Source of the DNA: a virus
Virus record (IMG/VR): IMGVR_UViG_3300035670_000448
Coordinates: 1-43,154 of that record
Direction: 5' to 3' (one strand)
DNA: 43,154 nt
Positions 1 to 43,154 of this stretch are shown here, in pieces. The position numbers and the translations under genes were made by a program. A model generated the notes under the pieces. The model did no database searches. It was not told the origin of the DNA and saw nothing but the letters and a program-made list of their open reading frames with translations. Every line of letters begins with the position of its first letter. Position 1 is the stretch's first letter.

Positions 1-127
1 TTTCTCCTGTAAATATTGTTGGGTATCCAGCCCGTATTCTTCGGGCATATCGTTTCTGCCGTAGCGGGTTTTAATTCTGTACTTCTGCTTAGCGTCCATC
101 TTCCAGAGTTCATCCATTAGTGTTTTT
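1..127. repeat. Terminal direct repeat, left copy (circular contig overlap)
   Basis: Bases 1-127 are identical to 43028-43154. An exact overlap of 127 bases equals a common largest assembly k-mer, so I read it as the signature of a circular or circularly permuted genome rather than a biological terminal repeat. The repeat lies inside a small ORF whose complete copy is at 42983-43144. Confidence 0.9.
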
Positions 128-313
128 TGGTAGTTGTTCATTTTCAAATAATTTATCTATTTTTAATTTCAGCCATTCTTCCTGTTTCCTGAATAGTTTG
201 AGATTCCTGGCCGCTGTGAGCAGTTCTTCGTCAGTCTTGGCCTTGTCTAATTCTCCGAGGAGTTTTTCAACATTAAACTGCTCCTCCACCAGCCTCATTA
301 TTTGCTGCCTCAT
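110..313 (-). CDS. Small hypothetical protein downstream of portal
   Basis: 67 residues, highly charged and helical (EELLTAARNLKLFRKQEEW), with no recognised domain. The start overlaps the portal 3' end by about 41 bases; a second Met six codons in (298) would reduce this to 26. Its stop overlaps the start of the next small gene, which crosses the contig join (ATG at 115-117). The position between portal and scaffold suggests a small head-morphogenesis or structural accessory protein, but this is only context. Confidence 0.6.
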   Translation of the reverse strand: MRQQIMRLVEEQFNVEKLLGELDKAKTDEELLTAARNLKLFRKQEEWLKLKIDKLFENEQLPKNTNG

Positions 314-2282
314 TTGGTTGCATTACTTGATTATTGACTGCCTGCTCCATGCCCTGCTGGTATGGGGGAACTGCTCCGCCCATAACTCTCACATGGTCGT
401 TGATATGCTGTTGAAGCATGGCTTGTTCTTCAGGAGCGTAAGGATGGTCAATGCCCCCGGCATTAAGAGCCGCCTTATGGATTTCAAGATGTACCTCGTG
501 GTTATCGGTCGGAAGTACCCTAGCGGTCTGCGGGTTGGCTGATTCTTCTTTGGCGTCTTGGAGTTGTGCCATTTGCCCCTGGACATCTCCTTCTTCACGT
601 TCTTTAGCATTCGGCAGGAAGTTTTCAACATCTTTAATCTGTACTCCATTTTCAAATATTCTTTCCCAGATAGCTTCCTTGTTGATAGGAGTTGGATTAA
701 GTGATTTTTCTTCCATATACACTTGGTTGAGTAAGAGCGACCATTTCTGGAGTTCGGCCTGTTGGGAAGCCAGCATGGTTGAGCCGGACACTACTACCAC
801 ATCTTTAACAGCTTCAATGTCTTTGAATTTGATATTCTTTTCCATTACATTGCCTTTCTTGCCTAGCACGCGGTAGATTATCTTTTTGTTGTCAGCCAAG
901 AATTGCTGGTTCATCCACAGGGCGTATTTGCCCATTGGTTCTAGGACTTGTTTTTCAAAGTTATCCATTATCATGGTGATTCTGGCGTTCGATTCCTGCG
1001 TCTTGATTTGGATTTCTCCAAGTGTCTTATTGCCTTTCAGTTGGTCGGAGCCTGTCTGATAATCAGTGATCCCCGAAGTGTTTTGTTTAGCTTTATTTAA
1101 AAAGTCATTCACATACTGCACGCCGTTCATGTTGGGAGTGGGAGTCTGCATGACGGCTACTGACTGGCCTAAAATCTTCACCGGCACTAAAGTTCTTGGT
1201 TTGTATTGGATGGCATCTGGAGCTAAAAGATTGGCAGGCACATATTCCATCGGGCGGGAAACATCAGTCCAAAGAGCTTCAATGGCCATATTTAAAGTAT
1301 CTTCTTCGGCGTCCAGCACTCCCTGCACTGGCTCAACCAGTCCGAAGCCGTAAAACTTTCCTAATCTGTCTATCGGACGAAAGATTCCAACAGGAGCGAA
1401 ATTGCGATCAAGAGTATTCTGTTCACAACGGATGGTTTCAGGATTATCTTCACCATAACAAGCTAGTGTTACCACCCAGTATTCGTAATATCCTTGGTCA
1501 TTTAAGACTCTGACATACAGTTCTGCTACCTCTACTTCCACGTCTTCAATCATTTTGTTAGCACGGTAATCGGAGATGCCGTCGTTTTGTTCTAGTCTTT
1601 CTTTCCACAAGTCGGAAGTTCTGATATTAAAGACCACATCCCTCACATCATAGCCGTCTTTTTTAAGTTCTTTGATAGTAGCGCGTGATTTGTATCCGAT
1701 AACCCGGCAATCATTGACTTCTTCGGCTTCCACGCTCCAAATAAGGTCATGTGGTTTCAAGGGTTCAAAAGTATAATTAGATAAAATATCCTCCTGGTCT
1801 TTTAAAACAGTCTTGGCAAACGGTTCCAGTAGTTTATTTTTGACTTCCATCCCCAGAATCTCTTTAGTTCGTTTCTTGTAGACCTTTCTTTCTTCTTTCC
1901 AGCCCATTTTCCAGCCGGAGAGTCCGCATACCAGTCCCCACTTGGCGACCTTCTTGATTTTAGACTGGCATTCAGCCTCATTCCATTGGTATTCAGAAAA
2001 TTCGTCATACATATCCGCCGATTCAGAATCGTCTCTGGCTCTAGCCATATAACGATACTTAGGCTGGCGGGCTAAAAGCCTGGGAATAGCGTTTTCAACT
2101 AGCGCATACGCACCGCCTAGAGTGATTTTAGATTCAGTATTGGCTGAAATTGAACCCTCCCTCAGTTTGTTTTCATACCTATCCACTAGAGTAAGCCAGC
2201 GTTCTTTGAGCGTTTCAAACTTAGCCTTGTGGTTAAGGTAGGTGTCTTTGGCGATATTCTCGATGATGTCTTTTTTAATCAT
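273..2282 (-). CDS. Phage portal protein (P22-like type)
   Basis: 669 residues, the size of P22-type podovirus portals. The N-terminal third is helical and charged. The middle contains the run FYGFGLVEPVQGVLDAEED followed by 'NMAIEALW', typical of the portal wing/stem where the chain lists the virion vertex contacts, and the C-terminus is Gln/Asn-rich with a long helix (EEQAMLQQHINDHVRVMGG), as in portal barrels. It would form the dodecameric ring through which DNA is packaged and ejected. The ATG overlaps the TGA of the preceding glycosyltransferase gene (ATGA), so this virion gene is translationally coupled to the glycan block. No Shine-Dalgarno sequence. Family assigned by motif impression and gene order (terL ... 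portal, scaffold, coat). Confidence 0.85.
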   Translation of the reverse strand: MIKKDIIENIAKDTYLNHKAKFETLKERWLTLVDRYENKLREGSISANTESKITLGGAYALVENAIPRLLARQPKYRYMARARDDSESADMYDEFSEYQWNEAECQSKIKKVAKWGLVCGLSGWKMGWKEERKVYKKRTKEILGMEVKNKLLEPFAKTVLKDQEDILSNYTFEPLKPHDLIWSVEAEEVNDCRVIGYKSRATIKELKKDGYDVRDVVFNIRTSDLWKERLEQNDGISDYRANKMIEDVEVEVAELYVRVLNDQGYYEYWVVTLACYGEDNPETIRCEQNTLDRNFAPVGIFRPIDRLGKFYGFGLVEPVQGVLDAEEDTLNMAIEALWTDVSRPMEYVPANLLAPDAIQYKPRTLVPVKILGQSVAVMQTPTPNMNGVQYVNDFLNKAKQNTSGITDYQTGSDQLKGNKTLGEIQIKTQESNARITMIMDNFEKQVLEPMGKYALWMNQQFLADNKKIIYRVLGKKGNVMEKNIKFKDIEAVKDVVVVSGSTMLASQQAELQKWSLLLNQVYMEEKSLNPTPINKEAIWERIFENGVQIKDVENFLPNAKEREEGDVQGQMAQLQDAKEESANPQTARVLPTDNHEVHLEIHKAALNAGGIDHPYAPEEQAMLQQHINDHVRVMGGAVPPYQQGMEQAVNNQVMQPNEAANNEAGGGAV

Positions 2283-3094
2283 ATTATTTGTAAAAGTTTA
2301 TCTATTGCGCGTTCCCAGGTGTATTCTTTGGGGTCAACGTCCTCTGGGAAGTTGTTGCCCTGGTCCCAGGTGTGGATTATGCACCCTGAAGCTTTGGCTT
2401 CCAGTATCGGCAGGCAGAATCCTTCAGATAATGAATGCTTATAAAAATGCTTGGCTCGCTGGTATATCTTGGGTATCTCCTGCTGGGGCGGGTTGGTGAT
2501 GGTTTCTACTCCTGCTATCGGCTGGGTTTCCCTGCCCAGCCAGACTATCCGCTTGTGGCCGTCTTTTTTGGCCTCATTGATTGAATATAAAATGTTCTTA
2601 TTGGGTTCGTTGTTGCCTTCAATCAAGGCATCTATGTCTCTGTTCAAATTATGCTGTATAAAAAATCTCTCGCTGATTCCGTTAGGGACTATTTGAAACT
2701 CCCGTCCTGTCCATTCGCCAGCGTATTGGCTGACGGCGATCAGCTTCCATCTGGGGTCTTGTCTCGTTTTTAAACACTTGGCTTTCAGCTCATCTCCGAT
2801 ATAGGCTTTTAAATCGTTGCCCTGCACAAACTGAAACTTCTTGCCTTTATAATTTATGAGCTGGTCGCACTGCATCCACCAGTTAGCTATCAACACATCC
2901 TCGTCTTGAAGCTGGGATAACTTAGTTATGGGGTACACGGGAACATCGGGGTATTCTTTTTCTAATTGAGGATTCCTGCCGTTAGCCGAGATAAAAGCGT
3001 CATAGCCTCTTTTCCTTAATTCCCTGCAATGTTCAAAGTTGGTGATGATTCCCCCGCAGGTGATGAGGGCGTCATTTACATAAGCTATCAACAT
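2279..3094 (-). CDS. Glycosyltransferase, GT4-like (GT-B fold)
   Basis: 271 residues. The C-terminal half has the GT4 donor-site signature SEGFCLPILEAKASGC, with the E-x7-E pair, preceded by 'RIVWLGRETQ'. It is shorter than the usual 350-400 residues of GT4 enzymes. The N-terminal acceptor domain begins MLIAYVNDALITCGG, with the Gly-rich turn expected near the start. It should transfer a sugar from a nucleotide donor to a glycan, lipid or protein; the substrate cannot be read. It overlaps the upstream epimerase gene by 23 bases and its TGA overlaps the portal ATG. Confidence 0.8.
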   Translation of the reverse strand: MLIAYVNDALITCGGIITNFEHCRELRKRGYDAFISANGRNPQLEKEYPDVPVYPITKLSQLQDEDVLIANWWMQCDQLINYKGKKFQFVQGNDLKAYIGDELKAKCLKTRQDPRWKLIAVSQYAGEWTGREFQIVPNGISERFFIQHNLNRDIDALIEGNNEPNKNILYSINEAKKDGHKRIVWLGRETQPIAGVETITNPPQQEIPKIYQRAKHFYKHSLSEGFCLPILEAKASGCIIHTWDQGNNFPEDVDPKEYTWERAIDKLLQII

Positions 3095-3890
3095 AATCTT
3101 TGAGGTCTGTCTTGGCTTTCCAGCCTAACTGCTTAATGCTATCTAAATCTATTTTGGAGGCTTTGCGGTCGCCTTTCTTTTCCCCGACAAACAGTATCTC
3201 TCCACCAAACATTTGGGCTACTTCATAAATCGTGTAATCTTTTTCATTTCCTAGGCAGTATTCGCCTTTGCCCTTGAGGCCTACCGTAATGAGGCCATCA
3301 ACTATGTCTTCTACGTGGGTGAAATTCCTTCGCTGGTCTCCCTTGCCGTTTATTAAATGAGGCTTATTATTCTTTCTGTTCTTCTCAAATATCCCTATCA
3401 CTGTGGCATATTTTCCTTCTTTAATCTCTCTGCCTCCATAGACGTTATAAAAATAAGTAATGGCGTAATCCAACCCAAACCATTCCGCGTATTTCTTAAT
3501 GAGTTCTGTGTTCTGGGCTTTAAAATAACTGTACGGGCTTTCCGCGTCTCCAAACTTTGTGCTGCTTCCGGCGTAAACTAATCTAACTTTGTTCTTGCGA
3601 CAATATTCTAAAACTCTCATTGTGCCAATATAGTTGGATTCAATCAGTTGCTCCATGTCTTCGTAGCAAGTGAGAACTCTGGAATACTCTCCTAAATGGA
3701 ATACGATATCAGGTGGCGGGATTAAGTCTATCTCCTTGCTATCCAGTTCAATGTATTTCACGCCTTTAACGTGGTTTTCTTTCCTGCCGGTAAAGTAGTT
3801 GTCCAGGCTTACCACTTCGTTGCCATCGGCCAGTTTTTCGCAGAGGTGGCTTCCGATGAATCCAGCTCCGCCGATTACTAAAATGTTCAT
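3072..3890 (-). CDS. NAD-dependent sugar epimerase/dehydratase (SDR, GalE/WcaG-like)
   Basis: 272 residues. The N-terminus carries the Rossmann motif GGAGFIGSH (GxxGxxG, G7/G10/G13) and an acidic residue after the second strand (SLDNY). The catalytic elements are the 'YAGSSTKFGDAE' Ser/Thr strand and a YxxxK motif (YSYFK). 'FTHVEDIVDGLI' is the usual extended-SDR motif. Such enzymes interconvert or dehydrate nucleotide sugars. It is about 40 residues shorter than typical GalE. Start and upstream stop overlap as ATGA. Confidence 0.85.
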   Translation of the reverse strand: MNILVIGGAGFIGSHLCEKLADGNEVVSLDNYFTGRKENHVKGVKYIELDSKEIDLIPPPDIVFHLGEYSRVLTCYEDMEQLIESNYIGTMRVLEYCRKNKVRLVYAGSSTKFGDAESPYSYFKAQNTELIKKYAEWFGLDYAITYFYNVYGGREIKEGKYATVIGIFEKNRKNNKPHLINGKGDQRRNFTHVEDIVDGLITVGLKGKGEYCLGNEKDYTIYEVAQMFGGEILFVGEKKGDRKASKIDLDSIKQLGWKAKTDLKDYVDSLCK

Positions 3891-5320
3891 ATAATTTTGC
3901 CGTATCTCTCATTTAACTGCTTGAATCCTTCGGCTTGCTTTTGGTCTAGCATGGCGATCCGGCTTCCCTGCTTGCGCCTATATTGGAATAACGGCTCGTG
4001 AACTTGCTTAAACCTGTATCCTTGCGTTACTGCCATTCGGAGCCAAAATCCATAGTCCTCATACCATTCTGTCGGATCAAAGATTCCATAAGGATCAGCG
4101 CATCTTCTATCCACTAAGGCGCAGGCACTCGGTATAATCTGGTTTTTGCGTAATTCTTCTATGGAAAACTCTGGGTATTTGTGCTTGTAACTTATATCCC
4201 CGAATATCTCCATGTCGGTAAAGACTATCTCCGCTTCTCCTTCTTGCATCTTGGCGAGCGTTTTTTCAATGAATTGGGGGTGCAATTTGTCATCGGCGTC
4301 AAGACAGATAAAATAGTCTCCAGTTGATTTTTCAATGCCTTTATTTCTGGCATGAGCGACGCCGGAATTAGCTTGCTGGATGAGATTGACTGGATACTGG
4401 CTGACAACTTGGCATGAATCATCCGAACTCCCGTCATCAACGACAATAACCTCATGGGGCTTGTATGTTTGGTTGATTGAGCTTTCGATTGCTTCTTTGA
4501 TGTACTGGCCATAATTATAGTTGGGAATTATTATTGAAACTTTGGGGCTGGGCATGATGCGTTTAGGGATGTCTTTTGGGAAATCGTGCGGTTCAAGTTT
4601 GTACATCCCATTTACCCATTGGTTCCAGCGGGTGTTGCGTTCGTTTTCCCATTCCGGCTTGGTTGGATGAATAAACTTCTCGTAGCGTAACCGCTTATTG
4701 TATTCAAAATTGTAACCGCGCGCGCGAGCTAAATGGTAAAAAACTATGTCTTTCCTAATCGGCTGTCTGGGATGTTCAAAGCTTCTGTCTTCGGGGTTGT
4801 CGTATTCTAAAACTCCCTCAATCCCTTTGCCCTTATATTTGCAACTGCGGTATTGTTCTTTGACTATGGTCATGTCCAAGGGCAGGACGCCGTAATACTT
4901 CTCGACCACTTCTCGTCTATAAAGCCGGTCTGGGTAGTGTTCTATCGGTTCAACATATCCCCACCGCCAAGCAACATTGTAGTATTTAACCCGTATGGAG
5001 TAGGCGTTATCATCCTGGATGGCTTCTCTGATTTTCTCCATTGATTCTTTCGTGTAGTATTCGTCAGCGTCTATTTGTAAAAACCAGTCGCCTGTCGCTT
5101 GCTGGAGGGAAAATGTCCTCGCTTCACCCATATTTACCGGCTCGCGGTATGGGTAGCTGAAGTATTTGACTTTGGGAAAGGACTTGGCTATCTCGGCAGT
5201 CTTATCGGTTGACTGCATATCTACAAAAACTATCTCATCCACGAAGTCGTGTATTCTTTCAATCGATCCTCTTAAAACATCTTCTTCGTTTCTCACTACA
5301 TATAATGCGGATAATGTCAT
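3887..5320 (-). CDS. Tandem GT2 glycosyltransferase (two GT-A domains)
   Basis: 477 residues with two family-2 domains. Domain 1 (about 1-230) has 'VRNEEDVLRGSIE', 'DEIVFVDMQSTDKT' and the metal-binding DADEYY. Domain 2 (about 260-477) has 'VSIIIPNYNYGQYIKEAI', 'VIVVDDGSSDDS' and CLDADDKL, followed by a 'WYEDYGFWLRM' acceptor-side motif (ED). A longer reading exists from 5371, but I choose the ATG at 5320 because it overlaps the upstream methyltransferase stop as ATGA, the spacing used throughout this block, and the GT2 fold begins immediately after it. It may act as a bifunctional enzyme adding two sugars. Confidence 0.85.
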   Translation of the reverse strand: MTLSALYVVRNEEDVLRGSIERIHDFVDEIVFVDMQSTDKTAEIAKSFPKVKYFSYPYREPVNMGEARTFSLQQATGDWFLQIDADEYYTKESMEKIREAIQDDNAYSIRVKYYNVAWRWGYVEPIEHYPDRLYRREVVEKYYGVLPLDMTIVKEQYRSCKYKGKGIEGVLEYDNPEDRSFEHPRQPIRKDIVFYHLARARGYNFEYNKRLRYEKFIHPTKPEWENERNTRWNQWVNGMYKLEPHDFPKDIPKRIMPSPKVSIIIPNYNYGQYIKEAIESSINQTYKPHEVIVVDDGSSDDSCQVVSQYPVNLIQQANSGVAHARNKGIEKSTGDYFICLDADDKLHPQFIEKTLAKMQEGEAEIVFTDMEIFGDISYKHKYPEFSIEELRKNQIIPSACALVDRRCADPYGIFDPTEWYEDYGFWLRMAVTQGYRFKQVHEPLFQYRRKQGSRIAMLDQKQAEGFKQLNERYGKII

Positions 5321-5889
5321 TTGGTTTTGCTTAAAACTAGTATATGGGGAGCTAAATGTTCTGCTTTCCAAGCTGGGAAATCATCCTTGCTCAGCCACTC
5401 AGCTTTGCCGCACATCTTCCATTCGCCCTGTTTAATTGATTTTTGCCTTGATTTTCCGACTATGCTGTTTCTATCTCCATCAATGATTACCATTAAGCCT
5501 CTTTTCTTAGTGACTCTTTTCATTTCAGAAAGGGTTTTATCCCTATTGAGCGATTGTTGCAGGGTCATAATCATATACACGAGGTCAAACTGGTCGTCTT
5601 CGTAGGGTAAGTTGTCCATATCGCCAACCATCTTATACACATTCTCACACTTGGCGATCATATTGGGAGAAATGTCTATGCCGTGTCGTTCGCAGTTGAG
5701 CTTTTCAATGACATTGCCCATACCGCAACCAATTTCCAGGACTTTGTAGGTAGGTTTTATCAGTCTTTTCAGGTATTCAATGGACTTCCTGTCGCATTCA
5801 GTGAGGTTTTTGGAGAACATCCCGTCTTTTTTCAGTGCTTCGCGGTCAAAATCATCCCTGATGCTCTGATAAGTGCTTGAACTTGCCAT
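5317..5889 (-). CDS. Class I SAM-dependent methyltransferase
   Basis: 190 residues. Motif I is YKVLEIGCGMGNV (around residues 45-58), motif II 'HGIDISPNMI', then GDMDNLPYEDDQFDLVY with the acidic/Pro-Tyr loop and a post-motif 'EMKRVTKKRGLMVII', as in Methyltransf_11 enzymes. Acceptor unknown; the context implies O- or N-methylation of a sugar. The start at 5889 overlaps the deacetylase gene by 38 bases; a later Met (5820) is possible, but the intervening 'IRDDFDREALKK' looks like genuine family sequence. Confidence 0.85.
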   Translation of the reverse strand: MASSSTYQSIRDDFDREALKKDGMFSKNLTECDRKSIEYLKRLIKPTYKVLEIGCGMGNVIEKLNCERHGIDISPNMIAKCENVYKMVGDMDNLPYEDDQFDLVYMIMTLQQSLNRDKTLSEMKRVTKKRGLMVIIDGDRNSIVGKSRQKSIKQGEWKMCGKAEWLSKDDFPAWKAEHLAPHILVLSKTK

Positions 5890-6466
5890 ACTTGTTGCCT
5901 ATTTTTATCAATTCTTTTAATTGGGAGAGTTTTTCTTCGGTGTCAAAGTCGTGTGAATCCAGGAAAAAGGTGAAATCTTTGTCTTTCTGACATATCCTTT
6001 CAAAATTATCTATAAAACTCAGTGGACAATACTTGTGTCTGAAATGGTGGAATGAACTGAAATACTGTTTGAGGTGGGCGTGTTCCATTGGATTACAAAC
6101 TGAACATTCAGCGCATTCCATTTCTCTCTGATAACCGTGTTTTTCCATCTCATCTGCCATGTCTTTGAAGTTTCGGAGGTGCGGTGAACGGTAAACTTTA
6201 GCTTCTACTCCGTAAGTGTCCCTGAGCCACTCGTGGTTCTGCATTAAATCAATAATCCTGTCTTGTAATGGTTTTTCATACCATTCTTGGTGGTGATAAC
6301 TGTGGTTGCCCAGTTCTACATTGACCGGAAAATCGTATTTTATTTCTGGGTGTCTTGATCCGGCGAGGAAAAAGGTTACTGGCGTATCTCCGATAGCGTC
6401 ATAAATATTCGGGAGGTTGTCGTAGTCTTTGGGATAATCAAAATCGAAACTTAAATAAATGTTCAT
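5852..6466 (-). CDS. Polysaccharide deacetylase (NodB homology, CE4-like)
   Basis: 204 residues. NodB motifs visible: SFDFDY near the N-terminus (Asp8/Asp10), HSYHH around residues 75-80 (His-x3-His metal ligands), YRSPHLR (the RxP motif 3) and a C-terminal LDSHDFD. CE4 enzymes remove N- or O-acetyl groups from amino-sugar polymers. The protein lacks a signal peptide, so it probably acts in the cytoplasm on a precursor or glycoconjugate. Several Cys/His around 120-135 (CAECSVC) are unusual. It starts with an ATGA overlap with the sulfotransferase stop. Confidence 0.75.
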   Translation of the reverse strand: MNIYLSFDFDYPKDYDNLPNIYDAIGDTPVTFFLAGSRHPEIKYDFPVNVELGNHSYHHQEWYEKPLQDRIIDLMQNHEWLRDTYGVEAKVYRSPHLRNFKDMADEMEKHGYQREMECAECSVCNPMEHAHLKQYFSSFHHFRHKYCPLSFIDNFERICQKDKDFTFFLDSHDFDTEEKLSQLKELIKIGNKYGKFKHLSEHQG

Positions 6467-7008
6467 TTTATATATTTCAATTCGTCTGGATAAAATAATT
6501 CAAAATCTTTCCTGTATAACTTGCGGGCAATCTGATCCAGCTGGTTGGTATAGTAATTCGGCCACGGCTCGCAATGGGTTCTGTGTATGTGTTGCAATTC
6601 AGGCCGTTCTATTTCTAATCCCTTGCAGAGAAACGACCAGTCCTGTTCCAGGTTTTCATATCTGCCTATCCAATCTACCTCCAGTTTGCCGTTATCGCAT
6701 AAGAAATAGCTCATCGGATAGGTATGTATATTCTGGAATCCGCGCTTATTGATGTCTAAAACAAAATCCTGGAATGTCTGTGGCTCATCTTTGGCAAAAT
6801 AGGCCGATACTAACCTGTCCAACGGGTGTCTCACAAAAGCAAACTTGAATATGTCTTTCCATTCTATGCCTGGCACATCTTCTATAAACTCTTTGTAATA
6901 CCTTATGGGTTGGTGTCCTAAACCGCCTACATGCTCTGCTATGCTTGTGCCGGCCGTTCTTGGCACGTGGATAAAAATGTATTTCTTTTCGTGATTATAA
7001 ATGCTCAT
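6463..7008 (-). CDS. Carbohydrate sulfotransferase-like protein (PAPS-dependent)
   Basis: 181 residues from the ATG at 7008, chosen because it forms ATGA with the radical SAM stop (a start at 7020 is also open). 'IFIHVPRTAGTSI' (about residues 11-23) is the 5'-phosphosulfate loop and FVRHPLDRLVSAYF the 3'-phosphate-binding motif of the Sulfotransfer_2 family. It would transfer sulfate from PAPS to a sugar hydroxyl. No PAPS synthesis genes are in the window, so the donor would come from the host. Sulfotransferases are rare in phages. Confidence 0.85.
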   Translation of the reverse strand: MSIYNHEKKYIFIHVPRTAGTSIAEHVGGLGHQPIRYYKEFIEDVPGIEWKDIFKFAFVRHPLDRLVSAYFAKDEPQTFQDFVLDINKRGFQNIHTYPMSYFLCDNGKLEVDWIGRYENLEQDWSFLCKGLEIERPELQHIHRTHCEPWPNYYTNQLDQIARKLYRKDFELFYPDELKYIK

Positions 7009-7682
7009 CTTATTCCGCACTTTTTACAAATTGGCAGTTCCCGTCTTTTGGCTTGGTTATAATACTTATCCCATTCGTATTCTTCCTTGGCATCCCGGCA
7101 ACACACCACTTTCTTGCCACTGGCGGTATAAACTGGCGTAATGTCGGGCTGGGTGCAATCCGTATAGTTATGGGTGTTCGGTTGGTTGGAATCATCTACT
7201 ATATGCACCATCTTGAATATATTTTTCAGTTCTTCTTCTTGGCCTTCGTTCTCCGGTTGTTTAACCATCTTCACATAAAACTCGTTGACTGCTCGCTCTT
7301 CCATCTCTTTGGCCTTCTTTATAACTAGATCATAGTTGTCGCGCTTCGTAATGTTTTCGTATGTTTGCCTGTCTCCGGCTGGGATTGAAACGCACAGCGT
7401 CTGTATCTTCTCGTAAGGCAGTCTCTTCGGATCAACCAGCACAGCGTTAGTTGAAAGAATAACCGGGAACTTGGAATACTCTATCATCTCGTATATCTTG
7501 GGGTGCATAAACGGCTCGCCTTTATTAAAGAGCATCACCGCGTCTGCTTCCAGCTTGTCCATGATTTCAATAAACTGCTCCCAACTCATGTCCTTTTCAT
7601 CTGTCTTAACTCCTTGTCTGAAAGGACACATTTGGCAATCGTTATTGCAACGGCTAGTAATATTTAATGCTGGCTTAACCAT
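7005..7682 (-). CDS. Radical SAM protein with SPASM-like C-terminus
   Basis: 225 residues. The CxxxCxxC motif is at the N-terminus (Cys12, Cys16, Cys19), followed by a 'FNKGEPFMHP' GGE-like motif and 'VILSTNAVL'. The C-terminus has a compact cysteine set (CTQP ... VVCCRDA ... CKKCG) like a shortened SPASM auxiliary Fe-S domain. Radical SAM/SPASM enzymes modify peptides or sugars through a 5'-deoxyadenosyl radical. Within a glycan block it may act on a sugar or on a virion peptide; the substrate is unknown. It is shorter than typical SPASM enzymes (300-400 residues). Confidence 0.8.
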   Translation of the reverse strand: MVKPALNITSRCNNDCQMCPFRQGVKTDEKDMSWEQFIEIMDKLEADAVMLFNKGEPFMHPKIYEMIEYSKFPVILSTNAVLVDPKRLPYEKIQTLCVSIPAGDRQTYENITKRDNYDLVIKKAKEMEERAVNEFYVKMVKQPENEGQEEELKNIFKMVHIVDDSNQPNTHNYTDCTQPDITPVYTASGKKVVCCRDAKEEYEWDKYYNQAKRRELPICKKCGIR

Positions 7683-8298
7683 TTAAGTAGGGTTTACTGT
7701 CTCTTATAAAGGCATTGGTGTAATCATCTGTCCCCATTCCAAACTTGTTGGGATATTCTCTGACACAATACTTGCTTCTGCCGTCCTGCATGTGGTCTGT
7801 CCAGATAAATGGGTATAAATAGCCATTAACCAGCCCTTTTTCCTTAAATTTCCATTGATATTCAGACAGTCCCATCAGTCCTTCACCCTCATAGCCATCA
7901 AAATCGCTTCTTCTAATCAGGAAGTTGCCTCCAATATGCGGGCGTTCCCATATCTTAATGCCGTTGTATTCGGTTATCTTCGGTTGGACTCCTGCCATTT
8001 CTTCGTCTCGGAAGTGGAATCCTCCGATATACCCGAAATGGTGTGCATCGTGAGCTTCTACGAGCCTCTCTATGAGTTCTGGCGGGCAAAGCATATCATC
8101 ATCTATCTTGCCCACTAATTCAGCGTCTGAGGCTAAGAATACGCGCGAGGTTATCTTGGCCAAACTCTCTTTGTCTCTATTTTCAAATACCGTCAGCTTG
8201 AAATCTTTGAATGTTTGTTTACCTAAGGCCTCCAAGCAAATCTTCTCATAAATCGGCCGGCCGCTAGTAATGACTAATATTTCTACTTTTGCAGGCAT
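7675..8298 (-). CDS. Family 2 glycosyltransferase (GT-A)
   Basis: 207 residues. N-terminal 'ILVITSGRPIYEKICLEAL', then 'FKLTVFENRD' and the metal-binding GKIDDDML, in GT2 order. 'GGNFLIRRSDFDGYEGEG' resembles the acceptor-side substrate loop. It overlaps the next methyltransferase gene by 16 bases and the radical SAM gene by 8. Function inferred from the DDD motif and neighbours; donor and acceptor unknown. Confidence 0.75.
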   Translation of the reverse strand: MPAKVEILVITSGRPIYEKICLEALGKQTFKDFKLTVFENRDKESLAKITSRVFLASDAELVGKIDDDMLCPPELIERLVEAHDAHHFGYIGGFHFRDEEMAGVQPKITEYNGIKIWERPHIGGNFLIRRSDFDGYEGEGLMGLSEYQWKFKEKGLVNGYLYPFIWTDHMQDGRSKYCVREYPNKFGMGTDDYTNAFIRDSKPYLNG

Positions 8299-8723
8299 AC
8301 TTGTAATATTTTATGTTGTCCTCTTTCTCCAACACTCACACTAACTGGCTTGAATAATGGATAACCCATTTCTTTAGCGTATGGGTTGTCATAGAAATTA
8401 ACAAAGGTGTGACGGCTGAAGAAACGGGTGTGTTCTATGCTTTCATAGGCCATTTCACTGTCTTTATGCGGAACTTCTATGTAAACTGTTCCGCCTGGCT
8501 TCAAAACCCTCCATATCTCGTTCATTACGAAGATAAAATCTTCATTCAGTTGGATGTGTTCGAGCGTGTGTTCGCAGTTTATCTCGTCAAACTTGTCGTC
8601 ATCAAAGGGCAGGCCTTTTCTAATGTCTCTCACCACATCTGGGTTGAACTCTTTAATGTAGTCCAGCCCGATCACCCCCTCTTCGTGTTTGAATCCTGGA
8701 CCCGAACCAATTACTAGTCGCAT
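8283..8723 (-). CDS. Short class I methyltransferase
   Basis: 146 residues. The glycine-rich motif I lies at the extreme N-terminus (LVIGSGPGFK), followed by 'GLDYIKEFNPD', 'LPFDDDKFDEINCEHTLEH' and a post-motif 'EIWRVLKPGGTVYIEVPH', the pattern of Methyltransf_11. The N-terminal helix usual in this fold is missing, so it is a minimal form. Likely methylates a sugar or glycan intermediate, by context only. Confidence 0.8.
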   Translation of the reverse strand: MRLVIGSGPGFKHEEGVIGLDYIKEFNPDVVRDIRKGLPFDDDKFDEINCEHTLEHIQLNEDFIFVMNEIWRVLKPGGTVYIEVPHKDSEMAYESIEHTRFFSRHTFVNFYDNPYAKEMGYPLFKPVSVSVGERGQHKILQVCLQK

Positions 8724-9598
8724 TCTTTATAACTTAATTTTAATTCCTTCAATAAATCTCTCACTCTGTGCCGATAGGTGTGGTGTTTCCGCACTTTCTC
8801 GCGGGCTTTGGCCAGTCTTTCAATTCCCTTGCTCCGGTCGTGGTTGTATTCTTTAATTAGGGCTTGGAATTCCTCTTTAGTCTTGCCGATTAAGAGTTCT
8901 CCTTCCTCAAAAAACTTATCCATCTGCGGTATGTAATCAGTTACCAGCGTTCCTCCGCATCCTAAGACATTCCAAAACCTCTCGTTTATCATCATTCCCG
9001 GCTTGTCGGCTATCCTTGAGGGCAGGGTTGAAACTATGTTCTTCTGGAAATCTCCGTGTATATTCGGACAGACGTTGGCTCCCCGGTAGATAGCGAATAA
9101 GTCTTTAGGTTCTGTACCTTTAATCTGGGTTACTCCCAGTCCACTCAGCCAGCCTTCGTCTCTTAACTGGTATTGGTTGCCCGCCCAGACTATATCTCCG
9201 CGCCTGTCGCCGGAATTTTGGTCATCCATCAAATCTGAATAAGCATGTGGCATGAAGAATGTCTTGAATCCTTCCAATAATTCTCCCTCCCACATAGTTA
9301 CTAAGATATGGGCATTGATAGCGTGCGGATCTGGATAAACATGCTTGATGAAATGTCCTAATAAAACTATCTTTCTGGCGTCCGTCCAGTTGTAGTTCGG
9401 CATGCCGGTCCATTCTGACTGGACAATGATATAGTCGCAGTCTCCCCATTCTCCCGTTAAGGATATCAGTTCAGCTTCATGTCCGTGCCATCTCAAGGCT
9501 TGGGCGATGTTATCCAACCAAACTGTCCCGCCGTTTATCACTCCGTTTTTCTTTCCGTCGGAATAGTCATGGTCGCAGACTGGCAGTTTGAATTTCAT
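8714..9598 (-). CDS. Glycosyltransferase, CgeB/YkvP-like (GT-B)
   Basis: 294 residues from the ATG at 9598, which overlaps the upstream stop as ATGA (a start at 9613 is open). The C-terminal 'NERFWNVLGCGGTLVTDY', then 'FFEEGELLIGKT', is the hallmark of the Glyco_trans_1_2 (CgeB) family, and 'IVWAGNQY' precedes it as the donor-domain strand. The N-terminus has 'NGVINGGTVWLDNIA', like a GT-B acceptor-domain loop. CgeB-type enzymes glycosylate surface proteins or polymers. Confidence 0.8.
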   Translation of the reverse strand: MKFKLPVCDHDYSDGKKNGVINGGTVWLDNIAQALRWHGHEAELISLTGEWGDCDYIIVQSEWTGMPNYNWTDARKIVLLGHFIKHVYPDPHAINAHILVTMWEGELLEGFKTFFMPHAYSDLMDDQNSGDRRGDIVWAGNQYQLRDEGWLSGLGVTQIKGTEPKDLFAIYRGANVCPNIHGDFQKNIVSTLPSRIADKPGMMINERFWNVLGCGGTLVTDYIPQMDKFFEEGELLIGKTKEEFQALIKEYNHDRSKGIERLAKAREKVRKHHTYRHRVRDLLKELKLSYKECD

Positions 9599-9801
9599 TT
9601 TCCAAATAAACAATGTTTAGGTAATTTAGCGACCATCTCTTCTACGCATTTCTCGCAACTGTATGAGGGCAGATATTCTTTGGCTATTTGTTTCCCACAA
9701 TGCTGGCAGTAATGAGGCTTTTTATAATCTTCTAGCACTTCTTTTAAGTGGGCTATCTCTTGTTCCCTTTCTTTGATTTGATTTTTTATCTTTTCTATCA
9801 T
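9595..9801 (-). CDS. Small coiled-coil zinc-ribbon protein
   Basis: 68 residues: an N-terminal charged helix (EKIKNQIKEREQEIAHLK) followed by two CxxC pairs (CQHC ... CEKC) that can bind one zinc. Coupled by ATGA to genes on both sides. No family recognised. It may be a small adaptor for the enzymes around it, or a phage zinc-ribbon protein of unknown role. Confidence 0.7.
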   Translation of the reverse strand: MIEKIKNQIKEREQEIAHLKEVLEDYKKPHYCQHCGKQIAKEYLPSYSCEKCVEEMVAKLPKHCLFGK

Positions 9802-10613
9802 ATGAGTTTCTTTATTTCTTTAACTGTGTATTGAGGCACTTGGTTGGAATAGGTTATGCCGTCCATAGTTTCATGCAGGTTCTCTCCGCCACGGTTGCCG
9901 ATTATCTCCACCTTCACCCGTCCGTATTTCTCCATCATGGCTTCTAATAAGTCTCCCATCCGCATAGCTTTCATCTTGGGGATATATGGAGTGGCATCTT
10001 TGGCTTTCCTGATGCAACTGAATATGAGTTTAATCGCGTCGTCCCTGGTCCAGAAGAATCTAGTCATGTTTGGTTCGGTTATCTTCACGCCTCTTCGCTG
10101 TTGCATGGCTTCCTTCCACTTGCACAACACTGAACCGGTTGAATAAAGGACATTGCCGTATCTAACGGTGCGGTATTTGGTATCAGGATTGATGGTTTCC
10201 GCTTCCTGCATCAGCCTTTCGCATAGGAACTTAGTCGCTCCATATACTCCTTTCACTTGCGCGGCTTTATCTGTACTTATAAATAAAAATAACTTGGGCT
10301 TTTGGTTGAGTGATTCCAGTAATAAATTGAATGTGCCGATGATGTTCGTGTTAATGGCGGTGAATACCTGCTGCTCCGCGATGTCCACTCCTTTCATAGC
10401 TGCCAGGTGATAGACCTCTCTTACTCCCCGCATGGCTTTCTTGGCTATCCACTCATCGGCTACGTCTCCGGTTAATGTTTCTATCTTGGGGAACTTCTGT
10501 TTGAGTTTCACCAGCAGGCCTTCGTTCCTGGCCACGACTCTTATCTTCTTGGGATATAGATTCTCTATTAACTTTTCCCCTAAAAATCCGCTGCCGCCTG
10601 TTATTAGAATCAT
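9798..10613 (-). CDS. UDP-GlcNAc 4,6-dehydratase-like protein (PseB/FlaA1/CapD type)
   Basis: 271 residues. ILITGGSGFLGEK is the Rossmann motif (G6/G9/G12); 'LFISTDKAAQVKGVYGATK' carries the PseB-type TDK plus YxxxK; and 'RYGNVLYSTGSVL', then 'ITEPNMTRFFWT', is distinctive of the inverting 4,6-dehydratase group. These enzymes begin pseudaminic acid or rare amino-sugar synthesis by converting UDP-GlcNAc to a 4-keto-6-deoxy sugar. As the first gene of the block after terL it may commit host UDP-GlcNAc to the pathway. The later pseudaminic genes (PseC, PseF, PseI) are not seen. Confidence 0.8.
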   Translation of the reverse strand: MILITGGSGFLGEKLIENLYPKKIRVVARNEGLLVKLKQKFPKIETLTGDVADEWIAKKAMRGVREVYHLAAMKGVDIAEQQVFTAINTNIIGTFNLLLESLNQKPKLFLFISTDKAAQVKGVYGATKFLCERLMQEAETINPDTKYRTVRYGNVLYSTGSVLCKWKEAMQQRRGVKITEPNMTRFFWTRDDAIKLIFSCIRKAKDATPYIPKMKAMRMGDLLEAMMEKYGRVKVEIIGNRGGENLHETMDGITYSNQVPQYTVKEIKKLI

Positions 10614-10614
10614 A

Positions 10615-11793
10615 TTAATAGGCTGTTTTAATTGTTCCCATATAAACAGGATCTAATTCTTGCATATAGAGAGCGTATCTGATCTCATCAAGCGCATGGT
10701 CGTTCTCCTTAATCGGTATTTCGGCCTCATTCTTTTCTGCTTTCTTTTCTGGATATGAGTATGTTTCCAGTTCCCAAATAAGGTTCTTGCATTCAGGGTG
10801 AATGTGGATTCTGTTTTGTTTGAATAACTCTTGTATCTTGGAAATGCCAGCTTCTATTTCTTTGCTTACATCTCTCACGTTGAGTCCGGCTTTCCTCGCT
10901 TCTTCCAGTCTGTCTGGTTCTGCGGGATCTGGATATACTTCGCTGGCTCTGGTTATTTGCGCCCATTGGATTATCTGTTCTGTGCTTTGCTGTGTCTTAT
11001 AAAACTCCATGTCTATCCAGTAATGTCTGTCATTATCTATCCTGATTCTGTGGACACTGGCCGGATTAGTCCAGCCCCAGTCTATTCCGCAGATAGTCTT
11101 AACTACTTGATTGGGCTGTTTATCGGTGACATGTTTATCCCTGTCAAAATATTTATACACAAGTCCTTCTGTCTTTTTAAAATTAGCGTTGTATTCTTGT
11201 TCAAATCTGTTTTCTGGGAGTTCTGCTTTAGCTTTCTCTAATTCTTCTACGGGGAGGTATGGATTGTCGTAGCTGGTATAATGAAATGATTTAAAATCTG
11301 TATCTTGTAAATTATATAAATCGTAGAAATGGTTGAATCCTTTAGGTGTTGAGATAAACATCACTTGGCCTTTCTTGTCGGTGAGTGTCGGCCTGATTAC
11401 TTCCTGCCAGTTAATCCAAAAGTTCTTCATCATCGCTATCTCATCTATCACAATGAAATCAAATGCCTGGCCTCTTAGTGTTTCAATCGCTTCCCAGCCT
11501 CGTAACTGTATTAAGCTCTCTGTGTTTTTTAAGTTTCTGACTGTGAGTTCCAGCCGGGATTCATTTATCTTCTTGATGATGGGCTTCAGTTCTTTGACTA
11601 ACATCTGCCAGGCGATGTCTCTGGCTTGCTGATAGGTAGGAGCTACGTAACAGATCCGTGATTCTTTGGCGAGGGCGATTCCTTTTATTTCTTCAATGGC
11701 GAGTGTGGTTTTCCCCCAGCGTCTTCCGCAACATAATACTCTGAACCTATGAGTATCACTGGCTATCTCCGCTTGTGTCGGATGCAATTCCAT
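10615..11793 (-). CDS. terL: Terminase large subunit
   Basis: 392 residues. Walker A is CCGRRWGKTT (residues 21-30), Walker B is FIVIDEIAM (around 115) and 'VMFISTPKGFNHFY' follows as the coupling motif. The C-terminal nuclease domain shows CGIDWGWTN, 'EVYPDPAEP' and DHALDEIRYAL, giving the acidic metal-binding residues. It cuts concatemeric DNA and drives packaging through the portal. It overlaps the terS candidate by 38 bases. A little short, but both domains are present. Confidence 0.93.
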   Translation of the reverse strand: MELHPTQAEIASDTHRFRVLCCGRRWGKTTLAIEEIKGIALAKESRICYVAPTYQQARDIAWQMLVKELKPIIKKINESRLELTVRNLKNTESLIQLRGWEAIETLRGQAFDFIVIDEIAMMKNFWINWQEVIRPTLTDKKGQVMFISTPKGFNHFYDLYNLQDTDFKSFHYTSYDNPYLPVEELEKAKAELPENRFEQEYNANFKKTEGLVYKYFDRDKHVTDKQPNQVVKTICGIDWGWTNPASVHRIRIDNDRHYWIDMEFYKTQQSTEQIIQWAQITRASEVYPDPAEPDRLEEARKAGLNVRDVSKEIEAGISKIQELFKQNRIHIHPECKNLIWELETYSYPEKKAEKNEAEIPIKENDHALDEIRYALYMQELDPVYMGTIKTAY

Positions 11794-12028
11794 TTTTGTT
11801 GAGTATTTCTTTGGCCACTTGAATTATGATTGCGCCTCCTTCTTCACCTGTAATCTGGGTTGGTAGTCCTTTATCTATAATCTTTGGAAGTATCTTCTCT
11901 ATCATTCTTTCTTTGGCTTTCTCATCGTCTCCTTCCATTACCTTTATGACATACTGACACATCAGAGGAGTCATCTCTGCTATGTATCTTTTGATATTCA
12001 GTTCTTCGTAAAATCCTTTGCGTCCCAT
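11756..12028 (-). CDS. Small terminase subunit candidate
   Basis: 90 residues, immediately upstream of and overlapping terL. It opens 'MGRKGFYEELNIKRYI' and continues with a helical segment ending 'KILPKIIDKGLPTQITG', a pattern seen in short phage DNA-recognition proteins before terL. No helix-turn-helix motif is certain, so the call rests mainly on position and size. No Shine-Dalgarno sequence; start in an A-rich context. Confidence 0.6.
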   Translation of the reverse strand: MGRKGFYEELNIKRYIAEMTPLMCQYVIKVMEGDDEKAKERMIEKILPKIIDKGLPTQITGEEGGAIIIQVAKEILNKNGIASDTSGDSQ

Positions 12029-12131
12029 TTTTGCTTTTAAATTCTGTTAATGGCTTATTTAAGCGTTTTTTCTTTAATGCTGATAATATTTTCAGGTGGT
12101 TGAGAGTATCTGGGTCTATGATTTCATTCAT
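11922..12131 (-). CDS. Possible small ORF overlapping terS
   Basis: 69 codons from the ATG at 12131, beginning 'MNEIIDPDTLNHLKILSAL', directly after the stop of the previous gene. It is the only reading that fills the 104-base gap at 12029-12132, and its first half looks protein-like (helical, charged). The second half overlaps the terS candidate out of frame and looks like noise. It may be a real short gene, or the gap may be untranslated leader. Confidence 0.3.
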   Translation of the reverse strand: MNEIIDPDTLNHLKILSALKKKRLNKPLTEFKSKNGTQRILRRTEYQKIHSRDDSSDVSVCHKGNGRRR

Positions 12132-12132
12132 C

Positions 12133-12396
12133 TTAAACATGGACTTTAATATCTGCGCTGCTAATTGGTTTTACTTCTACTACCCAGTTTTTAGGAATGG
12201 CCGTGAGTTCTCCATATTCATCATCCCCGTTAAAAGAACTGGATAGGACTAAATAATATTTGTCTGTGTAAACTTCCCAGCCGATGCTCTTGCATAATTC
12301 AGTGTGTTTTTCATCTACCCATTTTTTTATATCTTCGGTGTTCTTCCAGCTACTGTCGGAGAAAGCATCTCGCCAGAAAACCTCGATGTATTTCAT
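12133..12396 (-). CDS. Small hypothetical protein
   Basis: 87 residues, no recognised domain. Rich in Trp (five), e.g. 'EVFWRDAFSDSSWKNTED' and 'IPKNWVVEV'. The ATG overlaps the stop of the mini NrdD-like gene (12393). Position at the head of the packaging module only suggests a late-gene accessory. Confidence 0.6.
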   Translation of the reverse strand: MKYIEVFWRDAFSDSSWKNTEDIKKWVDEKHTELCKSIGWEVYTDKYYLVLSSSFNGDDEYGELTAIPKNWVVEVKPISSADIKVHV

Positions 12397-12611
12397 TGGT
12401 TTGTTTTAAAGGGTTTCCGGTCTTTGAATTCTTCTTGTTTCCCCTTGTTCCATTGTTCTACTGGTCTTATGTAGCCCACTACTCTTGAATAGACCTCGGT
12501 TTTAAATTGCATGGCTTCCCAGCAGGGACGGCAGATAATTACCACGTCATCTTTTTCAGTGATGCCGTGATTGCATTTGGGACATTTGGTTATTTCTTTT
12601 AAATTATCCAT
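12393..12611 (-). CDS. Stand-alone class III ribonucleotide reductase C-terminal domain (NrdD-like mini-protein)
   Basis: 72 residues. The N-terminal part has two Cys pairs (Cys10/Cys13 and Cys27/Cys30), like the NrdD zinc site. The second part, 'YSRVVGYIRPVEQWNKGK' followed by EEFKDRK, closely resembles the C-terminal glycyl-radical loop of anaerobic ribonucleoside-triphosphate reductase; Gly46 would be the radical position. No catalytic barrel is present. The known parallel is the YfiD/T4 Y06I spare part for pyruvate formate-lyase. It overlaps the membrane-protein gene by 13 bases. Confidence 0.65.
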   Translation of the reverse strand: MDNLKEITKCPKCNHGITEKDDVVIICRPCWEAMQFKTEVYSRVVGYIRPVEQWNKGKQEEFKDRKPFKTNQ

Positions 12612-12862
12612 GCAAGTATTAAGAGTAGTATCGCGATTACGATTAAAAGTGATATTGGGTTGTTAAAATTGTTGTAATAATTGTCGCTGAAATAAGCGAT
12701 GATGTGCGGGAGATAAATGACTACGAAATAGATGATGCCCGCGAATACAACCAGTGGCAAGAGATATTTGAGTGCCAGAAATAATGTGCCGAGTAGGGTT
12801 AGATTGGTTCCGACATCGAATGTCATCTGTGGATAACTCACACTTGACAGAACATTAAGCAT
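12599..12862 (-). CDS. Small membrane protein, holin candidate
   Basis: 87 residues with two or three hydrophobic segments (about 22-50 and 68-87; e.g. LLPLVVFAGIIYFVVIYL and LLIVIAILLLILAWII). It is the first gene of the late operon and is divergent from the lysozyme gene; the gap between them (12863-12910) holds the plus-strand promoter. Size, topology and neighbour suggest a holin, but late-operon membrane proteins can also be virion or DNA-entry factors. Confidence 0.55.
   Translation of the reverse strand: MLNVLSSVSYPQMTFDVGTNLTLLGTLFLALKYLLPLVVFAGIIYFVVIYLPHIIAYFSDNYYNNFNNPISLLIVIAILLLILAWII
12828..12836 (-). promoter_or_regulatory. DnaA-box-like site upstream of the lysis promoter
   Basis: Reads TGTGGATAA on the plus strand, i.e. 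a perfect TTATCCACA box on the minus strand, extended to TGTGGATAACT. It ends 7 bases before the -35 of the promoter at 12844. It overlaps the 5' part of the divergent membrane-protein gene. Confidence 0.7.
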
Positions 12863-12872
12863 ATGCTATACT
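12844..12872 (+). promoter_or_regulatory. Sigma70-type promoter for the plus-strand lysis genes
   Basis: TTGACA (12844-12849), 17-base spacer, TATACT (12867-12872). Transcription would start near 12879-12880 and reach the 36-codon ORF after about 31 bases. This is the only promoter found on the plus strand and it fits the only plus-strand genes. Confidence 0.8.
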
Positions 12873-12910
12873 GTCCTTACAGGGTGAAAATTAACTATTA
12901 AAAAACACCT

Positions 12911-13021
12911 ATGTACAAACAAATCCTCGTAAAAGTCGCTTATGTCGCCCTTGCCGTCACTATCTGCGCTAGCTGGGCGTATGCAGGAGTCATCTACCAT
13001 AGTTTGCAACATTCTTTTTAA
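12911..13021 (+). CDS. 36-residue membrane ORF preceding the lysozyme
   Basis: ATG to TAA, 36 residues, with one hydrophobic segment (VKVAYVALAVTICASWAYAG) after a Lys-containing N-terminus, like a signal anchor or small holin. No Shine-Dalgarno sequence. It is the first ORF behind the consensus promoter at 12844. It ends on a T5 run (13015-13019) where a -1 slip would join it in frame to the lysozyme, giving that enzyme a membrane anchor or signal. Either a small separate lysis protein or the N-terminus of the lysozyme. Confidence 0.55.
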   Translation: MYKQILVKVAYVALAVTICASWAYAGVIYHSLQHSF

Positions 13022-13032
13022 ACAACCGTATA

Positions 13033-13449
13033 GTGGTTTCAGCGAAAGCTGATACTGGGATACTGGCTGTTCAAGAGGAATTTCATAAAATAGATAACGG
13101 TGGCGGGGAGGGAGACCTCCCCCATATCCGTACAATCAAACGGATTGCTGAAAAATATGATATTGACTGGAAAATGTTATATGCTGTTTGTAAGGTAGAA
13201 TCAAACTGTAATGCGGATCGAGTAGGCGATTCAGGCAAGAGTTACGGTGCGTTTCAGATTTATCTGCCAGCGCACCCTGATATTACTGAGTCACAGGCTA
13301 ATGATTTTGAGTGGGCTGCGGAATGGACAGTGAAACACGGTTTAAAATTCAGAGATAACCCTGAATTATTTTACAAAAACCATAATGGTATGAATAAGTC
13401 TAACCAATGGTATGTTGATAGGTGTGTAGCGGCTTATAAATCTATTTAA
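13033..13449 (+). CDS. Lysozyme/lytic transglycosylase-like protein
   Basis: 138 residues from GTG at 13033. 'YAVCKVESNCNADRVGDSG' carries the likely catalytic Glu56 of the SLT/lysozyme fold, followed by 'SYGAFQIY' (substrate-cleft motif) and a helical C-terminus ending in 'DRCVAAYKSI'. It would cleave peptidoglycan glycan strands at lysis or DNA entry. The start is uncertain: there is no ribosome-binding site before the GTG and the frame is open back to 13003, so a -1 frameshift from the preceding ORF or translational coupling is plausible. Followed by a strong terminator (13521-13545). Confidence 0.8.
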   Translation: MVSAKADTGILAVQEEFHKIDNGGGEGDLPHIRTIKRIAEKYDIDWKMLYAVCKVESNCNADRVGDSGKSYGAFQIYLPAHPDITESQANDFEWAAEWTVKHGLKFRDNPELFYKNHNGMNKSNQWYVDRCVAAYKSI

Positions 13450-13478
13450 ATAATAGTATGATTTTCAGAAGCTGTCAA
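13450..13478 (-). promoter_or_regulatory. Minus-strand sigma70-type promoter, candidate late promoter
   Basis: On the minus strand: TTGACA (13478-13473), 17-base spacer, TATTAT (13455-13450). Transcription would start near 13443, run antisense through the whole lysozyme gene and then enter the late operon at 12862. No better minus-strand promoter was seen in 12863-12910. Confidence 0.65.
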
Positions 13479-13508
13479 GGAAGCATTGGATAAGCCATAA
13501 AAGCATAG

Positions 13509-13517
13509 TTATCCACA
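13509..13517 (+). promoter_or_regulatory. DnaA-box-like site upstream of the candidate late promoter
   Basis: Perfect TTATCCACA on the plus strand, 30 bases upstream of the -35 of the minus-strand promoter at 13450-13478, extended to TGTGGATAACT on the minus strand. Confidence 0.7.
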
Positions 13518-13520
13518 GAG

Positions 13521-13545
13521 AAGCCCCGTTTTTTAGCGGGGCTTT
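13521..13545. terminator. Bidirectional Rho-independent terminator
   Basis: AAGCCCCG, an 8-base loop TTTTTTAG, then CGGGGCTT, followed by TTAG on the plus strand and preceded by a T-rich stretch for the minus strand. It separates the plus-strand lysozyme from the minus-strand 55-residue gene and would stop both convergent transcripts. Confidence 0.8.
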
Positions 13546-13548
13546 TAG

Positions 13549-13716
13549 TTATTTCAGATCGAAATACTGGATGTAATAAGCGATTAGGCTATCGGCAGAA
13601 AGAAAAAGGTCTCCTTCCTTTTCATTCCTGAACTCAATAAAGCCTATCGACTGGTGGTCATGTCCATAAACTTTGAAGTAATTTTTATCTTTAGTTGCTT
13701 CAATATAAAGATGCAT
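13549..13716 (-). CDS. 55-residue hypothetical protein next to attP
   Basis: A short gene with a very strong ribosome-binding site (AAAGGAGGTGG, 2-3 bases before the ATG at 13716) and a terminator immediately after its stop, so I treat it as real. Sequence begins 'MHLYIEATKDKNYFKVYG' and ends 'LIAYYIQYFDLK'; predicted alpha/beta, no known motif. It is the last gene of the integration module and could be expressed in the lysogen. Confidence 0.7.
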   Translation of the reverse strand: MHLYIEATKDKNYFKVYGHDHQSIGFIEFRNEKEGDLFLSADSLIAYYIQYFDLK

Positions 13717-13739
13717 AACCACCTCCTTTGTGGTGATTT

Positions 13740-13749
13740 TAAGTGGTGA
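13740..13749 (+). repeat. Putative integrase arm-site repeat 1 (TAAGTGGTGA)
   Basis: TAAGTGGTGA recurs at 13935-13944 and, one base shorter, at 13923-13931. The three copies are direct repeats on both sides of the tRNA-like core (13843-13881), the layout expected for arm-type binding sites of a tyrosine integrase. Confidence 0.5.
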
Positions 13750-13791
13750 AATGGACGACAGATAGCCTGTTTAAGCTATCTGTATCCATTT
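13749..13791. repeat. Long inverted repeat beside attP
   Basis: AAATGGA + ACAGATAGC, loop CTGTTTAA, GCTATCTGT + TCCATTT: a 16-bp stem with a small internal mismatch. It lies between the attP core and the 55-residue gene. It has no T-run, so it is more likely a protein-binding or recombination-accessory site, or an RNA-processing hairpin, than a terminator. Confidence 0.6.
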
Positions 13792-13842
13792 GATTAGAAG
13801 AAAAACAGCAGATAAAACAAGAAGTTAGATATGGACAGTAAA

Positions 13843-13881
13843 TTCGTAGTCCGACGCTCTATCCAGCTGAGCTATGGGCGC
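13843..13881 (-). other. attP: attP core: 5' half of a tRNA-Arg(ACG) gene
   Basis: Read on the minus strand from 13881, the sequence is a normal tRNA 5' half: acceptor strand GCGCCCA, TA, D-arm GCTCAGCTGGATAGAGC, G, TCGGA, and anticodon loop CTACGAA with anticodon ACG. After the loop the expected TCCGA is replaced by TTTAC, so tRNA identity stops at the anticodon loop. Beside the integrase gene this marks the attachment site, with crossover probably in the anticodon loop. Unusually, the phage carries the 5' half rather than the 3' half. Confidence 0.75.
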
Positions 13882-13920
13882 ATTGTCTATTTTCAATAAG
13901 TTGTGGCATTTACTATTTTT

Positions 13921-14886
13921 TCAAGTGGTGACTGTAAGTGGTGAGAGCTTTTCCACTGCCTCCACAAGTGAAGTCTTAATGCTCCTTAAATAAATGTCCG
14001 TGGTGCTGGCTCGTGAATGTCCCAAGAGATGTTGAATGTCCGTAATTGGGATGTTTCCATCAGCCAGCCGTGAAGCTCCCAAATGCCTTAAACAATGGAA
14101 ACTAAAGTATGTTACTTTAGCATTTTTGCACAAAGTCCGCAAGAACTTGGAGCGATAACCATATGGCTGCCCTTTGTTGTGAAATACATATTCAGTGTAT
14201 TTCGGCACACTCTTTAGTGTATTTTTTAACACTACGTTTAAGGGTATCCTCCTTTCGGTTAAGTTTGAGTTCTTTGCTTTCCTGGTCCTAAGTATCAGAT
14301 AATCGTCAGTCACATCAGACCATTTGAGATTGTTAATTTCACTTACTCTGGCCATAGTGTTAATCAGGACCAATAAGTAATTACGCTGTTCTTCAGTTGC
14401 TAACTGCAAAACCTTAACCACATCTTCAATCGGCGGGATGTATCTTTGCTTCGGTTGTGTCGGAAACAAGTCTATCCCAACGGCCGGATTATCAGTTATC
14501 AGTTGGCGTCTTACTCCATAACCGAAGAGAGCCTTGATTAACCGCAACCTCTTATTGGCAGTTTGCGTGTTTTTTTGCGCGATTCTTGCGCAATAATCTT
14601 CCACGTCATCACGGGTGATTTCTTTCTTGTCAGACCATAATGAGATTAAGTTGTCAAAGAGCGCCTTATTTTCCTTGAAATGTTTACGGGTTCTCCTCAA
14701 CTCCAGGTCTTCCAGCCTCTTCTCGCAAAGACTTATAAAACCCATATTTGTCTTTTTTAATTTTTCCAGGGTTTTGGCCTTTGATATTTCGGCTTCCCGT
14801 TTGGTCTTGAATCCTCCCCGGCGGTGTCTCACTCCGCCCTTCCAAAAGTCGAACATCCATTTGCCTCCGTGCTTGTAAATTCCCAT
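13921..14886 (-). CDS. int: Tyrosine recombinase (phage integrase)
   Basis: 321 residues. N-terminal arm-binding domain 'MGIYKHGGKWMFDFWKGG' then 'FKTKREAE' (AP2-like); SAM-like core-binding middle; catalytic domain with Arg in 'NTMARVSEINNLKWSDV', HxxR in 'FHCLRHLGASRLA', and the final His and Tyr in LLGHSRASTTDIYLR. It integrates and, with Xis, excises the genome at the adjacent tRNA-derived attP. Strong ribosome-binding site AAGGAGGTGATAG directly before the ATG. The gene ends within the arm-site repeats. Confidence 0.95.
   Translation of the reverse strand: MGIYKHGGKWMFDFWKGGVRHRRGGFKTKREAEISKAKTLEKLKKTNMGFISLCEKRLEDLELRRTRKHFKENKALFDNLISLWSDKKEITRDDVEDYCARIAQKNTQTANKRLRLIKALFGYGVRRQLITDNPAVGIDLFPTQPKQRYIPPIEDVVKVLQLATEEQRNYLLVLINTMARVSEINNLKWSDVTDDYLILRTRKAKNSNLTERRIPLNVVLKNTLKSVPKYTEYVFHNKGQPYGYRSKFLRTLCKNAKVTYFSFHCLRHLGASRLADGNIPITDIQHLLGHSRASTTDIYLRSIKTSLVEAVEKLSPLTVTT
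13923..13944 (+). repeat. Putative integrase arm-site repeats 2 and 3
   Basis: Two copies of AAGTGGTGA (13923-13931 and 13936-13944, the second within TAAGTGGTGA), overlapping the last codons of int and about 45 bases from the tRNA-like core. See the first copy at 13740-13749. Confidence 0.5.
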
Positions 14887-15043
14887 CTATCACCTCCTTT
14901 AATTTGGTTTCAAAAGTTTCTTTGGGAAAGCGAATGAGCTTTCCGAACCTGACTCCGCCGAACATTTCGGCATTTTTATATATAAACCATTTACTTGAGC
15001 GTAATATCTTTGCGACTTCTTCAACCGTCAAAAGCTCTATCAT
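14684..15043 (-). CDS. Excisionase-like helix-turn-helix protein (Xis)
   Basis: 119 residues from the ATG at 15043, chosen for its ribosome-binding site (AAAGGAGGAGTT); an earlier Met at 15070 lacks one. The first 45 residues, 'MIELLTVEEVAKILRSS' through 'GGVRFGKLIRFPKETFE', are a MerR/excisionase-type winged helix. The frame then stays open for about 65 codons inside int in another frame, giving a basic Gly/Arg-rich tail of doubtful meaning. It probably directs excision or regulates int. The short intergenic leader before it is strongly structured. Confidence 0.75.
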   Translation of the reverse strand: MIELLTVEEVAKILRSSKWFIYKNAEMFGGVRFGKLIRFPKETFETKLKEVIDGNLQARRQMDVRLLEGRSETPPGRIQDQTGSRNIKGQNPGKIKKDKYGFYKSLREEAGRPGVEENP

Positions 15044-15061
15044 AACTCCTCCTTTCGGGGC

Positions 15062-15100
15062 GTTCCCCAAACCCGCCGCGGTTGCGACGGGAAGGGGAAC
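15062..15100. promoter_or_regulatory. GC-rich hairpin in the xis leader
   Basis: GTTCCCC ... GGGGAAC (62-68 with 94-100) encloses CCCG ... CGGG (72-75 with 88-91). It sits 10-20 bases upstream of the xis ribosome-binding site on the minus strand and could act as an attenuator or mRNA stabiliser between the ATPase operon and xis-int. A 17-codon ORF (15116-15169) lies just upstream. Confidence 0.5.
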
Positions 15101-15180
15101 TATTTAAACCGCCCTTTAAAAGCTGGCCTTCAAAGCCATCTTATAGGCCAACTCCCATCTCCGCCACATGGCCTTTCCCG

Positions 15181-16383
15181 TCACTGATAGCTATCCGTCC
15201 TTAAGGACAGAGGGATTTCTACCCCTTGACCTTGGGTATTAGCGGAGACCGTTTGCGAAGGTTCAGAGTCCTCCGGCTGGCGGCAGGGCTTCAACTCAAA
15301 CCACTTAAATGTTAACTTCGTCTTCATTGGTTTACAGTTGTTAACTATTTCTTTCTTCTTCACATAGGGAGCCAGGTTTGTCTTGGCTATTCCTTCAGCG
15401 TCCGGTGTGCGGTAAGCACAATAATGTTTCTCGGCAAACTGGATGTCTTCGAGTTTTAGCTGCCGGAACTCCCTGTAAAGCTGGACTGCTTCCCGGTAAC
15501 CGCACCTGAAAGTGATGAGCGTTCCGACATTCGAGAGGATGGTATGCACCAGCTTGTCGTTTAACCCGGAGAAATCTGTGGTGGCCAGGATGGCAGAGAT
15601 GTTGTACTTCCTGCCCTCCCTGAGAACCGAAAAGGTGTTCTGGTTAACAAAGTTATGGCACTCGTCAATGTAGAGTACGAGTGGCTGGTGCTTGTCTTTC
15701 TTCGTATACCGGAAGTAGGTTTTTATCTGCTGGGTGATGAGCGTGCCGATGAATATCATCTTATCTTCATTCATCCCGTGGCAGTCCATGATGAAGGTGC
15801 GTTTATTTGTAATGACATCGTTCCAGTCTATCGGCGGAAGTTCGCAGAGCATCTGGTGCATCCTTTCGTCCTGGATAAACAGGTTGATTCTGTCAATGAG
15901 TGACTGGCGTGTTTCGTGGTTAACCTTCATGGAGTTCAAATAATCAACCACTAAGTCCAGACGCTTGCGGTTATTTCGGACACAGAAGACTATGGCATCC
16001 CTCAAAATACTTCTCATCCTGACGGTTAAGAGCACGTTTTCAGTCAATAACTCTATTACCTGATTGATACTCTCAATGAGGATGTCGCAGATATCATTGG
16101 CGTCATAGGGAAGCATGAGCGGGTTAATGCCTATCGGACTGGTTAAGGAACTATACACCGCGTTCTTGCTCATCGAGTAGGCTTCCCGTGCAAAGCTATT
16201 AGACGGATCAATAAGAATCTTGCCTACCGGCAGCAGACAATCCTGATACCAGAACGATTTTAGTATGTTTGTCTTCCCGCCCCCGGTCGAACCGTCAACG
16301 AACACATGTCGGTTGCGGTCGTTAGCCTTGATGTAGACCGGGGTAAAGTCTTCAGTCCTCCCTATCCTGAGCGGTGCTATCAC
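15181..16383 (-). CDS. TraG/VirD4/HerA-like P-loop ATPase
   Basis: 400 residues from GTG at 16383 with ribosome-binding site GAAGGAGGTGG. Walker A is GSTGGGKTN (residues 31-39), Walker B LVLYIDECHNF (around 235), followed by 'LREGRKYNISAILATTD', the layout of conjugative coupling proteins and HerA/FtsK-superfamily pumps. There is no transmembrane segment in it; membrane anchoring may come from the small upstream proteins. It could pump DNA or segregate/transfer the element. Such an ATPase is unusual in a phage and points to a plasmid- or ICE-like module. Confidence 0.85.
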   Translation of the reverse strand: MIAPLRIGRTEDFTPVYIKANDRNRHVFVDGSTGGGKTNILKSFWYQDCLLPVGKILIDPSNSFAREAYSMSKNAVYSSLTSPIGINPLMLPYDANDICDILIESINQVIELLTENVLLTVRMRSILRDAIVFCVRNNRKRLDLVVDYLNSMKVNHETRQSLIDRINLFIQDERMHQMLCELPPIDWNDVITNKRTFIMDCHGMNEDKMIFIGTLITQQIKTYFRYTKKDKHQPLVLYIDECHNFVNQNTFSVLREGRKYNISAILATTDFSGLNDKLVHTILSNVGTLITFRCGYREAVQLYREFRQLKLEDIQFAEKHYCAYRTPDAEGIAKTNLAPYVKKKEIVNNCKPMKTKLTFKWFELKPCRQPEDSEPSQTVSANTQGQGVEIPLSLRTDSYQ

Positions 16384-16789
16384 CTTCCACCTCCTTCATC
16401 ATTTGTTTTAAAGTGAGTTCAGCTGTCTTAAACTCCACTTCCATGGTCTTGGTTTTCCACACTTCCTGCTGGACCTTTTGGTTTCCTATGTATTCGTTAT
16501 AGTTCATCTGGTTCCTTTCATATTCCATCCGCCTCAATACCAGTTCGCAGCGCTGGCTGAAAGTCATCAGTTCAATCATGGCGCTCATGGTGCTGTTGAC
16601 CGCCCGCTGGTGGCTTTCGGCAATCTTGGCCTTCTGTTCATTCATCTCAACCAGATAGTTCATGCGACCACGATTAATTAATCTTTTAATAAAATTGTCA
16701 TTGGGAGTTATAACCGGCAGAGCTGGCAATAAATCTCCCATCATGGGTATCATCGGCACGGGAGCCTCTGGTTTTATCAAGTCGTTCAT
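16352..16789 (-). CDS. Helical partner protein of the ATPase
   Basis: 145 residues from the ATG at 16789, which overlaps the previous stop (CAATGA) and follows the ribosome-binding site AAAGGAGGAAAGC; a longer reading from 16819 has no such site. N-terminus is Pro/Met-rich ('IKPEAPVPMIPMMGDLLP'); the remainder is a long predicted helix/coiled coil ('MNEQKAKIAESHQRAVN', 'ELTLKQMMKEVEG'). It overlaps the ATPase start by 32 bases, suggesting a stoichiometric complex. No known family. Confidence 0.7.
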   Translation of the reverse strand: MNDLIKPEAPVPMIPMMGDLLPALPVITPNDNFIKRLINRGRMNYLVEMNEQKAKIAESHQRAVNSTMSAMIELMTFSQRCELVLRRMEYERNQMNYNEYIGNQKVQQEVWKTKTMEVEFKTAELTLKQMMKEVEGDSTAQDRED

Positions 16790-16947
16790 TGCTTTCCTCC
16801 TTTCATAAACTGCGCCCACATTTCCATTTGCTGTTTTTGTTGTTGTTCACGGATAAGCTGGTCGTGGTATTCCTGGCGTCCGATATACTTTCCGATAAAC
16901 ATCCCTAATACAAAACTGGCTCCTATGGCTATAATTTCCCATTCCAT
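16786..16947 (-). CDS. 53-residue single-span membrane protein
   Basis: Short ORF with start overlapping the previous stop (TAATG) and stop overlapping the next start (ATGA), so it is a coupled member of the operon. 'IIAIGASFVLGMFIGKYIG' is one transmembrane helix, followed by a charged Gln-rich tail (REQQQKQQMEMW) facing the cytoplasm. It probably anchors the ATPase complex. Confidence 0.75.
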   Translation of the reverse strand: MEWEIIAIGASFVLGMFIGKYIGRQEYHDQLIREQQQKQQMEMWAQFMKGGKQ

Positions 16948-17219
16948 TAGAATGTCTCCTTTCTTGGTCCAAATCTTTCATGGTTGTCGTTGCAAGCCAT
17001 TGAATTTTGGCAGTCCACTTCCCTGATAGTTTCTTTTTCGACAATAAACGGCTTGTCAACATAGACGATCACCGGTTTTTCGACAATAACCGCCTTTTCG
17101 ATGGTGTGGACTTCCTTGACTGGTTCTTTGGTTTTATCCCTTGTGTCCTTGACGTAATAAAAGACAGAGACACAGAGGATGAAGAGAATTACCCAAGTTA
17201 AATCTAAAAAGTTTTTCAT
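16947..17219 (-). CDS. Membrane-anchored extracytoplasmic small protein
   Basis: 90 residues: N-terminal helix 'LTWVILFILCVSVFYYV', then a repetitive charged stretch alternating Lys/Glu and Val/Ile (EKPVIVYVDKPFIVEKE) that looks like beta-strand repeats, and a Cys-containing end. Ribosome-binding site GGAGG 4 bases before the ATG. The start overlaps the replication-relaxation-like gene stop. Probably an envelope component working with the ATPase. Confidence 0.7.
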   Translation of the reverse strand: MKNFLDLTWVILFILCVSVFYYVKDTRDKTKEPVKEVHTIEKAVIVEKPVIVYVDKPFIVEKETIREVDCQNSMACNDNHERFGPRKETF

Positions 17220-17755
17220 TTAGCCTCCAATATGTCATCAAGGGTTAACGCGTTTTCAAATAACGGCTGTTGTCCGGTGGTTACGATTGCGAAGCTGGGT
17301 ATCTCGTAGCCGAACAACTGGGTTAAGTAGCTGGTGGCCTCCGGCCAGTTCTGCCAGGCAGTGAGTTTCTGTTTGAAATACTCGGCTGTCTCGTTGTGGA
17401 TAACTTCCAGAATGAAACACAATCCCTGGTTTTCTTTAGTTATGAGAACTAAAGCATCTGGGCGGAGGCCTATTGTGGGGACAGAATGCTCCCTGAAAAT
17501 TACAGCTTCGTGCTTAGTGAGGATTTTAACTAAAGACTGGGTTAAAAGACGGGAGTGTTGCTTGTGTTCGCCACGGTAACCGGGAACACAGTAGAAGTCC
17601 TGGCGTTTTTCTAAGTTGCCGAGAGCGACTTCTTTGTTGAGGTGCTTCTGGGCTTGGATGCGGGCGGAGTGTAAATCCTTATACTTGCCCTGAGAAAAAT
17701 AGATTTGTCCAACGTCTAAGGCGGTGAAGACTTGCAGACTGACTAGCACAGACAT
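17216..17755 (-). CDS. Replication-relaxation family-like protein 1
   Basis: 179 residues. The N-terminal winged-helix-like part, 'FSQGKYKDLHSARIQAQ' to 'LEKRQDFYCVPGYRG', is followed by a PD-(D/E)xK-like core with LRPDALVLI and 'CFILEVIHNETAEYFKQK', in the order seen in PF13814 (Replic_Relax) proteins of plasmids and integrative elements. Ribosome-binding site AAGGAGG before the ATG. First gene of a five-gene operon ending with the ATPase. The exact function of this family is not established; a role in replication or copy-number control is assumed. Confidence 0.6.
   Translation of the reverse strand: MSVLVSLQVFTALDVGQIYFSQGKYKDLHSARIQAQKHLNKEVALGNLEKRQDFYCVPGYRGEHKQHSRLLTQSLVKILTKHEAVIFREHSVPTIGLRPDALVLITKENQGLCFILEVIHNETAEYFKQKLTAWQNWPEATSYLTQLFGYEIPSFAIVTTGQQPLFENALTLDDILEAK
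17395..17403 (-). promoter_or_regulatory. Isolated DnaA-box-like site inside a gene
   Basis: TGTGGATAA on the plus strand (TTATCCACA on the minus), extended to TGTGGATAACT, within the replication-relaxation-like gene. No promoter is visible next to it, so it may be chance or a separate DnaA-titration site. Confidence 0.35.
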
Positions 17756-17806
17756 AGAACCTCCTTCGTTCTATCTCCGTGTCTAGTCGGAGTTTAAATG
17801 TTAGCT

Positions 17807-17842
17807 ACCCCCCCGACCCTCTGGCCAGAGAAATCGGGGGGT
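17807..17842. promoter_or_regulatory. Strong hairpin with palindromic core in the operon leader
   Basis: ACCCCCCCGA pairs with TCGGGGGGT (17834-17842) and encloses a perfect 12-base palindrome CTCTGGCCAGAG (17819-17830). A second small hairpin CTCCG ... CGGAG follows at 17775-17792, and TGTCTAG/CTAGACA can pair across it. It lies in the approximately 140-base leader between the promoter at 17900-17927 and the gene at 17755: an attenuator, mRNA-stability element or origin-like structure. Confidence 0.6.
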
Positions 17843-17899
17843 GTACTCCAGCTGTTATCATGGCTAGACAACATCTGGCCTCTCCTAAAAAGTATTTTT

Positions 17900-17927
17900 A
17901 TTTTATCAAATGGATAGAAAAAGTCAA
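17900..17927 (-). promoter_or_regulatory. Promoter for the replication/ATPase operon
   Basis: Minus strand: TTGACT (17927-17922), 16-base spacer, TAAAAT (17905-17900), start near 17893. This is the one recognised promoter without a DnaA-box-like site. Confidence 0.55.
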
Positions 17928-18135
17928 ATGAATTTTGGCTTGTTTATTGGATTATTTGGACTAACCAGAAAAGTTTTTAAAAAACAAGGGGTTATGCAAT
18001 GGTTACAGGCTCATTTCCAATTAATACCACATACAAATTAATAAAAAACAGAATTCTACCAACACCTATCCCGACTATCAGAGACTACCACACCCTGCCC
18101 ATCCATCCATAACTTGCCAGCCTTAGTGAAGGCGA

Positions 18136-18215
18136 GCGCGGAGGGCTTTGCCCGACGCGCAGAGAAAGACTTTGACGAGACCGTATAATATCCCCGAAGG
18201 GGGACGGTCGAAGTC
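18136..18215 (-). ncRNA. Two adjacent stable hairpins (structured RNA candidate)
   Basis: Hairpin 1 (18136-18160): GCGCG, GA, GGGC, TTT, GCCC, GA, CGCGC, with a symmetrical tandem G-A/G-A internal loop. Hairpin 2 (18168-18215): GACTTTGAC pairs with GTCGAAGTC and encloses CCCCTTCGGGG on the minus strand, i.e. a cUUCGg tetraloop. Both lie just downstream of the 18244-18465 gene in a 488-base gap without ORFs (17756-18243). They may form a terminator, processing site or small RNA. The rest of the gap (17930-18120) is AT-rich and shows nothing recognisable. Confidence 0.5.
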
Positions 18216-18243
18216 AATGTGGAGCGAGCGAAGCGAGAGATAC

Positions 18244-18465
18244 CTATTTACCCCAAAATTTCTTAAAAAAATCTTCCCTGAAAAGCACGTATCCAACCAT
18301 TAAAGTAGTTGCTGTCGTAATGATAAAAATATAATAATTCTGTTCTTTAACTAATAATGCCACTCCAACAAACTGCATGATAATTGAATAAATGCCAAAA
18401 AGCATTACATCCATCGGCCTTCTTCTGACAAATGCCTCAATGTCCCTGTCCTGTCCTAATTGCAT
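18244..18465 (-). CDS. Small membrane protein
   Basis: 73 residues with two hydrophobic helices (about 20-38 'VMLFGIYSIIMQFVGVALLV' and 45-60 'YIFIITTATTLMVGYVLF') and a basic C-terminus. Ribosome-binding site TTAGGAGGG 5 bases before the ATG; overlaps the previous gene by 10 bases. Coupled to a replication-relaxation-like gene, so perhaps a membrane partner of that protein. Confidence 0.7.
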   Translation of the reverse strand: MQLGQDRDIEAFVRRRPMDVMLFGIYSIIMQFVGVALLVKEQNYYIFIITTATTLMVGYVLFREDFFKKFWGK

Positions 18466-19091
18466 TGTTCCCTCCTAAGATTATAGAGTTTCCCTGTCTT
18501 CAAAAAGTCAGTATAAGTATTGGCTAACACCCTGTTAGGTTTATGCCGGAGTAATTTTCCAACAACTTTAAATAAATAGTCAAGCCTGTTTTTCTCCAGG
18601 CGTTTAATATTGTCGCTGTGCGCCATAAAGAATATCACCCTGAATTGTCCTGGTCCTGAATAATATTTAGTCAGTTTCTCTTCCAACTCGGTTGTCTCAT
18701 ATCCTGAATCAAACTCAAAGAATACGTTTCCAGAGAACAGCTTAAGCATAGCGTCAGCCGGAGGATCGATATTAAGAAAATCAGTCCAGTCCTGGTTATT
18801 GATGTTTAAGTATTTGGCTACGCAGTTTCGGAGCCGTCTATCGTGCCAGTAATTAGTGTAAGGCAAGCCATTCCTCCTGGAATGGTGAATAGTATAAGCA
18901 ACATCACCACCAGTGTTGCGGATTTTTCGGAGAGCCTTATCCTTGTTGGCTGTCTTAATCATGTCATCCAAGACCTTCTGCCACTTGTCGTAAAGTTTTG
19001 GATTGAAATCGCCATCCAGAAGATAGCTCACATTGTCGGGCGTGGCCCATTCCATGGCTTTGATGAATTGTCTAATCTGCTGTCTCTTCAT
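18456..19091 (-). CDS. Replication-relaxation family-like protein 2
   Basis: 211 residues. The C-terminal half has NVFFEFDSGYETTELEEK, then 'QFRVIFFMAHSDNIKRL', which matches the PD-(D/E)xK-like core of PF13814 proteins (acidic pair, then a helix and a strand). The N-terminal half is helical, with 'GDVAYTIHHSRRNGLPYTNY' where a winged helix is expected. No Shine-Dalgarno sequence. The leader upstream is a long structured element (19101-19224). A second copy of this family in one phage is notable. Confidence 0.55.
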   Translation of the reverse strand: MKRQQIRQFIKAMEWATPDNVSYLLDGDFNPKLYDKWQKVLDDMIKTANKDKALRKIRNTGGDVAYTIHHSRRNGLPYTNYWHDRRLRNCVAKYLNINNQDWTDFLNIDPPADAMLKLFSGNVFFEFDSGYETTELEEKLTKYYSGPGQFRVIFFMAHSDNIKRLEKNRLDYLFKVVGKLLRHKPNRVLANTYTDFLKTGKLYNLRREQCN

Positions 19092-19100
19092 GGTTTGCGA

Positions 19101-19224
19101 GGGGGGAGGAATTTCGAGCGGAAGGCGAGCAAGGCACGTTTATTTTTATCTTTTTTATCTTATCCTAAACGGGTCTTGCTCGGCTTCCAGCGTGAGCGTG
19201 GAAACGCCGAAATTCCGAACCCCC
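19101..19224 (-). ncRNA. Long multi-stem structured leader or RNA
   Basis: Nested pairings: G-run 19101-19106 with C-run 19220-19224; GGAATTTCG (19108-19116) with CGAAATTCC (19208-19216); GGAAGGCGAGCAAG (19120-19133) with CTTGCTCGGCTTCC (19175-19188, one mismatch); GCGT (19196-19199) with ACGC (19204-19207). This forms a three-way junction directly upstream of the gene starting at 19091. Probably a 5' leader that regulates that gene, or a processed RNA. Confidence 0.55.
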
Positions 19225-19261
19225 GAGCTTATTTTTAAGAATTTTTTTTCGGAAGAACTAA

Positions 19262-19286
19262 GGGGTAGAGAGCCTTACTCTACCCC
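19262..19286 (-). terminator. Hairpin terminator-like element
   Basis: GGGGTAGAG, 7-base loop, CTCTACCCC: a perfect 9-bp stem 14 bases after the 19300-19488 gene (minus direction), followed by TTAGTTCTTCC. The T-run is weak, so termination may be partial. Confidence 0.5.
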
Positions 19287-19299
19287 GCTCGTAGGCACC

Positions 19300-19488
19300 C
19301 TATTTTTCTTTCTGTTCCTTTGTAACGATGTACATGGTATGGGTTGGCTGTCCTGCGCTCACTGCTTTGTTCTCATAGATCATAACAGCGATTTTGCCGG
19401 CCACTCCCAAGTCCAGTTGCCCTTGCAGATACTTCTTACCTTTTCCGTCTTCTCTTGTCCAAAGCGATGTCAGTTTAATAAACGGCAT
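19300..19488 (-). CDS. Small hypothetical protein, possibly ssDNA/OB-like
   Basis: 62 residues from the ATG at 19488 with ribosome-binding site GGAAAGGAGGAGAC (an earlier Met at 19515 lacks one). 'FIKLTSLWTREDGKGKKYLQGQL' and 'GKIAVMIYENKA' alternate strands in the manner of DUF736-like small proteins, similar in layout to the 21850-22077 gene. Function unknown. Confidence 0.65.
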   Translation of the reverse strand: MPFIKLTSLWTREDGKGKKYLQGQLDLGVAGKIAVMIYENKAVSAGQPTHTMYIVTKEQKEK

Positions 19489-19546
19489 GTCTCCTCCTTT
19501 CCTCTGTGCGTTCAAATTTGCCCCGTGGTGATGTTTTCGGGGCTGG

Positions 19547-19699
19547 TTAATACTCTGATGTGTCTGGTGGTTCCTGGCTCATCTCAAAGAGCCATTTTTC
19601 GATGATTTCGTTCACCAGCCTGGTCATGGGGATTTTGTTGACTTTGGCAAACTGATAAAGAACAGGGATTAACTCTTCTTTGATTTTGGGTGAGTACAT
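19547..19699 (-). CDS. Ribbon-helix-helix (CopG/Arc-like) regulator
   Basis: 50 residues. 'MYSPKIKEELIPVLYQFAK' then 'IPMTRLVNEIIEKWL' is a ribbon-helix-helix layout: a short N-terminal strand, then two helices with the Met-Thr-Arg N-cap. Ribosome-binding site GAGGAGGTGAACC before the ATG. Ribbon-helix-helix proteins bind operators as dimers; this one may control the early/lysogeny operons. The leader upstream has a perfect 7-bp hairpin (CTGGAGC/GCTCCAG at 19717-19735). Confidence 0.65.
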   Translation of the reverse strand: MYSPKIKEELIPVLYQFAKVNKIPMTRLVNEIIEKWLFEMSQEPPDTSEY

Positions 19700-19716
19700 G
19701 GTTCACCTCCTCTTGG

Positions 19717-19735
19717 GGCTGGAGCGGAAGGCTCC
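19717..19735. repeat. Short hairpin upstream of the RHH gene
   Basis: CTGGAGC, loop GGAAG, GCTCCAG. It lies between the winged-helix gene stop (19762) and the RHH gene ribosome-binding site; a possible mRNA processing site or attenuator. Confidence 0.45.
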
Positions 19736-19761
19736 AGTACCCTAGTTAAGGTGAAAAGAGC

Positions 19762-20004
19762 TTAGACTAATTTGAGGATTTGCTGGGTTTGCTTATATAT
19801 TTGCGGTGTTGTTGAAAGTTGCGGTTCGTCAATGAGTTTCCATTCTTCGAGGCCGTTTACGCCTTTGCGCTTTTCAAACTTGAATCCTTGTTTTTTTAAA
19901 TCGAATATCCGTGCGCCGTATCTCCAGCAGATTTCATGCAACTCTTCGGCGTTTGTCCACTCTTTGTCATAAAAGAGATTGAGGATTTTTTCTTTCTGGC
20001 TCAT
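19762..20004 (-). CDS. Winged-helix-like DNA-binding protein
   Basis: 80 residues. 'KILNLFYDKEWTNAEELHE' followed by 'RYGARIFDLKKQGFKFEKRK' is the common helix-turn-helix plus wing of small phage regulators (R-x-DL-x3-G). The C-terminal tail is Gln-rich. The ATG overlaps the previous stop as ATGA. Confidence 0.65.
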   Translation of the reverse strand: MSQKEKILNLFYDKEWTNAEELHEICWRYGARIFDLKKQGFKFEKRKGVNGLEEWKLIDEPQLSTTPQIYKQTQQILKLV

Positions 20005-20150
20005 AGTTCTTTATTAAGAAGTTTTCTTAATTCTTCCAGTTCCTGGTCGTTTTCATTGTTCATGGTTTTTTCGACAATCTGAAACTGGGTGATTTTTTTG
20101 AGGGCTTTTTTGAGTTCGCTTGCTGGGCAAGCGATTGAGAAAGAATACAT
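20001..20150 (-). CDS. 49-residue coupled small protein
   Basis: ORF from the ATG at 20150 (GTG or TTG starts slightly upstream are possible) ending in an ATGA overlap with the winged-helix gene, which supports it being translated. Sequence is a charged helix ('ELKKALKKITQFQIVEK', 'DQELEELRKLLNKEL'). No Shine-Dalgarno sequence. Function unknown; perhaps a leader for, or partner of, the regulator that follows. Confidence 0.45.
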   Translation of the reverse strand: MYSFSIACPASELKKALKKITQFQIVEKTMNNENDQELEELRKLLNKEL

Positions 20151-20223
20151 AGATTTGTCCACGGGGGAGAACAAGGCAAGCAGTCAGAATGTCTTGTCCT
20201 CTATTCCCCACCGTGGGACTGCT

Positions 20224-20406
20224 TTAGTTTTTAAAAATCTCTGGACGCTCCATAGCGTCATTTTCTTCTTGCTCTTGAAACTTCTGGTAATTCTGCCACT
20301 CGTAATCAGTTCCGATGAATAGCTGGTTGCCTTCATCGTCATAGCCTCCTTCGGCCAGTCCGGCTCTCTCGGCAAGTTCTTTATTTATTTCTTCTATTGT
20401 TTTCAT
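20224..20406 (-). CDS. Small acidic protein
   Basis: 60 residues, strongly acidic ('GGYDDEGNQLFIG', 'EEINKELAERAG'), with ribosome-binding site CGGAGGTG before the ATG. First gene behind the promoter at 20433-20460. Acidic small early proteins can be DNA mimics or inhibitors, but no specific family is recognised. Confidence 0.6.
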   Translation of the reverse strand: MKTIEEINKELAERAGLAEGGYDDEGNQLFIGTDYEWQNYQKFQEQEENDAMERPEIFKN

Positions 20407-20432
20407 ATAATCACCTCCGATCTAGTGTCTTC

Positions 20433-20460
20433 ATAATACACCCTGTCAATTATCTGTCAA
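20433..20460 (-). promoter_or_regulatory. Promoter upstream of the small acidic gene
   Basis: Minus strand: TTGACA (20460-20455), 16-base spacer, TATTAT (20438-20433). A second, partially overlapping TTGAC (20449 region) is also present. The leader to the ATG at 20406 is short and carries the ribosome-binding site. Confidence 0.65.
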
Positions 20461-20722
20461 GCGTCAAAGTGTGGATAACTTTCTGATACCATTCTGCGGT
20501 GATTGGCTCGAATTTTTGGCTGTCTCTTTTAAGTCTGTCATAAGTCGCTTTGCCTTTAGTTCTCTTTACAAACTCCGAAAAGATTAAAGGATTGTCGTGG
20601 GCGAACATGTGGCACTTGGCACATAAACAGAAAGCGTTGTTCGGATCGTAACGGAGCTTGAGACAGCCTCTGGTGATGATGTGGGCGGTTTGGAGTTGCA
20701 CGCCGTTTTTGCGGTGGCACAT
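20450..20722 (-). CDS. HNH endonuclease (start unresolved)
   Basis: 90 residues from the only ATG (20722), but the frame is open upstream to about 20809 and there encodes 'SDLIRSKGKCEMC', the first Cys pair that HNH zinc-binding proteins need. The ATG reading contains 'QTAHIITRG' (the H), 'YDPNNAFCLCAKCHMFAH' (the N, second CxxC and H), so the full domain requires the upstream codons, although no ATG, GTG or TTG is available there. Translation may use ATA/ATT, or a -1 frameshift from the metallophosphoesterase gene just upstream. A phage HNH nuclease, perhaps for packaging or homing. Confidence 0.6.
   Translation of the reverse strand: MCHRKNGVQLQTAHIITRGCLKLRYDPNNAFCLCAKCHMFAHDNPLIFSEFVKRTKGKATYDRLKRDSQKFEPITAEWYQKVIHTLTLDR
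20470..20478 (-). promoter_or_regulatory. DnaA-box-like site
   Basis: TGTGGATAA on the plus strand, extended to TGTGGATAACT, 9 bases upstream of the -35 of the promoter at 20433-20460. It overlaps the 3' end of the HNH gene. Confidence 0.65.
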
Positions 20723-20802
20723 TTCACACTTGCCTTTGCTTCTTATAAGGTCTGAAAAAATCTTGTCAGCTTTATTGCGGAGATAAGTTTTGGATGGCTT
20801 TT

Positions 20803-21480
20803 TTATAGGTTTATAATTTTGTAATAACCGCTTCCTTTTCTCAAGGATAATGCCCTTAAAGCGTTATAAGTTACACCGTTTTCTTCAAGGGTTTTTTCCC
20901 AGAAGTGCGTGTGTCCTGAATAAACGAATTTTACCTGGTATTTTTCAAAGACTTCTTTTAAAGGACTCGTGCAGAATTGTCCGGCTTCGTTGAAAATCGG
21001 GATGTGCATGGAAACGAGGATTTTCCGGTCTGTGTTAAGGGTGTTTTTTAGCCAGTCCATTTGAGCCTCGTCTATGGTTCCGCAAGCCAGGCTCTCCGGG
21101 CTGGTGTAAAGAACCACTATCCGCCAGTTTTCAATGTCCCTGTAATAGTATGATTCGCTGGAGAATACGGCAAATGATTTCGGGCCATCATGGTTTCCTC
21201 TCGTGAACATGGCGTTTGGTATCAATTTTTTGACTTTCTTGGCGTATTTGGTTTCGCTTTTATTGGTGTTGTCTCCCAGGGTTAGGATATAGTCAGGTTT
21301 TTCTTTGACGAGTTTTTTGAGGAACTTTGTGTACTTGTTGGGATAAATGACATTTAGCTCGGTCATTTTACGCTTCTTCTGGCCGCCAGCGTGAATATCC
21401 GTAACTATCCCCAGGCTGAAAGCATTGGCAAATAAAGGCAGGAATAGTCCGAGGATTAAGACTGGTACTATTTTTTTCAT
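20803..21480 (-). CDS. Secreted calcineurin-like metallophosphoesterase
   Basis: 225 residues with a classic signal peptide (MKKIVPVLILGLFLPL, cleavage after ANA around residue 20). Metal-site motifs in order: DIH (Asp28/His30), 'LTLGDNTN', GNHDGP, SMHIPI, SGHTHFW. It should hydrolyse a phosphoester outside the cytoplasm, unusual for a phage; possible targets include nucleotides, cell-wall or teichoic-type phosphodiesters, or signalling molecules. No ribosome-binding site. The next gene (HNH) may be read by frameshift from it. Confidence 0.85.
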   Translation of the reverse strand: MKKIVPVLILGLFLPLFANAFSLGIVTDIHAGGQKKRKMTELNVIYPNKYTKFLKKLVKEKPDYILTLGDNTNKSETKYAKKVKKLIPNAMFTRGNHDGPKSFAVFSSESYYYRDIENWRIVVLYTSPESLACGTIDEAQMDWLKNTLNTDRKILVSMHIPIFNEAGQFCTSPLKEVFEKYQVKFVYSGHTHFWEKTLEENGVTYNALRALSLRKGSGYYKIINL

Positions 21481-21481
21481 A

Positions 21482-21850
21482 TTATTTGTCCCTTAAAAAT
21501 TGTTTAATTATTTCGTAGTTGCGATACATTTTTTCTTGCATGATGTCGTAGTAGGTTTCTTGTTCGCCGATTGCTCCCGATTCTTTCCAGTCAAAGTAGA
21601 GCAAAGATCTCCACTTCTGGCTCCAACGGCGTTTGTCCCTGCCTTTGATTTTGGTGTCGCCTTGGGTTACTTCAATGGGGCTGGTGATTCTGGCCTTATA
21701 AGAAATGTCAAAGGTTCCGTCTTGGTTGTCTTTCTTGCTGACTTCGTAGCAGTCAAGTTCGGCGTTTATCTTGAAAGACTTAGCAGTGTCAATCTTGCCG
21801 TTTAATTCCGCGCCTCCGGTTATTTTTAAGATGTGAGAATTGATGTCCAT
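21482..21850 (-). CDS. Hypothetical early protein
   Basis: 122 residues, no recognised domain. Alternating beta-like strands ('HILKITGGAELNGKIDTAK', 'FDISYKARITSPIEV') and a basic, helical C-terminal half ('DKRRWSQKWRSLLYFDW'). The start overlaps the previous stop by one base. Possibly DNA- or RNA-binding; no firm evidence. Confidence 0.6.
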   Translation of the reverse strand: MDINSHILKITGGAELNGKIDTAKSFKINAELDCYEVSKKDNQDGTFDISYKARITSPIEVTQGDTKIKGRDKRRWSQKWRSLLYFDWKESGAIGEQETYYDIMQEKMYRNYEIIKQFLRDK

Positions 21851-22077
21851 TAAAAGGGGTAGTCAAATTTATTACCTTCCTCCTCGGCTGGTTCCGGTGT
21901 GCCTTGGTATCCCTGCGGGAGTTTGTCTTCAATCTCACAGGAGAAAAACTTTTCACCAGATTTTTTGGATTCCTTTAACCAGCAGGCTCCGATTTTTACG
22001 AATCCTTCCCCCAGGATTCGGTAATCTGGTTCTTTGGGATTCTTTTTTGTCTTGTTTTTGAAAATTGTGAATTTCAT
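21850..22077 (-). CDS. DUF736-like small protein
   Basis: 75 residues. 'FTIFKNKTKKNPKEPDYRI' and 'ACWLKESKKSGEKFFSCEI' are similar to small DUF736-type proteins found on plasmids and phages, sometimes near ssDNA-binding or recombination functions. The acidic end (EPAEEEG) resembles an SSB tail. The ATG overlaps the previous stop (22074). Confidence 0.55.
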   Translation of the reverse strand: MKFTIFKNKTKKNPKEPDYRILGEGFVKIGACWLKESKKSGEKFFSCEIEDKLPQGYQGTPEPAEEEGNKFDYPF

Positions 22078-22331
22078 ATAAATGGTTGGTCTAATTGATT
22101 ATGAAAATAGTCGCGCCATTCTTCCCACTTGGCCTTGATGATTTTTTCTTTGTCTGGGTTAGTGGCCAGCTCTGGGTAGAAGGTGGTTACGATTAGGGTT
22201 GCGTCTCTGGCTGCGCTGGCCATGCGGATTGAATCTTCTTTGGCTTTCTGGCTGGCGCGGATTTGCGACCCCTTGTAGTCCATTGTGACTTTGATGTCCT
22301 TTGGAGGCTGGGGCGTAAACATTTGTTGCAT
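22074..22331 (-). CDS. Hypothetical helical protein
   Basis: 85 residues, mostly helical (DYKGSQIRASQKAKEDSIR and 'AKWEEWRDYFHNQLDQ'). First gene after the promoter at 22361-22388. No family recognised; it precedes the DUF736-like gene and may be part of an early DNA-metabolism set. Confidence 0.6.
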   Translation of the reverse strand: MQQMFTPQPPKDIKVTMDYKGSQIRASQKAKEDSIRMASAARDATLIVTTFYPELATNPDKEKIIKAKWEEWRDYFHNQLDQPFI

Positions 22332-22360
22332 AAGATTTTATTAGGTGGGTTATATTACTA

Positions 22361-22388
22361 ATACTACTATAACTATATTTTCTGTCAA
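22361..22388 (-). promoter_or_regulatory. Promoter candidate with abutting DnaA-box-like site
   Basis: Minus strand: TTGACA (22388-22383), 16-base spacer, TAGTAT (22366-22361; a 17-base spacer gives AGTATT). An AT-rich A/T tract lies downstream. The site GTTATCCACTTGACA shows the box and -35 touching. Confidence 0.5.
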
Positions 22389-22396
22389 GTGGATAA
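22388..22396 (-). promoter_or_regulatory. DnaA-box-like site (8 of 9)
   Basis: AGTGGATAA on the plus strand, TTATCCACT on the minus, overlapping the -35 edge of the promoter at 22361-22388; the first base differs from the box consensus, while the downstream GTGGATAACT is conserved. Confidence 0.5.
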
Positions 22397-22397
22397 C

Positions 22398-22619
22398 TTA
22401 TTTCTGCAACATACCAAGGAAATAACGGAAGTCTCTTTTCTCTTGCTGGGCTACTTTGAATTTCTCATAAATCTTATGGCGTTCAAACCTGTAAGGAATC
22501 CAGTAGCAGTTAGTTTTAAAATACGCGGTCATTTCTTTGCTCAATTCGTGATACCAAGTTGAATCTTTTTTTGACGGTTCAAAATGGCGCTTTCTCAAAT
22601 TGTCTTTTATGAGTTGCAT
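22398..22619 (-). CDS. Hypothetical basic protein
   Basis: 73 residues, basic and aromatic ('HFEPSKKDSTWYHELSKEM', 'NCYWIPYRFERHKIYEK'), no known domain. It overlaps the ribbon-helix-helix-like gene by 41 bases, so the two are probably coupled. Confidence 0.5.
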   Translation of the reverse strand: MQLIKDNLRKRHFEPSKKDSTWYHELSKEMTAYFKTNCYWIPYRFERHKIYEKFKVAQQEKRDFRYFLGMLQK

Positions 22620-22803
22620 ATTTGTCTAATATGATTATCTTGTTTTCTGGTTTCATTGAGTATTCTAAAATCTTTGCGTCTAATATTTCTTCGAGGATTG
22701 CCGCGATGCTTTTTTTTCCTTTTTGTTTTCGCAGCCAGGAAAGATGATCTGATTTTATTCTGACTAGCTTTGTATATTTTGTATTTTTCCAGTAATTCTT
22801 CAT
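22579..22803 (-). CDS. Ribbon-helix-helix-like regulator
   Basis: 74 residues. 'TKLVRIKSDHLSWLRKQ' followed by 'KSIAAILEEILDAK' resembles the strand-helix-helix of CopG/Arc repressors, with a basic N-terminus. A longer out-of-frame ORF at 22607-22816 is a shadow. No Shine-Dalgarno sequence. Confidence 0.5.
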   Translation of the reverse strand: MKNYWKNTKYTKLVRIKSDHLSWLRKQKGKKSIAAILEEILDAKILEYSMKPENKIIILDKYATHKRQFEKAPF

Positions 22804-23034
22804 TTGTTTCTAACATAGAGTATACTAGTTAACTATATCCCCTTTCTTTTATGTCCACTTCTCTGAAAATGTCTCTCCCTGCCCTCAAGAATATGTCTTG
22901 AGTCATGGCTTGGGTTCCGTTGTCTCTCGGTGAGCTTTTTCGTCGAAGAGTTGCTAAAGAAAGGGTAAAGAAACTATTTAAAAAAACGAGCGCGTCATTT
23001 TTTTTCTTGTTTCTCTAAAACAAAAAACACCTGC

Positions 23035-23107
23035 TATTAGCTGACGGCAAACAGGTTCACGTTCAATAAACCATGTGCTTGGCAATGCCTCGCACCGCCA
23101 GCTAATA
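23035..23107 (-). ncRNA. Three-way-junction structured RNA candidate
   Basis: On the minus strand a 13-bp stem closes the element: TATTAGCTGGCGG (23107-23095) with CCGTCAGCTAATA (23047-23035), including one G-T pair. Inside are two arms: GGC-ATT-GCC (with outer TGC/GCA) and ACA-GGTT ... AACC-TGT. Just downstream, ACCTG and CAGGT can pair to form a competing hairpin followed by T6, like a terminator. It begins about 50 bases after a consensus promoter. A 34-codon ORF (23037-23141) also crosses it, with no ribosome-binding site. The rest of the gap (22817-23030) has only A/T runs and a TTGTTT/AAACAA hairpin. Confidence 0.5.
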
Positions 23108-23166
23108 AAAGATGTTTTTCAGAACGTGTGTTTGTTTGCATTTTTTTATTTCAAAATTCTATCTTC

Positions 23167-23194
23167 ATTATAAGGCATTTCTAAAAACTGTCAA
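23167..23194 (-). promoter_or_regulatory. Consensus sigma70 promoter upstream of the structured RNA
   Basis: Minus strand: TTGACA (23194-23189), 16-base spacer, TATAAT (23172-23167): both hexamers match consensus. No ribosome-binding site or convincing long gene follows immediately, which favours a transcribed RNA or a long leader. Confidence 0.7.
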
Positions 23195-23222
23195 GCCCGC
23201 CTATTCAAGCCATAATTCGGAG

Positions 23223-23231
23223 TTATCCACA
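23223..23231 (+). promoter_or_regulatory. DnaA-box-like site
   Basis: Perfect TTATCCACA on the plus strand, extended to TGTGGATAACT on the minus, 28 bases upstream of the -35 of the consensus promoter at 23167-23194. It also overlaps the last codons and stop of the zinc-finger gene. Confidence 0.65.
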
Positions 23232-23447
23232 GCACTCTTTGACTATTTCTTTGATGGGATAGTTTTCTGCGTAGAGTTTAGAATAGTGTTCCCTAAAATA
23301 ATCACGCTTGTAAGCTCGCCTTGTGCGCTCATAGCAGGCGCTGCACATCCCCTTGGCGTAGTGGGGTTTTTTCTTGCCGCAGGCCACGCATTTGTATTTG
23401 ATGAGGAATCCCCGCTTGGTATATTGTTTTCGGTAAGTATTAGTCAT
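23223..23447 (-). CDS. Small zinc-finger protein, probably leaderless
   Basis: 74 residues from the ATG at 23447; a longer reading from 23471 would start upstream of the likely transcription start. CVACGKKK ... GMCSACYERT gives two CxxC pairs for one zinc, then a basic/aromatic helix (RAYKRDYFREHYSKLY). The -10 (TACAAT) is followed by only six bases before the ATG, so the mRNA would be leaderless. Possibly a DNA-binding early regulator. Confidence 0.55.
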   Translation of the reverse strand: MTNTYRKQYTKRGFLIKYKCVACGKKKPHYAKGMCSACYERTRRAYKRDYFREHYSKLYAENYPIKEIVKECCG

Positions 23448-23453
23448 GTGGCC

Positions 23454-23481
23454 ATTGTATATCATCCACAAGACTTGTCAA
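23454..23481 (-). promoter_or_regulatory. Promoter giving a leaderless transcript
   Basis: Minus strand: TTGACA (23481-23476), 16-base spacer, TACAAT (23459-23454), then GGCCAC and ATG. The spacer contains a DnaA-box-like site (23462-23470, TGTGGATGA; 8 of 9). Confidence 0.55.
23462..23470 (+). promoter_or_regulatory. DnaA-box-like site inside the promoter spacer (8 of 9)
   Basis: TCATCCACA on the plus strand, one base from TTATCCACA, lying between the -35 and -10 of the promoter at 23454-23481, where binding would block RNA polymerase. Confidence 0.4.
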
Positions 23482-23510
23482 GGGGACTAAAAGAGGGGCT
23501 TATTTTGTAA

Positions 23511-23942
23511 CTATAAAACACTAATTATTGTTCTTAATATTGTGGCCATTCCCCTTCTTTTAGATCGAAGCATGCTCCTCATTCTTCTTTCTATAAAACC
23601 CTTTAGCGAATTACAGTTAATACAACAGGGGACTATATTTATAGCCATATATCCTTTAGAACTATCAATTCTGTCAATGCCAATCCTATTAGTCATATCT
23701 TTTTTACAGTAATAACATGGTTTTCCAAAAAAAGAAGAAAATTCTTCTAAGGTGATGCAGAAATCTATATTTCTTTTTTGTGCATCTTTTTTATACTGAT
23801 AATATCTAGCGATTGGACGCACCTTATGATATTCTCTATCACATGCTTTACACCTTGGCATACGACCATCTGAACTCGCCCTTCTTATGCAGAACTCAGA
23901 TAGTGGTTTTAATTCTTTACAAATAGAACACACTTTCTCCAT
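23511..23942 (-). CDS. HNH homing-type endonuclease
   Basis: 143 residues from the ATG at 23942 (a longer reading from 23990 runs into the repeat region). N-terminal zinc finger CSICKELKPLSEF ... CKACDREYH, then an HNH core: CYYCKKDM, 'GIDRIDSSKGYMAINIVPCC', 'INCNSLKG'. The RIDS/KGY segment and paired CxxC motifs are typical of free-standing phage homing endonucleases. No ribosome-binding site; the start is directly below two interleaved inverted repeats. Confidence 0.75.
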   Translation of the reverse strand: MEKVCSICKELKPLSEFCIRRASSDGRMPRCKACDREYHKVRPIARYYQYKKDAQKRNIDFCITLEEFSSFFGKPCYYCKKDMTNRIGIDRIDSSKGYMAINIVPCCINCNSLKGFIERRMRSMLRSKRRGMATILRTIISVL

Positions 23943-23953
23943 AAATATGGGGC

Positions 23954-24006
23954 AAATATGGTGTATCTGTCGTTCAAATAGATACACCATATTTACCTTG
24001 AACGAC
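23954..24006. repeat. Interleaved perfect inverted repeats (A B A' B')
   Basis: A is AAATATGGTGTATCT (23954-23968), B is GTCGTTCAA (23969-23977), A' is AGATACACCATATTT (23980-23994), B' is TTGAACGAC (23998-24006). A pairs with A' (15 bp) and B with B' (9 bp), and the two pairings cross. Linkers are 0, 2 and 3 bases, too short for both stems to form at once, so the two hairpins are mutually exclusive. The region is upstream of the HNH gene start. Confidence 0.75.
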
Positions 24007-24048
24007 TTATTAAATCCATTCTAAGAAAACAATAATAATTATTCCCTT

Positions 24049-24082
24049 AGAGAGGACTTATTAATGGCCTCTCTTTAAGTCC
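24049..24082. repeat. Second interleaved inverted-repeat set
   Basis: AGAGAGG (24049-24055) pairs with CCTCTCT (24068-24074), and GGACTT (24054-24059) with AAGTCC (24077-24082), again crossing and sharing two bases. The 10-base word GACTTATTAA occurs here (24055-24064) and at 24004-24013. The intervening sequence to 24105 is AT-rich with no gene. Confidence 0.55.
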
Positions 24083-24105
24083 GATTATTAAAATCTGCGA
24101 CTTCT

Positions 24106-24288
24106 TTAATCAAAGCATTTTTTGCGAACCTCTTTGGATAATCCGTTTAAGAAAGCAATCACTACCGGAACCCAGATATAACTTTCGCCGGACAGGTAAA
24201 CGATCACCAGTCCGATAAATCCATATAGAGTGTTCCAGTAAAATCTAGTGGCGGTGTCGCTTAGGAGAAACGCTTTTATTTTTTCCAT
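24106..24288 (-). CDS. Small holin-like membrane protein
   Basis: 60 residues with one long or two short hydrophobic segments ('FYWNTLYGFIGLVIVYL', 'YIWVPVVIAFLNGLS') and a charged C-terminus. It overlaps the end of the C39-like peptidase gene by 13 bases, the usual arrangement of an endolysin followed by a holin. No ribosome-binding site. Confidence 0.55.
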   Translation of the reverse strand: MEKIKAFLLSDTATRFYWNTLYGFIGLVIVYLSGESYIWVPVVIAFLNGLSKEVRKKCFD

Positions 24289-24896
24289 AGTTTTGAAATT
24301 ATTAACCCTGCTAATGTTGATATTGATTGTTCGCCCTCGTATTCTTCGACCTTTTTTTTGAGAGCGGCGTTTTTTTCAGTTAAGACATTGATGACTTCTT
24401 TTTGGTTCTCAATGGTCTCGGTTAGCTTGGGAACGATTCCCTCGCACGCTTGGAGGTCGGCATTGAGTTCCATGTTTTCGAGTTTAAGCTCTTCGCATTT
24501 TTTGCACATAAAGATACGATAAGAAATTATTTTGTAAGTGTTAAGTTCCCAGTCCGGCTTGAGGTCAAGCGGATCAACCCGCATAAACTTGTTCGGGTCA
24601 TAAAGAAAGAAATGCTGCGGGACGCCGACTTTCTTGTAGTGGTCGGTTTCACAGATGCACACAACTTCTGGCGGGGTGATGGTTTTCTCGTAAGTCATGC
24701 CCAGAACAGAAGCGGCCTTAGAGCCGACTATGTCGCAGCCGTTGGCGTAAACTCCTTTTTTAATGAAAAGTTCGTTTAAGACGAGCGGGTCTTCGCCGGC
24801 AAGATTAGCAATAGAAGTAAGATAGCATCCGTTTTCCCTGATAGTTGTGTTGCAGGTTCCTAATTTTTGCGGATAAGACTTTTGTGAATAAAACAT
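24276..24896 (-). CDS. C39-like papain-fold peptidase, endolysin candidate
   Basis: 206 residues. 'MFYSQKSYPQKLGTCN' then 'ENGCYLTSIANLAG' (catalytic Cys24) and 'DPLVLNELFIKKG' resemble Peptidase_C39_2 proteins; 'VPQHFFLYDPNK' gives the likely His and Asp. The C-terminal third is a coiled coil (ENMELNADLQACEG ... 'VLTEKNAALKKKVEEYEG') ending in a short hydrophobic helix. No signal peptide. It may cut peptidoglycan cross-links at lysis, or process another protein. Confidence 0.65.
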   Translation of the reverse strand: MFYSQKSYPQKLGTCNTTIRENGCYLTSIANLAGEDPLVLNELFIKKGVYANGCDIVGSKAASVLGMTYEKTITPPEVVCICETDHYKKVGVPQHFFLYDPNKFMRVDPLDLKPDWELNTYKIISYRIFMCKKCEELKLENMELNADLQACEGIVPKLTETIENQKEVINVLTEKNAALKKKVEEYEGEQSISTLAGLIISKLWKK

Positions 24897-24908
24897 AACA
24901 TTGAATTG

Positions 24909-25661
24909 TTAATCTGTCAAACTGATTATCTTGTCTCCGTAAGCGATTTTGTATTTCACAATCTCGCGCGGAGTGACTTTAAAAAAATCCGATTCCTTGT
25001 CCTTGATGATGGTGGTGAAGCCGAGTTGCCAGTTGGGTTTCTGGCAGTATTTTGGGTTAAGGTCGCACAAACAGAAATTCTCAAAGGCGGCGATGGTTCC
25101 GTTATAGGTTCTTTTATAGGACACTCCGCCCCTATGGGTGTGGCCCTGGATTAAACTCATGCCGATCCGCTCTAACAGGTTCTTGGCGGTGTAACCTGAA
25201 TGCTGGGTGCATTTGTCAAAGTGTCCGATTAAGAGTTTGCCGTACTGGTAGTAGTTTTCTTTGAGGTGGTTGTTAACGGGTTTGATTTTAAACTGGTTAA
25301 GCAGGAGTTGCTCTTCCAGAGTGAGGCCGTCCAGTCCATATAGCTCGCGGGCGTGATTGGAGATATATGTTTCCAGCCGGAACTCGTGGTTGCCGAAGAT
25401 ATAAATTATTTCAGCGTCTGGAGCGATGTATCTCAGGTCATAAAGGAACTTGCGGGTCTCCATTATCTCGTCAACCAAGTGGATATCCAGATAGAGCGGT
25501 TTCACAAACTTAGAAATTTCCCAGCAATCAATCAAGTCTCCGTTTATGAATATCTTGTTCGGTTCAAACTGCTCAATAAATTTGAGAATCAGCTTGAGCG
25601 CTTTCTTGTCCTGGAAGGGCAGGTGCAAGTCCGAAATGCACACGCTCTTTTCTATTTTCAT
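24909..25661 (-). CDS. Cytoplasmic calcineurin-like metallophosphoesterase
   Basis: 250 residues without signal peptide. Motifs in order: DLH (Asp11/His13), 'IFINGDLID', 'IYIFGNHEF', LLIGHFDK and QGHTHRGG. This is the phage-type phosphoesterase layout (protein phosphatase, nuclease or nucleotide phosphatase); substrate not determinable. It is distinct from the secreted enzyme at 20803-21480. Start in an A-rich context without ribosome-binding site; overlapped by a small upstream ORF. Confidence 0.85.
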   Translation of the reverse strand: MKIEKSVCISDLHLPFQDKKALKLILKFIEQFEPNKIFINGDLIDCWEISKFVKPLYLDIHLVDEIMETRKFLYDLRYIAPDAEIIYIFGNHEFRLETYISNHARELYGLDGLTLEEQLLLNQFKIKPVNNHLKENYYQYGKLLIGHFDKCTQHSGYTAKNLLERIGMSLIQGHTHRGGVSYKRTYNGTIAAFENFCLCDLNPKYCQKPNWQLGFTTIIKDKESDFFKVTPREIVKYKIAYGDKIISLTD

Positions 25662-25809
25662 TTTTATTTAAAAATTGGCTTATAAATTCTTTGGCCTGCC
25701 GGGCGCATTTAAAACCCTGGAGCATTGTATCTCCGTTAGTAATTTCAAAGTTTGGTCGGGGATAGGTTTTCCCGTAACGGTAATAACCTATGAAATTTAC
25801 CCTGTACAT
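25573..25809 (-). CDS. Small hypothetical protein overlapping the phosphoesterase
   Basis: 78 residues. The first 58 (MYRVNFIGYYRYGKTYPR ... 'ARQAKEFISQFLNKNEN') look protein-like; the last 20 overlap the phosphoesterase start out of frame. Follows the 25810 stop directly. Could be real with a long overlap, or the true end may be earlier. Confidence 0.4.
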   Translation of the reverse strand: MYRVNFIGYYRYGKTYPRPNFEITNGDTMLQGFKCARQAKEFISQFLNKNENRKERVHFGLAPALPGQESAQADSQIY

Positions 25810-26028
25810 TTAGTTTTCGCACCAGGTTGTTTCTGATCCTTTTTGGATGCAATACTTGCCGTCCTTTTCAACTAGCTGGGTTCTCCAGCCAGCTTCGGCA
25901 AGCTCATCGTAGGTGGCCTCTCTAAGCTCAGATTCTGCGTTCTGCGGGGGCTTTGTGCCTCCCTGAGGGGTTCGATACCACTCGCGGGGTTCAATGCCCA
26001 AAACGGCCTTTGTGCAGAACCAGAACAT
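25810..26028 (-). CDS. Possible membrane protein with unresolved start
   Basis: 72 residues from the ATG at 26028, but the frame is open upstream to 26100 and encodes a strong transmembrane helix (KKFLSILFGILLAVLVM) that the ATG would cut through. No ATG/GTG/TTG precedes it; CTG (26097) or ATT (26091) are candidates. The soluble part is acidic with a C-terminal Cys pair (KYCIQKGSETTWC). Confidence 0.45.
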   Translation of the reverse strand: MFWFCTKAVLGIEPREWYRTPQGGTKPPQNAESELREATYDELAEAGWRTQLVEKDGKYCIQKGSETTWCEN

Positions 26029-26100
26029 TACCAGAACAGCCAGAAGAATCCCAAAAAGAATTGACAGAAACTTCTTGTCCGATTTGCTAATAAGCAGTAG

Positions 26101-26226
26101 TTAATTGTTAGCCAGGCAGATAGCGAAGATGGTAAACGCCACTCCCACTATGTAGCCTAAGAGAAAATTGGACGCCCTGAAATAGAACAGGCAGTCGCAC
26201 TTCTCTTTTTTAATTTTTTTTCTCAT
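26101..26226 (-). CDS. 41-residue single-span membrane protein
   Basis: ORF from the ATG at 26226: basic N-terminus (MRKKIKKEKCDC), then 'FLLGYIVGVAFTIFAICLA', one transmembrane helix, ending NN. AAGGA lies two bases before the ATG, tight for a ribosome-binding site. It may be a small holin-like or regulatory membrane peptide. Confidence 0.4.
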   Translation of the reverse strand: MRKKIKKEKCDCLFYFRASNFLLGYIVGVAFTIFAICLANN

Positions 26227-26235
26227 ATCCTTTCT

Positions 26236-26289
26236 GTGGCGGCCAGGGGAATGTCCGCCACGGAGGGGGCCAGGAATCTTTGTTCCTGG
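26236..26289. repeat. Two hairpins in the leader of the 41-residue ORF
   Basis: GTGGCGG ... CCGCCAC and CCAGGAA ... TTCCTGG (26271-26289) lie in the 119-base gap between the Cys-rich gene (26346) and the small membrane ORF (26226). Neither has a T-run; they may be mRNA processing or stability elements. No other feature is visible in this gap. Confidence 0.4.
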
Positions 26290-26345
26290 CAGTTGGGAGG
26301 ATTAAGGCTTGCGGAGATGAACGCAGCCCTGTTTGGAGTTTTGTT

Positions 26346-26558
26346 TCAGGCAGTGGCCTTTGGCATATGAAGTTTTGATATGGCGTCCTTTCTTTTTGCA
26401 AAAGTATTGCATCCGACACCTCCACAGACTCCACTGGTTATAAATTGGCCGGGCAGGTTGCAGATAGGATAATCGCAATTAACACAGTATTCCTCGACAT
26501 CACCATACCGGCAGCCATAGACTATTCCGCAATGTTTGCAGGTAAGTCCGTTAAGCAT
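26346..26558 (-). CDS. Cys-rich small protein (zinc-ribbon)
   Basis: 70 residues from the ATG at 26558, chosen for its strong ribosome-binding site (AAAGGAGGTGAT); an earlier Met at 26612 lacks one. CKHCGIVYGCRYG, then 'EYCVNCDYPICN' and 'GVCGGVGCN' hold at least ten cysteines, enough for two metal sites. Unknown family. Part of a run of three small zinc-type genes behind the promoter at 27057-27085. Confidence 0.65.
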   Translation of the reverse strand: MLNGLTCKHCGIVYGCRYGDVEEYCVNCDYPICNLPGQFITSGVCGGVGCNTFAKRKDAISKLHMPKATA

Positions 26559-26569
26559 ATCACCTCCTT

Positions 26570-26764
26570 TCAGGCATAACCGATTACTGTTTGTGTCTGG
26601 CAATGCGTGCAAGTTTCCTCAACGAGATTAAAACCATTGTAGCGTTGAGATAATTTCTGGCTCTCGTACGCTGTAAGTTCCACCCACTTTCCGTGTTTCT
26701 TGACACGACCGCAATGGGGGCAGTAAACAAGACAGCATTTCTGGGCAAAAAGCTTATCAAGCAT
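26570..26764 (-). CDS. Zinc-ribbon small protein
   Basis: 64 residues with two CxxC pairs (CPHCGRVKKHGKWVEL and 'TCTHCQTQT'). Ribosome-binding site AAAGGAGGTGAG; start overlaps the previous stop as TAATG. Typical small phage early zinc-ribbon; possible nucleic-acid or RNA-polymerase binding, not proven. Confidence 0.65.
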   Translation of the reverse strand: MLDKLFAQKCCLVYCPHCGRVKKHGKWVELTAYESQKLSQRYNGFNLVEETCTHCQTQTVIGYA

Positions 26765-26949
26765 TACTCACCTCCTTTCTCAAAAAGACTTGGCGTCCTT
26801 TCGGTAACCCCTTTCACCGAAAGCACAACAATATCGTTTTTGAGGCCGGACTTGGTGTACTCTAACTGGTCTTTACTGCTCCAATTTTCAAAACCGTGAG
26901 GCACAATCATTTTGATTTTTACTGAAAAGTCTCTTGTCGTCCAAACCAT
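26764..26949 (-). CDS. Small early protein
   Basis: 61 residues, ribosome-binding site AAAGGAGGTGATAA. No Cys motif or known domain; 'FSVKIKMIVPHGFENWSS' and 'DIVVLSVKGVTERTPS' suggest mixed alpha/beta. First gene of the early operon read from the promoter at 27057-27085. Confidence 0.6.
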   Translation of the reverse strand: MVWTTRDFSVKIKMIVPHGFENWSSKDQLEYTKSGLKNDIVVLSVKGVTERTPSLFEKGGE

Positions 26950-27048
26950 TTATCACCTCCTTTTTAAAAGAACTGAAATATTGAAAAGACTGGCTTGTAT
27001 TAGAAAATGCAAGAAGGGGCGGGGGACTTTACTGCTCCTCTCTTGCGT

Positions 27049-27075
27049 CGTGATTTTATTGAATCACGCTTTTTT
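27049..27075 (+). terminator. Hairpin overlapping the early promoter; plus-strand terminator or operator
   Basis: CGTGATT, loop TTATTG, AATCACG (27049-27068), followed on the plus strand by CTTTTTT. It has the shape of a plus-strand terminator, but it also spans the -10 of the minus-strand promoter, so its palindrome could be a repressor operator. Confidence 0.5.
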
Positions 27076-27085
27076 ATTCTGTCAA
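27057..27085 (-). promoter_or_regulatory. Early promoter upstream of the zinc-ribbon genes
   Basis: Minus strand: TTGACA (27085-27080), 17-base spacer, TCAATA (27062-27057; a weak -10). The first gene behind it starts at 26949. The palindrome at 27049-27068 overlaps the -10. Confidence 0.5.
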
Positions 27086-27095
27086 GAGAGAAAAG

Positions 27096-27104
27096 TGTGC
27101 ATAA
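27096..27104 (-). promoter_or_regulatory. DnaA-box-like site (TTATGCACA)
   Basis: TGTGCATAA on the plus strand, TTATGCACA on the minus, matching TTATNCACA, with the conserved ACT after it; 10 bases upstream of the -35 at 27080-27085 and just after the XhlA-like gene stop. Confidence 0.6.
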
Positions 27105-27401
27105 CTACGGGGTTGGCAAACCGGACCTGGTGAACAGATAGTAGAGGGAAGCCAGGGCAAAAATCATTAAAGTGCCGATGGCGAATCTTTCGATCCTGCC
27201 CAGGCGGCCCATAATCTCCCGGTGTTCGCTCCGGTTCTGGGCGTTGTTTTCTGCCATCTGGTTGCAGATGGTCTTGATGTCGTTTTTCATATCACGCATA
27301 TCCAGTTGCATTTGTTGATTAAATTTTACTTGTTCGTCCATAAACTTAATAGTTTGCGGAGCGGGGTCGCGGTAGCGATACCCGTTTTCAATTTTTTCCA
27401 T
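27105..27401 (-). CDS. XhlA-like holin/accessory lysis protein
   Basis: 98 residues: an N-terminal coiled coil (FMDEQVKFNQQMQLDMRD ... 'EHREIMGRLGRIERF'), then one C-terminal transmembrane helix (AIGTLMIFALASLYYLF). This is the layout of haemolysin XhlA proteins. It is the last late gene, after the tail protein. The genome has other holin candidates (12599-12862, 24106-24288), so its role is uncertain. Confidence 0.6.
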   Translation of the reverse strand: MEKIENGYRYRDPAPQTIKFMDEQVKFNQQMQLDMRDMKNDIKTICNQMAENNAQNRSEHREIMGRLGRIERFAIGTLMIFALASLYYLFTRSGLPTP

Positions 27402-27413
27402 ATTAAAAGTTAA

Positions 27414-30400
27414 TTAAAGTTCCAAGTAATTATTGCCTCCTAAATAGATAGCAGGTTTTCCTCTGTTGATGATAAATATATTCTTGATGGCTCCAATATA
27501 CTGGACGGGAGCTTGAACGGTTACATTAATTGGAACCTGAACGGTAATGGTCGGGTTTAAGGTTTGAAAAGTTCCAGTTTGGATCTGCGGAGTTGTAGAA
27601 ACAGAACGGGTGGTTGTCACTGTCGGGTCAATCGTTTCAAACTGGGCGGAACTTATGGAAACAGATATTTCTTCATTGTCATTTAGCGTGAGAGACGGTT
27701 GGATAGTCTCAAAAATTGCAGATTGGATGTCGGCTGAAACGTCTATATTTCTGGTAGCGGAGGCAGTGGTTTGCGGTTGTAAAAATTGGGCTGACTGGAT
27801 GTCGGGAAATACTTGCATATCTCCTCCGGTGGTTATGGTGGGCTGGATAGTTTCAAAAGCACCTGATTGTATGGCTGGAGAAACGGATGGGTTGCGAGTT
27901 GTTGAAATTGCCGGGTCAAGGGTGGCGAAAGTTCCTGACTGGATTCCTGGGGCTATGTCTTCATTGTCGTTATAAGTGATTGAGGGTTGGATGGTGGCAA
28001 AGACTGCGCTTTGAATATCTGCGACTGACGAGACATTCCTGGTGATGGAGATGGTTAGGTCCAGAGTTGCGAATGCTCCTGACTGAATGGTAGCAGAGGT
28101 TGAGGTGTTTGTAGCGACAGTTATGGAAGGGGCGAGAGTTTCAAATTGGGCGTATTGAAGTGCAGCGTCTATGGCAATACTGACGGAACCTGTGGAGCCT
28201 GTGACTTCTGGGTCAAGTTGAGCAAATGTTCCCGTCTCAATAGATGGGGAAGTAGAAACATTCCTAACAGGTGAAATGGTCGGTGCGAGTGTTGCGAAAG
28301 TTCCAGACTCTATCGCGGGAGTTGATGAAACATTCCTCGTAGTTGCGATAGTCGGGTCTAAAGTCGCTGAAGCAAAAGATTGGAGCGAAGCCTCTGTGGA
28401 AACACTCTTTGTGGTTGAAATAGTCGGAGTGAGAGTAGCGAATACGCCTGAATTTAATCCAGCGGCGATTTCTTCATTATCATTTAGCGTGAGAGACGGT
28501 TGGATAGTCTCCAACACACCCGAAAGAATAGTGGACGTTACGCTGGGATTCCGTGTTGTGGTAACTGTGGGAGTAAATGTCTCAAAGGTCGCTGATTCTA
28601 TCGGCGGACTGTTAGAAACTGAAGTTTCGGCAGTTACTGTCGGGGTTAGCGTAGTAAAAGCGGCAGAAAGAATCGCTACCGTAGTGGTAACATTTCTTAC
28701 TGCCGATATTACAGGTGCAAGCGTCGCTGAAACAAAACTTTGAATGGTCGCTGAAACAGTCGCTTCTCTGGTCGTCGTGACTGTCGGGGTGAGGGTTGAT
28801 GAAGCAAAAGATTCGGGTGCAGAAACATTGACGGTTACATTCGTTCCTCCTCCTGTGGTCGTAAAACTTCTTGTCGTTGCCCAACTTCCCCAAGTGTTTG
28901 AACCTGACGGGTCTTTTCCTCGGACTCGCCAGTAATGTTGAACACCTGCGGTTAAAGCTGAACCTCCGGGAACTGTATAAGTTACTTGATTTCCTGACGG
29001 CCAAGGATGAGGATCGCCTGTTCCTGACCAGTTGGCGTGGTCATCGGTGGAGGAGAGGGTGTCGAGAAGAGGTTTACCAATTTCAGTACAATTAACAATA
29101 AAATAAGCATCATAAGCAGCGGCATACCAATTTGGAGATATGTAATTTACAAGATTTCCCGAATGAGAACTCGCTGTCGTATTTATTTGTATTTGTGCAT
29201 AGTTACCACTATCACTTGTTCCTCCAGTTAATTGTAATAAAATTACATAATACTGGTCATTAAGTTGGTATGTGCCATCAAAATTAAAGGTTTTATCAGT
29301 AGGAGTTCCATCCAAAGTAGACACATCAAGAGAATTTGTTGACGTTGCTAATACTGAACCTGTGGCCTTACCCGTTGAACCATCTCCATAGGTTCCAGTG
29401 TGAGCATATAGAACGGCTGTTAATGTTCCAGTTGGAGTACCGTATTTTGATAATTTGAAAACACAAGCACTAAGGTATTCTCCAACCACAGAGGTAAATG
29501 ATTGACCATTTCTTGTGTAACCACTTAACCACATTTGCGATACAGATGGGGCACTTCCCGTGTAGCTATCAACAACAGTTATCCCAGCTTGACTATCGAA
29601 CGTATTCGCCGTATCCACCTGCACTTCATAATCAATCTCATCTCCTCCAGCGTCTGTTCCGGTAAAGACTAAAGCTGGGGTAACTGAAACTCCAGTTGCT
29701 GTGTCGGCGGGAGTGTTAAGAGCGACTGTCGGAGGAATGTCAGTTAAAGTAAGCTGAACTGTGCTGCCATAGTATGTTGTGGAGTTGGCGACAATATAGG
29801 CTCTAACCCGATAACTTCCTTCGGCTGACAATCCCGTCAGAGCTTTTGAATATGTTCCTGTTCCATAAGAGCCATCATCATAAACCGTGCTGTCAGAGGT
29901 GGTTGGGTCTCCCGATGTTCCTGATTTATAGCAAAATCCACGCCTAGTTACAGTGTAACCACCAGTTGAAGTGATATTACCGCTACCATCAGCACTATTA
30001 TAGGTAACACTAGCACAAGTATTAGTCGTGACAGCGGGGTCAGGCATTATTGTTAAGGTCGCCCCGCAAGTGTTTCTGGAAGCCCCTGCCGTTGCGTCAT
30101 AAAGCTCAAATTCATATAAAGCCCCACTCGTAGCATCAGCACAAGACAAAGAAAAATGAACCTCTGTTTCGTATTCGTCAGCAAGGTTAATTGACGTTGA
30201 CAACGCCGTTCCTTCCACTTCATAACCAGTTTGCCAAGTATCCCCACCAACAGACGAGCATTTACGTCCGCCGACTGCAATAGTCGCCCCATTGGTCAAA
30301 TCAGTAGAACCGAACTTAATCGCACCAGTTGAAGCGACATCAGCAAAAGTCCCCCCTGACACACGCCAGCGAAGTTTATATTGGGCTGCGACCGTATCTT

Positions 30401-30545
30401 TTCCGTCAGAGTTAATGTTAACGGCAAGAATAAAAGCATCGGCTTTAGCCCAATTTGTTACATCGGCGTTATCAGAACCTGATTGATCAACCCGACTTGC
30501 ATTTAAAATTCTTGAACCGCCTTGAACGGCATAATAAGTTCCCAT
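27414..30545 (-). CDS. 1043-residue repeat-rich tail or surface fibre protein
   Basis: Three regions. Residues about 1-260 are Thr/Ser/Gly-rich beta domains ('GSRILNASRVDQSGSDN', 'GNITSTGGYTVTRRGFCYK'). About 270-600 hold a fibronectin-III-like domain ('PPTVALNTPADTATGVS' to 'YWRVRGKDPSGSNTWG') split by an inserted lectin-like domain. About 600-1010 are roughly 18 copies of a 24-residue repeat with consensus ATIQSGxFATLxPTITTT and RNVS. The end is short and hydrophobic. Probably a host-binding or decoration fibre on the virion. The Thr/Ser-rich repeats and several N-x-S/T sequons would be good glycosylation targets. Confidence 0.7.
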   Translation of the reverse strand: MGTYYAVQGGSRILNASRVDQSGSDNADVTNWAKADAFILAVNINSDGKDTVAAQYKLRWRVSGGTFADVASTGAIKFGSTDLTNGATIAVGGRKCSSVGGDTWQTGYEVEGTALSTSINLADEYETEVHFSLSCADATSGALYEFELYDATAGASRNTCGATLTIMPDPAVTTNTCASVTYNSADGSGNITSTGGYTVTRRGFCYKSGTSGDPTTSDSTVYDDGSYGTGTYSKALTGLSAEGSYRVRAYIVANSTTYYGSTVQLTLTDIPPTVALNTPADTATGVSVTPALVFTGTDAGGDEIDYEVQVDTANTFDSQAGITVVDSYTGSAPSVSQMWLSGYTRNGQSFTSVVGEYLSACVFKLSKYGTPTGTLTAVLYAHTGTYGDGSTGKATGSVLATSTNSLDVSTLDGTPTDKTFNFDGTYQLNDQYYVILLQLTGGTSDSGNYAQIQINTTASSHSGNLVNYISPNWYAAAYDAYFIVNCTEIGKPLLDTLSSTDDHANWSGTGDPHPWPSGNQVTYTVPGGSALTAGVQHYWRVRGKDPSGSNTWGSWATTRSFTTTGGGTNVTVNVSAPESFASSTLTPTVTTTREATVSATIQSFVSATLAPVISAVRNVTTTVAILSAAFTTLTPTVTAETSVSNSPPIESATFETFTPTVTTTRNPSVTSTILSGVLETIQPSLTLNDNEEIAAGLNSGVFATLTPTISTTKSVSTEASLQSFASATLDPTIATTRNVSSTPAIESGTFATLAPTISPVRNVSTSPSIETGTFAQLDPEVTGSTGSVSIAIDAALQYAQFETLAPSITVATNTSTSATIQSGAFATLDLTISITRNVSSVADIQSAVFATIQPSITYNDNEDIAPGIQSGTFATLDPAISTTRNPSVSPAIQSGAFETIQPTITTGGDMQVFPDIQSAQFLQPQTTASATRNIDVSADIQSAIFETIQPSLTLNDNEEISVSISSAQFETIDPTVTTTRSVSTTPQIQTGTFQTLNPTITVQVPINVTVQAPVQYIGAIKNIFIINRGKPAIYLGGNNYLEL
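27666..27709 (-). repeat. Near-identical 44-base repeat, copy 1 (in fibre gene)
   Basis: This 44-base segment matches 28468-28511 at 43 of 44 positions, 802 bases apart, both encoding the repeat variant ETIQPSLTLNDNEEI. The other repeats are much more divergent in DNA, suggesting recent duplication or gene conversion. Confidence 0.7.
28468..28511 (-). repeat. Near-identical 44-base repeat, copy 2 (in fibre gene)
   Basis: Second copy of the segment at 27666-27709; the single difference is at base 12 (G in copy 1, A in copy 2). Confidence 0.7.
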
Positions 30546-30821
30546 TTAGTTATACTTAGAAGTGCATTTAGGAACACTTTTAGGCTCGCTGATACAGCAA
30601 AGCCACGGTCTTTCAATTCCTTTACTGCACTGCTTATCTTCATTTAAAAATGGACACTTCATTCTTTCGCAACATTTTCCGCAAGAAGAACATCTTGAAG
30701 TCTTGATGTGCCACTTTTTTTCCCATGGTAGCCAATAAGCAACCCTCTCAATCCCAGCCATTATATGAATTCCCCTTGCTTCTTTTTCTACCCAATCGGG
30801 AATTTCCAATTCTATTTTCAT
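30546..30821 (-). CDS. CxxCxxCC (YkgJ/FliB-type) cysteine-cluster protein
   Basis: 91 residues. 'CSSCGKCCERMKCPFLN' contains the CxxCxxCC signature, followed by 'QCSKGIERPWLCCISEP' and a final 'VPKC', as in PF03692 proteins, which bind zinc or an iron-sulfur cluster. FliB of this group methylates flagellin lysines; the function of short members is unknown. It lies between the glycosyltransferase-methyltransferase fusion and the fibre gene, so it may modify the fibre. Confidence 0.75.
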   Translation of the reverse strand: MKIELEIPDWVEKEARGIHIMAGIERVAYWLPWEKKWHIKTSRCSSCGKCCERMKCPFLNEDKQCSKGIERPWLCCISEPKSVPKCTSKYN

Positions 30822-31960
30822 TTGAGTTTTTTATACCAAATTGTTCCTACTGTGTGGACGAATCCTAACTTTTCAGTGACTGCTTGTTGGACACCAGGCC
30901 ACTGAAAGTCGTGTCCACAAATCAATTTCTTAGTCTTGGGAAGCCACGCCTCAATGTCGGCTTTGACCGCTTCATAAGTGTGTGCTCCGTCAATGAAAAC
31001 CATATCCGCTTTTCCGACTTTCTTAACCGCTTTTAATGATTCACCTTTGATGACTTTCAAATTCTTGAAGTCTCCGACGTTTTTCATAAAGTCTTGGTAG
31101 AGATTTTTCACTCCTTTGTGGGCTTCTTCACCTGGAGAACCTTTAAAGGTATCAATCGCCGTGACTGTTCCTTTGCAAGCCGATAAGAGAGCGTGAGTCG
31201 AGCGTCCTTTCCAGCTTCCGATTTCGGTGACTGAATCCATTGTCCCTGCCACTTTATAAAGCCAGTTGAGTTCTTCTTTGCTCATCCAACCTTCGATTTG
31301 GTTGTCGTAAGGATATTGAGCTTTGATGGCGTCTTGTTTCATCCAGTCGTAATAAGTCTTGGAATTAAATTCCTGTTCCCCGATGTGATTGAGGGGAATG
31401 GTAGGATCGCACCAAATCTTAAATCCAGCCTTCTTGGCTCGAATACAAAAAGCCAAATCTTCCCCGATGTCGTTGCCGTTGGGTTTCTTCATAAAGTTGA
31501 AAGGAAAACCCCATTTTCTGACAAACTTCTTGTCAAACATCTTTTCCAATACCCGTCTTTTAATCAGCAAGAATCCAGTCCCGATTCCATCACATTCAAA
31601 GAGGTCGGATGGGGGGTTCTGGATGCAGGTATGGTCAAGGCCTTTGACTGAGTAAACAAGGGGAGAGTGGGGGGCGCGCTTTTTAAAGTACATCCCGCCC
31701 ACTATGTCCTTGTTTCTTGAAATCAAACGTTCCAGTCCCCATTCTGGGAATTCGGTGTCCGAGTCAATGAAGAGAAGATAATCCGTGGGGATTCCTTGAG
31801 CGATGGTATTTCTACCGACATGAACCAGGCTTGACTGGTAAAAAGCCACGCCGATTGGTCTTTTGGCGTATCTTAACGTGCTGATAAGCGAAGTGACGTA
31901 TTCAGGTGTCAAATCACGACCGTGCGGAGTGCCAATAGTTACGCTTTCAATTTTGTTCAT
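30818..31960 (-). CDS. Glycosyltransferase-methyltransferase fusion
   Basis: 380 residues. The N-terminal domain (about 1-215) has a GT-A-type core with YLLFIDSDTEFP (metal-binding DSD) and 'GEDLAFCIRAKKAGFKIW' (acceptor-side ED). The C-terminal domain (about 235-380) is a Methyltransf_24-type fold: 'VTEIGSWKGRSTHALL' (motif I), 'VTAIDTFKGSPGEEAH', 'ADMVFIDGAHTYEAV'. It probably adds and caps (methylates) a sugar. It sits between virion genes and the fibre gene, apart from the main glycan block. Confidence 0.8.
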   Translation of the reverse strand: MNKIESVTIGTPHGRDLTPEYVTSLISTLRYAKRPIGVAFYQSSLVHVGRNTIAQGIPTDYLLFIDSDTEFPEWGLERLISRNKDIVGGMYFKKRAPHSPLVYSVKGLDHTCIQNPPSDLFECDGIGTGFLLIKRRVLEKMFDKKFVRKWGFPFNFMKKPNGNDIGEDLAFCIRAKKAGFKIWCDPTIPLNHIGEQEFNSKTYYDWMKQDAIKAQYPYDNQIEGWMSKEELNWLYKVAGTMDSVTEIGSWKGRSTHALLSACKGTVTAIDTFKGSPGEEAHKGVKNLYQDFMKNVGDFKNLKVIKGESLKAVKKVGKADMVFIDGAHTYEAVKADIEAWLPKTKKLICGHDFQWPGVQQAVTEKLGFVHTVGTIWYKKLK

Positions 31961-31997
31961 ATAATGAAGTTAAGGATTAAAACTTAACTGTCATTAT
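31961..31997. repeat. Intergenic inverted repeat in the late operon
   Basis: ATAATGA + AGTTAAG, loop GATTAAAA, CTTAACT, one bulged G, TCATTAT: nearly perfect 14-bp stem between two late genes, overlapping the stop of the upstream gene and reaching the start region of the fusion gene. No T-run. Possibly an attenuator or mRNA processing site. Confidence 0.5.
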
Positions 31998-32416
31998 GTG
32001 AGCTTGAGAATACCAGCCGAAGACCAGGTAATGATGAAGTTACCGTTATCAGATGTTTTGTTCGCGCTGAAATCCACATATCCAATTAAAGGAGATGTGT
32101 TGTTCGTTCCGGTATTCTTCCAAATCAGAGCGTAACGAGCTGTGATGGTTGATGTTGCCCAGGTGAGGTCAGCCGCATCGAAGTAAGCGAGGTCGTTAGT
32201 CGTGTCAACTGAAACAACTGGAGAACCCAGGGTTTTCCCTTTAGTGGTGTACCCATTAGCTGATGCTACTTCGGTTGAAGTTACATCGGAATACATTGTC
32301 ATCGTGTCGATATCGGCAGAGAATGAATCGGTGTGCAGGGATACGTTGATGTTGTCGGTGTCGAGGTCAATCGAACCGTCCATGATGCTCTTTTTGAATG
32401 AGTTAAATAGTGCCAT
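31994..32416 (-). CDS. Virion-associated protein
   Basis: 140 residues, Thr/Ser/Asp-rich beta protein (MALFNSFKKSIMDGSIDL ... 'FIITWSSAGILKLT'). This beginning and end are typical of short phage structural proteins coded near tail genes. No catalytic motif. Possibly a head decoration or tail protein. Confidence 0.55.
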   Translation of the reverse strand: MALFNSFKKSIMDGSIDLDTDNINVSLHTDSFSADIDTMTMYSDVTSTEVASANGYTTKGKTLGSPVVSVDTTNDLAYFDAADLTWATSTITARYALIWKNTGTNNTSPLIGYVDFSANKTSDNGNFIITWSSAGILKLT

Positions 32417-32427
32417 ATTTTTGTTAG

Positions 32428-33147
32428 TTAGAAAATTAAATTAAAATAATCGTATGTCAGCCCAGCTCGACCGGACCAGGCTGTTGCATAATCTGTATTT
32501 CCTCTAGCATAACGGTATGTTCCAGCAATTCCTTGCATGATGTACCAGGCTCCGCCTTCCCTCAAATAGCCATAGTATCCAGTTTCGTCAATGTCGGAAA
32601 TTTTGTAGAGAATAGTCGGGTCGGTTACGGTGCCTGTTCCACTGCCTAAACTTATCCTGTCTACTTCCACTTTTAACCTAGTTCCGTCTTTTGTCAAGAG
32701 TCTGTCTGGTATCTCAAAAGGCTTGATGTTAGCGATGAGTTCTTCCACTCTGGAGAGGTCGGTGTTTTCAGGCAGGGAATCTTTAATAGCCTTTAATATC
32801 TTGGTGTAGTCTTTAGATTCGGGTATTCTGACTTCGGGAATCTTGATGGAATTGATGGCCTTAATGACTGGTCCCAAATCAACATCCGGTATGTCTATTT
32901 TGAGGGCTTTCACTATCTCGTCTTTCCATTTCTTGTATTCTTTGGAGTGGTCAGGCACTTTGGTTTCTGGAATGCCCTTCACAGCTTCTACAATGCCCTG
33001 TGGCGAGTTTTTGATAGCCTCAAGCAGTTCAGAGTGCTTGCGCTCCATTTCTTCTTTTTCGGCTTTAATTTTGGCTTCTTCCGCTAGTTTTCCGTATTCA
33101 TCAGCTTTGGCTCTTACTGCTTCGGAAGCGTATTCGTGTTCTCTCAT
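32428..33147 (-). CDS. Coiled-coil structural protein
   Basis: 239 residues. The N-terminal 60 are a long charged helix (DEYGKLAEEAKIKAEKEEM), the middle has Ile/Pro-rich repeats ('VKGIPETKVPDH', 'INSIKIPEVRIPES'), and the C-terminus is a Gly/Tyr-rich beta domain. Likely a virion protein linked to the adjacent ejection protein; no family recognised. ATGA overlap with the next upstream gene. Confidence 0.55.
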   Translation of the reverse strand: MREHEYASEAVRAKADEYGKLAEEAKIKAEKEEMERKHSELLEAIKNSPQGIVEAVKGIPETKVPDHSKEYKKWKDEIVKALKIDIPDVDLGPVIKAINSIKIPEVRIPESKDYTKILKAIKDSLPENTDLSRVEELIANIKPFEIPDRLLTKDGTRLKVEVDRISLGSGTGTVTDPTILYKISDIDETGYYGYLREGGAWYIMQGIAGTYRYARGNTDYATAWSGRAGLTYDYFNLIF

Positions 33148-36100
33148 TTAATTTGGCTTAATTGCTTTAAGACATTTTTACTAAGATACCCTCCTTGTTC
33201 TAACTGAAGGAGCATCTGTTTGGCTTCTTCTCTGGATTTAGCTTTCTTGATTTGGTGAGCGATATATGCAGCCCGGCTTCCATCAGTCACTCTCGTAGCT
33301 TCTAGTTGTGATTTGTCTATTCCGCCATTGAAATAACTTTTCATACTGATAATTGCCTTGAATCCTTTAGGATCTTCGACATACAGTTCTTTCATTATTT
33401 GCCTGGCTCTGGCCGGAGGCATCGCGTCAATTTCTTTGAGCGAACGGTAAGAGTCAAGCGTGTCGGCAGTCAGCGCAAACCCGTGTTTGTCTAGGTCTAA
33501 AAGTTTTTCCGCGTCCTTTTCATCCAGGCCTTCGGCTCCTTTGATTGTCCTGATTGCTCCGTATTCGTCTTTAGCAAAAATCTTGTTTTTGTAAACCATC
33601 ACATCTTTGTCGGAAAATTCAAAGTCTTCCTTGGCTTGCTGGTCTTCAAGCTGTTGCAGGTATTTTTGTTTCTTTTGGTCTCCTTGGTCTATTTCTTGGG
33701 TTTTGCCTTTCTCAAATAGTTTTTTGATTTGGGCTTTCTCGGATGTTTCTTTGCTTTTCTGAATGCTTTGCTGATAGTACTGTTCATATTCAGGCCGTTC
33801 AGTGGTCATTCTATTAGGAGAAAGGGCGTTAAAAATACGGTTTTGGTTGGGAATGGGTGCGCCGAACTGGTCTTCACGGGCGGGGACATTTTCAGAAAGT
33901 CCTGGGATATTAAGCATCACTTGTTGCATTTGTTTTTCCAGGAGCGTTCCATCTGTGTCAATTTTCCTTTGCACTGGGTCAATGATTCTGGTAATCCAGC
34001 CCATCAGGGATTTAAAAGGAATAAGTTGTTGGGGATAATTGGCAAAATATGAGGTAAATTTTTCCTCGTCTCCTTTTACGGCTCCCAGGAAATCACCCAT
34101 ATTTCTAAGGTAAGACTGGTCAACCAGGAAGTTTCCAAACTTAGCGAAAGTGCTAAGAATCGTGTCAGCCTCGTCTTCAGAAAGTTTTTGGTTTTTAATG
34201 GAATCGTCGAGTGCGGAAACAAGGGCAAGATTGAAAGCCATAGCTGGGTGAAGCTTGGAATAGGAAATCCATTTGTCTCCGACTTTCACTGAATAGGGTT
34301 GCCTTCCGGCTGCCCTGAACTCCGCTTTTCTTTTGGCGTTGGTTGGTTCTGCCCAAGTCAGCCTGTCTTGTCCCAAGAGCATTGATGCTCCAGCCGCCAC
34401 GCTTGATCCGATAATTATTTTAGAAAGCTGTTCGGTTTTGTTTTTAGCTCCCATTAGGGTTGATATCCCAGCGGGTGAATATTCAATGCCTTGCTTGAAA
34501 AGATTGGTCGGGGTTCTCACAAAAGGAAAAGTAAATCTGGCCATTAGCTTAACGGCGGCATTGTCTGAATTTCTTAACCGCATGAGGGTATTAGTAAGGC
34601 GGTCTATGCCATCAAGGATAACTCCCTGGTCGGCGTTTTCAGTAGCCCTGAAAAGCCTTTGGGTGGCTTCTGATTTGGCCAGTTTTTCTATATCAGCAAT
34701 CGGTTTGCCAAGTTTCCCTGCTCGGTAAGCAAGGGATTTTTTAACTCCTCCTTCAGTGAGTGCTGTAAAAAACTGATCCATACCTTCCAGCATTCTCATA
34801 GGTAATGATAAAGTATTCTCAACCGCCCTGCCTGCCGTGCCTTGTTTAGTTAGGGGGATATTCCTGATGTCCGGGTTCAGGTTCATTGCCTCGCCCTTCA
34901 TCACATTAACGAATCTGCTGGCGGCCTCGCCGACATTGGAAAGATAACCTTTTAAATATTCCTTGCCTTCACCGGCATAGTATTGTCTTTGTTTGCCAGT
35001 GAAGCCGGATTTAACTGCATCCAGCATTCCGGTAATGGTTTTTTCAATAGGAGTCACAACCGCAGTGCCTTCAAGGTTGGAAGCCGTGTTTACGATATGC
35101 GTATTGGGTGAAGAAAGCATTGAATTGTATCTCAAAACATCCAGCCATTCATCGGCTTTGGGTTTTACGAAATTGCGGTATAGTTTAGCCACTTGTTCAG
35201 CATCATTAAAATCAACTCCTTTTGAGGCTTTGATTATTTCGTCAGCGTTTTTGTTCTGTTTGTAAATTGCTTCTAGAACTATGTTTATGGTCTTGGCTTC
35301 TTCTGGGTCAGCCACTATTTTCCTAGCCTGCAACTGTCTGGCGATGTCTTCCCCAGCCGCTTTGTCTTTCATCCAAAGGTCAACAAATTTATCATCAATC
35401 TTTCCTGATTGGGCTACTTCGGCAATCTTGCGCCTAAGGTTTAAGTTGGCGGCTATCTTGACAGAAGTTTTTTCTCGTGTAACTGTACTATCAAGTATCT
35501 TGGAAGAAGTGTCGGCCATGTCCAGAACTTCCTTGTTTGAAAGTTTATTACCTACGGTCTGTTCCAGTTGCTTGCCAGCGTTAGAAATTTCATCCTGGAT
35601 GCCCTGTTTGGCTTTTTGGCTAATTTTTAAGCGGTTTAAATTATAAAAAGATGAAACATTTTTTTGAGGACTTATTGTCTCTTCTGGGATGGTCGTTGGG
35701 GTTGTTCGTGGCTGGTTGCGCAGCCCTGCGGATGATGGGGTTGATTTAGTTTCTTCGATAGTGAGACCTGGTCTTGAGAGTTTTTTCAAAAGGTTACTTT
35801 TGTATTCATTGGGAACTGTATTTGTGTAGGTAAAGTTTTCTTTAATGGGAGTTTCCAGCGGTCGCATTTGTTGCTTCCCGCCCGGAGCGAAAACACCTTC
35901 CACTGGTTCGTGGGTAATGGTTCTGGTTCCTTTAGCCAGAACTTTTTTTGTCGGAAGCTTAGTTAAATCACCAGCTATGTTGCGGGCTTCTTTTGGCAAA
36001 AACTTGGCATTTTTAGCAGCCCCCAAAAGAGGACTGGCGATTGATGCGAAATCGGCTGCACCTAAAACTGTGTCCAACGCTGGGTTGCCGATAGCTTTCC

Positions 36101-36581
36101 AAAGCGGATCTCCTCTTTGAACCCTGTTTTGCGCTTCTGATTGGAAAGAGTTTAGTCTTCCAAATGGAGTGTTGTAGTATTTCCCAGTCGCTTTCTTAGT
36201 CTTGATAGCTTTCGGAGCCTCGGCGGCAGATATGGCGAATCTGGTAGCTTGTTGTGGAAGCTGTTTTAAGGCTTCCCAAGTAGCACCTGGAGCCTCTCTA
36301 ATAACATCTCTTTTCCTCACCTTATCAGTCGGCCTGAAATACTCATAAGCCGGAGATTTTTTGTCATTCATAAGTCTATCCGCCGTTCCAAGGGGAGTGG
36401 TGTTCATAAATACTTTCTTGGCTGTCCGTTCAGGATTTTTAAGTCCTTCTTTTAAGCGGCTAATCAGACCGCCCGCTTTTCTGCCAACTTGTTCGGCAGT
36501 TCCCCTAACCGCCTCATAGGCTTGCCGGGCTTTTTCTTCCTCTTCTTTTTGTTTTCTTTTAATGAAGTCTAAAATTCTCAT
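33144..36581 (-). CDS. Large internal virion (ejection) protein
   Basis: 1145 residues, the longest gene. N-terminus is charged and helical ('FIKRKQKEEEEKARQAYEA'). Around 490-800 a large alpha domain contains 'RFTFPFVRTPTNLFKQGIE', 'AAGRQPYSVKVGDKWISYSKL' and a hydrophobic 'IGSSVAAGASMLL' segment, like the large polyvalent-protein-associated regions of podovirus internal proteins. The C-terminus is rich in Lys/Glu helices. It probably travels with DNA and forms a channel in the envelope. No transglycosylase motif found. Confidence 0.65.
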   Translation of the reverse strand: MRILDFIKRKQKEEEEKARQAYEAVRGTAEQVGRKAGGLISRLKEGLKNPERTAKKVFMNTTPLGTADRLMNDKKSPAYEYFRPTDKVRKRDVIREAPGATWEALKQLPQQATRFAISAAEAPKAIKTKKATGKYYNTPFGRLNSFQSEAQNRVQRGDPLWKAIGNPALDTVLGAADFASIASPLLGAAKNAKFLPKEARNIAGDLTKLPTKKVLAKGTRTITHEPVEGVFAPGGKQQMRPLETPIKENFTYTNTVPNEYKSNLLKKLSRPGLTIEETKSTPSSAGLRNQPRTTPTTIPEETISPQKNVSSFYNLNRLKISQKAKQGIQDEISNAGKQLEQTVGNKLSNKEVLDMADTSSKILDSTVTREKTSVKIAANLNLRRKIAEVAQSGKIDDKFVDLWMKDKAAGEDIARQLQARKIVADPEEAKTINIVLEAIYKQNKNADEIIKASKGVDFNDAEQVAKLYRNFVKPKADEWLDVLRYNSMLSSPNTHIVNTASNLEGTAVVTPIEKTITGMLDAVKSGFTGKQRQYYAGEGKEYLKGYLSNVGEAASRFVNVMKGEAMNLNPDIRNIPLTKQGTAGRAVENTLSLPMRMLEGMDQFFTALTEGGVKKSLAYRAGKLGKPIADIEKLAKSEATQRLFRATENADQGVILDGIDRLTNTLMRLRNSDNAAVKLMARFTFPFVRTPTNLFKQGIEYSPAGISTLMGAKNKTEQLSKIIIGSSVAAGASMLLGQDRLTWAEPTNAKRKAEFRAAGRQPYSVKVGDKWISYSKLHPAMAFNLALVSALDDSIKNQKLSEDEADTILSTFAKFGNFLVDQSYLRNMGDFLGAVKGDEEKFTSYFANYPQQLIPFKSLMGWITRIIDPVQRKIDTDGTLLEKQMQQVMLNIPGLSENVPAREDQFGAPIPNQNRIFNALSPNRMTTERPEYEQYYQQSIQKSKETSEKAQIKKLFEKGKTQEIDQGDQKKQKYLQQLEDQQAKEDFEFSDKDVMVYKNKIFAKDEYGAIRTIKGAEGLDEKDAEKLLDLDKHGFALTADTLDSYRSLKEIDAMPPARARQIMKELYVEDPKGFKAIISMKSYFNGGIDKSQLEATRVTDGSRAAYIAHQIKKAKSREEAKQMLLQLEQGGYLSKNVLKQLSQIK

Positions 36582-37639
36582 TTTTTGTATCTTACTCCGT
36601 TAGAAACATAGTAATCTCCATACTCACCGTCTTTTTCAGTGGTGCTGGAATAACCACCACTCAAGATATTGGCTCCAGTATTGGTTGTGCTACCAAAAAG
36701 ATTATCCAAAATTGAATCTACTGAACTTATAGGGCTTGATTTCTTCTGGGCATTAACCTTGGCTGTAAAACTGTCGAGAGCGTAGTTAAGTCCGTATTGT
36801 CTTTTTTCTTCTTTAAACCTGTCTACTGCTAATTCAAGCTGGGCTTTGTCGAGTTGGTAATTCTTTTCAAACTGCCTCACCATTTCATTGAAACTGCGGT
36901 CTGATTCAAATACTTGCCGGTTGTAAGTACGGTCTGATTCAAACCTATTTCTTTGTTCGCCGTTAAGCGTCAGCAAGAAGTTCCGCATGTCGGTAAAGCG
37001 GTTATAGGCAGAAGCCTCGGCGTTATACAGTCTGTCTTGCACGAATTGCGCCTGTTCTGCATTTAATGAACCGGCTTGGGAAGTAAGCGATGCGAGATTA
37101 GCCGTTTCCTGCAAGTTGATATCAGTCAAGGCTCTTTGTTCATTGGTGCGAATGTCTGATTCGCGGTTTAAAGCTCCGCCTCCGAAGAACGCTCCGCGTG
37201 CGTTGATTGATTCAACTTCCTGTTTTAACTGTTTGGCAAAATCCTCCTGGGTTCTGATCCTTGTTTGTTCGGCCTGCGACTGGGTATATTGTTTCAGGGC
37301 ATCTATTTGCGCTTGCCGGGGGTCATAGATGGCGGAAGCCTGCTGTTGGATTCCAGGCAGATACTGGTTGGGATCGAATTGATACTGCTGGCCAGCAAGT
37401 TCGTCTAGAGACGGTACGTTGCTGTTGCTTTGCGCGGTAGGAAGATAAGTATTATAAATTCCCTGCGCTTCGCCCGAACTTAACCGCGCCCCATAATTGG
37501 CAATCATGTTTTGCGGCACGCCTGCTTGCAACAACTGGTTAAGATTGTTTTGGCTAGCCATGTCTGTCGTTCTTGGACCGGCTTTCCCTTTTTCTTGCGC
37601 CGTATCGAAATATACGGGTAATGTGTAATTTTCTGGCAT
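36578..37639 (-). CDS. Gln-rich coiled-coil virion protein (second ejection protein candidate)
   Basis: 353 residues. Middle is a long Gln/Ala-rich coiled coil ('DALKQYTQSQAEQTRIRTQ' to 'NEMVRQFEKNYQLDKAQ'), with a Gly/Ser C-terminus. Its stop overlaps the 1145-residue gene start (ATGA). Size, order and coiled-coil nature match the internal core proteins of podoviruses. Confidence 0.6.
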   Translation of the reverse strand: MPENYTLPVYFDTAQEKGKAGPRTTDMASQNNLNQLLQAGVPQNMIANYGARLSSGEAQGIYNTYLPTAQSNSNVPSLDELAGQQYQFDPNQYLPGIQQQASAIYDPRQAQIDALKQYTQSQAEQTRIRTQEDFAKQLKQEVESINARGAFFGGGALNRESDIRTNEQRALTDINLQETANLASLTSQAGSLNAEQAQFVQDRLYNAEASAYNRFTDMRNFLLTLNGEQRNRFESDRTYNRQVFESDRSFNEMVRQFEKNYQLDKAQLELAVDRFKEEKRQYGLNYALDSFTAKVNAQKKSSPISSVDSILDNLFGSTTNTGANILSGGYSSTTEKDGEYGDYYVSNGVRYKK

Positions 37640-37655
37640 ATTTATTTAATAAAAA

Positions 37656-38276
37656 TTAAGCTGCTTCATAAGTTCCTGTTATTTCTAGTTCATCATCGGT
37701 TGTCCAGGTTCCTGGAATAGTGGAGGAAAAAGCGGTAGGCGTAAGGTATGTTGCTGAGGCATTTAAAACCCTGGGTTTTCCGGCAGGAGGTGAATCAAGA
37801 GTTATTTGTAAAATTCCAGGATAGGCGCCACCCGCAGCAATAGTTCTGACAAAACCGATAGTGGATATGCCAGTATAATTGATGGCTGTTACTGGTAAAG
37901 TCAATACAACATCACCGGAGATTGAACTATCCGCCGCAAACTTGAAATAAGTCCTGAAATGAACAGTCTTTCCTATCTGACAATAATAACCGGTGTTAGT
38001 GCCGCTTCCGACTGTGAGGTTTGTCCAAGAGGGAGTAAAAGATGTCCAGGCTGCTCCGAGTTTGCTAACCGTGGCATCAGCTAACGCTTTGGGAGTTGCA
38101 AACTTATCATCGTTAGTTCCTGTGGTTATTTCCGCTCCTGTGGCCTTGCTTGGGATGGCGATTCCAGCTATTTCAGTATCCACATAATTCTTAGTGGCGG
38201 CGTCTTGAGCTTGGACGGGGTCTTTTACGTTGCGTGCATTATTGCCTTTAAAATTGTCGTAATTTAGTACTGCCAT
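37656..38276 (-). CDS. Tail fibre-like protein
   Basis: 206 residues. The N-terminus has 'NVKDPVQAQDAATKNYVD', the repeat typical of phage tail fibres where trimers form, then a beta-rich receptor-type domain ('VVLTLPVTAINYTGIST', 'TWTTDDELEITGTYEAA'). It directly follows the collar/short-fibre gene. Probably a host-binding fibre or its tip. Confidence 0.7.
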   Translation of the reverse strand: MAVLNYDNFKGNNARNVKDPVQAQDAATKNYVDTEIAGIAIPSKATGAEITTGTNDDKFATPKALADATVSKLGAAWTSFTPSWTNLTVGSGTNTGYYCQIGKTVHFRTYFKFAADSSISGDVVLTLPVTAINYTGISTIGFVRTIAAGGAYPGILQITLDSPPAGKPRVLNASATYLTPTAFSSTIPGTWTTDDELEITGTYEAA

Positions 38277-38277
38277 A

Positions 38278-38991
38278 TTATGCTGTGCGTTTCCAGAAAT
38301 AAACTACAAAGTAGGGGTTCATTATGGACATAGCGGTTCCAGAACCTCCCAAGCTGTGAGTATGTGTTGATTCGTTTTGGTTGGTGGCGGTAGTGTTTTG
38401 GTTAGTAGCGGTTGTTGAACTTGATAAGCCAAGAGTTGCTGCCGTTGTTGTGCCGCCACCATTAGCACCGTAAGAATAATCAGAACTTGCGTTTCTTGTA
38501 TGTGCAACATAATTACTATTTGTTAGAGCAGTGTTTGTTACTGTCTGATCAGCGAATAAATAATGGGCATGTGCATCCTGAGTGTGCGTATGGGCATCCT
38601 GCGTGTGAGTGTGAGCTGTGCCAGCACCAGTTGAAATGTTAGGAAGGTTGGCTTGGGCGATAGTGGCTGTTTTGGCTCCGCCTGTTTCTTCTGCGACATC
38701 AAAGTCTGTATCTGTGCCTTTTTGCCCGATCAGGAATTGGCCTTGGGCTATTTGCGACCAAGTTCCGAATCCCAGAAGGGTGGCTGGATTAGTGGAAACG
38801 ACTGCCGTAAAAACGGAACCAATCGGGTAAACTGTTTCTAAAACTGTTCCTATGGGGACATGGGCGGTAGTGTCCGCTTCGTGTGAATTGACTTCGCTTT
38901 CAATCAAAGTGAGGTCTAATTTTAGCGTGTTCACTGATGGCTTGTTGCTTGTGGTGTATGTTCCATCAGGGAAAGATAATGCTAGTGACAT
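38278..38991 (-). CDS. Short tail fibre/collar protein (T4 gp12/gp10-like tip)
   Basis: 237 residues. 'YPIGSVFTAVVSTNPATLL' followed by GFGTW is the tail-collar motif. HTHTQDAHTHTQDAHAH and 'ESTHTHSLGG' are the His-x-His stretches that bind metal ions in trimeric fibre tips. The ending 'MNPYFVVYFWKRTA' is characteristic of this group. Expected to be a receptor-binding protein. Confidence 0.8.
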   Translation of the reverse strand: MSLALSFPDGTYTTSNKPSVNTLKLDLTLIESEVNSHEADTTAHVPIGTVLETVYPIGSVFTAVVSTNPATLLGFGTWSQIAQGQFLIGQKGTDTDFDVAEETGGAKTATIAQANLPNISTGAGTAHTHTQDAHTHTQDAHAHYLFADQTVTNTALTNSNYVAHTRNASSDYSYGANGGGTTTAATLGLSSSTTATNQNTTATNQNESTHTHSLGGSGTAMSIMNPYFVVYFWKRTA

Positions 38992-39004
38992 AATTTTATG
39001 TTAA

Positions 39005-40606
39005 TTATTTAAATTTAATTTTCGGCCTGAATTGGTAGGCCATGCCGAAGTTGGTTACATCCTGAATTGAGGTTACAGAAACTTTAAACTGTATTCCTCT
39101 GGGTTTTTCGTTGTTTTCAATATCCACAAATAAGTTGGCAATGGCTTGTTGTGAAAATCCATATCCTTCAGAAAAAGTGCCGCTGTCGCCGTCATCGTAT
39201 TCTATTTCGATTTCTGAGGAAGTCACCGGAACTGTATTGTCAGTCCACTGGTCGAACGGGTCAAAACGATAACTGATAATAATGTCGACAGCACTGTCAA
39301 ACTTGCAACTTAAAAATACTTTCTTGAATTTCTTCACATAGTAGGGGATATTTTGCTGGAAATACTTGGTCACAAAATAGCATGTCTGCTCTTCGCCAGC
39401 CAGCCCGGCGTCTTCAACCCAACGATAGTCATTGATATACCCGAAAAAAGTATTGCCATAAGCGGCTGGACTGCCTGTAGTAAATTCTTCCCGTGAATCT
39501 CCGGCGTTGAGTGCGATATCCCTGCCGTATGAATATTCAAAATCTGAGACATAATACATCCCAAAATATCTCCTGTTGCGGGTAACCACATAAGGCTGGA
39601 TAGGGTCATTGCGAAGCATTTGTTTATAAACGACATATTCTTGGCAGTTGTATTCGTAATCTATGTCGGCATCAGGTTTGGAAAGATGATACTTGTTGTT
39701 ATAGTAAGCGGCGCAATATAGTTCTCCGCGATAAACATCATTTCGCCCGATGGGGTTTATTCTTCCAAAAATGTATCTGATTACTCCGCCGATATATTCG
39801 TAAACTCCGTCAAATCCCGCCCACATCACTGAGTTTTCAGTAGTGCAGATTGACTGGTGGGAAGCGATGGTCACATTACCAATAAAGTTTATATCTATAA
39901 TCCCGGCATCCACATAATCAGAAACTGAATAAACAGCCGAATCCTTGAAAATGAGGGTTGTGCCTTCGGGAGTGAGTCCGGCGCCAACTATCTTGCCGTT
40001 GTTATTTGGGTCAACAAGTTGATAAGCGGAAGCGCCAACAGTCAGCGGATCGTTTATATCGCTCCAATCAAATCTGAACGGATTAGATACTTGGTTAAGA
40101 AACAATACCCGGTTTTTGCCGTTGTGGAAGACTACCTTGCAAAGCGGTAACGAGGTTTCATTCGTCCAAGTAACGCCATCCGTGGAACTCATAACATACT
40201 GTCCATTGGCGAACAGGAGCGTGTCATTTAAGTGTGTAAAAGTGCAGGGAACTTGACTTAGAGAAATTGTCGTCGCTGGTGATCCGGTTGTCGGCAGGGT
40301 GCATTCTGCCCAAGTTTCGCCTCCATCCAGAACATATTCAAGTTTATCCTGTCTTTGGCGAACCTCCACGATATACCCGTCTGATTTCACAAAAGCCACT
40401 CCGCCCCAGTAGGGGCCAGGATGATTGGCATAATCGTCATCCCATCTGGCATAACCAGGAGCGGTAGCCAAAGAATCTTCTTCTACACTGAAGTTTTCAA
40501 CATCTGCCAGTTCATCGTCCCTGATTTCATCAGGAGACTGCATATCATTCAATCCATAGCGGAAAGTTGGGAGGTTTTGAATTGGTAATCTTTGCGGTTT
40601 AAACAT
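39005..40606 (-). CDS. P22 gp10-like tail accessory/stabilisation protein
   Basis: 533 residues, beta-propeller-like repeats: e.g. 'YWGGVAFVKSDGYIVEV', 'SVMWAGFDGVYEYIGG', 'RNRRYFGMYYVSD'. Phage proteins of this type ('LPTFRYGLNDMQSPDEI' at the N-terminus) close the tail tube under the adaptor. Gene order portal, scaffold, coat, adaptor, then this, matches P22-type podoviruses. Starts with an overlap to the adaptor stop. Confidence 0.7.
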   Translation of the reverse strand: MFKPQRLPIQNLPTFRYGLNDMQSPDEIRDDELADVENFSVEEDSLATAPGYARWDDDYANHPGPYWGGVAFVKSDGYIVEVRQRQDKLEYVLDGGETWAECTLPTTGSPATTISLSQVPCTFTHLNDTLLFANGQYVMSSTDGVTWTNETSLPLCKVVFHNGKNRVLFLNQVSNPFRFDWSDINDPLTVGASAYQLVDPNNNGKIVGAGLTPEGTTLIFKDSAVYSVSDYVDAGIIDINFIGNVTIASHQSICTTENSVMWAGFDGVYEYIGGVIRYIFGRINPIGRNDVYRGELYCAAYYNNKYHLSKPDADIDYEYNCQEYVVYKQMLRNDPIQPYVVTRNRRYFGMYYVSDFEYSYGRDIALNAGDSREEFTTGSPAAYGNTFFGYINDYRWVEDAGLAGEEQTCYFVTKYFQQNIPYYVKKFKKVFLSCKFDSAVDIIISYRFDPFDQWTDNTVPVTSSEIEIEYDDGDSGTFSEGYGFSQQAIANLFVDIENNEKPRGIQFKVSVTSIQDVTNFGMAYQFRPKIKFK

Positions 40607-41211
40607 TAATATAATTTAGGTTTAATTATGGGAGCGCGGCTTCCTAATTGCTGCAACATGCGATTCCTAGCGATTTCATACCAGGCGCGGTAGTTCTCAG
40701 AGGCTGGGTCTTTTTCATATCCTAGGAAACGGTAAATACATCCGAGAACCAGGACATTGGTGTAGCGGTCGGGAATTATGGAAACAGTTAATTCGTCATC
40801 CAGCTCGTCAAAGACTTTTACTCCTTGCACCCTCAAAGTTCCCGAAGTAGGCGCTCCATTGAGAACGATAGTGTCGTCTCTTATGAGATAGTATTGCGGT
40901 TCGGTTCCGGTGTCATTCAAGTGATTTTCGAGATAGTCTTTTTCGGTTATTCTTTCCAGTTCGCTCCAGTTGGTGCTTCCCGCGCTTTTATAATGCACAC
41001 CTTGAATCTCCTCATAAGTGTAAGTCGGCGTGACAGTGGCGCTGGTAACGGCTATTTCTTCTGAAGTCGGGCCGGTAACAAAAGGCGCTATCTCTTGGGC
41101 TATCTCGGAATAAACCTCCTGGATGGCTTGGTTGATGATGGTCACGGCCGCCGAGGAAGTGTCATCCACTTCATTTTGTATTTTTGCCCTGTAAGTGGCT
41201 CTAGTTGCCAT
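40606..41211 (-). CDS. Head-tail adaptor (P22 gp4-like)
   Basis: 201 residues. N-terminal helix 'RAKIQNEVDDTSSAAVTII' with 'QAIQEVYSEIA', then a beta domain ('YYLIRDDTIVLNGAPTSG') and a C-terminal helix ('WYEIARNRMLQQLG'), the layout of adaptor proteins that dock under the portal. Name based on order and shape. Confidence 0.65.
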   Translation of the reverse strand: MATRATYRAKIQNEVDDTSSAAVTIINQAIQEVYSEIAQEIAPFVTGPTSEEIAVTSATVTPTYTYEEIQGVHYKSAGSTNWSELERITEKDYLENHLNDTGTEPQYYLIRDDTIVLNGAPTSGTLRVQGVKVFDELDDELTVSIIPDRYTNVLVLGCIYRFLGYEKDPASENYRAWYEIARNRMLQQLGSRAPIIKPKLY

Positions 41212-41467
41212 ATTGTTTTCTTAATTGATAATTATATTTTTTCTCTGCCTCATCCATTTTCCTTTTAGCCTCGCGCATTTGGTAGGTGTTTATGCGTGGG
41301 AAATCTTTGCCATTCAAATCTTTCCAGGCTTGTTTTTGCCTTTCGGCGGTTTCTTTGATGATTTCTTCCTGGCTCATGCCGGTTTTACGGAGTTCTGCTC
41401 CGCAGCGCGGGCAACGATAAACATCTTTATCGGTAGCGTAGCAATGGTTTGGACAGATTCGATTCAT
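41201..41467 (-). CDS. Small zinc-ribbon protein in the head module
   Basis: 88 residues from the ATG at 41467 (an earlier Met at 41509 gives an unlikely Arg/His-rich start). 'RICPNHCYATDKDVYRC' with PRCG gives four Cys in zinc-ribbon spacing, then a basic helix ('AKRKMDEAEKKYNYQLRK'). Located between coat and adaptor; unusual in that place. Function unknown. Confidence 0.6.
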   Translation of the reverse strand: MNRICPNHCYATDKDVYRCPRCGAELRKTGMSQEEIIKETAERQKQAWKDLNGKDFPRINTYQMREAKRKMDEAEKKYNYQLRKQYGN

Positions 41468-41530
41468 AATTGAGTGCTTATGGCTGGAGATTGTTCGTCT
41501 CCAGCACATAAATATTCAATTGTATTGAGA

Positions 41531-42415
41531 CTATGCTACTAGGCTTTGTCTCTTGATTTCTACGCCATGGTCGGTTCTGTTGGAGGCTACTCCGAACAGT
41601 GAGCGAACATTGCAGAGAGTTCCTTGAAGGTCAAGGTTGTATTCCTCTTGTCTCTGGTCTTTGAAGTTAGCTGCCCAGATTATGTAATCCTTATGAGCAT
41701 AAAGATTGGTGATAATCGGTTGAGCAGGAGAACCAGCAGCCGCTGAGGGGATGTTGGTTGTGCTGTAAACCGGAGATCCAAGGATCATCCTGTTGATTTG
41801 GCCTTTCACTAACGGACCAGATTGGCCGAAATCAATCGAGGTGAAATAGTTACCCGATAAATCCATCAGGTCTTTTACACACCACGGATTGAAGAACCAA
41901 GCGCGGTCTCCGTCAGGAACATTGCTTGCATCCAAGCGCGCTTTGGCTTCCGTGAGGTCAAGATTGGTGATAGTCGTTCCACCATTGTTGACTGCCGGGT
42001 GAGCAGATGAACCGGCTCCGAAGATTGCGGTGTCGAGAGCTTTCGCTACTGCGTAAGCCGCTTTCTTGTAACCGAGCATTTTTGACGCGTATTTGGATTG
42101 TGCGTTTAATTTGTCAGAAATCAGGAAAGGATTAGCCTTGTAGGTTCCCAGAGTCAAAGTTGTGTAAGTCTCTGTGTTAGCCTGCAAGTTGTCGGACAGT
42201 CTCTGTCCTTCTGTGTAGTTGAAGGGGGTCTGTTCAACGAGGTTGTTTGGCACATAGACGGTGTTGCCACTGTCAGATACCAGCGATGAGAAATCTCTAA
42301 AGTGCTTTGCAGCCTGGAGATTGGCATCGCGATGCTCGTTGATGTAGTCAGCCCACTTCTTGTCAATCAACTGTGCTTGCGAGACAGCTGTATTGACACC
42401 AGTTACTGAACCCAT
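41531..42415 (-). CDS. Major capsid protein
   Basis: 294 residues. Follows the scaffold gene directly. Pattern of a HK97-fold podovirus coat: a charged N-terminal helix ('DKKWADYINEHRDANLQ'), an extended loop ('VEQTPFNYTEGQRLSDN'), then 'DGDRAWFFNPWCVKDLMD' and 'IDFGQSGPLVKGQINRMI', seen in P22/T7-group coats. C-terminus 'RTDHGVEIKRQSLVA'. Ribosome-binding site absent, although this should be the most expressed gene. Confidence 0.85.
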   Translation of the reverse strand: MGSVTGVNTAVSQAQLIDKKWADYINEHRDANLQAAKHFRDFSSLVSDSGNTVYVPNNLVEQTPFNYTEGQRLSDNLQANTETYTTLTLGTYKANPFLISDKLNAQSKYASKMLGYKKAAYAVAKALDTAIFGAGSSAHPAVNNGGTTITNLDLTEAKARLDASNVPDGDRAWFFNPWCVKDLMDLSGNYFTSIDFGQSGPLVKGQINRMILGSPVYSTTNIPSAAAGSPAQPIITNLYAHKDYIIWAANFKDQRQEEYNLDLQGTLCNVRSLFGVASNRTDHGVEIKRQSLVA

Positions 42416-42426
42416 TTAGTTAGGAG

Positions 42427-42972
42427 CTATTTTCCGAAGCTCTTGGCCATATTGTCGAACATATCCAGTTCTTCTTGTAATTCTGGACTTATTCTTTCTT
42501 TCTCTTCGGGGATAGCGTTTGTTTTTAGTTGTTTAGGAGGTTTCGCGCTAAGCGTTTCTTCTGTTTGGCCAGAAGTCAAATCGCGAAACAGTCTGGCGAT
42601 AACGGCATTGTCAGCGTCTTCAATGTTTTTCCCAGTCCGCAACATCTCGTCTTGCACCAGGTCAACCCTGTCTTTAAAGGAAGGGTCGGTCAGGAGTTTG
42701 TTGTTGATGAGCGTAGTGGCTTCCACATTGAGAAACCTTTTTACCGTCTCGTCTTCGTTTTCAGGAGCCTTGTATTGCACTTGTTTGAGTTGCGCTTCTG
42801 CCGCTCGTCGGCGTTCGCGCTCCTTTTGCAAGGCAATTTTTAAGTTCCTTTGAACATCAGTCTCCGTGTTTTCTACGACTTCACTGTCGTTGGATTCCTG
42901 CTCGTTTTCTACTGGTGTCGAATCAGCAGAGGTTTCGGCTTCCTCTTGGTTTACGACTGGCGTTTCGGCCAT
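42427..42972 (-). CDS. Scaffolding protein
   Basis: 181 residues. Acidic, disordered N-terminus ('NQEEAETSADSTPVENEQE'), a long charged coiled coil ('RNLKIALQKERERRRAAEA'), and a C-terminal helix 'LQEELDMFDNMAKSFGK', typical of phage scaffolds. It immediately precedes the coat gene in transcription order and lies after the portal across the contig join. Confidence 0.8.
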   Translation of the reverse strand: MAETPVVNQEEAETSADSTPVENEQESNDSEVVENTETDVQRNLKIALQKERERRRAAEAQLKQVQYKAPENEDETVKRFLNVEATTLINNKLLTDPSFKDRVDLVQDEMLRTGKNIEDADNAVIARLFRDLTSGQTEETLSAKPPKQLKTNAIPEEKERISPELQEELDMFDNMAKSFGK

Positions 42973-42982
42973 AGTTTTTCGG

Positions 42983-43144
42983 CTATTTGTTAACGCGGTC
43001 GCTGTTCCGCGAGTTTATGAATTTATCTTTCTCCTGTAAATATTGTTGGGTATCCAGCCCGTATTCTTCGGGCATATCGTTTCTGCCGTAGCGGGTTTTA
43101 ATTCTGTACTTCTGCTTAGCGTCCATCTTCCAGAGTTCATCCAT
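42983..43144 (-). CDS. 53-residue protein spanning the contig join
   Basis: ORF starting at ATG 43144 (equal to 117 at the left end, since 1 corresponds to 43028) and ending at 42983: 'MDELWKMDAKQKYRIKTRY' to 'SRNSDRVNK'. It is complete only because of the 127-base overlap. Its start overlaps the stop of the 67-residue gene at 110-313, giving an unbroken gene chain from portal to scaffold. Unknown family; probably a small head protein. Confidence 0.6.
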   Translation of the reverse strand: MDELWKMDAKQKYRIKTRYGRNDMPEEYGLDTQQYLQEKDKFINSRNSDRVNK

Positions 43145-43154
43145 TAGTGTTTTT
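43028..43154. repeat. Terminal direct repeat, right copy
   Basis: Identical to bases 1-127; see the left copy. Removing one copy gives a circle of about 43,027 bp. Confidence 0.9.

Follow-up and report, generated by a model that had tools for sequence, protein, structure and literature searches.

At the locus described here, twelve overlapping genes, all on the minus strand, lie between TerL and the portal gene of an uncultivated, short-tailed phage (Table 1; positions 2279-10613, genes lettered l to a). The source DNA is IMG/VR virus record IMGVR_UViG_3300035670_000448, positions 1 to 43,154, which we call the window; since its ends share an exact 127-bp terminal repeat, the window represents a complete, circularly permuted genome of about 43 kb. 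All twelve ORFs and the ATGA couplings noted in a preliminary description were recovered, the couplings at l/k, f/e, c/b and a/portal, with three more (k/j, g/f and d/c) provided that an internal ATG is the start. The end of TerL and the start of the block are 1 nt apart, and terS to portal forms a single unbroken same-strand series of overlapping genes, a geometry implying that the block would be cotranscribed with the packaging and head genes. Across the circular join, the portal is followed by a gene at 42427-42972 and then by the MCP gene, an arrangement also seen in L013. The contigs L001-L007, whose TerL is close to that of the window, have a different portal. In GC content the block (0.434) is like the remainder of the genome (0.445), and no tRNA genes were found in the window.

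Families are recognizable for 11 of the 12 block genes. Pfam supports the earlier assignments of a dehydratase-like protein, an SDR protein, glycosyltransferases (GTs), methyltransferases, a NodB protein, a sulfotransferase and a radical SAM protein; the match behind the zinc ribbon proposed for the twelfth, a small ORF (k), is weak and below cut-off, and no conserved counterpart of k was seen in the relatives. The label PseB-like is apt for l, which is 42-70% identical to the copies in relatives and finds CapD (6bwc, E 6.9e-36) and a UDP-GlcNAc C6 dehydratase (2gn4, E 2.3e-35) in the PDB. Its score against the NCBIfam PseB model TIGR03589 is 173 bits, below the equivalog cut-off of 407.75, so that identity as PseB itself is not proven, and Pfam scans found none of the PseC/H/G/I/F partners of a PseB pathway in the block. 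Gene g is likewise below the cut-offs of the NCBIfam SPASM maturases. The sulfotransferase f matches phrog_3347, a Gal-3-O-sulfotransferase (E 1.2e-21); a PDB sequence search gave no match for f or for the NodB protein e.

The earlier count of four GT proteins, one with two GT2 domains, also stands, and the structure predictions then called for were run for a and c. The AF2 model of c (pLDDT 89.2, pTM 0.87) has two GT-A folds, and Foldseek matches it to K4 chondroitin polymerase (E 4.6e-23) and to TarP. By sequence profile, its N-terminal domain resembles GmaR (1.5e-21) and SunS (2e-12), the latter also by fold, and its C-terminal domain matches GTs such as TuaG. Gene a scores just short of the Pfam GT1 cut-off (24.5 versus 26.4 bits); despite this, its model is a high-confidence GT-B fold. 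Pfam, together with AF2/Foldseek for a and c, therefore gives phage-encoded GTs of plausible fold.

Table 1. Block genes, flanking genes and a possible further component in the window
Feature	Position	Strand	Evidence
TerL (upstream flank)	10615..11793	-	PF03237 E 1.8e-18; TerL 67-70% identical in L001-L007
l: PseB/CapD-type UDP-HexNAc 4,6-dehydratase-like SDR; core	9798..10613	-	PF02719 E 8.4e-60; TDKA and YGATK motifs in sequence
k: small coiled-coil and zinc-ribbon-like protein	9595..9801	-	C1_1 24.8 bits; C1_1/DZR below cut-off
j: CgeB-like glycosyltransferase; core; ATGA-coupled ATG start 9598	8714..9613	-	PF13524 E 8.5e-19; homologs in both lineages
i: small SAM-dependent methyltransferase; core	8283..8723	-	PF08241 E 1.1e-9; 66% in L029, 56% in L113
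h: GT2-type glycosyltransferase; accessory, paired with g	7675..8298	-	PF00535 E 3.4e-6; h-g pair also in L021/L025
g: radical SAM; CxxxCxxC and SPASM-like C-terminal Cys pattern; accessory	7005..7682	-	PF04055 E 3e-11; 50% identical in L021/L025
f: sulfotransferase; accessory; ATGA-coupled ATG 7008; PAPS loop HVPRTAGTS	6463..7020	-	PF03567 E 2.6e-17
e: NodB-like polysaccharide/HexNAc deacetylase; accessory	5852..6466	-	PF01522 E 5.7e-10; 53% identical in L021
d: SAM-dependent methyltransferase; accessory	5317..5889	-	PF08241 E 3.6e-18; 60-61% in L017 and L021
c: two-domain GT2 (two GT-A folds); core; likely start ATG 5320	3887..5371	-	PF00535 E 9.6e-54, two stretches
b: SDR sugar epimerase/reductase-like; in several relatives	3072..3890	-	PF01370 E 1.5e-37; PDB UDP-GlcA decarboxylase / GalE-type
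a: GT-B (GT4-like) glycosyltransferase, cassette signature gene; core	2279..3094	-	AF2 pLDDT 92.5; Foldseek GT4-type, best E 2e-9
SU10-type portal (downstream flank, ATGA-coupled to a)	273..2282	-	PF23899 SU10_portal E 4.5e-24
Possible further part: GT-like and Methyltransf_24 fusion, among tail genes	30818..31960	-	phrog_12406 glycosyltransferase E 5.9e-12; PF13578 E 1e-15

The block had first been taken for a one-off insertion splitting the packaging genes. Comparison of gene order in related contigs corrects this: many phage contigs keep the core next to their head genes, and in most relatives the block lies immediately upstream of terS-terL-portal, with the order TerL-block-portal found in the window, L018, L019 and L191. 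In IMG/VR, 21 contigs of the window's portal family have gene a next to the terminase-portal genes, on the upstream side of the portal. Those contigs of the family that lack gene a all stop no more than about 3.1 kb from the portal, and no counterexample was found among IMG/VR contigs long enough to show one. Since relatives share this gene order, we rejected chance assembly and contamination as sources of the block. The statement that no phage has this combination holds among the isolates searched (gene a had no match among 50,697 phage or 72,556 plasmid records) and fails for uncultivated contigs, one of which, L025, has 9 of the 12 block genes in common with the window.

Five genes, l-j-i-c-a (dehydratase, GT, methyltransferase, double GT2 and GT1), make up the core, and a second phage group has this core too, immediately following its MCP gene. 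The portal-position gene of this group has no BLAST match, and its capsid is only remotely related; its l, i, c and a are 42-70% identical to those of the window, which groups with L029 of this second group in the gene a tree (0.986). The presence of the same core beside the head genes of both groups suggests that the five genes move together and become established next to head genes.

The possibility that these genes are a host polysaccharide locus, raised at the outset, is also addressed by the gene a profile. Against GTDB genomes it found, among the matches listed, only generic GTs, none above about 30% over long stretches; in Patescibacteria it found only generic GT4 proteins, at no more than 82 bits, compared with at least 270 for full-length phage copies. 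No cell locus with these genes thus appeared among the GTDB matches listed, nor was there one in plasmids. Taken with a core kept beside phage head genes, this argues against a host locus, and the block as a late-operon glycan module of the phage lineage is supported by its sequence and context. As for the host itself, the portal profile found no relative in 84,980 GTDB species. Among 380 Patescibacteria, 396 Bacteroidota and 389 Pseudomonadota genomes, it gave one distant phage contig (L204) in a Patescibacteria bin, possibly placed there in error, and a marginal match in Pseudomonadota. The GroEL of L021, also considered as a guide to the host, is equidistant from all phyla sampled (45-52%) and so uninformative.

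A module of the phage lineage could still be accessory cargo, expressed in lysogens or passively carried as host-derived morons at an insertion site. The window does encode an integrase (13921-14886), and the same site holds other genes in relatives: a metallophosphoesterase and a LamG-like gene in L014/L015, HNH genes, and GroEL in L021. We nonetheless consider cargo improbable, given that the order of the five-gene core is kept over deep divergence, that the portal profile found no integrated copy in GTDB genomes, and that the overlap with the portal and the 1-nt spacing from terL make independent expression of the block unlikely.

No membrane segment is predicted in any of the twelve block proteins (maximum KD19 1.32), and Pfam scans of the block found no flippase, polymerase, ligase or polyprenyl-phosphate sugar transferase. 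This bears on the main rival explanation, in which the host's surface polysaccharide or wall glycans are changed or capped by enzymes made late, blocking progeny readsorption or superinfection; Gtr systems use a membrane protein, flippase or polyprenyl-phosphate transferase. Phages are well known to convert O antigen, the C-terminal profile of c leads to TuaG and its fold to TarP, and NodB deacetylases, sulfotransferases and nucleotide-sugar dehydratases mostly serve surface polysaccharides. Enzymes made from a late head operon, however, would change the surface close to lysis, and the core remains by head genes across unrelated head types. We therefore regard host-surface modification as rather unlikely and, of the two roles first proposed, virion decoration or a changed host envelope, favor the former. 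Far less probable still is that the enzymes act on phage DNA through a hypermodified base. DNA-hypermodifying GTs encoded by viruses have been reported (Pyle et al. 2024, as cited in PMC12619734). Against this reading, neither a thymidylate-synthase-like hydroxymethylase nor a TET/JBP domain turned up when the block and most of the large ORFs were scanned with Pfam; such a role does not suit a deacetylase, a sulfotransferase or a nucleotide-sugar dehydratase; and the genes are located within the head operon, apart from replication genes.

The reading that we prefer, and hold at about even confidence, is that a soluble, phage-owned cassette glycosylates virion proteins in the cytoplasm late in infection, building a short decorated sugar chain. 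It is suggested by the lack of membrane or lipid-carrier parts, the protein-GT-like domain in c, and the tie of the core to head genes in two unrelated head types. We propose that l and b would convert host UDP-GlcNAc to a UDP-6-deoxy-HexNAc-type or epimerized donor, and that the first sugar would be put on a Ser/Thr (or Cys) of a virion protein by a, by j or by the first, GmaR/SunS-like domain of c. Extension of the chain would then fall to a, j and h together with the second domain of c, and the chain would be edited by the methyltransferases d and i, the deacetylase e, the sulfotransferase f and the radical SAM enzyme g. All of the catalytic steps are inferred, as are the acceptor and the advantage to the phage, which could lie in adsorption or in shielding the particle against the host or the environment. 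Counting against virion glycosylation, the second domain and the whole fold of c match polysaccharide synthases too, so GT2/GT4 sequences do not reveal the acceptor. Cytoplasmic GTs can use lipid-linked or surface-bound acceptors, the usual substrates of NodB and sulfotransferase enzymes are polysaccharides, and the integrase makes lysogenic roles possible.

Elsewhere in the window, three tail proteins (27414-30545, 31994-32416 and 38278-38991) are 27-28% S/T. Ser/Thr content as a guide to the acceptor was dropped as evidence, since fibre proteins are often S/T-rich.

Phage particles are commonly viewed as bare protein. Recurrence of the core by the head genes of 21 related contigs and of a second head type suggests, from gene content and order, that these phages may cover their virions in a decorated sugar chain. 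With a conserved multi-enzyme glycan kit so tied to head genes across unrelated head types, glycosylation of particles may be routine in a large uncultivated group, and then no oddity limited to mycobacteriophages. A more specific proposal, which we find possible but doubtful, is that the module is a self-contained soluble pathway, from donor synthesis through assembly in several steps to deacetylation, sulfation and methylation, which has been exchanged between phages with unrelated heads, always beside head genes, and coats the particles of an uncultivated group, possibly with Patescibacteria as hosts, with a sulfated glycan. Routine glycosylation of particles would bear on phage adsorption, stability and recognition, and the cassette would be a source of small, soluble enzymes for work on glycans.

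Among known systems, the Gtr O-antigen conversion cassettes of temperate phages need the membrane flippase GtrA, membrane GtrB, and GtrC. The block is like them in consisting of phage genes that move sugars, and PHROG matches of the GtrB family were obtained for the GT2 domain of c; unlike them, it has no membrane protein at all and no GtrA/GtrB/GtrC set. The chlorella virus PBCV-1 has its own soluble glycosylation machinery, including glycan methylation, that acts on the major capsid protein. Likened by description only, the window's cassette shares virus-owned soluble glycan enzymes that include methylation; PBCV-1 differs in being a eukaryotic nucleocytoplasmic virus with other enzymes. The N-terminal GT2 domain of c is, by profile, like the protein glycosyltransferases GmaR and SunS, but c also contains, fused to this domain, a second GT2 akin to polysaccharide synthases, and it reaches 56 bits against the SunS NCBIfam model (cut-off 350). 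A literature search, with most subscription journals outside it, found no paper describing the cassette. The same enzyme classes appear in Patescibacteria-linked viruses, where epimerase and sulfotransferase are reported as abundant AMGs; the passages of PMC12285232 concerned give only family counts, with no cassette, no head-gene linkage and nothing that ties those viruses to this phage. A precedent is offered by the mycobacteriophages Che8 and Rita, with glycans on their major capsid proteins (PMC11256854, citing Freeman et al. 2023) that phage-encoded GTs are thought to add. Such phages have a few GTs, close to one end of the genome, with two in Maravista. Unlike Che8 and Rita, the window, where virion glycosylation is a prediction from its genes, combines four GT proteins with donor synthesis, deacetylation, sulfation, methylation and a radical SAM enzyme, all within the head operon.

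As the preliminary description held, twelve overlapping minus-strand genes (l to a, from the TerL side to the portal side) lie between the genes for the terminase large subunit (TerL) and the portal. ATGA overlaps occur at l/k, f/e, c/b, and a/portal, with further ones at k/j, g/f, and d/c given internal ATG starts for j, f, and c. Ten of the enzymes passed Pfam cut-offs, a scored slightly under its cut-off, and k is a weak call. The block proteins lack membrane segments (maximum Kyte-Doolittle 19-residue mean, 1.32), and no flippase, polymerase, ligase, or polyprenyl-phosphate sugar transferase was found in the block.

Positions of features in the window and in relative contigs (L-numbers)
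Feature	Position	Detail
Terminal repeat	1-127; 43028-43154	
Portal	273-2282	downstream flank of block
a		GT1 glycosyltransferase (GT)
b		SDR
c		two-domain GT2; internal ATG 5320
d		methyltransferase
e		NodB deacetylase
f		sulfotransferase; internal ATG 7008
g		radical SAM
h		GT2
i		methyltransferase
j		CgeB-like GT; internal ATG 9598
k		zinc-ribbon-like ORF
l		PseB-like dehydratase
TerL	10615-11793	upstream flank of block
Calcineurin-like phosphoesterases	20803-21480; 24909-25661 (-)	
GT-like/Methyltransf_24 fusion	30818-31960 (-)	among tail genes
Ser/Thr-rich proteins	27414-30545 (-); 38278-38991 (-); 31994-32416 (-)	tail region
Non-glycan genes between TerL and portal	L014:858-2633; L015:1307-3082	
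GroEL-type chaperonin	L021:1107-2582 (L025:3734-5209)	491 aa
HNH endonucleases	L018:5503-6051; L096:5974-6465	inside glycan block
Phage contig in Patescibacteria bin	L204:1-10557	

The exact 127-bp terminal repeat means that the window, at 43,154 bases, is a complete circular genome of ~43 kb, though the record is not flagged as circular. An SU10-type portal and adaptor, tail genes, and an internal virion protein point, in combination, to a phage with a short tail; a tyrosine integrase is also encoded. The GC content of the block (0.434) matches that of the other genes (0.445). Two calcineurin-like phosphoesterases lie away from the structural genes.

Among isolate phage records, the portal finds two distant matches only (~22%), and a, the signature glycosyltransferase, finds none. 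A search of IMG/VR for this portal family gave about thirty contigs. In 21 contigs of the family, the gene preceding the portal on its upstream side includes a, a count that takes in a near-identical pair (L092/L093) and partial copies in L096 and L097 (the others are L016, L017, L018, L019, L021, L024, L028, L088, L089, L095, L099, L100, L102, L103, L105, L187, and L191). Every contig without a ends within ~3.1 kb upstream of the portal, and thus none is a counterexample to the linkage. In L014 and L015, both cut inside or near TerL, the TerL-portal interval holds a metallophosphoesterase, a LamG/ConA-like lectin, and one further gene rather than the glycan block. In most relatives, the cassette immediately precedes terS-terL-portal; the window, L018, L019, and L191 have it between TerL and portal. 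One relative (L025) carries 9 of the 12 genes (l, j, h, g, e, d, b, c, and a); deeper branches keep a, with other GTs substituted (TOD1/MUCI70-type, GT2-CgeB fusions). The window TerL is 67 to 70% identical to those of phages having another portal, while its close portal relatives have different TerLs (~25%); the terminase has been swapped. Some relatives' blocks also hold a GroEL-type chaperonin (NCBIfam GroEL, 518 to 522 bits) or HNH endonucleases, which may aid block spread.

In a second head type (L026, L027, L029, and L113), the core genes l-j-i-c-a keep the order that they have in the window and begin either immediately behind the major capsid gene or with one GT gene in between. By BLAST, the portal-position gene shows no significant similarity to the window portal, and the two capsids are only remote relatives (both in PHROG 267), while l, i, c, and a are 42 to 70% identical to those of the window and j 29 to 33%; in the a tree, the window clusters with L029 (support, 0.986). 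Therefore, the core appears to move between head modules, repeatedly settling beside head genes. This mobility and placement are the strongest evidence that the core's role is connected with the particle or with its late expression.

The AlphaFold2 model of a (pLDDT, 92.5) matches GT4-type GT-B enzymes (best Foldseek E, 2e-9). That of c has two GT-A folds (pLDDT, 89.2; pTM, 0.87); its best overall match is E. coli K4 chondroitin polymerase, at an rmsd of 17 to 19 Å, so that the domains match and their arrangement does not. By sequence profile, the first domain matches GmaR (1.5e-21) and SunS (2e-12), families that glycosylate proteins or peptides; the matches of the second domain are chondroitin synthase and further GT2s. 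The dehydratase l matches CapD and UDP-GlcNAc C6 dehydratase. Because b is nearest both UDP-glucuronate decarboxylase and GalE-type SDRs, epimerase, decarboxylase, and reductase are indistinguishable for it.

We propose that l, with b, would make a 6-deoxy- or epimerised UDP-HexNAc, that c, a, j, and h would assemble a short glycan, and that d, i, e, f, and g would edit it. Because all parts are soluble, probably late, and linked to head genes, and because the N-terminal domain of c is similar to glycosyltransferases that act on proteins, we infer that the acceptor would be a virion protein; that the enzymes instead alter the host surface is the main rival reading and less likely. The tail gene region also encodes a fusion of a GT-like N-terminal half with a Methyltransf_24 domain, possibly one more glycan enzyme, and three proteins there with 27 to 28% Ser/Thr are possible acceptors.

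A lead to the host group comes from Patescibacteria genome bin G260, which contains a 10.5-kb phage contig with the order TerL, SU10 portal, capsid, and, close behind, a double-GT2 gene. Compared with the window TerL, that of this contig shows 35% identity (E, 4.6e-63); isolate phages, in a database of other size, gave best matches of ~2e-46 to 7e-47. Epimerase and sulfotransferase AMGs are among those that a survey reports in Patescibacteria-linked viruses (PMC12285232). Bins can hold stray phage contigs, and so this is a hint and not a host assignment.

The cassette is real and lineage-wide, and no description of it was found within the searchable literature. Phage-encoded glycosylation is already known as a kind; new here is a large soluble kit for assembling and editing a glycan that goes with head genes and is common to unrelated head types.
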